A stretch of DNA of 64,000 nucleotides from Tachypleus tridentatus (lineage: Eukaryota; Arthropoda; Merostomata; Xiphosura; Limulidae). Location: the NCBI RefSeq assembly GCF_004210375.1, contig NC_134830.1, forward strand, positions 4,712,001 to 4,776,000, in the 5' to 3' direction. Shown in pieces: positions 1-64,000 of the stretch (position 1 is its first letter; each line of letters begins with the position of its first letter). A model generated the notes under the pieces. That model was not told the origin of the DNA. It saw only the letters and a list, made by a program, of their open reading frames with translations, and did no database searches. The position numbers were made by a program, and so were the translations under genes.

Positions 1-767
1 CAGGTATTGTTAATCTAGTGGCTTATTGCTTATCTCAACCTAGTTAGGTTCTTCTCAAAGAGTTGTCCCTTCTTTCATGGATATTGTAGTGGATGTGTTC
101 TCAACTGAGAACACCATATATAGATGTACTTGCTTACTGGAGTGCCAAAATTCCTTCCTGCTGGTCGTGGTTTCACACCTTTCATTTCTGGGAATAGTTG
201 AGTTTAGTTAGGATTGGAGGATTCTTCACCCTTATGTCTGCCCTCCAATCAGTCTCCTTTCCAGGGTTTTATTTTCCCTTATCCAGCCCATTCCTTGTCT
301 TGTCCTGCTTATTGGAACATCATCCCCTACTTCTGTCCCAGTCTCTCCTTTGACAACTGTAATCGGACATAGTTCATTCTGACAATGCCACACTCCATCT
401 TAATGTATGGCTTTTGTGTGGTTCCTTGCCTTAGCTTAGGAAATTACCCTTTGTGTCTTTTCTTTCTTATTACATTCGACCTTTCTCCTTGTGTGTATAC
501 CAGAGGTAATAGTATACCTTCAAATATTGGTTCATTTGTCAAAGCTTCAGCCCCTCCTGTCTTTCAGTACATTGTTTTTCCTAGTACATCATCTGGTTGT
601 TTGTTCAAAGTTTGTATGTGTCAGCTGTTTGTAGCTTCCCTGTCAAACACGTTTTGATTCTGCTCTTTCTGGAAGGATCTCTCCTGTTATTTCTCTCCTT
701 TCCATTGCTTTTGTATTGTTCATCCTCTGTATTCCTTTATTTTACCATATTGGATCTCAGTTTTATT
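1..767. other. No gene recognised
   Basis: Pyrimidine-rich sequence on the plus strand with short open frames (385-657, 597-986) that show no known motif and run into the 85-bp array. It may be a decayed transposon. I can support nothing further here. Confidence 0.5.
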
Positions 768-1277
768 TTTTGTGCCCTGTCCATTCTCCATCAAGTGTTG
801 CATGTTTTTCTCATAAGTTCTTGTCCTCTTTGTTTGTGGTTATTGTTGATCCTTTGTACCCTGTCCATTCTGAATCAACTGTTGCATGTTCCTTCTCATA
901 AGTTCTTGTCCTCTTTGCTTGTGGTTATTGTTGTTCCTTTGTGCCCTGTCCATTCTGAATCAAGTGTTGCATGTTCCTTCTCATAAATTCTCCTCCTCTT
1001 TGCTTGTGGTTATTGTTGTTCCTTTGTGCCCTGTCCATTCTGAATCAAGTGTTGCATGTTCCTTCTCATAAGTTCTTCTCCTCTTTGCTTGTGGTTATTG
1101 TTGTTCCTTTGTGCCCTGTCCATTCTGAATCAAGTATTGCATGTTCCTTCTCATAAGTTATCCTCCTCTTTGCTTGTGGTTATTGTTGTTCCTTTGTGCC
1201 CTGTCCATTCTGAATCAAGTGTTGCATGTTCCTTCTCATAAGTTCTCCTCCTCTTTGCTTGTGGTTATTGTTGTTCC
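768..1277. repeat. 85-bp minisatellite, about 6 copies
   Basis: Units are spaced 85 bp apart (for example the shared CATTCTGAATCAAGTGTTGC). Copy 1 is divergent and copies 3-6 are nearly identical. The period is not divisible by 3, so the same 61-residue open frame appears in successive frames; these are not genes. The plus strand is pyrimidine-rich. Confidence 0.95.
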
Positions 1278-2242
1278 AATATTTTTCTAGTTCTATTTTT
1301 TGTCCTCTAACCTGATTGGACCTTCCTTTTCTAGACATCTGCTGCCCAGGCAGGTGATTTGGCCTTCTTTCTTATTTCTTTACTTTCCATTTTCCAGCTG
1401 TACTCCCATTAAGTTCTGGATATATTTCTTTGTCCAGTTCATTCCTTGTGATGTTATATGGCTCACACTGCCTACTTCACTACTGTTCATCTCTTTGCTG
1501 AATGCATTGGTGCCTGCCAGTTGGTTGTGCCCTCTTTTTTCCCACGTTAATTACTGGGTGAAGAGCATAGCTGTTACACAAGTAGTTCTATACCCCATAC
1601 ATGTGGTTTCTTTTCGTATTCTTCCACAACGTTTACTTCATTGTGTCCACTTGTTTCAGTATTTATACACCTTTACTGGCTCTGCCACCTTTCAATGTAG
1701 GATTCTATGTGTGAAGGTAAGACTGTTTTGAAGTTATCATTTTCTTACACTGAACATGTATATCTGATAAAACTTACCATCTTTTACCCTTCCTCTTCAC
1801 AGATATGCCAATGATTCTGGTTTGTACGTGCCAGTTCTCAAAAGTGTGAAGATTTTTCTAGAATAGTAGAGTGAGCTAGTTATGATAGTATGTATGGCAC
1901 AGTATGATTGGTGGAAAGTTGTCACATGATCAACACTAAACCTATTGGTAATAAAAGACTGATGCGCTGATTGTTAATAATGTTTTTGATATGGGAGTCC
2001 AGGATCAAGATAGTTTTGGGTGGGGGCTGTAAGTACCTATTGGAGATAGATGTTTGGTGTAAACAAATCTTAAGTATGTATATTGTGAACATAAGTAATG
2101 GCAGACAAATTTGTATTACTTATGTCTTCAAACTCCTTGATGACTTTGTATCATCTTAAAACTTCTGAAGGTAAGTTTAGTACTTTTAAATAAATCTAAT
2201 TATAGGCAAATGATATTTTACTTAAATATAATAAAGAGAGTA
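1278..2242. other. No gene recognised
   Basis: It continues the pyrimidine-rich region to about 1700, then AT-rich sequence. The 143-residue plus frame at 1300-1731 has no recognisable domain, only hydrophobic low-complexity residues. Confidence 0.5.
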
Positions 2243-2472
2243 GTTTTAGTGGTGATGTCCGATCAATATTACGTGGAGGTGTTTTAGTGGTGATGTCCGA
2301 TCACTATTACGTGGAGGTGTTTTAGTGGTGATGTCCGATCACTATTACGTGGAGGTGTTTTAGTGGTGATGTCCGATCACTATTACGTGGAGGTGTTTTA
2401 GTGGTGATGTCCGATCACTATTACGTGGAGGTGTTTTAGTGGTGATGTCCGATCACTATTACATGGAGGTGT
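2243..2472. repeat. 38-bp minisatellite, 6 copies
   Basis: Starts at 2243, 2281, 2319, 2357, 2395 and 2433, each with GTTTTAGTGGTGATGTCCGA. Copies differ by one or two bases. Confidence 0.97.
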
Positions 2473-2853
2473 TTGGTTTTACGAGTGGGGAAGTTGATGA
2501 CAATTAAAAGGAATTACAATTATTTTGAGTAACTGTCATACATATGGTTAAAAATTAGTGTTTAAAATGAAATGAAACTCATTCTGTCATGAGCTTAAAA
2601 TGCAAGTCAAAGTAAAAAAACATGTTAAATGTCTTGCTTTTATTGTTGTACAAGTTTATTGGTGCTACATTTACATCAATGAACTAACTTACCCCATCCA
2701 CCTCCATTGTATATTGTACTAAGTACAGATGTACACAATGTACGTCTCATAAAAAATCGAAAATATGATAAATGTGTGTCCAGGCATAAGTTTAATTTGT
2801 TTTAGTAGTCTGGAGGTTTGTTTCTTAATGCAGTTATGTCGTGAAACATTTTG

Positions 2854-3009
2854 CAATAACAGAGAAGATACATCTGGAAATGAACAAATAATGATATATT
2901 CTGTTCAATAACAGAGAAGATACATCGGGAAATGAATAAATAAAGATATATTCTGTTCAATAACAGAGAAGATACATCTGGAAATGAATAAATAAAGATA
3001 TATTCTGTT
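2854..3009. repeat. 52-bp tandem repeat, 3 copies
   Basis: Each unit contains AATAACAGAGAAGATACATC and ends with ATATATTCTGTTC. Differences are few. Confidence 0.93.
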
Positions 3010-3925
3010 CACACCTTTTGTATTTTTTCCATTACAGCAAATGTGCCTTTTTTTTTACATTATGTATCTTTAGTCAGTGTTGGGTCAACAGTGCAAAGTT
3101 TTCATTTTTATTTTGTGTTAAGACTACACATTAGCTTGTTGTTGCTAAACGTGGACACATTGAAGCACTCAGTCATTTGCATATCTCTTGTTTCACAAGA
3201 AAGAATCAATACTGTATGTGTTAAAACATTTGTCTTTTCTATCGTAGCACTTCAAATATCCGCTCCTGTCCTCAGTAGAGATTTGCATTGATCTAAACTG
3301 CAACTTAATAGACTGTCCAGTGTCTCTTGAGGGATGTAAGGCTGAATCAGTTTTATATCTACCAATAGAAAGAGTTGACTTGAAGGTTACATCTACAAAG
3401 CCAACATTTAGCGATTGGATACAGAGATACTATGAGTATCGAGATGAATGACAGAAAGGTTTTTAGTATGCATGAAAACGTCTTGGATTATCGTGGAGAA
3501 CATAATAATATATTCTGGTAATATCTACTTTCCTGAAGGAACCATGTGATCTGTACATGATCAATTAAAGAAACGTGTGTGTCAAGCTTACCTGCTCATT
3601 CAGAGTTTTGAAAGAATTAAATAACTCATTGACAAAATAACTTTCTTAGTTTTAGAATATTAATGTGGTTACTTTGTGTGTAGAAAATAATCCTGATTCT
3701 ATAAAACCAAACAATTAGATTTAGTTTACAGCACTTGTTCTCTGCAAGTTGTGCTAGTAATGTTTGGATTACAGTGAAAGTAGTTTTAGAAATATATTTA
3801 TAAGAAATATTTTATTTTGAATAGAAAATATTTTTGTTGGTTTGATACTGATGTGTATATTGTAACAGGAATGTGTTTTATTGCATTCAGTTTTTAAATT
3901 TTACAAAATATTTTATAAGATATAT

Positions 3926-4242
3926 AATGTATAATATACTTCTAATTGTACAGGTATTTAATACCATGCAACATTACTCTGACAAAATATCTGAAATCTG
4001 TTAAAACCACAGATTATCTCCTAGGTTTGCAGCTGAAATTTTAAAACTATAATTGTGTAATGTATAATATACCTCTAATTGTACAGGTATTTAATATTAT
4101 GCAACATTACTCTGACAAAATATCTGAAATCTGTTAAAACCACAGATTATCTCCTAGGTTTGCAGCTGAAATTTTAAAACTATAATTGTGTAATGTACAA
4201 TATACCTCTAATTGTACAGGTATTTAATATTATGCAACATTA
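3926..4242. repeat. 133-bp tandem repeat, 2.4 copies
   Basis: Starts at 3926, 4059 and 4192. Units share CTAATTGTACAGGTATTTAA and ATCTGAAATCTGTTAAAACC. Two full copies and a partial one. Confidence 0.93.
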
Positions 4243-4414
4243 CTCTGTGACATCACACATGCACTTGGCTGTAGCTTTGTACATCCTCTATGTCAAATGG
4301 TTGAACTGTTTGTTGACTTTAGTTATCAGTTTATTCTGCACCTTGAAATTAAAATAAAGTATTAGTGAAATGTGATAGTTATCTAATGTTGTTTTAAGTA
4401 CTTAGTTTTACTAC

Positions 4415-4910
4415 AGCTAAGGGAAAACCGGGTAAAACTACGTGTTGGTAAAACACCCACAGCTAAGGGAAAACCAGGTAAAATTACGTGTTGGTAAAAC
4501 ACCCACAGTTAAGGAAAACCCGGGTAAAATTACGTGTTGGTAAAACACCCACAGCTAAGGAAAACCCGGGTAAAATTACGTGTTGGTAAAACACCCACAG
4601 CTAAGGGAAAACCAGGTAAAATTACGTGTTGGTAAAACACCCACAGTTAAGGAAAACCCGGGTAAAATTATATGTTGGTAAAACACCCACAGCTAAGGGA
4701 AAACCAGGTAAAATTACGTGTTGGTAAAACACCCACAGTTAAGGAAAACACGGGTAAAGTTACGTGTTGGTAAAACACCCACAGTTAAGGAAAACTCGGG
4801 TAAAATTACGTGTTGGTAAAACACCCACAGCTGAGGGAAAACTGGGTAAAATTACGTGTTGGTAAAACACCCACAGCTAAGGGAAAACCAGGTAAAATTA
4901 CGTGTTGGTA
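4415..4910. repeat. About 46-bp minisatellite, 11 copies
   Basis: Units contain ACGTGTTGGTAAAACACCCA followed by CAGCTAAGG or CAGTTAAGG. Two alternating variants (AAACCAGG and AAACCCGGG) give a partly ordered array. Confidence 0.95.
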
Positions 4911-5445
4911 ATCCAGCTGTTCCCTATTAATGAAAATGTATTAATGTGTAGGCAGCAAATACTTTTGCATAAAATAAAACATTACATAATTAAAAACCAA
5001 ATGATTGAACTCCTTTGCACTCTGCTAGGGGGTGCTGATTGTGCAGTAAGTAAAGGTTTCATCTTAACATCTGAAAAGTCCCTTGTTCAGTGGCACCTTC
5101 AGTTCTTTCAGTCAAACGTGAATGAAGTAATATTGTACGCGGAGGGCGATATGTATGTCTGTAAACGATATATAGGACATTGAGGTTTTGTTTCATATTG
5201 ATATCAACAGTTAGTTTAGGATGATTCATTGGCTTGTTTTTTTGGAAAATATAGCTTAATAATAAAACACGAACTAATAATAGGAAGCATTTATCAGATG
5301 TTTGAAGTTATTCAAAATTCCAGCTTCACTAATCTAGAATTACAATATTTGTAATTACAAGAGAAATAAATATATAAGAAACAGTTCAAATATAACAAGA
5401 GAAAATGAAAACTGAGGGACAATTGAAATAGTTATAATAGGTGTA

Positions 5446-5495
5446 AATCCATGACGATGACCAAAGAAGGTCGAAACGTTGTTCGCTCCTCTACG
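5446..5495 (+). ncRNA. Degenerate hammerhead-ribozyme-like motif, probable Penelope-like element scar
   Basis: At 5451-5482 the order is TGACGA, a stem GACC with loop AAAGAA and partner GGTC, then GAAAC. This is the conserved hammerhead core (CUGANGA, stem II, GAAA). The first core C is A here, so it should be inactive. Penelope-like elements are known to carry minimal hammerheads in their terminal repeats. The flank to about 5570 may belong to the same element, but no reverse transcriptase was recognised beside it. Confidence 0.4.
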
Positions 5496-5570
5496 TAAAA
5501 AACTTTTCTCATCCCAAATGAGCTGTTTTTACATATATATTTTTATCTTGCTGTAGTTGGATTTATGTGA

Positions 5571-7726
5571 ATGACACCATCTTAGTTAAACACTTTCAAC
5601 CTTTACACTATAATAAAACGTAAATAGTGATACCATTATTAATTACCTTTGTTATATCTTGTGTACTGTGTGTTTTACTTTTACTAAATTTGAAGTTTTT
5701 GTTGTTGTTACATGTGATATTATTCTATCTACTTTGGAAAACTTGATTCCTCATGTTAGTGTGTCCTTGGTATCATCTGTGTCAATGGAGTATTGTATGC
5801 TCCTTATCACAAAGGCTCTTGGTTATGACCTAGCTCCTGGGAGTAATCTGACCTTTTTTGAATGCATCTACTGGTCACAATGTAAGTAGTCTGTTGAGGT
5901 CAGTGGGTTCTTGTCTGCAAACTGAGATTTTACTTTTGGTAGACTTTTGATGTGTATTATAGATTGATTTGTTTACATCTTTTGATTTCCTTTGCCAGTT
6001 GCACTTCAAGCTGGTGCTCCCTGAATTATAACTGAGTATTTTGGTGGTGGTATTTCTGTTATGTTCAGATGTACTTGGTTTGTCTTGTTTAGCATTTGGT
6101 TTTCAAGTCCTCTTTGGTTTTTTTGGATTTAACCAGTGTAAATCCTTTGGTGTCATCAGACTGTGGTAATTTTTCAGCATCATTTTCTGTGTCTGTGTTT
6201 GGTTTAGTATTCCTGGTTACATTATTGGTTTTAACACTACCAGTTTATTGACATGTATAGTTTTGGTGTCAGTGATTATATTTTGTTTATCTCCATTTAG
6301 GGATTTATAAATCTTTCTTTTCTTAAGTAACTGTTATTTACTTCTTGATTTGGTACTAATTTAATCTTACCAACTAGGTCTTCTTTTGCTGAGTATAAAA
6401 TAATCTTAATTGGTTTTCATCCTTACAGCTTTGGCCAAATATTATAGACTTTTTCCAGAAGACAAAGTAGGTGCTTTCATTCCTGATGTTAATTGTTTTA
6501 TCTTTGTTGGACATATTGAAAATGTTGGAGAAGCCATTTATTTAATGACAGCAGATGCTCTTCAACTCTGGTTCTCGCATTGTTCACTGAAGTTACTGAT
6601 CAGTTGTATTCTGTTGGTGGGTATTCACTTTCTGCATTTTCTCTGTTTACAAGTCTTTTTAAATATGACCAGAATTGTTTGGGTTTTGTTTTTGTATTTT
6701 GCTGGGGGCAGAAGTTGTCCCATTTTGAACAGTATAACTTCTGTTTGTATAGTATTTCTTATTGTGTTTCTATTGCTTGGCCCCTCTATTCCATCTACTG
6801 TCTTCTCAGCTATCTTCGGTGTTTAATAATAGTTATTAGTTGTGGTATCCATGCATGGTTTGTTGTTTTGTGTTGATGTAGTGATATTGTTTGTTTGAAT
6901 GCACTCTGATTATTTGACAGTACTTGTATATTTCAGATTGGTTTGCAGCTGATTGATAGCTAGTAGATTATATATTAGTTGTTGTTTTTCCTGAGAATTT
7001 CCTTTTTGGTGGGTTATATTTTTATAGGGGGTGAGATTGAAGACACACCAGAGTGGTAAGTGTCAACATTTTTTCCCACATTAAATTTCACTAATTTTTG
7101 GCATGTGTTGTATGAGTCAGCGAGAGATCTAGTGTGACATTGTTTAATAAGAGTTATGGTGGTGTCATCAATTATGTTAATTTTCTTCCATTTGTGTTTG
7201 TTTTATATCTTAAAGTTTCTGTGTTTATTCTTTAGATCTCCTATAAAGATAGAATTTTGATTATGAGAATAGATTTTGTTTTCTTATGAGAACAATAAAA
7301 CGCTGCTACTGTAACATATGTAACATCAGTTGTTATATATTCATTATTGCTGTTAATTGGTATTTCTGTTACAGATGGTTTTGTTTATGTAATAAGGCTG
7401 AGCACTAATCAGGATACATTCCTAGGACATGGAGCTCTAACCAGAACAGGACTAAACAGGGTCATTATAACATTAGGTATACTTTGGATAAGTGAAAATA
7501 CAGTAGACATTGTCTTTTCTTGAGTTTTCTGTCATGAAGTAGTTCTCAGTAGCAGGATATCATTGCAAGGTTTGCTCATAGTCAGAGTCATTATCTATGT
7601 ACTGATCCACGTGTAACATCAGGTAGGAGGGTGGTGGTTCGGCTTAGTTTTCCATATATTCAACATGCATATTTTCAAGTAGGTCTAAGAGGTGTCAGAA
7701 AAGTTACATGAAGCAAAACAGAAGTA
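5571..7726. other. Unidentified, possibly decayed retroelement on the minus strand
   Basis: The plus strand is T-rich, and the minus strand gives short Lys/Asn/Thr-rich readings. The longest clear one runs from about 6411 to 6219 (KPIKIILYSAKEDLVGKIK, then LVPNQEVNNSYLRKEK) and stops at PIM. A neighbouring piece near 6120-6190 reads GFTLVKSKKTKEDLK. They look like remnants of an old protein gene, probably of a transposon, but I cannot name it. Confidence 0.3.
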
Positions 7727-10077
7727 TTGTTCTACATGACTCCCTCAGTGTACACGTACACCAAAACAGATTGGCTCACTTTTAACGCTTCACTAGATTC
7801 ATATCTACCACACTCAATTGAACATGTTAACAACAAAACAGAATTAGACAACTATATTAATCAAGTCACAGAAGCCATACATAAAGCCATTAAAAACACA
7901 ATCCCTAAATCAAAGGAAAAACACTCACATAATCAGTGGACTCTAACACCGGAAATTCATGCACTAATAATCAAATGCAGGCAGTTAAGACGAACACACT
8001 TCATAACACGTGATCTGACCGTCAACACACAGATTAACAGAACAAATGCAAAAATTAAACAACAAATGATAATAGCAAAAGAAACTAATTGGCAAAACTT
8101 TTGTAAAAACTTGGAAAAAAACAAAAACAATCCAAAAGAATTTTGGAAAAAATTCAAGAGTATTTCTTCCAACAAAAACACAAATTACTTGCTTCAACAC
8201 ATCACACATAACAACATAATCACAAGGACGGACTAGGAGAAAGCGGACCTATTAGTTGACTTTAACACACAACACCAACAACATGTCAACAACTTCATAA
8301 ACACAAATCAATCTTTGTTCACACCACAATTCCCTGGCGAGACATTAGAAAGCTACTCAAGTTCAATCAATAGGGAAATTTACCATCACTGAACTCAAAA
8401 TTAACATTAAAAACACTTCCCTCAGACATGACCAAATACTAAACATTATTCTGAAAAAAGGCTCTTCTATTACAACACCTCACAAACATCTAACAACTGG
8501 TTACTACCCTGACACATGGAAAAAAGCCATCATCACCACAATTCCAAAGAAACAGGACAAATCCAGATAATATCCATCCCATCAGTTGCAGGAGAGCTTT
8601 GTGAAATAAATAATATCCTTCTGGAATCTCAAAATGCCTTCAGGAAAAACAGACAAACAATAGATCACCTCACATGACTCACCGAATCAGTCTACAAAGC
8701 TTTTAATAACAACCAGGTAACCATAGGTGTATCTTTAGATGTTAAAAAAGCATTTGACAGCATATGGCACAATGCCATCAAGTACAAATTAACACATCTG
8801 AAAATAAATCCCACTATTATTAAATGGATATCAAACTTCCTAACAGATAGAACAGCACAAGTAAAAGTCAATAAAACTATATCCAAATCTTTCAAAATAA
8901 CTGTAGGAGTGCCCCAAGGATCAGTCCTTTCTCCACTATTGCACATTATTTTTGTCAGCGATATACCTTTCTCCAGTTTAACATACACTCATAATTCACA
9001 ATATGCAGACGACATTGCTATCTGAGTACCTCCAGAAACCCAGTAATGGCCATGTCTCGCGTTCAAGAAACACTACACAATGTCTTGAACTGGAGTAACA
9101 AGTGGAGAGTGGTTTTAAATCCAACTAAAACACAGGCAATCATCTTTTACAGGAAACTAAAAAGACAAAGAAAAACTCTAGAAAAAGTAAAATTCTCACT
9201 TGGAAACACGCCCATTAACATGAACAATTGGAAATATGCCCATTAACATGAACAAACACATCACATTCCTTGGCATCACTTTTGACACAAAACTAACATG
9301 GAAAAAACATGTTAACAACACACACTCATCAATCAAAAAACGCATTTCACATTTAATAACTTTAACCAGCAAACACTCAAACTGTTCACCAAAGACCATT
9401 ATCCAAATATACAAGGCGTACATCCGTCCGTTAATAGAGTATGGATGTCAAGTCACATATAATATGTCAAATAACACACTTCAGAAAATCCAAGTACAAC
9501 AAAACAAAATACTAAGAGCAGCATACAGACTACCATCATACACACCAGTAAACTATATACACCAAATCAGTAACTTACCATCTTTTAGAAACAGACTCAC
9601 AGAAATGTCGTACAAATATTATTTAAAAGCAGATCACAGAAACAAACTAACTGCATCACTATGTAAATTAGCCAGTGCACCAACAAAATATATTTCACCA
9701 TATAACATTTCAGCAATCACAAATCACACAACAAAGTATATAAAGGACAAACCTCATGAATGTAATATGTACTTCTTTTTCAGATCTCGGGCACAGGACA
9801 GGTAAAACTTTTGGCGCCTGTCCTGTAAAAGTGGGTTTTCTTGGGGCACTCCCGTTTCCCACCACATCCAAATCTCAGACATTGGACCTTTAGATCCCAG
9901 CCAAGGCAACATTATTGCCCAGCCCTGAAATGGGTCATATCACATTCATATTTGCTTTGACATCTGCCTTTTGGGCTCTGGCCTAGCTGGCCTCTCCAGT
10001 GCCACCTTTGTCTTGCTCACCAGTATTATGACCAACCTCACTTCTTCACCTTAAAAAAATCAAAATAAAATAAAGGC
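7727..10077 (+). mobile_element. Broken jockey-like non-LTR retrotransposon (LINE)
   Basis: The plus strand carries a 5'-truncated LINE. The pre-RT region reads to a stop at 8236. Reverse transcriptase blocks follow in broken frames: SLDVKKAFDSIWHN (about 8732-8775), GVPQGSVLSPLL (about 8906-8942) and QYADDIAI (about 9000-9022), then a thumb/C-terminal region (9236-9805). A 3' untranslated part ends near 10077 in an A-rich tail. Stops at 8236, around 8390-8530 and after YADDIAI, plus a short duplication near 9215-9250 (AACATGAACAA twice) that shifts the frame, show that it is dead. Clade by motif similarity only. Confidence 0.85.
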
Positions 10078-10407
10078 AAACCCCATGGAAATTTCAATAA
10101 TTTTTCACGTGAGGGGATAAAGAGGAACTACAACGTTCCTGACCACCCCAGCTGGAGAGAGAATTCTTCAGATTTCTCTCTCTCTCTAAACTAAACCCCT
10201 GCCATGTTCGTTTGCATTTGCAAGTAGGTTAAACTCTTTTATGGCAATTAACACTTTTGCTTGACAGTTACTTAATTCTGTAGTACTTAATATGATATTT
10301 GATGTTTAGAAATTATGGCATTAAAATACTTACAAAGAGTACAGGCAAGAAACAGTTGACTGTCTGATGGTCATTTTTAAGTGGTGCAGAGAACTTGTAT
10401 GGAGTCT

Positions 10408-10815
10408 TTTGTTGCAGGAGAGCTTTGTGGAGTCTGGAAGAAACTTCTTTTGTTGCGGGAGAGCTTTATGGAGTCTGGAAGAAACTTCTTTTGTTGAAGG
10501 AGAGCTTTATGGAGTCTGGAAGAAACTTCTTTTGTTGAAGGTGAGCTTTATGGAGTCCGGAAGAAACTTCTTTTGTTGAAGGAGAGCTTTATGGAGTCCG
10601 GAAGAAACTTCTTTTGTTGAAGGAGAGCTTTATGGAGTCCGAAGAAACTTCTTTTGTTGAAGGAGAGCTTTATGGAGTCCGTAAGAAACTTCTTTTGTTG
10701 AAGGAGAGCTTTATGGAGTCCGTAAGAAACTTCTTTTGTTGAAGGAGAGCTTTATGGAGTCCGTAAGAAACTTCTTTTGTTGAAGAAGAGCTTTATGGAG
10801 TCCAGAAGCAACATC
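10408..10815. repeat. 42-bp minisatellite, about 9.7 copies
   Basis: Units share GAGAGCTTTATGGAGTC and GAAGAAACTTCTTTTGTTG. Later copies are more uniform than the first two. The 70-residue frame across its start is a by-product of the period being a multiple of 3. Confidence 0.95.
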
Positions 10816-13436
10816 TTATGATGTGGAAGAGCTGCCTTTTCAGCTGTTACATTAGGTTTTATTTGACCTCTTTTGTATCCTCATGATCTGCCAAACAGTA
10901 TGCACAACTACCTGCAAGTAGTTCTTATACTTAATTGATCAATTTTATTATGATCATGTGCAACAACTAACAATAAAAACAAATCTGATTATCCATTGGT
11001 TGCAGGTAGACTTTCAATCTTCAGCCACTTCTCTTGTACTGACGTTCTTGTTATCGATACTTCAGCAAAGTGCTGGCTGACTTCCTCTTTAGGAAGTTTT
11101 AATGATTATCAATCATCTGTAGCTTTAGCAGCATCGTCAAGCTGTCGGATATTCTTCCTGGTTCTGCTTACTTAGTCAGTCCAGCACCCATACCTTGTAT
11201 AACCCTTTTACTGACCTTGATAGCGTCAGCTCATTACAGTTTAAACATACAGCAGAAAGTTTCTTAATATGTTTCTCTTGAGTCATCATTGTTTAATAAT
11301 CTTGGCGTCTGAGCAAAGAGCAATTATTATGAGTTAGTTGATTCATTTGGATCTAACGTTTCTTTTTGATCACCTAAATTATTAGACATATAAGGTTTAG
11401 TTGTAGGTCCACTTATCAAAGAGAGACCTTGAGATTGCTGCTTGATGTCAACTTCATTGTTCTTCCCACACTTTCGGAACTTCTCTCCTCGAGCAGCAAG
11501 TTGTCCAGTCGAGTAGTTCAGTGGTTTTCTTTAAATGTGAGCCTCACTACAGAATTTTCAGGAAAGAACCCAGTGGAGGGAGCATTTACCTTGCTTTTGG
11601 AGCAGTGGAAATTTCTGTTCTGTTCACTTACTTCCCACTTTGTTACAAAAAAAGTTCTGCCATTTAAAATTAGACTTTCCCCGTACTTGCTACAACTACT
11701 GCAATCAGTGCTTCTAATAGGGAGTGTCTCAGTTCGGCCATTTTGTTGTAAGTCATTAATTTTACCTGGAAAAATACCTGCCACCTACACAGAAGTATGT
11801 TTCCATCAATAAAGATTAGCTGGATACACAGTTTTTCAGATGATTAAATTTCAGTTGTCACCAACAAGAGAATACAACAATCAAGAGGTTTCCAACCTGT
11901 TCTTTGAGGCCCCCTGGGGTTCAATGATAGTACTTAATGGGGTCTGCAGTAATACATCAAATCTATGAAATTAATATTTACTGAAAGAGTATAGAATGAA
12001 ACAAAATGCCAAGATATTCTGTAACTAATACATTAGTTTGAGTTACAACAGGAGACAAGTGTTGCAAGGAATATTAATCGTTGCGTAGTACAAGTAGACA
12101 GCATACTGTTATTGAACCCTAAGTACAACCGTTAGTTTGATAATCCATGTGACTATAATAAATACAGTACTATCTAATCCTTCTGATGGTGTTTTTAATA
12201 TTAATTGAATGAATCTCATGTATTCAATAAATTCAGTGTAGTGGAAATGTTTATTGAAATTTATATTAATCTGTTTATATATAAAAACAGAATAGCCACT
12301 TCAAATCAGACCTTTACTTTCTCTGCTGTAACTCATATTCATCATCACCTACTGGTACCCAACTAATTTATTTTTTTGGTTTTTCTGCAAAAATATCTGT
12401 CAGCTAGATGGCAATACATTTTCATTAATAAGATATATAGAAATTATTCCCTTTAGGCTTCAGAATTTGAGGGTCTGACACTGGTTTGTGATTGGGTTCC
12501 CATATTTGGTTCTCAAATGACTGGCTCTTCCCTCAGTAGTTGTTAATTGGCTGAGGGTATTAACTTGTATAATATTCTTACTAAAGCTGCTGTATTACTA
12601 TGTTTATTTAGTGAAGCAAGGTTGTCACCAAAGAGCATGATTCATGCAGGGTTACAGTTAGCAGATTACATAAATCAAGATATTGAAATGACAGTACTTA
12701 GTGTTGGAAATTTATGTAATTTATTAAAATGTTCCGTCCACCTAACATGTACTGGGTATTTACTAAACACTAAATTATTAACCATCAGTAGTTGTGATTT
12801 GTGTTAATAAGACCAGTTTTATTTGTTCATGTCATATAAAAATAATGTTTGAGTTGGCAAAACTGAAATATTAGAGATCAGTCTAAAAGTTTGTATGAAT
12901 ATAAAATAACTGTATAACCCCTTCCTTCTTTCCCCATTGTGACTTGAATTCAGGGGTATAACTTTTTTCCTACAATTTTCTGTCAAGTAAACTTTTCTTT
13001 CAATGTCAGAAGTGGTCAGTTTGTCTGGCTAAGAAGAGACAAGTGTTATTATACATGTTTCATAATCAGTTTAAACATGCTCAATTTGGACCTTTCTTGT
13101 AGTGGAAAGATGGTTTTCAAAGACAGTACTTTATTTTGCTCTTAATTTAAAGACAAATATTTTCTTTATCAAATTAAAACCTTTTATAAGAGTAAGCATA
13201 GTAACTTATCTTAATATTTTAAGTATGAATATTAATAGCTCAAGACCACGTTATCTTGTTTCTACCATGTTCTCAATACAAGGTATCTACATTTTACTTT
13301 CAAACCATTTGAGATTGAGTTTTTTTGGTGTCGCTGATAATTTATGTTGTACATTTAATTATGATGTTTAACACAGCTTATTTAAAAATAAAATCTTTAA
13401 CTAAACTAGTTCATCTGAATTACTTGACCATGTTTC
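10816..13436. other. No gene recognised
   Basis: Ordinary AT-rich intergenic sequence. Open frames at 11429-11812 (plus), 11518-11784 (minus) and 12547-12807 have no motif I recognise. It lies downstream of the UBXN1 3' end. Confidence 0.5.
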
Positions 13437-13525
13437 TTTATTGTAATTAGTTTTGTATGTGTTCACAACAATACATTGAAAACAATCAACAAGTAATTTG
13501 TATCAAAACAATAACAATGTTTATT
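13437..13525 (-). terminator. Candidate UBXN1 polyadenylation signals
   Basis: On the minus strand AATAAA occurs at 13520-13525 and again at 13437-13442, about 295 and 380 nt after the UBXN1 stop. Either would give a short 3' UTR. The evidence is only hexamers in AT-rich DNA, so confidence is low. Confidence 0.35.
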
Positions 13526-13818
13526 TCAGCTGTATGTGAAATAAGGGAAATGACATACTGTAATGAATGCACAATGTTTAACACATTGAGATACCTTACT
13601 AAGATATTTGTGTTTAAATTTTAACATGGAAGAAGAAAATTCATCACTTTGCATATTCTTCAGTTACAGACAAAGTTTGGTGTCTTCCAGAAAGTTTCTA
13701 ATTCAAAGCACTTCGTTTGTAATTTTATCAGTTATCAAAGGAAACTCTTATTACTTCAGATGGTTTAACTACTTGTGATATCTAAACTCTGTAAGGTGTA
13801 TGTCGTTATGCATAATAA

Positions 13819-13862
13819 TCACTGAGGTTTGGTCACTGTAAGAACAGCTGATGGAACCAACC
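13819..13862 (-). CDS. UBXN1: UBXN1 terminal exon
   Basis: Acceptor TTATTTCAG. It completes the split Gly codon and reads LVPSAVLTVTKPQ followed by TGA at 13819-13821. The last UBX strand in human UBXN1 is LVPSAVLIVAKK, so this is the true C-terminus. Confidence 0.95.
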
Positions 13863-16800
13863 CTGAAATAAAAGGAATGATAGTAGAGACTACCAAAAAG
13901 AAATGATTTGCCCAGTACAGTATCAGCTGTATCTAGTTTTAACACCACTGCTCTACATGTTCAACAACCCTAAAAGCCCAATTTTAGATACATAAAGTAG
14001 CCATGTCTTACATCACAGCAATAGATGGTCGAGGGTATATACATGTACAATTTTTTAAACAATTACCATCTGTAGAAATTTATCTACCCACAAGCCATTA
14101 CTGGACTCAGTATACTTCTGTTACCCATGTATTTTAAATCTCTGATGTGTATGTAAATCATTTTATATTAGACAAGTATTTAGAACTTTCTTTTCGTGTA
14201 TGGTAAACCATAAGTACAATGGTTTACACTTTCATGCAGGACAGTAGAATTCTATCGACTACAGCATCAGACAACATGGTTTATACTTTTCTAAAGCATT
14301 ACAGTAAGGAATAACTTGTTGATTTTGATGAACTTTCCAAAGATATGTTCCTACTTTTGGGAACAAAAGCATTCTGGACTCCAATACATCAAGTAAGTGT
14401 CTATACCAAAGACATCTGAACTCAATACATCAAATGTCTATACCAAAGACGTTCTGAACTCAAGTTATTATAACTTTAATACTGACCTAGAGCTTTCAAA
14501 GGCTTCTGCATATCTTCTTCAGTGAAGACTGTTCGAGGAAAGGTAGTCATCAACGAGAAGGGAAGATTTCCGTCTGTTCTGTTAAGTTCTATATACAGTC
14601 GAACTGCTGCCAATGATTCACTAGCACCAAAACTATTAGTTAGAGTCTGGCCATTTGACAAACGAATCTGTAAGGATGATATACAAACATTAAGGGCAGA
14701 TAAAACAAATTGTTAGGGAAATATTACTTTACCTAATATTAGGCCTCACTGAATTGGTTTGCCATTATTTACCTAATATTAGGCCTCACTGAATTGGTTT
14801 ACCATTATTTACCTAATATTAGGCCTCACTGAATTGGTTTGCCATTATTTACCTAATATTAGGCCTCACTGAATTGGTTTGCCATTATTTACCTAATATT
14901 AGGCCTCACTGAATTGGTTTACCATTAGTAAAATGTAAATAAACTGATATAATCAGGAACACAATAACCAATATATGTATTGAAATATTCTGATTCTTCA
15001 ATGGATATTTTGTATTCAACACTTAACCCTTTCTAATTACAGCAAGTTTCGTACACACAATCTATATAATATTTTATGTGAACTTAGAAAACAACATAAT
15101 TTGGTTGTATGATATTTCATGTGAAGTGTTGTTTTGTTGTTACTAAAAACTACTTTCTTTATCGTATTGTGTGTGCCTGAAATCCTCTAAATATATCCAA
15201 TATAATTATTTTTGAATCAGAGTGTAACTGTCATGTTTTGTTCAAACAACAGCTTACTTGTTTTCTCATCTATTCAATCAAACATTTACAGTTGTACAAA
15301 CAGTTTAACATTTTTCTCTGCAAATTACACTAATTATGTTTACAAGACACCAACTGTTACATGTTTTAGAGTAAAATGAATTATAATTACTATTTTTATT
15401 TATTTTATGAATCCTGTTATGCCAGCTTGCCTTCAACCCAAGAGAGTTACCCATTGTCCCAAATAAGGTTAACTGTATAATGTGCATCTCCTACAATAAC
15501 CATCTAATGGCAGTGAAAGTTGTATGTCAAGTGGCAGTTTAAGCACAGTGTACACTGCTCAACACTATCTTCTTGTTAAAATGGAGATCTGAATAATTAC
15601 ACCTTGAAACTATTGTGACAACTGTTAAAATACCACGATGGAGGTTATATGATGTCAACACTGGTAATAAGACTAAAGATCTAAACAGTTAGATTGTGAT
15701 AATGATGTGTCAACTCTTAAAATAAACACAGGAAATAGGTCAGAAGTATTGTGGAACTTTGTGGCCAACAGTAAGAATCATATAACAATGCTAATCATTT
15801 TATTTTGCACTTTGTGGTTATTACAAGTTCAGTAAAACTGATTAAGAGCATACAGAGTTAGTATAGAGAATACAGTAGATAAAATAAAAACGTTGATGTT
15901 TGTTCCCAAGGTTTTACAAATTACACATATGATACTTAATAAATTTCAAACAAAGTATTTTCAACCCTAAATTGAAAACAATTTTGCACTCAGAGCAAAT
16001 CAACACTGATTCCATATGGTTGTAGAAAAGTTTCTATAAAAATAATGTTTTTTGGTTGTTTTAAATATACACACAAGTATAGAAACTGGTAGTCATTGTA
16101 ATCCAAGGCAGTAGTAAAAGGGTTAAAATCATTAGAGAAATCACATAGTTCAGAGGAGGTAAAATTATTGACTTCAATAGGTTAATGAAGGAAGTACAAG
16201 TGATTTATAATAGCTATGGTAAGATGCCTGTAACACACCTGTAATCTACAACTATCGTATTCCTTTTTCGGTATAACAACCTCCTGAACAGGTTGTGATG
16301 ATGGGGAAGGAGCTGCCGTCACTGGAGGTCCTGTATGAAACTTCTCTTTTCGAGCTTGTTTATCTCTCTCAATTTCTTCTAGCACCCTCTGTCTAGAATT
16401 AGAAATAATACTCTTTGTAAGTTTTTATGTTAATATATAAATGTTAATTCACATGAAAACTTGCAACAAAACATTTGTAGAGGAAGCATTGTGTATTAAT
16501 GTACCAGTTACCCTTCATGCAAGCCTTTCACATGAACCTATTTTTGTCCCTTATGTTACTGATTATTACATGGTATCTTAGCCACAACATCAGAATCTCT
16601 TACATAACTGAAAACGAATTTGAGTTGTGCACATTAGTGGGTCCAGAGTTTTAGTAAAGGGTAGACATAACTTATTACAGATGGGAAGTAAGACCTAAGT
16701 GACAAGAAATTACCAAACAAAAAAAGACTCCAGGAACAATATTTTCTTTGTTAAATAGGGAGAAATCACATTATAAATTTCTGTTTGTTCCAAGTTATTT

Positions 16801-19800
16801 TATAACAATGCATGTTACTAGTCAGTCTGCCATATAAATATGTTTGTTCCAAGTTATTTTATAACAATGCATGTTACTAGTCAGTCTGCCATATAAATAT
16901 GTTTGTTCCAAGTTATTTTATAACAATGCATGTTACTAGTCAGTCTACCATATAAATATGTTTGTTCCAAGTTATTTTATAACAATGCATGTTACTAGTC
17001 AGTCTGCCATATAAATATGTTTGTTCCAAGTTATTTTATAACAATGCATGTCACTAGTCAGTCTACCATATAAATATGTTTGTTCCAAGTTATTTTATAA
17101 CAATGCATGTTACTAGTCAGTCTACCATATAAATATGTTTGTTCCAAGTTATTTTATAACAATGCATGTTACTAGTCAGTCTGCCATATAAATATGTTTG
17201 TTCCAAGTTATTTTATAACAATGCATGTTACTGGTCAGTCTACCATATAAATATGTTTGTTCCAAGTTATTTTATAACAATGCATGTTACTAGTCAGTCT
17301 ACCATATAAATATGTTTGTTCCAAGTTATTTTATAACAATGCATGTTACTGGTCAGTCTACCATATAAATATGTTTGTTCCAAGTTATTTTATAACAATG
17401 CATGTTACTGGTCAGTCTACCATATAAATATGTTTGTTCCAAGTTATTTTATAACAATGCATGTTACTAGTCAGTCTGCCATATAAATATGTTTGTTCCA
17501 AGTTATTTTATAACAATGCATGTTACTAGTCAGTCTACCATATAAATATGTTTGTTCCAAATTATTTTATAACAATGCATGTTACTAGTCAGTCTACCAT
17601 ATAAATATGTTTGTTCCAAGTTATTTTATAACAATGCATGTTACTAGTCAGTCTGCCATATAAATATGTTTGTTCCAAGTTATTTTATAACAATGCATGT
17701 TACTAGTCAGTCTACCATATAAATATGTTTGTTCCAAGTTATTTTATAACAATGCATGTTACTAGTCAGTCTACCATATAAATATGTTTGTTCCAAGTTA
17801 TTTTATAACAATGCATGTTACTAGTCAGTCTACCATATAAATATGTTTGTTCCAAGTTATTTTATAACAATGCATGTTACTAGTCAGTCTGCCATATAAA
17901 TATGTTTGTTCCAAGTTATTTTATAACAATGCATGTTACTAGTCAGTCTACCATATAAATATGTTTGTTCCAAATTATTTTATAACAATGCATGTTACTA
18001 GTCAGTCTACCATATAAATATGTTTGTTCCAAAGTTATTTTATAACAATGCATGTTACTAGTCAGTCTACCATATAAATATGTTTGTTCCAAGTTATTTT
18101 ATAACAATGCATGTTACTAGTCAGTCTACCATATAAATATGTTTGTTCCAAGTTATTTTATAACAATGCATGTTACTAGTCAGTCTACCATATAAATATG
18201 TTTGTTCCAAGTTATTTTATAACAATGCATGTTACTGGTCAGTCTACCATATAAATATTAAATATCATATTTGTATTTCTCTTGTTTCTACCATAATTAC
18301 CTTTGTATACATTTCAATGAAATGGAAAAAGAAGTTATGATTGTAGATGAAGTGGATAAAACCTTTCAGAAAATATTGTCATATCCATCTAAAAATGTCA
18401 TATATGTCCATCTAAAAATGTCATATATATCCATCTAAAAATGTCATATATGTCCATCTAAAAATGTCATATATGTCCATCTAAAAATGTCATATATGTC
18501 CATCTAAAAATGTCATATATATCCATCTAAAAATGTCATATATATCCATCTAAAAATGTCATATATGTCCATCTAAAAATGTCATATATGTCCATCTAAA
18601 AATGTCATATATATCCATCTAAAAAATGTCATATATGTCCATCTAAAATGTCATATATATCCATCTAAAAATGTCATATATATCCATCTAAAAATGTCAT
18701 ATATGTCCATCTAAAAATGTCATATATGTCCATCTAAAAATGTCATATATGTCCATCTAAAAATGTCATATATATCCATCTAAAAATGTCATATATATCC
18801 ATCTAAAAATGTCTCAGATGGACATCACACTAAGTCGTGCTATACTTTTATACAATTGCTTGTATATCTCTACTTGTCTCTAATATGAGAAACTTTCAGA
18901 GTGTGTGTGCAAAACAAGATAAACAAAATACACCTGGCCATCTTCTCTTCCAACTTTTCTCTTCGTTTCTGCTCAGCCAGCCTTTTTATTTCTTCCTCTT
19001 CCATCCTGTGAAATCACAAATCTTAACTGAACAAAGAACCAAAATTATTATCCAACATTAGTGCATTAGCTATAAATATTTTTCCTAGAAAAATACACTT
19101 TATGGGCCTAATAAGTTAAAAAACTGGAACACTTAAAAATCACAGACTATACAAATTACTACTTCTGAAGTCATTACAATCAGTTTCCAACAAAGGGATA
19201 TTCAAAAAAAGTCACTGTAATTTGTTTGTTTGTAATTAAGCACAAAACTACACAATGGCTATCAGTTCTCTGCTCATCACTGATATCAAAACTCGGTTCC
19301 TAATGATGTCAATCTGCAGTTACACTAATGTGCCACCAGAGGACATGTAAGTGAAATGGGTATTACTGTCCATGACAGATGTACAAACTGTTTGGACTAA
19401 TCCTTCCATACCATTACAGTATGTGAATTTCAACACTACGGTAATGTTTCACTGATCCAGGTTGACAACTGAATGAACCAAGGTGAGAATAGTTATCATT
19501 CTTTAGAAATTCCATTTACTTGTACCAAGAGTATGCCATAAAGATTCAGCTTGAATGAACATACTGATCAAACATAGGGTCTGAAATACCTCAAGCATGA
19601 GAAAAATGACCATGTACCAAATGTCAGAAAAGGGTCCAGATCCATAGTAACAAGAAGACTGGATGAGAATGGATAATTTGGTCATGTAGCAGTTAAAAAA
19701 ACATTTATGTCAATCACCAGATATTATTATGAGACTGAAATTTACTTAAAAGTACAAAAACTGAACTACTGAAAATTGGAAAAGAGTGTTATGGATAAAC

Positions 19801-22800
19801 AAGTCCAATATTGAAATGTTTGGTTCAAAGCATAGGTTACACATCTGGCTAAAAGAAAGGTGAAAAATACCTCAATGCATAGCACTTGCCATAAAGTGAG
19901 GTGGAAGTAGTGTGATGGTTGGGGGGTGTTTTCCTGCCAAGGTGACAGGATATATTTGCCAAATAGATGGAATTAATGGACCAGCACAAGCATCATCAGA
20001 TACTGATCCATCATTCTATATCCAATGGTTTTCATAATATCGTAATTAATTCTACTACATAATGACCCCAGACACTCATCCAACCTATGCAGAGATTACT
20101 TTGTTATGAAAGAAACTGCTGGAGTCATTCAAATTATGCAATGACCCCCACAGAACCCCAATCTCTTTAAGGGAATATATGAGAGAAATTTAGAGTAAAA
20201 TCCCAAAGGACACATTGACTAAATATGTTAAACAATGCATGAAAAACAGTTTGCAGTTATTAAAGCAAAATATTAATATTTAATAATATTTAATAATAAA
20301 GCAAAATATTAATTGTTTACTGAACTCAAACTCTTCCACTGAGTTTCTATTAAATATAAAGATTAATATACCTGAGGTTTCACCTTCCATTGTTCTTTTC
20401 ATGGAGCCTGAAATCTAATTTTTGACTTTATCCTAATACAGTACTGTACAACAAAATATTAATTAAAATCAAATAATCCAGCTTTCACTCTCACATCAGC
20501 TACACATTGTGTTTGCAAATAATCTCTCTCAATGAAGGGAATATTACAAATAAATAATAAGTAATTCATTATAATCCATAACTCTAATTTTCTTCATCAT
20601 AAACCTCAATATTGGTTTGTAATATGAATTGAACAGGAATTTGTTGAAAACTAATAGAAATGTCAGACAGAAACCACCTTAAAAAGCAGACTTATCCTTG
20701 AAACAACATCATAATCTTCTTTTCAATGGCTAAGATAACCTAACCACTGATAAACAAAATTAGTGATTTCACAATATCAAACAAAATCAGAATTTGCCTA
20801 CAAAACAATCAGCTGGACATATGACACCACAACTTAGATATACTGTATGTAATGTTGGGTGTGTTCATAACTTGTTTAAAAGTTGATTTACGTTATTATA
20901 AGTACATAACAGACAAGATGTTGTTCTCAGTGGCTGCTTTTGTATTCAATCATGTTAAATATACACTCACACAATGCCACTTGGCCCAGTAAATAATTAC
21001 TTTAAAAGACATAGAAAGTTTTATTTAAAATAATGTTTTAGACATTTGTTTCACTCGAAAAAGATGCTTTTCTACTGATAAAATTTAGCGCGTTTGTTTT
21101 GAATTTCGCACAAAGCTACATGAGGACTATCTGCTAATTTAGCAGTGTGAGACTAGAGGGAAGGCAGCTAGTCACCACCACCCACTGCCAACTCTTGGGC
21201 TACTCTTTTACCAACAAACAGTGGGACTGACCATCATATTATAATGCCCCCATGGCTGAGAGGGCAAGCACATATGGTGTGATGGCTATTCAAATCCTTC
21301 ACCTTCAGATTACAAGTCGAATGCCTTAACCCACCCGGCCATGCTGGGTCTAGTGTGTTTAATTAGAAGGGAGGTGTGTCTTACTTTAGACATATCTTTA
21401 AATCTACAAATAAGGATTGCAAAGAAACAGAGCTGGAGATCTAATGGTGACAGTTTACTCAAACTACAAATCCCTATTATGACTCCATTATAAAATTATT
21501 ACAAGTTGTAGTATAAGATCATACAGGAATTTTGTAATAAACTGAATATTGTAATAAACTTAATTCAACCTCCTTTATTTTGTTGTGCTACAAAACTTAA
21601 GTCCTACGTGTGTGCGTTAGTTGGAAACCAGATCTTGAGCACTGTCTGAAAACAGTCACATGAAAAGTTCCCAAGTTGCATGTTATTACTGACTATTGTT
21701 AATCACTGCTCAAGCATGCTGTTTCTACATGAATTTTCATAAGTAATTTCAGCAAGTACCTGGATTGTGATGGCCGTTGGACGGTGCTGATGCAATGTAA
21801 TTTCTGCCCAGTGCTATGAATGTCAAAGTGAAGAAATTCAACCAAGCACTGGAAAACAGCAGGAATAACTATGACTCTCTCAAGGTAGCCAAATGCCTCA
21901 TCATCTAATTAGTGATGCACACTAACTAGTTACCTAAACTTGTTGGTATGAAGGCCCACAAATAAGTGAAGTGTCTAGCTATAAGGGTTAATGTATATCC
22001 TACAAAAGAGGCCCTCAGCAGAGGTAACCTCAGTAAGAACAAGGATTCTGCAAAGTGCTGGGGTTGTACAGCCATGAGGGAGACCCTATGTCATCTTAGC
22101 GGTCAATGTCCGAAGTTAAAGTCAATGAGAATATGCTGTCACACTAAGATCTGTTACCATTTGGTAAAAGATGCCTCCTATAAAGGGTGGAAGGCTCTTC
22201 AAGAATCCACCTTTGAGATAGGTAGTGGTGAACGCCGAAGACCTGATCTAATCTTCCATAACGATGAAGAAGCCGCAGTTGTTGTACGTACGGTCCAATA
22301 CAAACTCATGTACAACTCGTTACAAGAAGCATACGAGTCAAAGGTTTCTTGATATCAAGATCTAGCACCTCAAGTATAAGAACTCAGGGGTGCTACTTCC
22401 GTTGTTTTTCATGGTCTACCAATAGGTGCCCATGGTGCCTGGTTGCCTGTAAACATGGAAGTTCTAGCAGACCTGGATATCAATTCCAAATATTTTGAAC
22501 AGTTCTTGTGTAGGCATACAATCCTCTGCACACTTGACATCCTGTGGAAAGCGATTAATGAAAAAAATCTCGCTTGGTAGGAATTGTCGGAATTCCATCA
22601 AAGTATTTTTCCCTGTATCATGTCATTCGTGTTTGACATCCAGCATCTGTCGGTATCGTCAACCGTGACATAAAATATCGATAGCCAAATGCCTTTTCAT
22701 CTAATTAGTGATGCACATGAATGGATTAGCTAGATTCCCACTGTTCCTATCTAGCAAAACCACAGCCAAGGGAATTGGCTTTGCTTTTTAGCCATTTCCT

Positions 22801-25800
22801 ACTCAAAAAACAGTGGCAATTCTTTCTACTGTATATTATCTTAGCTGAAATTGTGTGTATTTAGTATTTATTACCATTGTAAATAGCACTATTTTGTATA
22901 TTTGAAGGTAGCAGTTGTAAATGTTGTCTATAATTGGAGACTTGTGCCAAATGTGTTGCTGTTATCCATTATGTATGCATTATTAAATTGAATCAAAGTA
23001 CAAATATTATATTTTCAAGCCTAAAACTGGGGACTTTAAAAAAACAACAAAAAAAACAAGGCTAGAAATAGTGTCTACATATTTTCTCAAGTTAAATCAG
23101 CTACCATTTTGAGTTATAAGCACCAAATGTATAGCATAAACGGAAAAACAACTTTTATTACTGACTTGTGACGTATTTCCAAATGGCATCACCATCATCT
23201 TTGTCAGACGTTTTACTGTAGTTTCTGCCCACAATTGATATGTAATAAACATACTTTATTTTAAATAAATACTCTTTTGAGTATTTCAAACAAAATGAAA
23301 AGAATACCAAAAGAAATTATAAAGTACATCCCCCAACTCGTGGTTTGTTACTAAGTGATGTAAACTTCACATTAGAATCCTTTGTTCACGTGGGAACTTC
23401 ATGTAATCAATATTTAAATAAACATTTGTCAACTCAACATTGATATAGATTATAACCTTTTCTATTGCATCATTCTTAGCCACGGGTTATAACCTTTTCT
23501 ATCGCATCATTCTTAGCCACGGGTTATAACCTTTTATATTGCATCATTCTTAGCCACTGGCTATAACCTTTTATATTGCATCATTCTTAGCCACTGGCTA
23601 TAACCTTTTATATTGCATCATTCTTAGCCACTGGCTATAACCTTTTATATTGCATCATTCTTAGCCACTGGCTATAACCTTTTATATCGCATCATTCTTA
23701 GCCATGGGTTATAACCTTTTCTATCGCATCATTCTTAGCCATGGGTTATAACTTTTTCTATCGCATCATTCTTAGCCACCGGCTCTAGCTGTTTTTAATG
23801 TTAAGCTTCATTAGTAACTATCAAGATCACAAGATACACCAAATAAGGAAGGGCCTTAAATATAAAACCACTGATAGACAAGGAAAAATCATGTAAGAAC
23901 AGTAGATGTGTGTCACTGTATTTCCAAGGGAAGAGAGTTCAGGATGATCAGAAAAATGCAAAAACTTAATAAATGGTTCACACATAAGACTTCAGAACTG
24001 CCATTTCTGGCTCAATAAACGGTTCACACACAAGACTTCACAACTGCCATTTCTGGCTCAATAAACGGTTCACACACACAAGACTTCACAACTGCCATTT
24101 CTGGCTCAATAAACGGTTCACACACACAAGACTTCACAACTGCCATTTCTGGCTCAATAAACGGTTCACACACACAAGACTTCACAACTGCCATTTCTGG
24201 CTCAATAAACGGTTCACACACACAAGACTTCACAACTGCCATTTCTGGCTCAATAAACGGTTCACACACAAAAGAATTCACAACTGCCATTTCTGGCTCA
24301 ATAAACGGTTCACACACAAGACTTCACAACTGCCATTTCTGGCTCAATAAACGGTTCACACACAAGACTTCACAACTGCCATTTCTGGCTCAATAAACGG
24401 TTCACACACAAGACTTCACAACTGCCATTTCTGGCTCAATAAACGGTTCACACACAAGACTTCACAACTGCCATTTCTGGCTCAATAAACGGTTCACACA
24501 CAAAAGACTTCACAACTGCCATTTCTGGCTCAATAAACGGTTCACACACACAAGACTTCACAACTGCCATTTCTGGCTCAAAAAATGGTTCACACACAAG
24601 ACTTCAGAACTGCCATTTCTGATCACTTTGATAAAAAAAAATATTAAAATAATTAGAATTATTTTTTTAGTTAAATTTTGACAGTTAATACTTGACTAAC
24701 TTCTGTTTTGCAAGAGTTAGTTCTTGGCCTGCTTTCCTTCTCTGCTTTTCCTTTTCAATAGCACTTTTCTTTTCAAGTTCGTTCCTTTCTAACCTTCTCT
24801 GTTTAATTCTCTCTTCTAATCTGGAAGTCAAAAAGTTTTACACTGAAAATTAAATACACTCACAAGAAAACTTAATAAAACGTCTCTTGATAAAAATGTA
24901 AAGAACTTAAATGGATAAAGCTCCAAGTCTCGAGTTAAGATAAAACAGTAGTGAAATTCTTATTTCTTTAATGGCAGTTTCTCTCTCTTACATTTTCACA
25001 ACAATAAATATATACTTTTTACATATGGTACCACAACACCTTATCATAAGCGTAAGGTAAACAAATCCACTAATACATTATAAACCATCATGCAACTGGG
25101 TATTTTGATAAACTTTCTTTAGTATTGCTTCTCGGATTTTTCTCAAGAGAAACAAATTCCTCACTGAATTTCAGAAAGTGAAACATCCATGTAACACAGA
25201 CATATCTACTTTGTGTGTCATAACAATATAACACAATCAAGTAAGTTTTAACCTGAAGTAAGAACAAACTGAACCATTGTAATTTGATTCATTTGTGTAT
25301 GTAGTGAAACCACGTACACATTCAATGACAAAACTTACATTACAGTTGTCTTCTCTGTGATTTTTTCCATTGTTTTACATTTTTGAATCATTTTGATCAG
25401 AAAATATAATAATTTGTTTTAACTAATAACTGTTTGAATGTCTTTGTACCTATGATTTTTCCACAATTGTTAATCATCAACATCCCATAATATCCAAAGA
25501 ATCTTTCACAAAAAGCAAATGACATCATAACACAGCTAACCATATTTCTTTACATGTCCAAATGAACTAATTACTGTTTGGAATTTCCCAGATATGACTA
25601 CAATCTATCATTACATAATCATTATAATACGTTCCGAAGAGCAGGCTCGTATGAAACATAAAACTGATTACGTGCCCTGAAAGCAAAACTAATTATTTAT
25701 CAACAACATGTCTCTGCCAGGTATTAATTTTGGTGGACAAAACTCAAAAACTTTCCACTTTAAGCACCATCATTAATGCCCAGACATAACATGTTAGTAA

Positions 25801-28800
25801 CAAGCATTACGAAAAACATAACAGCATAAAAACATTTATTCCATGGTAACCAAAACACCTATCGTACGTATGTGTATAAAACATTAAAAGTGTTGTAAAC
25901 TGCTATAGAAATACAGAGCATCTAGCTAACACCATATTTATTAGGTAATAATTTCACTTAATAAATAAACCTCAAAACTAGCTTAATAAAGAGTGGAATT
26001 TATTAACAAAAACAACTTGTGAATATGGAAAAACGTACACAAAGTAAAATGTTTTTATATGTTACAGTGAAATTACATTCAATGAAACTCAGTGTGATCT
26101 GACCCAAATTCTGGAAAAAACTTAACGCTGTTTCACCAGATGTCGTGCTAAACGTTTTTAACCCACATTTCTCACAAGTTCTAGCTTGGGTCCTTAGTCA
26201 CATCTTCTGTAGTCAGTACATAATATATAAATAAACACAATAAACAATTATTAAGAAAGAACTTCAGAAAACACAAACATGAGGCCACAAGAGTACATAG
26301 CAGAAGTGTCATTTGTACATGTCACTTGCATCTTATATATTATGTATACTATATAATATCAACCAATCACACTAAGCCTAACTCCCATCTAATTATGGAG
26401 TAAAATTTTAAATTGGTCACTCTGCTTGCCTAATACTCACAGCATAACCAATCTCAAAGACATCTTCCCTACTTTTCTGATATGTCTGTTGGTAAGCTAT
26501 ATGCTATAAGCAAAGTCAAGAGTTTTATACAGATTTTTAAGTTACCATATGGACAAGCTAGAATATAAAACAAGAAGCTCGTGTCTTAGTTACCACATGG
26601 ACAAGCTAGAATATAAAACAAGAAGCTCGTGTCTTAGTTACCACATGGACAAGCTAGAATATAAAACAAGAAGCTCGTGTCTTAGTTACCAGGTGGACAA
26701 GCTAGAATATAAAACAAGAAGCTCGTGTCTTAGTTACCACATGGACAAGCTAGAATATAAAACAAGAAGCTCGTGTCTTAGTTACCACATGGACAAGCTA
26801 GAATATAAAACAAGAAGCTCGTGTCTTAGTTACCACATGGACAAGCTAGAATATAAAACAAGAAGCTCGTGTCTTAGTTACCACATGGACAAGCTAGAAT
26901 ATAAAACAAGAAGCTCGTGTCTTAGTTACCACATGGACAAGCTAGAATATAAAACAAGAAGCTCGTGTCTTAGTTACCACATGGACAAGCTAGAATATAA
27001 AACAAGAAGCTCGTGTCTTAGTTACCATATGGACAAGCTAGAATATAAAACAAGAAGCTCGTGTCTTAGTTACCATATGGACAAGCTAGAATATAAAACA
27101 AGAAGCTCGTGTCTTAGTTACCATATGGACAAGCTAGAATATAAAACAAGAAGCTCGTGTCTTAGTTACCATATGGACAAGCTAGAATATAAAGCAAGAA
27201 GCTCGTGTATTTTCTATTTACTGAGATATCACTCATGTACTTAAACACAGTGACCCCTCTCACTTCTTTCTATTTGTAAGACATGCTCCCTTAAATACAC
27301 TTCAATATATGACATGTGAATAACTGACAGCTTAGAATGTCCCCTAAGTGGTTTTCTTATCAATTTTAATCTGTTGAAAGGCATTTTGAACCAATATTTC
27401 AAGGAAGTAGGTTGTGTCTCTAGTCTACTTGTCTGTATTTGAACCTAAAAACAAAATAAAATTTCAAGTTACCAAACGTGAAAATTTATAGTGAAATTTC
27501 ATGGTATCAGTATAATTATTTATGATTATTTGGTTATTCAGATGTATATATAACACCTAAAATATTTTTTTTTCTACATCCTCCACATGCAAAACTTCGA
27601 AAGAGTTAGTAACATTCAACCAGCAGCAAACAAGTACAAAGGACATAGCTAGAAGAGATAATTATATGTTCTACTTCTTTGTTTACCCTTTTATGTTTTA
27701 AGAAAAAATTAGGTTTAAGAACTTGTTTGTACATTGTAATATAATTTATATACACATATAACAATTGAAGTGTATCACTTTGTAAAGACCAAAGGTCAGT
27801 TTTATATTGTTGGATACACACCACATCATTGTAGATTTTGTACTGTTTGCCAAGCATGGCTTAAAGGTCAATATAACAAAAATAAGAAATACATGTATAT
27901 GTATATAATGTTGCAAGAATTAGGCTAGTTACTTTAAACATTTGTGTTATAATTTGTGGCTATTCTTGAATGAAAAAAGCAAAATTTAAATTTCCTAATT
28001 TGTTTATGGTGGTTACAAGACAGATCAAATTGACCGAACCTGTATAGAGATTCAATAATGAAGATTAAAAATAAAAGTTTTTCCTTAAGAAACATTTAAT
28101 AAAAATATCTGGACATAAGAATTTCATTCAGAAGTAAAATCTGAAAATCTTCTGATACATAAAAGTATCTTTAATCTTAAAACGAATATTACTTTTCACG
28201 TTGGATAGGCAACATGCAAAAACAAAAAATGCTTGAGAAAAATATTGCTTAACAATTCTTAAGACTTAATGAAAAATAAAATTTATGTATGAAATCATTG
28301 TAATGTTTACTGATATTCTGCCAAATTTCAGGAACATACACTTACTAATTTATAAGTTATAGCATAAAAACTGTAACAAGCACAAAATAGTTATAAGGAC
28401 AGTCCCAGGGCCCACGCCAGAGCTGAAATAATTAAAAGCTATTCCTTTTATTAAAAGTTTTTATCATTAACAATGCTAACAAATTTATATTTCAACTAAA
28501 ATATGGTTTTAAAAAACATTATGTACTTTCCAAACACACACATTCCAGAATTCTCCAGTGATACCATTTTAGACCACTTACTAAAGAGTACTCCAATGCT
28601 AAAAGTGTAAAAAATGGCACATAATTATTTTTATGATTACTTCATTTGCACTTATTTATGAGTTTCCTATCTAAATAGTGTTCTCTCCAAGATGTAATGC
28701 TGCTTGCTTTTCAATAATGTTTGTTTAGAAGAGCTAAGAAAATGTGTTTAGCTGCTGTGATGCCACAAAACACAAGTGCAGTCATAAGGTATTTATCGAC

Positions 28801-31800
28801 TGAATATTCTCCAGCTTATGTTAATATACACAACATTATAAAGCTGAAATAAAGAGTCATACAAAAACACTGGAACAAGAAGGGAGTGACTGTGAGATGC
28901 TTGGTTTCTTTTATACCTGTTAAACATGCTGTGTTATTTTGTTTCACTGCCTCAAAGTTTGTTATTACAAAGTTCTGTATTGTGGACAAACATTTAATGC
29001 CATATACAAGATTCAACAACTGCCAATTTTGTGGATTTTCAACATAGCTGCCTTTTCTTTATTCTGGCATGCTGCAGGACTAACATGTGCATGACGATAG
29101 TTGGACAGTTTGGTTCTTTGTGATCGACGGGGGCTGCACTTTTGTCTGTTTTTATGCCTGATAACGAAGAACTGGTATTTTTGAAATAATTTGAATTATT
29201 GTAAGAAATATAAGAAACACTGTTTGTTCTGGTTTAAATCACATTTTGCAAAAACCTTTTAAATATGCAGGCAGTATGCAAGTCTGCATTTTGATTAGAA
29301 AAATATAATTGAGAAATGCAGACAGCTGAATAAATGTGAGGTCTATTTTACACATGTGCTTGGCTGTTGTAATGGAAATTAACTTGAACATGTGCATAAT
29401 AATAATAATGGTTCGTCAGTGCTTAAAAAGTTGCAGGCCTATGAACTTTTCAGAAGCACAAACAGATTCTTATAACAATAGAAATAGACTTGTTATGATG
29501 AATATTATTCTGAAAAGTCCAAAACGGATGCATGGAGAGATACAAGAAACTAAGAACACTTCAGTTCTTAGAACCAAGTATAAAACTTGTCTCTCCATTG
29601 TTCTATACAAATTATTCAACAAGCTGAGCCCTCGAATACAGTTCTCCATTTCTTGAGAAATGCTTAATAGAAGTTATTATTTTGAAAAACAAAACACACT
29701 TTCTTAACTGCTCTCGTTTGTCTCCTTCTGTTAAAGGTTTGATTTCTTCTGTTGATTCTGAGAAACTCTGGTGACCAGACTTAACTGCATGAAACTCCAC
29801 TTCATCTTCTGACTTGAACTTCTTACCACACCTGAAACCACAATATTATAACTGTTAATCAGAATAAGTATACATTAGTAACATCATTCTAGAAGTTTCT
29901 TGTTGTATGGAACATCACTACGTTTATTTCATTTCTAGCTATGTTTGAGTCATTTATTAAAATGAGTAGGAAACCATCTTCTTACAAATGTAACAAAGAC
30001 CACCACAAACATCGTAAAAAGTGGTACTTGAGCATAGAGTCCATAAAAATAATCGTTCATAGAAATTTGTTTAAAATGCTACCAGACTCGCAAGACAACC
30101 TTCATTAAAGACAACACCACCAGACTCGCAAGACAACCTTCATTAAAGACAACACCACCAGACTCGCAAGACAACCTTCATTAAAGACAATACCACCAGA
30201 CTCGTAAGACAACCTTCATTAAAGACAACACCACCAGACTCGTAAGACAACCTTCATTAAAGACAACACCACCAGACTCGCATGAGACAACCTTCATTAA
30301 AGACAACACCGCCAGTTCAGCAGAGACAACCTTCATTAAAGACAACACTGCCAGACTGCAGAGACAACCTTCATTAAAGACAACACTGCCAGACTAAACT
30401 AGACAACCTTCATTAAAGACAACACCACCAGACTCAAGCTAGACAACCTTCATTAAAGGCGACACCACCAGACTGCATGAGACAACCTTCATTAAAGACA
30501 ACACCACCAGACTGCAAGACAACCTTCATTAAAGACAACACCACCAGACTCATAAGACAACCTTCATTAAAGACAACACCACCAGACTCGCAAGACAACC
30601 TTCATTAAAGACAACACCACCAGACTCGCAATACAACCTTCATTAAAGACAACACTGCCAGACTAGCAAGACAACCTTCATTAAAGACAACACCAACAGA
30701 CTCGCAAGACAACCTTCATTAAAGACAACACCAACAGACTCGCAAGACAACCTTCATTAAAGACAACACCACCAGACTCGCAAGACAACCTTCATTAAAA
30801 ACACCAACAGACTCACTAGACTTGATTGATTGATTGATTTAGTGTTTTATGGCACAAAGCAGCGAGGCTATCTGCACCAGACATTCGGTAAAAATATAAA
30901 AAAAATAAATAAAAGAAAATAAATAAATGTAGTAATAGACATAAATGGAAATGAAGGTAAAACAAAAAAGTATAAAACCAATGTTGACACCTGGTCTACA
31001 ATGTTAAGATAGAAGGCAGAGTATAAGAAGTTGTAAGGTATTTACTCTAGCAAAAAGGTAATGATCATAACCCGCCAGGAAGACTAACAGGTAAGTTCAA
31101 GAACCACCGTCAGTCACCTGAAGTTGGCCTTTCCAGTCCTGGTTCCGGGTTATGTGTCATAGCAACCAGTATCAAAATGTAAAATAATAGAAGTTTTAAA
31201 AGACATATAAGCAAAATCGTAATAATGAGTAGCCAAATGTCCAGTAAAAAGATAAAAGTCAAGTAAATGGAGTAAAATTTGTAAAAGTAATTGAAGATAA
31301 AAGCAAAACGGCAATTAAAACAGAAATTGGCGTAAAAACCAATGTTGACATCCAGTCAACAAAGTTGTAAAGGACTACCTGTAGCAGAATGGTAATGATC
31401 ATAACCCACCAGGAAGACTAACAGGTAAGTATAAAAACCACCGTCAGTCACCTGAAGTTGGTCTTTCCAGTCCTGGTTCCGGGTTATGAGTCAATATGGC
31501 CAGTACTAAAAAGTAAAGTAGTAAAAGTGTGAAATGATATGCAGCAAAAGTATAATAACAACTCGCCAGGATGACTAACAAGTAGTTCAAACGGATAGCT
31601 CAAACAGTAGCGTTAGTCACCTGAAGTTGGCCTTTCCAGTCCTGGTGTCGAGTTATTTAATGTTATGGCCATTGTCCAATGTCAAATTGAATGAGAGAGA
31701 TTAAAATTGTAAAAAAGGAACCACAATTAAAAAGGTGTAATAAATAAATATGCAACACTTAAATGAGATTAAAAAGATTAATGGCCATTAAAAAATTAAA

Positions 31801-34800
31801 AACATTATCAAGGTGGACAGAGTCACCAGCACCAATAACTCTGTCCAATGTTACAGATTGACCCTGGGAAAAAATATGTTTAAAATATTGCCATCGTTGA
31901 GAATTGTAATGAAGGCAAGAAAGTAAAACGTGGCTGATAGTGATTTGAGTGTTACACAAACTACACATTGGTGCATCAGTTCCAGATAAAAGAAAATGAT
32001 GAGTTAAAAACTGTGACCAATCGTAGCCTAGTGAGAACAACTTCCTCCTTCGAACTTTACGGAAGCTAGATGGCCAAAGTCCAATTTTGGGTTTGATTTG
32101 AAAAAGTTTGTTGTCGCGTTGCTCACTCCAAGTGGACTGCCAGCTGGCACGGAGCCGAGCCTTGAAGACAACACCATAGTCCATATACGAAATAGGCATA
32201 GGAGTAATGGTGTTGAAGCAGACATAATTAGCTGCCATGTCTGCAAGCTCGTTTCCGCAAATACCAACATGGCCTGGTATCCAGAAAAACTGGATTGAAG
32301 TAGCTGCTAATAAGAAATGGGCCAGTCGGTTTGAATATCAGCGAGAATAGGATGTGAGCTAGCGTGTAGCGATTCCAAGGCAAGTATAGAACTAAGCGAA
32401 TCAGTATAAATAGTGCAGTTGGAGTACTGCTCAGCTGCAATATGATCCAGGGCAAGAAATATGGCATACAGTTCAGCAGTGAACACAGAAGCTGTAGAAG
32501 GGATTCTAGGCGCAACTACTGACCCATAGCAAACCATAGCAGAGCCCACTGAATTACCTGATTTGGAACAATCTGTATAAATGGGAACTGAATGATTGTT
32601 TGAAAGATATTCATTGAATAAAAGGCGATACTTCCAATCTGGAGTATCTGCCTTTTTAGGTGACTGAAAGAAAGGTCACATTTGGGGGCTGTAATAAGCC
32701 ATGGTGGGATGGGCTGACCTGTGGAATCTGCAATGTTATCAAGGACAGACCCAATTCATCCAATTGCCCCTGGATCACGAAGGCCAAGCGGACAATGACA
32801 GATCGTCTGTTCTGAAAAGTACTGCCCACCGAGGAAGGAAAACACATTTCCAGGTGGGATGCTTTGGTAAGGAATGAAGTTTCAAAGTATATTGTAAAGA
32901 TAGTTGCAAGCGGCGAAGGTGTAGAGAAGGTTCATGAGATTCAATGTATATACTTTGAACTGGAGAGTGCAGGAAAGCCCCAGTGCAGAGTCAAGTCCTT
33001 GGTGATGAATGGGGTCCAGCATCTTTAAGGCGAGGTTCTGGCAGAGCCATAGACCATTTATCCATAATCGAGTTTCGATCTAATAAGAGCACGATATACC
33101 TTTAACACTGAACAGTGATCTGCCCCCCAACTGGTAGAAGAGAGAACACGGAGGATGTTTAGTGCTCTTGTGCATTTGACCCGAAGCTGCTTTAAGTGTG
33201 GTTGAGAAAGGCTTCTCTGATAGATGTTTCAAGGCAATTAGGTGGTCTGTGGTGGAGTGCTGTCGACAGAACCCACACTGGGTGGGCGAGAGGAGGTTGT
33301 TTGATTCAAGGAACCAAACAAGACGAGCATTAACCATCCTTTCTAATGTCTTACAGAGACAACTCGTCAAAGCAATTTGACGGTAGTTTGAAGGAATCTT
33401 GGGATCTTTCCCTGGCTTAGAAAGGTAAAATAATAGCCTGGCACCAGGCATCAGGAAAAACATTCTCCTGCCAGATCGGTTGAAAACAATCAGAAGGACA
33501 TCAAGAGAAGCAGGAGATAGATGGTGCAGCATGTCATAATGAATATCATCAGGTCCAACAGACGTACTGGCAGACCGATGAAGGGCCATTTTTAGTTCCA
33601 TCAGGGTAAAGGGACAATGATAGTCAAAGAAACAGTCAGTTCGAAGGAAAGAGGTGATCGCTCTGCCCGAGTCTTGATGGCCAGGAAGGTGGAGGAACAA
33701 GCAGAAGTGCTAGATACCCGGCAAAAGCTTTCACCTAGAGTGTTAGCGATGTTCCAAACATCAGTCACCTCCTGACCATCAGAGAGTAAGATCGAGAGGG
33801 GGACAGAATTGTTGTGCCCATTAACCTTTGAATCCTGTCCCATATGATCTTGGAACTGGTGGTAGAAGATATGCTGGTTGTGAACTTAATCCAAGATTCC
33901 TTCTGCCTTTGGCGTCTTACCCACCTAGCATGTGCACGGGCCCGTTGGAAAGCAACCTGGTTTGAAAGTGTGGGATATCTGCATAAAAGTATCCCAGGCC
34001 CGCTTTTGAGCCTTCTGTGCTAAGAGGCAAGTAGGATTCCACCACGGACGAGGATATCATGGAAAACGTGTCGAGGTTTTAGGAATACACTGAGCAGCTG
34101 CATGTGTAATACAGTCAGTTACCGCTGCTTCACAGTCGTCTATTGATGGCTGATTTACGATGGCAGGATCAAGTTCTGTGAGAGCAGTGAAAGTGGACCA
34201 ATCTGCCTGATCCAGCTTCCACGGGGCACCGGGTAGGGTGGCATCGACAACGGCCAGTCTCTCTCAAAAGGATCGGAAAATGATCACTGCCTAGTGGATT
34301 ACTGTCAACCCTCCATGAAAAATGGGAGAATAATGAAGGGGAGCAAACTGAGAGATCAATAGTGGTAAAGGACTGACTAGGTGCATGAAAGTAAGTGGAA
34401 GAACCAGTATTGAAAAGAGAAAGATTGTGATCAGAGAGCATCTGCTCTACAGATGCGCTCCTCCCATCAATAATAGCACTTCCCCAGAGGGATGATGTCC
34501 ATTAAAATCCCTAGGATTAGAAATGGAGATGGCAACTGTTCAACGAGCATCAAGATCTGATTCATCATATGTCTCTCCAGGGGACAGGTACAGAAAACAA
34601 ACAGTGATGGTATGAGCCAAGGAAACACGGATGGCTACAGCCTCCAAAGGTGTGTTGAGTGACAAAGACAGGGTGGGCGCGTGTTGATCAACCAACAGTG
34701 CCACCCTCCATGTACTCAACCATCACACAACCTGTCATTTCTGTACAGAGAAAACTGCGAATGGAGACAGTATCAGCAGTTTTGAGAAATGTTTCTTGTA

Positions 34801-37800
34801 AAGAAAGACAAACAGGATGGTAGGAAGCAATCAGCGTTTTGATATCATCAGATTAGAGCGTAAACCTCGACAGTTCCATTGTATCAAGGTGGCCATTTTA
34901 AGAAGCGGGTAGGTGAAGTGGCTGGAGAACCCTTGGTTTATGACCCGCGTCTTTTTTCTTTACTGTCTTTAGTGGGAGGAGGTCTATCAACCTCCATGGA
35001 TCCTGCTCTGGGTCGGGTGGGCAGGTTTTGTTATGTGGAAGGGGAATCCAGTGACTGAGGGGCTTGAGCGAATAATTGTTTTGTCTCTTGTGGTGGGAGA
35101 AAAGATGCATCAGAAGAAATGCCTGTATTTGAAACTGAAGGGCGTGGATCTTGAGGTTTGTTGGAAGGTATGGGAGGAACAGAGATGGGTGTGGAAGTCG
35201 ATTCATCAACCTTTTTAACCATGGAGATCAAAAGGCTTTTCATTTGTTTTGAAAACAATTCTCTTGGAGGCACAGAGAGATCTGTCTGCACTCCCACTGT
35301 AGTTGTGGAATGAAGTGCAGCAGCATATGTCGAGATGGAGTTGTGGACAGCAATTTCCAAGCCTCAGGATAACTAATATTATGTGTCGTTTTCAAACGCT
35401 GCACCTCTTTTTCCTCCAACCATTTTGGGCAAGAATGAAAGTAAGAGGGGTGAGAACCATTGCAGTTTACGCAATGTGGGTTCATGTCACAGTCATAGGC
35501 ATCATGGTCCTTGCCTCCTAGCGAGCACATGTCAGGGAACCCGACAAGATGTCTTTGAGTGGCGAATCTCTGACATTGGAAGCGTCGAAGAGGGTTTGGA
35601 ATGTATGGCGAACCTTGCAAGTGAGATAACCTGCCTTGATGGTGGCAGGTGCGTGGTGAAGTAAATGTTAAAGCGAGGGTATTTGTTGGCAGTGTAACTC
35701 CATCTTTGCAGTGGAGATGCGCCTCACTGCAGAAACTCCTGAGTGGAGAGACCAGCGAGAATCTCTGACTGGGGAGCGATCTTCAAATCCCTTTCAACAA
35801 TAACTCCTCGTGAAGAATTCAAGGTAGCATGGGGTGTAACCTCAATAGGTATATCCCCAATTGCCTTTGAATTCAAGAGGAGTTCACTGTGTTGGGATGT
35901 GGATGTTTCAAGCAATATGTCACCAGATCGAAGTTTCTTTACTGACTTTGGAGAGCCAGCAAGTCCCTCTAGTCCCTTTTGAATAAAAAGGGGACATTTG
36001 CCCTAAGGTTTTCGAAGAGAATGTAATATAAGAAAATGAGTGCGTGTGTTACTGATGTTGAAGATTGCTGTTCTGAGTATTCAAGGCGTGGTAAACACCC
36101 ATTGACTGTTTTTTACAATTTTATTTAAATTTTTTGGAGGATCCATAGGAAGAAGAAAAATTTGGTACCCACTGACCCCACCCACCATGGAGCCCTAAAG
36201 GGGCACTACAAAGTCATGCAAGGACAGGCAGCAATGCCAGGGTTTAAGTGAGCACTATACCCAAACACCAACATCAGGCACAATGTCCACAACACCGTTG
36301 AGAACTTCCAACACTGGTACTTGGTTGACTCTAGCCCAAGTGGACCAGCCGATTGAGGGGGGGCCACCCAAAGGCCACCCGTCACAGGACTTGAGGCCAA
36401 AGTGGTGTGTTAGGGTTGGACCCCTCAACCACCAGGATCCTCTCCTCCCCTTCACGGGTGCATGCGCGACAAACAGTGGATGGATGTTTAGATCCCAGAG
36501 GGTAATCAGATAGAACAGAACCTTCCTGGGAGGTCCCTCACTCACGTGCAGGAATCCACACAGGGGACTCACTAGACAACACCACCAGATACACTAGGCA
36601 ACCTTCATTAAAACAACACCACCAGATACACTAGGCAGCCTTCATTAAAAGCGACACCAGACTCACTGGGCAGCCTTCATTAAAAGCGACACCAGGTCAC
36701 TGGGCAGCCTTCATTAAAAGCGACACCAGAGTCACTGGGCAGCCTTCATTAAAAAGCGACACCAGGTCACTGGGCAGCCTTCATTAAAAGCGACACCAGG
36801 TCACTGGGCAGCCTTCATTAAAAGCGACACCAGGTCACTGGGCAACCTTCATTAAAAGCGACACCAGGTCACTGGGCAGCCTTCATTAAAAGCGACACCA
36901 GGTCACTGGGCAACCTTCATTAAAAGCGACACCAGGTCACTGGGCAGCCTTCATTAAAAGCGACACCAGACTCACTAGACAACCTTCATTAAAACAACAC
37001 CACTAGACAGCCTTCATTAAAAACAACACCAGACTCACTAGGCAACCTTCATTAAAAACAACACCAGACTCACTAGGCAACCTTCATTAAAAACAACACC
37101 AGACTCACAAGACAACTATACAGCCTTCACTAGTATTGTTCATAAATTAGGCATTACACAAATATAAACATTCACAGAATTTGAACAGTATTCCACCCCC
37201 ATCATCAATAGAAGCCTGGTGCCATTTTTAATAAATTATTATTACACTGTTTAGTGTATATGAACAGTGGATAACATTTATTAAATTTGGATATTTGCAT
37301 GCTAGCTGTCACTAATCTCAAACTGATAAAGTAAATAATCACAAACACAACAACAACAACTCTTTGTAACTCTAATCAAATAGTAGAATATAACTATCAA
37401 TCTTATATCACACCCATAGCCCCAAAGTATAAACAAAACTTTGCTGCAACAAGACACAGACCCCCAATATCTATCATGCCAAACATTGGACTCTGTGTAT
37501 AGCGGGTTGTGCAAAGAAAAAAAGAATGTAATTCATTGTGGTAATAATATTTAACATTCATTTTCAAACAGAATAAATAGTGATGGAAAATATGGATATT
37601 ATACAATATAAGTGACCAGTAGAGTACTAAACAAAGACAAATAAAACTACCAAAATAAAATGTCCAAGTTTTTGAAGCATTTTAAAGAGAGCACCCATCA
37701 ACAGTGTGAAGGTTTCTCAATAACAGTTTTAAAGTTATCAGAACAACTTTATAAATGCTGTTTTAAATAAACTCACTCATCACACTGAAGGGATTTTGCC

Positions 37801-40800
37801 TGACACCCATCACTGATTTCTTCTCCTATCTCATTGTCAGTTTTAGTTTCTTCCGTGTCCAAGTTTTGCGATTCTTGTTTCACATCAGATATTTCACTTT
37901 GTTCGGGCTTGTTCATTTCTTGTGGTAAAGATGGGTTTGTGTCATTTTCTTGGCTGACCACTAGAGAGAACAATTATCATTGACAAAAGGAGTAATTACA
38001 CATATTTACATTAGTTGTCCAAAGGAAAATAATAAAACTTTTTAAACTTATTCTTTCACTGTTTCTGCCTTGAAGCAGACAATAAACTCCATGTTAACCT
38101 CTGCTGGAATTCAGTTGTTCGTATATATTTATTTAAAAGAAGTCCAAAACTTCTTAGTTTGATTTTACACTAGTATTCTAAAAACAGCATGCCAGATACA
38201 GTCTGTTAAATTCCACATGTATTTTGTCTATTGCAAGTAAACCATTATTAAAACTGAAGGCTAGGATTTTAGACACAGCTTGCATGTCATGTAGTTTTTT
38301 CAAACTAACTATTCCTTCAGCCATTAGTTTCAACTTTTTTTTTTTACACCCTTACAGCTTAAAGAGAGTTGGAGAAAGTGAAAAAATGTCATCAGTAATG
38401 GATATGACAAATACAGTGTAGTTAAAATGTATTACTATACACTCTCACAAAATACAGTGTAGTTAAAATGTATTATTATACACTCTCACAAAATACAGTG
38501 TAGTTAAAATGTATTATTATACACTCTCACAAAATACAGTGTAGTTAAAATGTATTATTATGCATTCTCATAAAATACAGTGTAGTTAAAATGTATTATT
38601 ATGCACTCTCATAAAATACAGTGTAGTTAAAATGTATTATTATACACTCTCATAAAATACAGTGTAGTTAAAATGTATTATTATACACTCTCATAATTCT
38701 TGAAAATCCCCAAGGTTAGTTCCTAGATTAAGAATACAGCATTTAAAAATGCAACAGACCTAATACTAACATCTTATGATAAATATAATCCCAGGCTTCT
38801 ACAAGGCAAATACACCAATAACAATAAAATGTTAAACTTCCCTTACATATTACCTCTAACTTTATTAACCAGCTAAAAGGTTTCTCACTGTTCAAACGCT
38901 ATCACGACAACTCACATAAAGTTCTTCAATAAATTCTGCATCATTATTTCAAATGATAAACAAGCACTGTGGTGAAATGCTAATTTAAAATGTTTTATTG
39001 GATATGTAAGCCTAATATTAGGCCTAGTAACTGAATTAAAATTAACTGTTTTCAAATTATTTTTGTAATGGTGACAAAACATGTTTTCTGTTCAGAAAAT
39101 GGATAATTAAATATTATAATAAAATTAAATGAGTGGATAATTCTGATTTTTTTTTTTTAAATTTATGCAACTTATCTTCAACCAACAGGTAATTCTATAT
39201 CACCTTCTACTTCCTGATTTTTCGAGTTGTCTTGATCCATAGGTTCATCAATACCAACCTCATCACTGTGAGCCAAGAGCCTAGAAACATACAAAAACAA
39301 TTACATATATAGTATATGGATATGTGGATAAATTGGGATATTATTAATATAAAAAAAAGTTGAACATTGTGGATGGATCACAACACAGGGGAGTTTGATT
39401 TATAAGACTGGTTAGGAAATTATCATGAATAATGAATAGTTTTAGTTCTGGCAAAGAACCAAATAATTTTTCAAGTTAAAGGTTCAAATCATAATGAAAT
39501 GAGAATGAACCTGCTTTAATAACGATCCTCAATTTTTACCATCTGAATTTTGAAGTTAATCTGAATGTGAGAGGAAGATATCTCTGGTATTTCATTTTAT
39601 AATCATGTTCTCAATGTACATGTATTGAACTGGTTCTACTTTGATTTGTTAAACACTGTTAGCACAGAATTTTTCTTTTCTCATATAAAAAAATATATGC
39701 TTTTATTGTATTTTCAAAACACAATAAACAATTAACCCAATATTTTTTTGGGAGGAGTGTTGAATCCATTTTACTTCACCATTATAAGAAGCTCGATGGT
39801 ATTTATTTGGTTTGCTCACCCAAACTGTGCTGTGAGCCTTTAACAGACAAAACTGTAGTCCACAACAGTCAACCAAAGAATGATGCACTAGAACTCTACA
39901 TCACAGATTCTATTTTCAATTTCACCTCTGGGCAAAAAAATATTTCACACCCATACAGATATATATATACACACACAATTATTAAACTAATAAAGTTCAA
40001 GTTTCACTAAATATATTTGTTTATTAATGTGATACTGTAAAACACCGACATGTAAAGATATCTATTGTGGCAAAGTTTTGCAACTTTCAAGACTTAACTT
40101 TTTCAATTCCCATGACTTCATGCCTTTAAAACTGAACCTTTCACTAAAACTCCTAATAAATTGTTACTAAGCCTAATTTGTTTATTCCAAAGTCTTGACT
40201 GGTATTTTTCTATATTCATTTTATTTTTAAACACTGTATCCTTTCCAAAATATTAACATTTTCTTTTAACACAACACGATAACAAAGCAGAAGTACCAAT
40301 ATTTTTACCAGACTATTATAGTTTGGACTAATTATAAATCAAGATAGTCAAAGTTTCACCAAATGGAAGGCATTAGTCCCAGAAGCTTTCCATCACCAAC
40401 ACTTATATTATTCATAGAAAGTACTGAGAGGAATGTTTTCTGTTTCCCTATCACTTCACACTGTAAACAGATTGAAATATGTTTTCATTCATTTCAAACC
40501 CAATTTTTAACCATTTTGATAAATGTTCAAGTGTTAAGTACATCAATAATTTTTAATTAAAATATTTTCAACCACAAAATAAATAAAAAAGGTTTTAGTT
40601 TCATTCAGTTTACAATTTTTATGTTAAAACAAGAAGAAGTAAAGGACTCTAATACTGAAAGATAATTGATGCTTGAAAACATTTACCCACATTTGAGGAC
40701 CAAAGTCAGTGTTAAAAACTGCACATCTCATTACACTGATCCAAACAGGTAGAAAATATAAATACATGTACAGTTGAATGATGAGCCAGTTAAGAAATGC

Positions 40801-42460
40801 AAGTTTGATTTGGTATTAGATGGATAAATTAGGCTTAATAGTTATAAATATTTTGATTATTGTATACAAAATTTTTCTGAGACAAAAATCTCTTTTCTCT
40901 CTCTCTTAGAAATGCCAAATGGTAGAATGATTTATCAGACAACACGATGCATGTTACTACTTTGAATTTTGTTTTCATAGTTTAATTACTTCAAGTTTAA
41001 GGTTTTGTTAAGTTTCTATCGAAACTTTTACACTTTACTGTTTCTTTAGATTCAGTGTCCAGGTGTTAGTGTGGGTAATTATAACATGTCAAGAGCAGTT
41101 GACATTAATCTTAGGTTTTAATTTTTTGAATACAGTCTCTAACTCTTACATCCATCTCTACTCTTTGCAGAACACAGTCTATTAAACTGTTTTTCACTTG
41201 TTGCTTCCTCAAACTGATCATCTTGGTGGAAATGCTTGAAGAACTGGATGAGGCTTAGCTGTAAATGCTCTTATATGTGAACCAAGGTGACAAATGTTCA
41301 TTTGGATTATTTTATCTTAAATAATTATTTTAAAATCATAAACTAATGGATTTAGGAAACTGATTAAATTGGTTTGAAAAAAATTGTGATTTTTATTTTT
41401 TAAATGTAAGGGCTTAGATTTCCAAAGATTAAGTCCTGAGGTGAAATATACTGGATAACTGCCGAGATACTAAAGCCACACACACACATTTTAGTTTGTT
41501 TGATTTTTTTACCAGTATATCATTGTAATTGTTCAGGGTTATACTGACAGTTTTACACTTTTCAAATATAAGAATAATTTAATGAACACTTTAAAATATA
41601 GAGCTTATTATCTGATGATTATTTTCACAGCAAAACTCAGAACTTGATAATAGTTTCATTAGAAAATGAATTTTACTTATCAGCACAATTATTAATTAAT
41701 TCTTGAATTATTGTACGCCCAAAGTTAGAAGTTCTTAGGGTGGATTTTCATTTGACAAGTAAGTACTGTTAACGGCACCTAGAACTAGATATGGTGCTCC
41801 ATGTATTAAATGACCTGTCAATGTCATGTTTAACCTCATTAAATGACCTGTCAATGTCATGGTTAACCTCATTAAATGACCTGTCAATGTCATGTTTAAC
41901 CTCATTAAATGACCTGTCAATGTCATGTTTAACCTCATTAAATAACCTGTCAATGTCATGTTTAACCTTATTAAATGACCTGTCAATGTCATGTTTAACC
42001 TCATTTCTTTAAAACAGTAATCATATTTACAAAGAAGGAATGTCTTTCAAACTGCACATAAAGCATTTTACTATAAAACATACATACATGTTATATAACT
42101 ACAGAACTATCTGCAGGTGTAAAATGGACCCGAAGTCTAGTAGGATGGGTGACCAGTATCACCTTTTAAGAAAGATATTGAATTAATTACTTGGTAGGTC
42201 ATTTTAGTCCATCACTGTTGCTAAATTTTTTGATAGAAGACAATTATGATTTTAATGGGTATGTTAAATTTACAATATCCATATCTCTAGTGTGCGTAAT
42301 ATTAATATTGTTTAATAAATTTAGGTTTAAGACTAATATATGTACAACAGTTACATAAAAACTTTAAAATGTAATACAAATTATCTAAAAATTATAACTG
42401 GATTACCATTCCATGGCAACCTCAACACCTTGGTTTCCAGTCAAAACCAGTGCTTTTTCT
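13819..42460 (-). CDS. UBXN1: UBXN1 (SAKS1-like) UBX-domain protein, spliced; first exon missing
   Basis: Nine exons join in phase, all with GT-AG borders, to give 345 residues plus stop. Domains in order: the second half of a UBA domain (EKALVLTGNQGVEVAMEW), an acidic linker, a C2H2 finger (CDEC, then H and H with spacing C-x2-C-x12-H-x5-H) followed by SFSESTEEIKPLTE, a Lys/Glu/Arg-rich coiled coil of about 90 residues, and a C-terminal UBX domain from KKEYDSCRLQ to GLVPSAVLTVTK containing the p97-binding TFPR motif. Family knowledge: UBXN1 binds ubiquitin through UBA and p97/VCP through UBX, and acts as a cytosolic adaptor that restrains degradation and innate signalling. The order and the C-terminus match vertebrate UBXN1 (297 aa); the extra length is the linker and the finger. 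The initiator exon with the start of UBA was not found between 42.46 and 45.1 kb and may lie in the N gap. Introns of 0.6-7.9 kb are filled with arrays and dead transposons. Confidence 0.95.
14487..14667 (-). CDS. UBXN1: UBXN1 exon: main body of UBX domain
   Basis: Acceptor CTTACAG, donor GTCAGT. It encodes IRLSNGQTLTNSFGASESLA, the helix AAVRLYIELNR, then PFSLMTTFPRTVFTEEDMQ and KPLKALG. This is the ubiquitin-like UBX fold; TFPR is the loop motif that contacts p97. A five-copy 40-bp array lies 64 nt upstream of the acceptor. Confidence 0.97.
14731..14926. repeat. 40-bp minisatellite, 5 copies, palindromic core
   Basis: Starts at 14731, 14771, 14811, 14851 and 14891. Every unit holds the perfect 12-bp palindrome CCTAATATTAGG. 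The array begins 64 nt upstream (minus-strand sense) of the UBX exon acceptor. Confidence 0.97.
16239..16392 (-). CDS. UBXN1: UBXN1 exon: end of coiled coil, Pro/Ser linker, start of UBX
   Basis: Acceptor ATTCTAG, donor GTGTGT. It reads RQRVLEEIERDKQARKEKF, then a Pro/Ser/Ala linker, and ends with PKKEYDSCRLQ, which corresponds to TKREYDQCRIQ at the start of the human UBX domain. It ends in phase 0. Confidence 0.95.
16782..18257. repeat. 59-bp satellite-like array, 25 copies
   Basis: Nearly 1.5 kb of 59-bp units sharing TTTGTTCCAAGTTATTTTAT and AACAATGCATGTTACTAGTC. Variation is almost confined to G/A in CTGCCAT or CTACCAT, A/G in ACTAGTC, and two copies with CCAAATTATT. The two CCAAATT variants lie 413 bp (7 units) apart. 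Confidence 0.97.
18378..18815. repeat. 23-bp minisatellite, about 19 copies
   Basis: Units of the form TCCATCTAAAAATGTCATAT plus AT or GT alternate between ATATATCC and ATATGTCC. The right end turns into CAGATGGACAT, the near inverse of ATGTCCATCT, and so could form a small hairpin. Confidence 0.96.
18934..19005 (-). CDS. UBXN1: UBXN1 exon: coiled coil, part 2
   Basis: Acceptor TTTCACAG, donor GTGTAT. It is 72 nt long and encodes MEEEEIKRLAEQKRREKLEE and KMA. It is in phase with both neighbours and ends about 120 nt before a 23-bp minisatellite in the downstream intron. Confidence 0.94.
19205..19345 (-). mobile_element. SINE of a second family
   Basis: The plus strand reads TTTGTTTGTTTGTAATTAAG, CACAAAACTACACAATGGCT, then ATATCAAAACTCGGTTCCTA and GTGCCACCAGAGGAC. 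That is the inverse of a tRNA-derived head with a B-box-like GGAACCGAGTTTTGATATC. The tail begins like the other family but the head differs. It adjoins the Tc1 remnant. Confidence 0.65.
19740..20275 (+). pseudogene. Tc1/mariner-like transposase remnant
   Basis: In broken plus-strand frames: a segment like VLWINKSNIEMFGSKHRLHI (family: VLWSDESKFELFG), then GGSSVMVGGCFPAKVTGYI (family: GGGSVMVWGCF), then MTPDTHPTYAEI (family: QDNDPKHTS) and a tail ending SLQLLKQ. Many stops interrupt it. The order and spacing are those of the DDE region of Tc1-like transposases. It lies in the UBXN1 intron between 18.9 and 24.8 kb. No terminal inverted repeats were identified. Confidence 0.72.
20276..21074. 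other. UBXN1 intron, nothing recognised
   Basis: AT-rich intron sequence between the Tc1 remnant and the SINE, with no open frame or repeat of note. Confidence 0.6.
21075..21357 (-). mobile_element. tRNA-derived SINE copy
   Basis: Inverted relative to the 63.4-kb copy: the tail (TTTGAATTTCGCACAAAGCT) comes first on the plus strand, then AACTCTTGGGCTACTCTTTT and ATTATAATGCCCCCATGG, and the tRNA-like head ends near CCGGCCATGCTGG. It has moderate CpG decay. It lies about 400 nt from the 28S-R2 composite in a UBXN1 intron. Confidence 0.85.
21762..21921 (+). pseudogene. 28S rRNA gene fragment, left of R2
   Basis: The segment matches the metazoan 28S region just before and across the R2 target: GATGGCCGTTGGACGGTGCT, then ATTTCTGCCCAGTGCT, GAATGTCAAAGTGAAGAAAT, AACTATGACTCTCTCAAGG and TAGCCAAATGCCTCATC, to about GTGATGCACA. 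Compared with the conserved sequence, several CpG sites read TG or CA (GACGCGC became GATGCAC, CTCGTCATC became CTCATCATC). That marks an old decayed copy, not a working rRNA gene. Confidence 0.93.
21922..22681 (+). mobile_element. 5'-truncated R2 retrotransposon, C-terminal part and 3' UTR
   Basis: The open frame 21966-22352 reads RVNVYPTKEALSRG, then a CCHC knuckle (CWGC, later CHLSGQC), then the restriction-like endonuclease segment RRPDLIFHNDEEAAVVV and EEAYESKVS-type tail (LQEAYESKVS). After a stop, the same protein can be followed in other frames to about 22580 (VFHGLPIGAHGAWLPVN, EVLADLDINSKYFEQF). This is the C-terminus of R2-type proteins. The 3' UTR ends at 22681, directly against TAGCCAAATG of 28S, which is the canonical R2 junction. 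In active R2 the VVV is followed by Asp; here it is Arg. The fragment is dead. Confidence 0.9.
22682..22778 (+). pseudogene. 28S rRNA gene fragment, right of R2
   Basis: It starts exactly at the R2 cut site (TAGCCAAATGCC) and runs through CATGAATGGATTAGC, GATTCCCACTGTTCCTATCT, and AAACCACAGCCAAGGGAAT to about 22778. It lacks about eight bases in the conserved CTATCTACTATCTAGC stretch and has CpG losses like the left part. After this point the 28S similarity ends. Confidence 0.92.
23450..23785. repeat. 37-bp minisatellite, 9 copies
   Basis: Units share TATAACCTTTT and GCATCATTCTTAGCCA. Variants CACGGGT, CACTGGC and CATGGGT occur in blocks, which suggests local homogenisation. Confidence 0.95.
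23967..24621. repeat. 46-48-bp minisatellite, about 14 copies
   Basis: Units share CTGCCATTTCTGGCTCAATA and AACGGTTCACACAC, with length change in the CACACA run. Six 48-bp copies keep one frame open on the minus strand (16-residue unit CEPFIEPEMAVVKSCV). This is a by-product of period 48, not a gene. Confidence 0.95.
24701..24820 (-). CDS. UBXN1: UBXN1 exon: coiled coil, part 1
   Basis: Acceptor TTCCAG, donor GTTAGT. It encodes LEERIKQRRLERNELEKK and onward to AGQELTLAKQK, a highly charged helix that matches the RRRQGQELSAARQ region of human UBXN1. Phase 2 in and phase 2 out. Confidence 0.95.
24821..26540. other. UBXN1 intron, nothing recognised
   Basis: Unique-looking AT-rich intron sequence between the first coiled-coil exon and the 48-bp array. 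Confidence 0.6.
26541..27209. repeat. 48-bp minisatellite, 14 nearly identical copies
   Basis: Starts every 48 bp from 26541 to 27165. The plus strand stays open for 231 residues, with unit MDKLEYKTRSSCLSYH. It lies in a UBXN1 intron on the opposite strand, with no splice, start or domain evidence, so I read it as noncoding. Confidence 0.96.
27210..29699. other. UBXN1 intron, nothing recognised
   Basis: Unique-looking AT-rich intron. Open frames at 27606-27857, 28816-29019 and 29336-29656 show no motif; the last overlaps the border of the finger exon on the other strand. Confidence 0.6.
29700..29831 (-). CDS. UBXN1: UBXN1 exon: C2H2 finger and SESTEEIKPLT motif
   Basis: Acceptor TTTCAG, donor GTGTGT. 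It reads CGKKFKSEDEVEFHAVKSGH and then SFSESTEEIKPLTEGDKREQ. The Cys pair with two His residues forms a complete C2H2-type finger, as I recall from invertebrate UBXN1 proteins. The exon runs into the start of the coiled coil (QLRK). Confidence 0.94.
30081..30821. repeat. 38-bp minisatellite, left arm, about 20 copies
   Basis: Units share GACAACCTTCATTAAAGACA and ACACCACCAGACTCGC. The array stops at GACTCACTAGAC where the LINE begins, and resumes at 36566. Confidence 0.95.
30822..36565 (-). mobile_element. Non-LTR retrotransposon with gag, endonuclease, RT and RNase H remnants, inserted in a minisatellite
   Basis: Read on the minus strand from 36565: a 5' UTR, a gag-like frame with zinc knuckles (35240-35620, CVNCNGSHPSYFHSC), an AP endonuclease C-terminal part (34169-34441, ending with GSDHFPI), RT fingers (33080-33700, PGKDPKIPSNYRQIALTS), the RT thumb (about 32850-33100), and an RNase H domain (32307-32549, TAELYAIFLALDHI and IYTDSLSSILAL) with a tail to about 31759. 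The 3' end is a run of TTGATTGATT near 30822. The palm with the FADD/YADD motif is absent, and frames are broken throughout. Domain order fits RNase H-bearing clades (I, R1 or LOA group). The same 12 bases, GACTCACTAGAC, border both ends. Confidence 0.85.
36566..37117. repeat. Minisatellite, right arm, about 16 copies of 34-36 bp
   Basis: The same family as the left arm (CCTTCATTAAAA, ACACCAG), but most copies are a shorter variant with GTCACTGGGCAGCC and AAAAGCGACACC. It begins with the same 12 bases that end the left arm. Confidence 0.93.
37118..37776. other. UBXN1 intron, nothing recognised
   Basis: AT-rich intron between the right minisatellite arm and the linker exon. The minus frames near 37302-37606 have no motif. 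Confidence 0.6.
37777..37960 (-). CDS. UBXN1: UBXN1 exon: acidic linker and start of C2H2 finger
   Basis: Acceptor CTCTCTAG, donor GTGAGT. It encodes a Glu/Asp/Ser-rich linker of about 60 residues ending in SLQCDE, which supplies the first cysteines of the zinc finger. The phase (two bases of a Glu codon) matches the exon at 29.8 kb across a 7.9-kb intron. Confidence 0.9.
38408..38697. repeat. 41-bp minisatellite, 7 copies
   Basis: Units share AAATACAGTGTAGTTAAAAT and GTATTATTATACACTCTCA. It lies in the intron between the UBXN1 linker exons. Confidence 0.96.
39183..39280 (-). CDS. UBXN1: UBXN1 exon: end of UBA and acidic linker
   Basis: Acceptor TTTCTAG, donor GTTGAAG (weak). It completes the Trp codon, then reads LLAHSDEVGIDEPMDQDN and an acidic stretch. 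The human protein has LMEHEDDPDVDEP at the same place. It leaves in phase 1, which fits the next exon. Confidence 0.9.
39281..41800. other. UBXN1 intron, nothing recognised
   Basis: AT-rich intron upstream of the second linker exon. Short open frames only. Confidence 0.6.
41801..42004. repeat. 33-bp minisatellite, about 6 copies
   Basis: Units share TTAAATGACCTGTCAATGTC and ATGTTTAACCTC. Because 33 is divisible by 3, both strands show 11-residue periodic open frames; neither is a gene. It lies 400 nt from the UBA exon of UBXN1. Confidence 0.96.
42407..42460 (-). CDS. UBXN1: UBXN1 exon: C-terminal half of UBA domain
   Basis: Acceptor CTTTAG and donor GTAATC. The 54 nt enter with one base completing a codon and leave two bases of a Trp codon, which the next exon completes. 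It encodes EKALVLTGNQGVEVAMEW, the helix 2-3 portion of a UBA domain. It is the most upstream UBXN1 exon I can see, and at least one more coding exon must precede it. Confidence 0.93.
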
Positions 42461-43369
42461 CTAAAGGAGAAAGAATTAGAACGTTATGTAAGTAATGTTT
42501 CATAGATATGTGATTTACACACACAAGCAATTATCTTAAATCACTTACGTGAATAGACAAATTATAATAAAAATACCATCAACCATACCTAGGTGATAAA
42601 ATATATTACAAAATCTTGTAAAATTTTACATAATAAAATTGTTAAAAATATCATATTTACTGGTGAAATAAGTAATTGGTTGATAAAAAACTGATTAAGT
42701 TGGAGGAAGAAACCCAGGTGAGTAGATAACATCCCAAATCCTTCCAATTGTAACTACCCACAGGCAAGTTTTCAGCATTGTAGGAACCCAAGTGAAGCAT
42801 GTAACAATATTATATTTTCAGTACTTTAAAATATTACAATGAACAAACAGAAGTAAAAAAACTCTCCATACAAAATCGGTGTTTTGCAATGTACAGAGTA
42901 CCACCCATTCAATCACCTAATATTCTATTTTAAAAAACACTGTCTCTTGAAAGGTGACTAATGAAAAAAAATTATCTATAAACATACTGTACCTGAATTC
43001 AGTTAACTGTACATTAAATACATATCAGTAATTAGTTTGTAGCTGTACTACCAACAGAGTGTGTATTTATGATTAGAAGTAATTACACAGTGACCTCGGT
43101 GTACCAGGTGTCGCTAAGTTCTCCTTTACCTTGCCTATCTTTGGTATTAATACCTTGAAATTATAATTCAATTTAACAGACATTATGACACTTAATGTGA
43201 ACTCAACAGATAGCTCGATGTGGCTTTGCTGTGAAAACACACACACACATGACAAAAGTTAAAATACAATTCAACTTCGATTAAAGTCTATAGCATTACA
43301 AAGTTTGTATAACTTCTCTTTTGGACCCAACCGATCGCAGAATCATATAAAATTACCAGTTTAATTTCC
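42461..43369. other. Intron upstream of the UBA exon; no first exon seen
   Basis: I looked on the minus strand for a start codon followed by an MGF-type UBA segment and a donor in phase 2, and found none. The N gap follows. Confidence 0.6.
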
Positions 43370-43869
43370 NNNNNNNNNNNNNNNNNNNNNNNNNNNNNNN
43401 NNNNNNNNNNNNNNNNNNNNNNNNNNNNNNNNNNNNNNNNNNNNNNNNNNNNNNNNNNNNNNNNNNNNNNNNNNNNNNNNNNNNNNNNNNNNNNNNNNNN
43501 NNNNNNNNNNNNNNNNNNNNNNNNNNNNNNNNNNNNNNNNNNNNNNNNNNNNNNNNNNNNNNNNNNNNNNNNNNNNNNNNNNNNNNNNNNNNNNNNNNNN
43601 NNNNNNNNNNNNNNNNNNNNNNNNNNNNNNNNNNNNNNNNNNNNNNNNNNNNNNNNNNNNNNNNNNNNNNNNNNNNNNNNNNNNNNNNNNNNNNNNNNNN
43701 NNNNNNNNNNNNNNNNNNNNNNNNNNNNNNNNNNNNNNNNNNNNNNNNNNNNNNNNNNNNNNNNNNNNNNNNNNNNNNNNNNNNNNNNNNNNNNNNNNNN
43801 NNNNNNNNNNNNNNNNNNNNNNNNNNNNNNNNNNNNNNNNNNNNNNNNNNNNNNNNNNNNNNNNNNNNN
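43370..43869. other. Assembly gap of exactly 500 N
   Basis: Positions 43370-43869 are all N. A round 500 suggests a nominal size. The right edge lies inside a LINE copy, so the true missing sequence may be several kilobases. It is also the nearest hidden sequence in which the missing first UBXN1 exon could lie. Confidence 0.98.
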
Positions 43870-44485
43870 TCCCTTTTGAATAAAAAAAAGGGGACATTGC
43901 CCAAAGGTTTTTCGAAGAGAATGTAATATAAGAAAATGAGGTAATGTGTGTTACTGATGTTGAAGATTGCTGTTCTGAGTATTCAAGACATGGTCGCTAC
44001 CCATTGACTGTTTTTTTACAATTTTATTTAAATTTTTTAGAGGATCCATAGGAAAAAGAAAAACATTTCGGTACCCACTGACCCCACCCACCATGGAGCC
44101 CTACAAGGGGACGCACTACAAAGTCACGCAAGGACAATGCAGCAACGCCAGGGTTTCGTGAGCATTATACCAAAACACCAGCATCAGGCACAATGTCCAC
44201 AACACCCGTTGAGAATTTCCAACACTGGTACTTGGTTGACTCTAGCCCAAGTGGACCAGCCGATTGACCAAGGGGCCACCCAAAGGCCGCCCGTCTACAG
44301 GAATTGAGGCCAAAGTGGTGTGTTAGGGTTGGACCCTCAACCACCAGGATCCTCTCCTCCCTTCACGGGTTGCCACGCGACGGCAAACACGTGGGTGGAT
44401 GTTTAGATCCCAGAGAAGGTAACCAGATAGAACAGAACCTTCCCTGGGAGGTCCCTTCACCACGTACAGGAATCCACACCGAGGG
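43870..44485 (-). mobile_element. 5' end of a second copy of the same LINE, running into the assembly gap
   Basis: 43870-44485 aligns by eye with 35973-36565 throughout, in the same orientation and with scattered substitutions and indels. The 5' end is at about 44485 and the body would run leftwards into the N gap. It carries the 5' UTR only. The other end and any target duplication are hidden. Confidence 0.85.
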
Positions 44486-45119
44486 GCACACAAATAAAAC
44501 ACTTAGAAAATGTACTCATTACTAACAAATAAAATCTAGGGTTCAGTCGAGTCCATAACATAAATAAGAACAAACCTACAAAACAATGAAATCTAAACTA
44601 AAACATTAAGCAACACCTAAAGTATAACATTATCAAACAACTTTGAAGATAAAAGACACATAAATACAGAATTTGCAAGTCCACTCAAAGAACTGATAAG
44701 ACAAAAGACATGAAAGTAAAACATGGGAACAATAGGGTACTATGACAAGTAGTAAAGAAAAAATAACTAACGTTATAAATAATGAACCAGCACCCAAAAA
44801 ATTGACCAAAGTTACAATTACCCAAACATTAACCATTGTGCAAAACCTGTCCATATACCAAATATTAAATAATAATCAAAAGCCTAAGTGGAAAGTTTAA
44901 CTAAAGTGACTTTAGAATTATAAAAATCTAATTTACCAAATACTAAGTAAAAAAAAACAAGAAGAAATAAAGTCACTACACACCAGTTCACACATATTTA
45001 CTAAATCTGAGTGAACCAACTGAGATGGAGGAATACATTATGAAAATATAAAACCTGACTCAGCAGGTTACACAGAGATGTGATAACAGGTGAAAGATGC
45101 AGTAGAAACAAACTTACAC
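44486..45119. other. Between UBXN1 and RNase T2; nothing recognised
   Basis: AT-rich sequence holding the RNase T2 3' flank. No UBXN1 first exon and no clear poly(A) hexamer was identified. Confidence 0.55.
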
Positions 45120-45173
45120 TCAGTGGTTATATACATCCTGACAAAAAATTGTAGTCTGAAAAGAAGACACTGT
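45120..45173 (-). CDS. RNASET2: RNase T2 terminal exon
   Basis: Acceptor ATTTGGCAG after a pyrimidine-rich run. It reads TVSSFQTTIFCQDVYNH and TGA. The Cys sits where the last conserved Cys of the family is expected, spaced to pair with the Cys of exon 8. The short length makes it the least certain exon of the gene. Confidence 0.6.
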   Translation of the reverse strand, partial: TVSSFQTTIFCQDVYNH

Positions 45174-48100
45174 CTGCCAAATGTAAGATAGGTTTTAGTT
45201 TGCTGGATGTTTTTGTGTTCCCCTGGAAGGCATCACCAACCCTGAGTCTCAGAACCACTTGCAACTGTCATAGAAATTACAATCATCTGCCACATTAAAT
45301 CAGTAATGCTTATTTACATATTAGAAATGAGTATAAACAATGAAAATCAAACACAAGATGCAAAACTTGACAGAAAGTTGTAAACAAACAAGATATTGTA
45401 GTCTCAAGGAGAGACAGTTAAGATGCACGTCTATCGAATAAATAGATTGAGGACTGTTTTAGAATAGCAGAGGAAGCTAGCTGTGCTGGTGCAACATGAT
45501 TGGTGGAAGGTAGTTTATAAGTAGAGTTTAATCTACAGATTTCACATGAGAAACTTAAGTAAATGGATTATTATAAACTGTGTAGCATCACACAAAATTC
45601 ACTAACCATTTTTAAATAAGTTACAAAAACACCACGTTGACATTAGTGGTGTGTCTACTGAATCTTTTACTCACCTTAGCATATTCACATCCAATGAGAG
45701 TCCTCACCTTCAGGTGAGCATACAGTGCATTTGACACATTGTTCAGCTACATAAGAAAAATATTATTGATCTATCACTTGAAACATCAGAGATGATGAAA
45801 TGTAACACTGGAGTAAAATATAACATTTTTATACAATGAAACCAAATTTGACATTTTACAAACATGGGTGAGTTTTTAATTAGCCCTGTTTTAACAAGTG
45901 ATAAATGCACACTTTTAGCTTAGAAGTTCTTTGTTTTTTTTATTTATTCAGAAAGACTGAAGTATAACAAATAGGTAAGTTCAATATTCCTTGTAAATTC
46001 ATCACACATTAGTCGACCTATTTAGCTTAGTTTCTAAAAAAAGTATAGAATTGCTCAGTACAATTAGCACATGTAAAACTCAATATACCCAACATGCGTT
46101 ACCAACATGTACTTGTTATACATAAGAAACTTTCCAAAGATTTCACATTTACAGCAAAATTTAACACTGATACTGATAAAAAGTGATTTATCTTTGTAAT
46201 CTACAATTTATTTCATCAGTTTGAAAGTGACAATATTTTGATGAAAATTACAAAATTTATTTTATCTCAACATTGAACATTAGTTACAGACATGAACTAC
46301 ACTGTTTAATGGTTTTTATTAAAGTTAATACGATCAGAATACAATCTGTCCACAAACAACAAATTAGTTTTTTCAACAAAATGCTGACATTCACAGAATA
46401 ATGTAACGTGTCACTGTCAAGCAATCCCAACATCGCCAATTTTGACAGCAGACAAAAGAAAAATACACAAAAATAAAAAAAACTGTCTATATCAGAACTC
46501 TGGACCTGAGAGAAAGTATATTTGTATCAAATCTCATGTAAGTTGTACAAACTACAACCATAAAATTATCCAGTTTGCAAGTTCTTACTTGCATGTAAAT
46601 TCAGACTTTATGTATGTTACCATGTTGAACACATGAAAACTTACATTCATCCTCATTTTGGTTGCTGTAAACATGACCAGACAGAAACCCAAACAATACC
46701 TTTTGGGCTGACCTTCAAGTCCACAAAAATCATTAAAAATGGCTAAATAAGTAAAAAAAAGACAATGTCTGGGTCAAGTTACAACCCTACCAAGCTTCAA
46801 GTCAAATGAAAAATGGCAGTTGTCTGAAAAGTGACCGAAAGAAAAAACAACAGAAAACAAGAACGTCACTCTGACAAGTTTGATTTATTTATATTAATAA
46901 CTACTATCAACCTAACAAATTTACAAAACTCAGTTTATTAAAACATTATTGTCTCAAAACGATGACTTGATACCCCATTTATCTGAACTGTGTATTCTAC
47001 TTGGTACAGAGAGTTAAACACAGTGATGGTAATGACCTTTAAAACAAGCATGTCCTACAGTAAGTTCTACACAAACATAGAATGATTAAGTTATGCTTTG
47101 TTAGGTTCCCCAAAAGAAAATAAAAACTTACTGAATAAGGCTGGTCCTTTCTGGACACGATACCTCTACCTGTGAAAATTCTATTGGAAGAAACTGTTAT
47201 TTACTTACTTAAAATGACGTTAAAGTCCAAACAAATAAATTAAATAGTGATATTCAGTAATTATCATGTGGCTAATATCAAATAACAATAAAATCCAAAC
47301 GTCATGTGCAAGTGATAAATACGTCAATTAGTGCATGTTTTGATGTCTCTACAAAATATATTTCTGATGATCTAATCATTATCAGTAATTTGTTGATGGC
47401 TATAAATTATTTTATAAATACATGTACAACTGAAATTCATAGAGCACCATTTTGTTAAATTAAATCAACCTTAAGAAGGTATGTGCTTTACATTGTGTAA
47501 GATATGTTACATTAACCATGAAAACACTTTATGAACATCCCAGCATGTAATTCAGGTACATTCAAAGTTCACAGAAGCAACTATAACAAAACTCTCTTCC
47601 ATGCAAAACGAAAGAAGCACAACATTGCTCTACTGACACAACTGTCGAAAAAAGAAAATGTTTTGTTGATAAATACAAAATGTAGGCACAGAATGGATTC
47701 AACTTCTCTGATGGAATTTCCATGGAATACATGATGCTTGCATAATATCAAATAAATAACTTTAAATGAGTTTTCTTCAATTTTGATAAAAACACAAAAA
47801 CTCTTTGTTCACACTGTTTTTCTCTATAATACTTTGTACTACAACAACGTAAGATATCATAATTAAAAAACGAACATTGACAAACTACTGTTGTTATGGA
47901 AAATATTAAATGAAAATAAAAATATATATTTCCTTTCAATAAAGACACTAGTGTAACTATAGAAATACTTAAGGGAAACTACTACATTACTCACTCAATC
48001 AGGTCATACTGTTCTTTCAACTCCAAGCTTTTAGCAAAGTAAAGTTTTTCAGAACTAAGAGCAGGCAAAAAAGTTGCACATGTTCCATGTTTTTCCCACT

Positions 48101-51100
48101 CATGTTTCCTGTAAACAAATCACAACTCCAGTTTAACAACCTATCCTAAACTTTGTATATCTGGACATCAAGTTATTGGTTTAATATTTTCAATCTCAGA
48201 TTGTATGCCAGACTTACACTTTTTGTTCTAGTTTAATAAACAGATGGTAGGTAATAAATGAACAGAAAAACACAAGAATCTAGGGTAAAAAAGTAATGAA
48301 TAAAAACGGCTAAACAGTACTAAATACAAGAGATATGTGGCACATAACAATGAATAATATTATAAGAATGGACGTTCAATATATTGTACAACTAAAAATC
48401 AAAGATGTACAGCACAAAACAATGAAACTTTAAATTATTTAAAATTTCCACTGTTTGATATGGTTACGAATCAATGGTGCTGCCATCTGTTAGTTACAAC
48501 ACTTACTATCTTTATTTACAACACCTTTTTATTTAGCTTTGTTTTCTTCTCTCAGGTCAAATTACTCTAGCTTACGATCCCAAAACATTTCGCTCAAATC
48601 ATATGAGATATGCAATTCAACTTATGCTACAGTGTTCTAGATAACTTTTGCCATGATCAGTAATTCAGTATTATGGATCATGGACAAGCATCTGTATGCT
48701 GGTTTATGCTGTGACTGAAAAAGTTAGAGTTTGAATAGGTCAATATTATAAAGTATTACAAAACGCACAATTTTTTTATTTATTTATGATTTCCTAAATT
48801 CTCTGTTTCTATGGTTGTGAAAGTCTTGTCCTCTTCTTAGCACTGACCCACGTTTTAATTGTACAACTGGGACCATACAATGAAATTTCTGAGTCTAAAA
48901 TACTCATCAAACAGTATCTTTTCAGCCTTTGTAGAACACCTGAATTTTGTCTCAAGTCTGTTTTGTATAGAAAAAACTCTTTCACAAGCAGCATTTGTGA
49001 TATAAAAATATAAAGCTGTTTGACATGTTTTGATGTTAGGAAGTTGATCACCATGAAGTTTGGTAAATGTTCAGTTTTGGGTTTTTATATCTGCCTTTAA
49101 ACTGTTCATTTTTATTAAACATTAGCATCACTTCAGTTCCAATGTCATCTGACATTTTGGCAAGTTTACTAGCATCATAAAAACCTTCAGGGTCAGTAAC
49201 AGCCCCATCTGCTCCATGTTCATCACAATCAGCAGAATCAAGTGTGGATCTCACATTATGAATAACGTTTCCACCTTCTTGCATAAGCTTATAAATGATG
49301 TCTTGTATTCACTCAACAAGTGATTTACTTCTAAAGTAGTCCCTTCCTACAAACATCATTCAATTTCAAAATTTAATCTGTAACTATAGGTTCTTTATAA
49401 TGCTGGAAAATTATTGCTTTTCTAAATTTTAATGGGTTTGTTCACTGATAATAACTTCTTACACTGTTATTATAACAGTACTCAGTTCTTGTCCATCATG
49501 AAGTTACATGTACATCTAACTATCTAAATGTACATTTACTTCATTTAAACAAAAGACAGATATACTTTAGTAAACATTTTACATGACAACATTTTAAAAG
49601 CTTATCAAAGTTATTAAAAAGATCTAATGTTAGGTTGTAGAACATTACAAGTTTTTTTTTATTGACATTATTAAGTAGGTAAAGTTTAACTAAAGTAAAA
49701 AAACGTTTACAAAATACAACGTTAATTTATCTGTTTACTGGATGCAGGCCATACTTAATAAAGGCTTAGCTAATGTTAGGCCTAAGAAAAGTGAACTTAA
49801 GATTTCGGCATCAACAATTTAATTCTTTTGTATTATTTAAAAATCCTGTATTTAAATAAGTACTGTTGTGATAAAGATACTAGTTTAATTGCAAATGTTT
49901 GGTGGGTCTCTGCTAGTATAATTATGTTATTCTAGACACATCATTGTGTTCCTTTACTAACTGACTGGCAATATTGTTTTCAAACTTCCACTTGCATGCC
50001 ACCCCAGTTGATTCAGTTCTTACCTTTCTTTCTTCATGTGTGTATATAGTATGCACCAGCTTAGCTCAAATCTTTTATTAATTGTCACAAAGCACAGTAA
50101 AGGCACAATTTACTGGTTTCTTTTAAACTACATGACAAGAGAGAGAAAACAGGTGCTAATGATACTTGAACTTTTACAGCTGAGTAGAGACTATAAAACC
50201 AATCTACAACAAACAGAAGTTACTGAGCAGCAACTTAAATAAAACACAACGAATGGGGAAAAATAATTATCCTTCAAAACGTCAATAGTTGAGGGTGATT
50301 TATCAATTCTAAAGTTCACCATCAATGCATTGCTATTGTGACATTCATAACTACAATCTATTGGTAAAATTTATGTATTGTTACACTTCTAGTTGTCATT
50401 TACTGTCTTTTTAAGCACAATACAAACATCTAGTAAAAACAACAACTTATTTTCACAGTGTGTAACCAATAGGCCCATCAACTTGTATTGAAGCATATCA
50501 CTTACATCCATAACTGATAAGTGTAACAAATGACATATTTTAACTAGATACACTATCTACTTGAAGCACTGTATTAATATATAATTACATATGTACTATT
50601 ACTTAAATATTGATACTGGAATGTTTATTCCTCAACATGTGAAAAATATTTACCAAAAACTTGAGTCCTTATGATGCACAAAAAAGTTTGGCCAGTCTTT
50701 TCCCAAGTCATGAATGAGAGGCTAGAATGTAAATAAAAAACATCTTAATGTATGAATAAGAACATATATATATATAGAAAAGAAACAATCTACAGCTAAT
50801 ACTGATTAACTGTGTTTTATAAGGTTATAACGTTAGTTACACAAACTCTCAACTGTCTCTAAGTTTACACAAAACACAAAATCTTCTCTCTTCGTACACT
50901 GGCTTGCTAGTTTATTTAACTTTAACTAATCCTCTAGCACATAAATCTTAGTTTTAAAAATCTAAATTTAATAAAAAACATAACACAATGTCTTTATAAA
51001 GACTAGCAAAGTTTCTCATGTCTTTATGAAGACTAGCAAAGTTTCTACAAAAATCAGAAAATTTTCATCACATCAACAACAGTTTCTTATTAAAATCTTG

Positions 51101-54100
51101 TCTCTTTTATAAACCATTTTGAAAATGAGAACAATGGTGAAAAATTTTGCTTTTAAATTCTTTAACGTTTCCTACATATCACACACGGAATGTTTTGTGT
51201 TGTATTACGCTATACTAACAGTGAAAACTAAAAACCTTTCTTTACGTAACTCGACTTGCTACTGTACGAGTATGAACACATTTTGATAAAAAACTGCATA
51301 CATTTTCAGACTTTTAAGTAGTTTTATTTGAAATAAATAAAGACAAATTACTCGGGTAAAATTTAACCATTTAGCTCAAAAGCAACTGGCAATAAATTTG
51401 CTTTTGCAACAAAGTTGTTGAGGCTATCTGCTCCAATCTCCAGTTTTAAAGTGATAACCAGAGAAAAGGCAACCATCCAGCAACCAACTCTTGGGTTACT
51501 CTTCATCAGCAATTAGTAGAATTAATCATAACATTATAATTCCCAAGGCTGAAAAGGCAAACGTGTTGAAAATATCTTGTCTTTTGAAAAGACTAAGAGC
51601 ATATCTTTAACTGGATATTTATATGAAAGAATAATATTATATGAACATGTCAGAAAAAGAAATAACTTATAATAAATTAAAGCAGTTAAAAAAATTCAAG
51701 AAATTTTGGTCATTCTGATAATCTAATTGTTAAACAAAGAAAAACTTATGTTGACATCAAAACTGATGTGTGTTTTATTATTGCAAAGCCACATTGAGCT
51801 AGTGTTGTAAATCTGTACAAGCAGAAACGTTAAAACTGATACTTAAAGAATTCTTTGAATATGAAGCTAGCTAGCTCCCTCTTAAATGAGCTGTACCTAC
51901 ACCAACTCAGAATTAATTCACTTATTGTGAACACCTGATAAAATATTCAGTTCCAAACTAGACAGGAGACCCAATATTGTATACATTTGTGAAACTTTTG
52001 TATATTAAAGTTTTAAAGAATAATGATGTATGTGTCATTATAAATTGTATTATTGTTCACATATTAAAATATTGTGTTAAAAAAGAAATAAACTGTTCAT
52101 ACTCTTGTTGGCAAGCTTCAGATACTGGATATATATCAACATTTATTTAATTTGCAGCTTAACTCAATTTCAGACCATTCCAAATTGTAATATGACCATA
52201 TAAAGCAGTAAGGCAGTACTATGATAAATCTCAAGTCATGACAAAGATAATATTATATAGCACCTGTTTAATTTTTTTTTGCAAAATTAAGAACTTAAAA
52301 CTTGTATACTATTAAAATTTAATTATTAGCTACATTTTGTGCCATATTTATTTGCACAAGGATTGTGGCATTCAAAACGAATACACACAAAAAACAACGT
52401 CACACATTTATTTGCATAATTCAATGAATTTAAAGCAAGTTAAATTAACAATAAAGTGGACAACAACTTTATCTCTAAAGAGGGTTTATTTATTTATTAG
52501 GTACAAAGGTACATAATGATCAGTTTGTGCTGTGTCTAGTACTGAGATCAAACCCTAGGGAACATACTTCTGTCATCACAGAGTCATCAATTGAAGATAG
52601 AAATCAACCAACTTTTACTGCAGATAAATTCCTTGATTATCTTACAGCATCTTAAAAACTATATTTGTTTCTTTGTTTTTAACTGTCATGAAATGCTATC
52701 TGTACTACTCACTCCTAATTTAGCAGTGTGTAAGACTAGAAGGAAGACAACTAGTCATCACAGCCAACTTTTGGGCTACTCTCTTACCAACAAAGAGTAA
52801 GATTGACCGTCACATTATAATGCCCCCATGGTTGAAAGGGCAAGCATGTTTGGTGTGATGGGGATTCAAACCCATAACCTTTGGATTACAAATTGAGCAC
52901 CCTAACCACCTGGCCATGCTGGGGTCCAACTGTGTCTGTATTAAGAATCTTATAACATATGTGACTTTTTGTCTTAATTTTATACTTTCCCACATTTTAC
53001 AAATAGCTTCACAAACCTTTTATAATAATAAAACTTAACTTCATCTATAATGTACGATAATCATTAAGATATTTTCTAAAGTCATCCCATTTCTTTTTAA
53101 TTTCATATCTACATACTCAAATTCAACAAGGGAAACACCTCTACACATAAACATCGAAAATTTATATTTCAATACTAAGTTTAGAAAAATACAGAAATAA
53201 AAGTTAATGAGCTTTAAAAAATTTAAAAAACTTGTCACATACTCAAGTAACAATAAAAACTACAAGGTTTAAAACTGTTTACAAACCTGTATCATTTCTA
53301 GATCAAAAGGACATACTCAAGTAACAATAAAAACTACAAGGTTTAAAACTGTTTACAAACCTGTATCATTTCTAGATCAAAAGGACATACTCAAGTAACA
53401 ATAAAAACTACAAGGTTTAAAACTGTTTACAAACCTGTATCGTTTCTAGATCAAAAGGACATACTCAAGTAACAATAAAAACTACAAGGTTTAAAACTGT
53501 TTACAAACCTGTATCATTTTCATATCAAAAGGACATACTCAAGTAACAATAAAAACTACAAGGTTTAAAACTGTTTACAAACCTGTATCATTTTCATATC
53601 AAAAGGAGAGGATTTGTTACAATAAGAAGGATTTGGTGGTGTCAGAGAATTAGGCCTGCAGGAAAAATTCAAAATTATAAATATCAAATTTTTTCTATAC
53701 TAAGCAATCATAAGTTTTTATAAACTAAAAGATACAATTTACAATACAGTATGAAATTTTCTAATATTGCAAAGCACACAATATTAATTATACCTCTTGA
53801 ATGACCAAAATGCTATTCATATATCTACCCTTCTAATGTTAAAATGGTAAGCCTCATCACATGTAACGTCTTGGTTTCACAGTTAGTAGTTGTGCCATGA
53901 TCTTTGTAAGTTATTCTAGTGTATGGAGCCATCTGCATCTCAGCACTATCTATTGTAGAAACAATCTTAAAATTTCAATATGTACACAGCATGATCTCTA
54001 ACCCATTGAAATACAGTTCAAACCACCGGACATCTGACAACAGCAACATAAAACTTGACATTTAGTAAATATACTCCAATGTTTTTGTCACTCAGTAAGA

Positions 54101-57100
54101 ATACTGGATTATTTATCTCAAAAAAGCTTGAGAATATATCTACAGAACACAATTTATTTTTAAAATATTTATTGAAGATGTAAATGATCCAAGTTATTTT
54201 TGAACAGTTGTCCAGAACTGTTTCAAGTTTTAACATTTGTGAATAACAATAAAATTATTTATCTTTTTGTTTATTAAAGCAACTGTTTAAATTCCTCACA
54301 ATTAGCTTCAAAAACTTGATATTGATTCAAGCATTTCTTTTGATAAACAAAAAAATAATTATTTTGTTTTTATTGTTGTTCAAATTTTCTATTGGACATG
54401 ACTTTTGCACTACTCTGTATATATATATAAAATGTTAATTTTCAAAACACTTCCGTAAACATACTTTGCTACTCATAAGAATGTTTCTTATAAAAATTAG
54501 TAATAAAGTGTGTTAATTCAAATTAGAATATTAAAGAAAAGAATATCACATGAAAACAAATATACAAAGAGACTTTCAATAAGCATTGTACTTTAACCAA
54601 AGTGTTACAGTTGTTACTGGGAATGTCATTAGGCTAAAAAACAGTTAGGAAACACAACTGTAAATGTTAAAGTTTTGGTTACAACATTCCTATCCAGAGC
54701 TTTAAATAACTGTTTCCTATTTGTCAAAGACCAAACAGGCAGGTTCAATTACTTTATAAAACCATATGACAAGACTTATTATTCTCTATCTCTGTTATTA
54801 CAATACAACTTAATAATCTCTCTACAGAAATTGCCTGTTACAGCTAAACTAGCATCCAGTCTAGCTTCACTTTTTGACTTTTACTAACTTGGTTGACTAT
54901 ATACACAGTGCTCAATTGAGGTCTAGAAATTTCTACAAACTATGACATGTTATGATGTAACAATACACCTTTGTATAAGGATTAGTGACTCTTATGAAAG
55001 ACAGAGAACAAGTGTCACATTAACGAAGAATTATGATGCATATCTTAAAATTATGGTGATGTACAAGGCAGAAAAGGGAAATCACTGTACTGATACTAGA
55101 AAGTTTGGTTTAACTGAAAATAATGTAAGATGTTGACAGACAGAACTCCTTAATGCATGTTTTACAAGAAAGATTTCTCACAGACCTAAAAAAGTACATC
55201 ATGGAAATCTAGGTTTTTATCTTTCCCATGGTTTGGGGAACTTGGGGCACCTTATACTCAAGATTGCCCTATAATCAAGTCAATCAACTAACTGAAGTTA
55301 TTACTGTGTTTTCATTGTCCCAATTGTTCAGTAATGTGGTCATTATGATTTCTCATGACTGTTGTTCATAAAGTTTGTTCAGCCTAAATAACTAGTGTCA
55401 CAATTCACAAAAATAGTAAAGTAACAAAATTTGTGATACCTGATTATCACTATCCTTGAATATTCCAAATATCCAAGTAACTGAAATACTGCTGTAAAGT
55501 TTGTTACTTGTTTAGTGCAAAGCTAAACAACAGGCTATCTCTACCACCCCCACCACAGATATCCAAACTATATTTTTTACTATCACAAGTTGGTTTTTCA
55601 GCCATCTCATACTGACAGCCAACTAGATGAATGTAATTGATCAGTTAGTGTGATGAACAATCACTTAGCAACTTCCAATAATTGTTTAGCTCTGATCTAC
55701 ACCGCACTAAAACTGTGTTGATGCACAAAATGTTCTTTTTGCTGGATTCAAAATAATCGATTTTTTATCAGTCTTACTGTGAAGCAATGTCATACAGACA
55801 AGATAAAAACTACAGTAAGTGAACAATAAACTGTACTTTAGTATAGAGAATCAAAGTGTTTGATGTAGTAGGAGTGACATAACAGAAAAACAACAGTCTT
55901 ATCACAAACAGATATAATAATAATTTACAAAATTGTATATTACATTATTACAAATGGAACACTGAAGCTTAAGAATAGAATCTATCTTTTCACATGGGCA
56001 GACCCACAGGAGGGCAGGTAAACATGTATACATAATAATAGCAAACCAATGGTCTCAATGTGACATTTCTAATTCAGAAACAGAATAACGAATCAACTTA
56101 TACACAAATCTATATCTTTATGATTTCTTTCCTGGTTTTCACATAAATATATTTTACTTATAAAATATTATCCTCATGCCAAAGGGGAACACTCCCCCCT
56201 TCTAGATCTGCAAGTGAACTGTTAGAACAGCCTAGTAAAACCTAAATTATTCAGATTAATAATAACCATTATTATAAAATACAATTTACTATCCAGATTT
56301 AAATATCTGTAATAAATTTATCCTGCTTAATAACCAGTACTCGATTAAATAATTAAATTTATTATCCAATAAGAATTTTGAAGATTTAATATAACTATTT
56401 AAAGTAGTAATTTCATGGGTCTCTACAAATTTAAATCATTCACTAATACAAGAAATGTGTTATAAAAATCTAATTAAACATGTTTTTTACTTTTGCTGGT
56501 AATAAAACACAAGTTTAGCCACTATCCAAAGGTTTTCCACACTCATACTTACCATAAGCCGTGTATTACCCAATAATTAACCCCAGCAGGAATTTCACAC
56601 TACAGGGAATGAAATAATAAAAAAACTGTTTATTACTTTCCTGATAAATAACAAACAGAAGCAAGTTTTCAATAATGAAACTCAAAAAGAAACTTAATAT
56701 TATGATAGAATTAGATACAAAATATTGTATATCATGAAACAGTTATTTTGGTGTTAATTATGATTAAACATAATTAATGATTATTGGTTTTTTAAAGTTT
56801 GGTTATTGCAAATGAAGACACTGACAGTATCTTTACAGCTTGAATAATTACTGCATGCAGTATGCAAGACTGAATTTGTTAACAGGTAACAAATAACTCT
56901 ATAAAAGAAATATGTCTTAATCTAAACTAACAGGACAAACATGTCTTGTTAATACCTGGAGAAATGAGAAATCTTTTATTATTTTCATTCTCCACTACAC
57001 ATAGTGCCAAACTTAATGTCACGTTTCACAGTATGTGAGAATGAACAGGTAAGTCACCTACTCGTAGTTTAAACTGAAAATAAGCAAAATCTAACTAGAA

Positions 57101-60100
57101 ATATCCCTGAAGTACCATGTAACAATAAAATTCTCTCCTTGTTTTACATCAAATGTCATTAATAAGGCTTAAAGGTTAAACTGGACACCAGATGAGAAAG
57201 ATACTGAATTTGGGTGATACAAGTAGTGTTTTCCCATCGCATTTTTTGGAAGTTACAGGTAGTGTTTTCCTGTCATACTTTTAGAAGTCACAGGCAGTGT
57301 TTCCTGTCATACTTTTAAAGGTCAGTTATATTAATACACTATTTAAAACATTATAAATAACAAAAATAATAGCAGTTGTGGACTTTTATTCATAATTTTA
57401 ATAAGACAGTATTAAAATGTAAAGTAGAACAACAAGTATCAATTACTCATAAGAGATATTGACTGAAAACTAGAAGATTCAAACATTATCTCCTACATTC
57501 TGTCTTCCACATACATGGTTCATCTGTTTTTCAATGATTTATTTCATCTCCTTGAATGAGCTCTCAGAGTTAGATTTGTCCATATGAATTATCAGTTTGA
57601 AGGCTGCATACAGAAACTATGTTGCAATAAAAACATTAATAACTGTTTAATATCATTAACTGATTATCTATGACCACTGACTGATGTCAAATAAACCAAC
57701 AGAATATTCAAAATTACAACTAAATCAATTAACCTGACAAGAATAATCTAATAATTGACATTTTTCTGATTAATACCATGTTTACTTCAACAATCTTAAG
57801 TAACCAAAATATTTTTTCTTATTACAAGTTTCAAATATAAAAAAACATAATGAATATAAATAGTTTGTTCAGCTATACTGATTAGAGTTAAGCCTATTTT
57901 AAATTATCCAGTTCAAGTTTCATGTAAAGATAAATTTATAGTTTAAATGTAATCGATTAATGAGCCCAGTTGATGATCAATTAGTGAATTTCATTAATTA
58001 TCTTGTTCTGTTTATTAAATAATACAGTGCAACTTAGTCTAAACACTAATATAAATTTTACCTTTCCAAAAAAATTTTTCCCCCAAGGTTGAAAGTTTTA
58101 TTTTACTTAAAATGAATAACCTATACTCACTAGATTACATCTTGACCCTAAGTAGTTTGAGGTAATATTGTACTTTAAGTCCAGTACTTCTCCTATCAGC
58201 AGTAGCAGTTATAAAGTATACAGAGTAAACTAAATATCTCTAGCCTACTTACTGCAATGGTTTTTGACACTTGAAGACAAACTGTTGGAGGCCATCTTTG
58301 AACAAATAATAAAAAATCAACTTCTCCAAAGGAACTGTTAATCTGAAGACTGAAACAAACAAAACAAAACTGTTAATCTGAAGACTGAAACGAACAAAAC
58401 AAAACATAACTGTTAATCTGAAGACTGAAACGAACAAAACATAACATAACTGTTAATCTGAAGACTGAAACGAACAAAACAAAACATAACTGTTAATCTG
58501 AAGACTGAAACGAACAAAACAAAACATAACTGCTAATCTGAAGACTGAAACGAACAAAACAAAACATAACTGTTAATCTGAAGACTGAAACGAACAAAAC
58601 ATAACATAACTGTTAATCTGAAGACTGAAACGAACAAAACAAAACTTTCTCTTTCCAATAAGATAAATTACCATTATTAACTTATACATTCTGTAAAAAT
58701 AGGCTGTGAAAACATTTAATAATATTTACTATGGTTACTTCTAGTCAGATTACTGTATCCAAGAGAAAACTGTATCATTTCATTTTTGATAGATATACAG
58801 GCCTGTTTAAGTTTATATAGTGCAAGTGTTAGATTTAGTAGTTTTAGAAGAGATAGTTTATCATAGGTTTACGTACCGTTTTGTGATTCATATATTACAT
58901 AAATAATTATGAAGTGGTGATCATCGTGTTCTTGCATCATGTCATTAGAAGCTTCTCAGTTTTCTTGTTTTGATTGTGTGTTATTGTATCACAATATCTA
59001 GTAGTGTGTGTGTGTGTAATGTTCTAGACGTCTGTTGGGGTATAAAGGTGTCTAAAATGTACTATGATATAGATATATCTAGACTGTGTGGTTGTGAGTT
59101 TAGCCTTAAATAACATACAGTGGTAAATATTTTAAAAGTGAAATTACCACAGACTGTATTGTAATAACAGTAAAGAAAACATTTTACAATTCTATTCTAA
59201 AGTCATAGAACCAGCTTGTGTGTGCACTGATTTGTTTACAAAGTATTTAAAGCTCTGCATACAACTGTGATAACCAACAGTGTAACAAACATTTCACTTG
59301 GTTTACTATCTTATTTTAAAACAAATGAACTGTGTGTCACTGTCTATTGTCAACAAGTTAGAGTAAAGAATCTGGCCCATATATAAGCCCTGATAATTTT
59401 AATAAACATAATGACTGTGCTCTACCATTTCTGAAAATTTTAATAAACATTATGACTGTGCTCTACCTTTCCTTCAGAAAATTTTAATAGATATTATGAA
59501 TGTGCTCTACCTTTTCTTTAGAAATATTTAATAGATATTATGACTGTGCTCTACCTTTTCTTTAGAAATATTTAATAGATATTATGACTGTGCTCTACCT
59601 TTTCTTTAGAAATATTTAATAGATATTATGACTGTGCTCTACCTTTCCTTTAGAAATATTTAATAGATATTATGACTGTGCTCTACCTTTTCTTTAGAAA
59701 TATTTAATAGATATTATGACTGTGCTCTACCTTTTCTTTAGAAATATTTAATAGATATTATGACTGTGCTCTACCTTTCCTTTAGAAATATTTAATAGAT
59801 ATTATGACTGTGCTCTACCTTTTCTTTAGAAATATTTAATAGATATTATGACTGTGCTCTACCTTTCCTTTAGAAAATTTTAATAGATATTATGAATGTG
59901 CTCTACCTTTCCTTTAGAAAATTTTAATAGATATTATGAATGTGCTCTACCTTTCCTTTAGAAATATTTAATAAATATTATGACTGTGCTCTACCTTTTC
60001 TTTAGAAATATTTAATAGATATTATGACTGTGCTCTACCTTTTCTTTAGAAAATTTAATAGATATTATGACTGTGCTCTACCTTTTCTTTAGAAATATTT

Positions 60101-61985
60101 AATAGATATTATGAATGTGCTCTACCTTTCCTTTAGAAATATTTAATAAATATTATGACTGTGCTCTACCTTTTCTTTAGAAATATTTAATAGATATTAT
60201 GACTGTGCTCTACCTTTTCTTTAGAAATATTTAATAGATATTATGACTGTGCTCTACCTTTTCTTTAGAAATATTTAATAGATATTATGAATGTGCTCTA
60301 CCTTTTCTTTAGAAAATTTAATTGACATTATATTTTGTGAGAAATGAAACTTTATCTCTTTTATAAAGCCTGGTGATTTTGTTAAAAATACAATTTTTTC
60401 TCTTATATCACAGCTTCATTTACATAACCTCTGGATTCATTTGTTGCTTTGTAGCTACATAGATCCCTTCATAGTATACTGAAGCCACTTATCACAGTAG
60501 GAGAATATAAACAAAAAGTAATAAACATACCACAGTTGTATTTCAATATTTCCTCAAGTATGTGTGTGCGTCATATGATAAGTAATTTCTTTTCATTTAA
60601 GTTTTCTTTCTTAATCCGATAAATTTTAACTCTTTTATATCTTAATTAATCTTACAAAAATATAAACAAGCATAAAAACAATAAATTTAGTGCTTAATTA
60701 GGTCTGGACTCATCTTTTTGTCACTGGAAGATAAAGTGCTGTGAACATCGTTTTTTTGTAATGATTTTGGCACTTCCAAACATGCTTATTTATTTATTAT
60801 TTCAATTATACAATTTCAAACACAAAATATCATCATTAAAATAAATTATAATAATTTTATGATATTCTAACTAAGTTATTAACAGGTTTAAAAATTCTTT
60901 TCGCTAGTTGAACCGAACAGGACAATGAAACTGTAGCCAGATATTTCCAAACCTGACACCTAAAAAGAAATACACTTTTAAGGAATTTGGTAAGAAAAAT
61001 CTTCTCTTCCTATTGGTTATTAATATTCCAATAAGAAATGCAAGAGTATTACTGACACTTTTATTTAGAGAGGATGTAACAGCAGTAGCAGATGTGTTTC
61101 TTTTCCATATCTCAGTAAAGGAAGAACCTTGGAGCTTATGTCTACACTACAAGTGTATTGTTTGTGTCGAGCTGAGGAGATCATATAGCCCTTTCTACCC
61201 CTATAAAAAGAGCCACTTATTGGCTGGGATACAACAGCTACTGATACACTCTTCCTACAAAAAGTAATTGTAAAATAACTAGTGGTATCCTGGAAAGTAT
61301 CGACAAAATAAACTTGGAAGCCAATGTGTTAAAATGTTATATTTATTAACTGTAAGTTCAGTACCTTTTAAGAAACAAGTGCAGATTATTCTGTGAATAA
61401 TAACCTTATACAAGTATTTTTTGTATATTTTATAATCATACATTGCTAAAAACAAAAACATGTATTCTTAAAAAATATTCAGATTCAAAACTGAGGTATG
61501 GAGAAAACAAAAGTAGCTACACAATTTTATTAGGAATTGTAAGGCAAATAATAATGACATCTCCTAAATTACAATATGTTCTTTTTCAGTGCTTATGAAG
61601 TCTACCAGATTTTATGGGTAACCTGTATACAGATAACAAATTAAAACATAATGAACTAAACCACCTCTAGATCCTATATACGTTTCCATAACTTTCATGA
61701 AAGACAATAGCATATTTTTGGAGCTTTTCTGATTAATTAATTCATATTTTTAAAAAACAATTATTAACGCCAATAGATATTCCCTTCCTTGCTTACTGAG
61801 GCTATACAAGTTTATCCACGTCTATAAAAAACACCCTAAACATACGGTACATAATAACAATAAACTTTTAGAAGTTGGAAACACAGTGAATATTCGCACA
61901 TACATTACCTTATTAATAACGCTGCCAAAATCAGAGTTTTGTTTCTTCCATCAACATTTATATTACCAATAATATTATTTAACAT
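45120..61985 (-). CDS. RNASET2: Secreted ribonuclease T2, nine exons, complete
   Basis: Nine exons join in phase with GT-AG borders to give 211 residues. The start at 61985 is followed by a hydrophobic signal segment (TLILAALLISL, residues about 17-27). Next come FVQRWPPTVC (residues 41-50) and catalytic motif CAS I, VIHGLWP, with His71. CAS II is HEWEKHGTC, with His123, Glu124, Lys127, His128 and the disulfide Cys131. The C-terminal part has the family pattern of GI, PY, a helix, then two Cys (IGC and FC). N-glycosylation sequons are at NKT (exon 1), NSS and NKS. T2 enzymes cut single-stranded RNA through a 2',3'-cyclic phosphate in lysosomes or outside the cell. At 211 residues the protein is shorter than human RNASET2 (256), because the C-terminal tail is short. 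It lies upstream of UBXN1 in the same orientation. Confidence 0.94.
45675..45746 (-). CDS. RNASET2: RNase T2 exon 8
   Basis: Acceptor TTATGTAG, donor GTGAGT. It encodes LNNVSNALYAHLKVRTLIGC and EYAK. This matches the helix followed by a Cys strand near the C-terminus of T2 RNases. Phase 0 on both sides. Confidence 0.85.
45747..47131. other. RNase T2 intron 7, nothing recognised
   Basis: AT-rich intron. The open frame at 46442-46636 has no motif. Confidence 0.6.
47132..47165 (-). CDS. RNASET2: RNase T2 exon 7, 34-nt microexon
   Basis: This 34-nt segment reads GIVSRKDQPYS after completing the split Glu codon, matching the family pattern of GI, a turn, then PY. The acceptor must be TAG before 47165; the CAG four bases earlier gives an immediate stop in the required phase. 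Donor GTAAGT. Confidence 0.78.
47995..48108 (-). CDS. RNASET2: RNase T2 exon 6: catalytic motif CAS II
   Basis: Acceptor TTTACAG, donor GTGAGT. It reads KHEWEKHGTCATFLPALSSE, then KLYFAKSLELKEQYDLI. HEWEKHGTC is the complete CAS II motif; the following KLYFAKSLEL matches the QKKYFGRSLEL helix of human RNASET2. Confidence 0.97.
48855..49325 (-). pseudogene. hAT-like transposase C-terminal remnant
   Basis: On the minus strand 49284-49048 reads VIHNVRSTLDSADCDEHGAD and LMFNKNEQFKG, and the frame then shifts to GDQLPNIKTCQTALYFYITN, AACERVFSIQNRLETKF and FDEYFRLRNFIVWSQLYN with a stop at 48855. The pattern of N-A-x-C-E-R-x-F-S followed by N-R-L-x-T-K resembles the C-terminal dimerisation region of hAT transposases and of their domesticated relatives. 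One frameshift near 49060 and a stop upstream near 49307 show decay. It sits in the RNase T2 intron between exons 5 and 6. Confidence 0.55.
49326..50653. other. RNase T2 intron 5, rest; nothing recognised
   Basis: AT-rich intron beyond the hAT-like remnant. No further transposase sequence was recognised upstream of it. Confidence 0.6.
50654..50721 (-). CDS. RNASET2: RNase T2 exon 5
   Basis: Acceptor ATTCTAG, donor GTAAAT. It encodes PLIHDLGKDWPNFFVHHKDS and SF plus two bases of Trp. DWPNF is the family's conserved WP before the CAS II motif. Confidence 0.94.
51395..51570 (-). mobile_element. Degraded tRNA-derived SINE fragment
   Basis: Pieces such as GGCTATCTGCTCCAATCTC, AACTCTTGGGTTACTC, CATAACATTATAATTCCCA and GGCTGAAAAGGCAAACGTG follow the order of the same SINE family, with many substitutions. 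The head is missing. Confidence 0.6.
52695..52925 (-). mobile_element. tRNA-derived SINE copy
   Basis: Same family as the copies at 21.1 and 63.4 kb: CTAATTTAGCAGTGTGTAAG, GCCAACTTTTGGGCTACTCT, CACATTATAATGCCCCCATG, and a head ending at CACCTGGCCATGCTGG. The tail side is partly lost. It lies in an RNase T2 intron. Confidence 0.82.
53236..53606. repeat. 74-bp tandem array that includes the exon 4 splice donor
   Basis: ACAAACCTGT recurs at 53281, 53355, 53429, 53503 and 53577. On the minus strand each copy reads GATACAG then GTTTGTAAAC, the end of RNase T2 exon 4 and its donor. The copy at 53577 is the real border. The next one is identical over the exon part (DMKMIQ), and the other three carry a stop (CTAGAA). 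Confidence 0.96.
53583..53655 (-). CDS. RNASET2: RNase T2 exon 4
   Basis: Acceptor CCTGCAG, donor GTTTGT. It completes the Trp codon and reads PNSLTPPNPSYCNKSSPF then DMKMIQ, matching the CN...PF segment between the two catalytic motifs of the family. Its 3' end and donor are repeated in the adjacent 74-bp array. Confidence 0.93.
53656..56552. other. RNase T2 intron 3; only a possible SINE scrap
   Basis: AT-rich intron. Apart from the SINE-like piece near 55.5 kb, only short open frames without motifs were seen. Confidence 0.55.
55495..55640 (-). mobile_element. Possible degraded SINE fragment
   Basis: GTTTGTTACTTGTTTAGTGC, AAAGCTAAACAACAGGCTAT and CACCACAGATATCC resemble the second SINE family in order. 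The rest is too decayed to follow. Confidence 0.35.
56553..56599 (-). CDS. RNASET2: RNase T2 exon 3: catalytic motif CAS I
   Basis: Acceptor CCTGTAG, donor GTAAGT. It is 47 nt long and encodes CEIPAGVNYWVIHGL plus two bases of Trp. The His of IHGLWP is one of the two catalytic histidines. Confidence 0.95.
57213..57320. repeat. About 40-bp imperfect tandem repeat, 3 copies
   Basis: AGTGTTTTCC, CATACTTTTAGAAGTCACAG and related pieces recur three times with substitutions. A short, older array in an RNase T2 intron. Confidence 0.75.
58253..58349 (-). CDS. RNASET2: RNase T2 exon 2: conserved WPPTVC segment
   Basis: Donor GTAAGT. It encodes INSSFGEVDFLLFVQRWPPT and VC, the conserved first strand region of T2 RNases. 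Phase requires the acceptor TTTCAG before 58349; a second AG seven bases further in would shift the frame. The acceptor and first exon bases are repeated seven more times in the upstream intron. Confidence 0.93.
58336..58660. repeat. 40-bp tandem array that includes the exon 2 splice acceptor
   Basis: TGTTAATCTG recurs at 58336, 58371, then every 40 bp to 58611. On the minus strand each unit carries a T-rich tract, GTTTCAG and the exon start TCTTCAGATTAACAG. The copy at 58336 is the real acceptor of RNase T2 exon 2; seven copies lie upstream of it in the intron. Confidence 0.96.
59397..60317. repeat. 44-bp minisatellite, about 21 copies
   Basis: Units share TTTAATAGATATTATGACTG and TGCTCTACCTTTTCTTTAG. 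A/C variants (GACTG or GAATG) and TT/TC variants are interspersed. It lies in RNase T2 intron 1. Confidence 0.96.
60318..61908. other. RNase T2 intron 1, rest; nothing recognised
   Basis: AT-rich. The plus frame 61013-61267 (84 residues) has ordinary codons but no domain, and lies antisense in the intron. Confidence 0.55.
61909..61985 (-). CDS. RNASET2: RNase T2 exon 1: start and signal peptide core
   Basis: An ATG at 61983-61985 opens a 77-nt coding segment ending at donor GTAATG. It encodes a short polar start and then KTLILAALLI, the core of a signal peptide. Phase 2 matches exon 2 exactly. The polar first 16 residues are long for an n-region, so an alternative upstream or internal start remains possible. 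Confidence 0.75.
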
Positions 61986-62410
61986 CTTAGAACAAGATAA
62001 TTTATAGCTCAGCGAAGATAGTCTTTGTTGCGTTGTCGCCTAAGGCTAAATGTATAAAACATTAATACAAGACTGGCAGTTTTGTCCTTCCTAGAAACAA
62101 AACGTTACCACGTCATTAGGCCTACATAACATTTGGCTGGGAAATCCATTCTAAAAATCCCATGACCTCTAATTCCGAGTATACTGAGTACATTTTCTAC
62201 CGAGTACATTGATTTGCTAACCACATAATTACAGTTTACTACAAGAACGGATTTTTCGGATAACACAATTTTATTTTTCATTAGTTGGAAATTAACCAGT
62301 TATAGTAACTTCTATGTAATTCGGCTCTTCTATATTACCACTTTGAAAGAAAAAAAGAAATAAACTATAATTTTTATTATCGTTCTAATTATCGTGAAAT
62401 AAAAATTTTA

Positions 62411-62606
62411 CTAAATCATAAAAATATACGTTTGACTACTAGCACTACTACTACTTATAACCTTGGGTTGTTTTTCAGAATTTGTAATATTTACCAGGGG
62501 GACTCGGATATTTTGATGATAATAAAGTTCCGAAATATCGGTTGAAATGAAAGTTCCATCGTAATTATCTGGAGCGTAAATCGAGAACGGGTACACAACT
62601 GAACGA
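62411..62606 (-). CDS. Possible terminal exon of an unidentified minus-strand gene
   Basis: After a candidate acceptor TTCGTTCAG (ending at 62607) an open frame reads VYPFSIYAPDNYDGTFISTD, then ISELYYHQNIRVPL, a Ser-rich stretch (SSSSASSQ) and a stop at 62411. AATAAA occurs about 35 nt further on the minus strand. Base composition is less AT-rich than its surroundings and codon choice looks coding. I do not recognise the family. A donor-like GTAAAT after RVPL also exists, so it could be internal. Any upstream exons would lie to the right, perhaps outside the window. Confidence 0.3.
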
Positions 62607-63426
62607 ACTCGAAGAAATTATAAGTAAAACAAGGAAAAATGATACCGAGTCCAATTATACAACAAAGGCCATACATTTTATTAACATAACGATATGAAGG
62701 CTTATAATAAATGAAAAACAATAACATTGATTTCATAAAAGTTTACAATTTCAGTAACTTGTATTAGATCAATAATGTATCTAACCCTATCAACATCAAT
62801 TATTTAAGTTTAGATACTTTTGCATCATACGCCATATTTCCACCTGGCAAGAGTTTGATGACAAACAACATAAAAAGTTACCTGCGTATACAGTTATTGA
62901 TTCTCTATAGTCTGTCTTGAATAAACATTTTTCAAACTAAGTGGTATCAGATTACATCTCGCATTCACAACTGTTTAAACTCACGTATCTGTCTAGTTAG
63001 AATCACTGTGTGATAATCCTGTTAATTATAACTCGATATGCAGACAATCTCAGTTGATCTTGACGGGTATGTTCAAACTTTCGTCTTTCGTTAGCATTTC
63101 ACAACACATTGTTTAACTTGGTAGAAGAATGTGTTGATTGTAAAGTGGCAGTTCAGCTCGTGAGAAAGAAAGTGAAACATTTGCTTAGTATTATGCAACA
63201 CGGCCATAAGTTGAAACTATTGTGAGCTACAGTTGAACTATTTGGTTAGTTCAGAGTGCTTCAGAAGTATACAGACCATTTTTTCTACCCTTAGGTTCTG
63301 TAATAAATACTACTTACTGCTGATACACGCTTTGAAAATATATTTTTATTAACTTAATAAAATATTAGGTGTTAATAGCTCCTGTCATTATTAGTATAAA
63401 AAGAGATAAAATCGTTTGTTAAAAAA
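62607..63426. other. Upstream flank; nothing recognised
   Basis: AT-rich sequence to the right of the candidate terminal exon. The minus frame 62491-62736 overlaps it in another phase and shows no motif. Confidence 0.5.
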
Positions 63427-63660
63427 CACGTGCCTGGCATGGCCAGGTGGGTTAAGTCGTTCGACTCGTAATCTGAGGGTCGCGGGTTCGAATTCCCGTC
63501 ACACCAAACATGCTTGCCCTTTCAGCTGCGTGAGCGTTATAATGTTACGGTCAATCCCACTATTCGTTGGTAAAAGAGCAGCCAAAGAGTTAGTGGTGAT
63601 GACTAGCACAGATAGCTCTCGAGTAGCTTTGCGCGAAATTCAAAACAAACCAAACCAAAC
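63427..63660 (+). mobile_element. tRNA-derived SINE, well preserved
   Basis: The tRNA-like head (about 63430-63508) has an A-box-like TGGCCAGGTGGGTTAAGTCG and a B-box GGTTCGAATTCC. A body follows (CTTGCCCTTTCAGC, AATGTTACGGTCAATCCCAC) and a tail GCGCGAAATTCAAAACAAAC ending in CCAAAC repeats. The same family appears in minus orientation at 21.1 and 52.7 kb. This is the least decayed copy, with many CpG still present. Confidence 0.85.
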
Positions 63661-63861
63661 TTAAAAGACACGGCATTGAAAAAATAAATAAAAGTGACGT
63701 GTGGAATAGCTGCCCTCCATTAGATCGAGACTTATATATATAAATAAATAACGTACATGACTAAAACTGGATAATGTACCAAATGCGTTGAACTGCATAT
63801 CTACAAGAGATAATTAAACACCAGAAACAGCAGAGCAGAAGCCTAGAATAATAGAAAATTG

Positions 63862-64000
63862 TTGTTTGTTGAATTTCGTGTAAAGTTGCTCAAGGGCTCT
63901 TTGTACTATATTCCTAATTTTATAGATACAATAGGGGAAATGCACCAACTGTCAACTCATAAGTTACTATTCCCCCAGGTGAACTCAGCAGATAGTCCAA
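63862..64000 (-). mobile_element. Possible SINE fragment cut by the window end
   Basis: TTTGTTGAATTTCGTGTAAA and GTTGCTCAAGGGCTCTTTGT look like a SINE tail, and CCAGGTGAACTCAGCAGAT near the end looks like a tRNA-derived head. The end lies outside the window. Confidence 0.4.

Follow-up and report, generated by a model that had tools for sequence, protein, structure and literature searches.

How does an element that is tied to one site in the 28S rRNA gene come to lie in an intron of an ordinary protein-coding gene? R2 is a textbook element in its strict choice of target, and tools for inserting genes into rDNA are built on it. In a 64,000-nucleotide stretch of the Tachypleus tridentatus genome (contig NC_134830.1, positions 4,712,001 to 4,776,000; hereafter the window), a 28S–R2–28S block occupies positions 21764-22781, antisense within an intron of a UBX-domain gene. 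The first-pass annotation took this block for the dated fossil of a single escape, in which a piece of rDNA already occupied by R2 had moved into the gene and decayed. Our analysis suggests that the remnant is most likely explained in another way, as a consequence of the many scattered copies in this genome of the 28S stretch that R2 recognises.

An R2 remnant between two pieces of 28S rRNA

The features of the block and of its host gene are collected in Table 1, where 28S positions are counted, as throughout the text, from the R2 bottom-strand nick.

Table 1. Features of the 28S–R2–28S block and of the host gene, in window coordinates.
Feature	Position	Strand	Basis
28S fragment, upstream, -122..+36 relative to the R2 bottom-strand nick	21764..21921	+	Rfam, local alignment, own-28S consensus
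Target-site duplication, copy 1, 28S +1..+36	21886..21921	+	
R2 element, 5'-truncated, judged dead: C-terminal coding part and 3' UTR	21922..22681	+	Protein matches, genomic copies
R2 CCHC zinc knuckle and restriction-like endonuclease region	21966..22352	+	Solved R2 proteins
R2 coding region, last piece, in the frame of 21966-22352	22380..22577	+	9nl2_A 1049-1106, E 0.008 (weak)
R2 3' UTR, ending in AAAATATCGA exactly at the canonical nick	22581..22681	+	Junction comparison
28S fragment, downstream, +1..+107, with a 7-nt deletion	22682..22781	+	Local alignment, own-28S consensus
Target-site duplication, copy 2	22682..22717	+	
UBX domain exon, identifying the host gene	14479..14712	-	PF00789, E 1.7e-18
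Stretch with the UBX-gene exon 5' of the insert-bearing intron	24688..24837	-	RLEERIKQRRLERNELEKK..., AG/GT borders
Stretch with the UBX-gene exon 3' of the insert-bearing intron	18873..19013	-	MEEEEIKRLAEQKRREKLEEK..., AG/GT borders

The upstream 28S piece is recognised by Rfam (RF02543, 144 bits, E 7.5e-35, window 21755-21932), and the downstream piece gives a weak Rfam signal by itself (21.5 bits, under the family cut-off). In local alignments to a typed 28S sequence the two pieces score 196 and 139, against at most 25 and 29 in 300 shuffles, and the match is thus beyond chance on both flanks, as had been proposed. The viral and prokaryote collections yielded no eukaryotic 28S. Compared with a consensus of the genome's own 28S fragments, the upstream piece carries 14 differences in 158 nt, nine of them at CpG, and the downstream piece nine in 100 nt, eight at CpG. 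The flanks retain 2 CpG, as against 15 in the typed 28S, and the CpG observed/expected ratio of the R2 body is 0.57; an argument built on CpG was dropped, since it would need the starting CpG content of R2. All 28S sequence around the window R2 is confined to -122..+107 and the host site is the intron of a single gene, not an rDNA array. Its position outside rDNA therefore lowers the case for an rDNA R2 insertion, not that for descent from R2.

The R2 remnant is 760 nt long, and its homology to other genomic copies starts at 21925, corresponding to position 3397 of a full-length yardstick of about 4.1 kb (4166 nt) taken from locus L017. The R2-type C-terminus, with its CCHC zinc knuckle (identified by eye) and restriction-like endonuclease, is present, and the first coding piece matches solved R2 proteins (9nl2, E 7.9e-20; R2Tg 9dou, 6.4e-18; 8gh6, which we take to be R2Bm, 1.3e-6). 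Pfam returned 0 matches for the pieces at 21966-22352 and 22380-22577, and a protein search with the R2 piece gave no match. An intact reverse transcriptase, the N-terminal fingers and a single open reading frame are absent through the 5' truncation and stops: TAA at 21963, a premature TGA at 22350 that closes the first coding piece, and TAA at 22377. The Asp of the relatives' LVVDVTV motif aligns with a Val in the window copy, which on our reading of the alignment would replace one of the catalytic Asp residues; in R2Bm, Asp996 and Asp1009 are named as catalytic (PMC10499050). Judged from its sequence the copy is dead, and it has decayed, as noted at first pass.

Its 3' end joins the 28S at the canonical nick TAGCC, and many other genomic R2 copies terminate in GAAATATCGA followed by TAGCC. 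The arrangement first described, with 28S on both sides of an R2 C-terminus and 3' UTR in the same sense and the correct order, is upheld by the Rfam hit, the alignments and the R2 protein matches. The roughly 160 nt assigned to upstream 28S are indeed 28S, but they do not end at the nick: they run 36 nt past the R2 site, and the same 36 nt are repeated after R2, the two copies being identical at 34 of 36 positions. Because the canonical nick is kept exactly and 36 nt of 28S are duplicated, R2 itself entered a 28S target by its own chemistry, cutting the top strand 36 nt further downstream. A 22-nt duplication from the downstream 28S has been described for an earwig R2 (PMC3774820). No flanking duplication was found around the whole window unit.

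The description of the block as a dated fossil is not supported. When the share of decay before versus after R2 insertion was estimated from the two 36-nt copies, using the typed 28S, which differs from the genome's own 28S at 2 sites, the log-likelihood was near flat from 0 to 0.8 and only 1.0 was clearly worse. Dating R2 relative to the 28S piece by the shared decay of these copies was accordingly rejected as uninformative.

The host gene, on the minus strand, combines a UBX domain with two charged coiled exons, a linker and a zinc-finger-like exon, bounded by AG/GT; the exons that flank the block's intron lie near 24.8 kb and 19.0 kb. The placement in an intron of a UBX-domain gene is thus confirmed by PF00789 and the exon borders, with the block antisense to the gene; the gene is presumably UBXN1. 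The same intron contains minisatellites near the insert, at 23450-23779 and 23968-24621 (37-bp and 48-bp units). Elsewhere in the window there are decayed non-LTR retrotransposon coding regions at 7712-9805 and 31759-35782, each with a reverse transcriptase (PF00078), and a gap of 500 N at about 43366-43878.

A second copy of the block, at 99% identity, lies 236 kb away at C6:4970234-4971292, within a duplication of at least 4 kb. The duplicated sequence (C6:4968734-4972792, at least 4 kb around the block at 99%) is either a segmental duplication or an unmerged haplotype. Misassembly of the block is unlikely because both copies sit within a chromosome-scale contig. An artefact of assembly or chance, for which we found no supporting evidence, is altogether improbable in view of the alignment scores far above the shuffles, the Rfam E value, the second copy and the like arrangement at other loci.

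R2 copies elsewhere in the genome

A search of the whole genome (2.167 Gb, 205 contigs) with the block returned at least 65 matches, 44 of them long: the window, its 99% copy and 42 at 73-83% identity, so that there are at least 42 further long R2 matches, part of them in duplicated clusters. From this list we fetched 20 R2 loci, with 4 kb each. By BLAST, a 28S piece follows R2 in 19 of the 20, starting at the nick or a few nucleotides away and ending at +49..+124; the twentieth (L026) has just about 10 letters of 28S after R2. Upstream 28S was detected by BLAST in 10 of the 20, with a weak match in L022 in addition, and none was found in the fetched 4 kb of the other nine (L011, L014, L016, L018-L021, L023 and L024). 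The 28S flanking R2 is 82-97% identical to 28S, and by eye the outer flanks of the dispersed copies appear unrelated to one another. A truncated R2 directly adjoins upstream 28S in the window, L009, L012 and L022, and is separated from it by about 60 nt in L013; in L014 and L016 the truncated R2 begins in non-28S sequence and 28S is present only downstream. Exact R2 3' ends occur 16 times in the genome, nine of them followed by exact TAGCCAAATG, and four of the other seven by a mutated or very short form of it (L018, L021, L026 and the duplicate of L026).

A unique escape of R2-occupied rDNA, as first proposed, is not supported in view of these copies, which number in the dozens and, where read, are joined to short 28S.

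An R2-holding piece of rDNA might still have been moved to the intron as DNA, by recombination or break repair. The variable outer ends of the 28S would fit broken DNA, and the block by itself does not separate such a movement from other explanations. Random pieces of rDNA would be longer and would come from the whole unit, however, and we disfavour the movement of DNA for this reason: the 28S after R2 is short in 19 of the 20 fetched loci, and a query from the 5' end of 28S finds 10 places in the genome, five of them on contig C19. We therefore consider this explanation quite improbable.

Two further observations concern the arrangement of R2 copies. At L018, near 4735-4830 in the R2 orientation, a second truncated R2 begins in the 28S letters after the first, with about 14 nt of 28S repeated, in what appears to be a nested insertion. 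Clusters of R2/28S matches at 34.01-34.53 Mb of C12 suggest tandem amplification of such pieces.

Uninterrupted 28S fragments

A typed 271-nt 28S query around the R2 site gave 1162 first-look candidates, which may contain halves of R2-occupied pieces; the best 40 were scored, and 39 of these cross the nick uninterrupted. The 5'-end query mentioned above, whose 10 places are likewise candidates, was shorter (123 nt). Exact copies of a 24-mer that spans the intact nick number 113 in the genome, as against 0 for its reversed control, and there are 86 occurrences of a word at about -65..-42, the window and other R2-occupied loci among them. The extent of the empty sites was measured in the first 51 of the 113, in list order; 11 of these also belong to the best-scored, length-picked set and the other 40 were read for this purpose. 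The 5' end falls at -13..-27 in 37 of the 51 and the 3' end at +104..+136 in 39, the downstream border of the family being taken from the fragments read. Identity to 28S is at least 95% in 38 of the 51. The short fragments have a median identity of 98%; 14 sites start at -78 or further, seven of these at 97-100% and seven at 86-92% identity. Some empty fragments have the extent of the window fragment (L048, -119..+117; L057, -137..+117; L060, -136..+105).

More than 100 short, uninterrupted 28S fragments thus span an intact R2 site, some over the same extent as in the window, and an insertion of R2 in situ into such a fragment would require no escape event.

Only at -162 and -155, where coverage is thin, does the fragment consensus depart from the typed 28S, and its variant columns are mostly CpG. 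Diagnostic substitutions, of the kind left by a SINE with a master copy, were not found in its well-covered part, and for this reason the fragments seem to derive repeatedly from 28S itself rather than from a SINE-like master. By eye, no poly(A) was seen in the 3' flanks of the empty fragments, and no R2 3' UTR in those read. Clear flanking duplications are present at L053 (18 bp), L080 (11), L090 (38), L103 (about 20) and L105 (19); that of L061 is imperfect, the repeat at L034 is 28S sequence itself, and the other fragments among 74 unique ones showed none beyond chance or borderline ones. Three 28S fragments (L035, L055 and L063) seemingly lie, by eye, inside copies of a tRNA-like SINE. At C13:112849731-112849994 a 28S word is present four times at 80-bp spacing, which suggests tandem amplification.

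Order of events: fragment and R2

Directly established are the arrangement of R2 between two 28S pieces, its 3' junction at the canonical nick, its truncation and the duplicated 36 nt, together with the abundance of empty fragments and the presence of R2 elsewhere in a like setting; that the fragment was present in the intron before R2 is what we infer from them. That a 28S mini-fragment came first and was hit there by R2 is, in our judgement, the probable order, and it is the simplest because more than 100 intact, empty 28S targets are dispersed in the genome. A short dispersed fragment of 28S rRNA would have inserted into the intron of the UBX gene; R2 would then have recognised the 28S sequence within it and made its bottom-strand nick at AAGG/TAGCC. 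With this nick as primer, R2 RNA would have been reverse transcribed until an early stop gave the 5' truncation, and a cut of the top strand about 36 nt downstream would have duplicated 36 nt of 28S. Such a copy would have been dead on arrival and would then have decayed. A truncated R2 adjoining upstream 28S, as in the window, L009, L012 and L022, is what would be expected if R2 landed in 28S. Some insertions of R2Tg, the zebra finch R2, in human cells map to pseudo-28S sequences (PMC12222951).

The 5' ends of the fragments also differ. All 12 measurable occupied fragments reach -27 or beyond, compared with 15 of the 51 empty ones (Fisher p 6.5e-6); the occupied 5' ends include L015, at -198, and L022, whose match is weak (score 15). 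For R2Bm, a motif at -34..-22 is described as required (PMC10499050). This contrast may be due in part to age, since R2-flanking 28S is 82-97% identical to 28S and the short empty fragments have the higher median given above, an objection tempered by the finding that seven of the 14 long empty fragments are also at about 97% or more. Adding the 11 length-picked sites raised the empty fragments that reach -27 or beyond from 7 of 40 to 15 of 51, which weakens the contrast and the age objection alike. Several findings count against the fragment having come first: the outer 3' ends of the 28S differ (empty median +118, occupied +94.5, p 0.0002), with the same tendency when long empty fragments alone are compared with occupied ones (p 0.054), nine of the 20 R2 loci lack upstream 28S, and the truncated R2 of L014 and L016 starts in non-28S sequence.

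The main rival, which we consider unlikely though more plausible than a movement of DNA, is that a 28S–R2–28S co-transcript was reverse transcribed into the intron in one event, the 28S ends coming from the RNA. In Drosophila, R1 copies that lie outside rDNA have upstream 28S, and in some cases downstream 28S too, that came in with the element (PMC2718515), and in most species studied the R2 RNA cleaves itself at a point 9-36 nt within the upstream 28S (PMC3774820). The downstream-only 28S of L014 and L016 also favours a co-transcript, as does a flanking duplication of about 23 bp around the whole unit at L027, which fits either order of events. The window unit, however, has no such duplication, and empty fragments of the same extent are already present in the genome. 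Moreover, its R2 is truncated and yet has 122 nt of upstream 28S together with the 36-nt duplication; the template would therefore have to be an already truncated R2 in rDNA that was read through, with reverse transcription stopping again just upstream. Prior insertion of the fragment followed by R2 remains the reading we prefer.

Spread of the 28S fragments

How the fragments themselves were dispersed is a separate matter. Our guess is that part of the 28S rRNA, lacking a poly(A) tail, was reverse transcribed and that the fragments spread in this way. Hairpins (stem of at least 7, loop of 3-14) lie within 40 nt of the junction in 12 of 74 fragments on the 5' side and 17 of 74 on the 3' side, as against 56 of 1442 controls (p 6e-5 and 2e-8, respectively; the junctions are those of L029-L110 and the control windows come from these loci too). 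The 34 score-ranked fragments give a strong signal (p 0.001 on each side), and the 40 sampled later, taken alone, do not reach significance (p 0.14 and 0.19). Requiring a stem of 8 removes the significance on the 5' side (p 0.06). For hairpins that begin at the junction itself, p 0.001 is attained on the 3' side alone, with stem 6 (0.03 on the 5' side with stem 7), and those that span the joined empty site show no significant excess. The duplicated target of L105 is a palindrome and that of L053 lies at the tip of one.

Since the R2 nuclease cuts branched DNA (PMC6895275), a spread of the fragments driven by R2 is thinkable but no more. Specifically, the R2 reverse transcriptase or a partner could copy the 28S around the nick into new hairpin-rich sites and so seed spare targets, a proposal that we regard as doubtful. 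If true, R2 would itself build its own escape route from rDNA and could later use the targets it had seeded.

Relation to known systems and significance

The window copy shares with R2 of the 28S site its C-terminal protein sequence, the AAGG/TAGCC 3' junction, 5' truncation and duplication of downstream 28S. It differs in the 36-nt length of its duplication and in its location, a fragment of 28S about 230 nt long that is not part of rDNA; the other copies examined in this genome likewise adjoin short pieces of 28S. There are separate precedents for R elements outside rDNA, for 28S pseudogenes and for SINEs derived from 28S. Copies of R2Bm and R1Bm have been reported outside 28S, with limited 28S similarity at the R2Bm site (PMC10499050, citing Xiong et al., 1988), and in Drosophila both R1 and R2 occur outside rDNA, the R1 sites having 4-9 bp of identity (PMC2718515). 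These cases resemble ours in that R elements lie outside rDNA and R1 may carry 28S along, whereas the copies described here are bordered by genuine 28S fragments about 50-200 nt long. The empty fragments are like tailless retropseudogenes, short RNA-derived copies without poly(A) and with preferred end points, of which ten 28S-derived human cases are given in PMC5322556; here, in contrast, one 28S region has 113 exact core copies. Like SINE28 (PMC8010984), they are dispersed short repeats made from 28S, but SINE28 is said there to derive from the 28S 3' end, whereas the fragments described here come from the R2-site region and have a consensus without diagnostic change. In the literature accessible to us, which took in few subscription papers, we found no description of R2 copies in a dispersed 28S-fragment family centred on the R2 site.

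The dispersal of R2's own target region is the interesting part of these observations, and the region-specific spread of 28S needs an explanation of its own. The fragments may also serve as a natural experiment on the part of the target that R2 needs, as the occupied fragments measured reach the upstream motif and most of the empty ones do not. A scattered and mostly empty R2 target suggests a way for a site-specific element to move out of its niche with its specificity unchanged.
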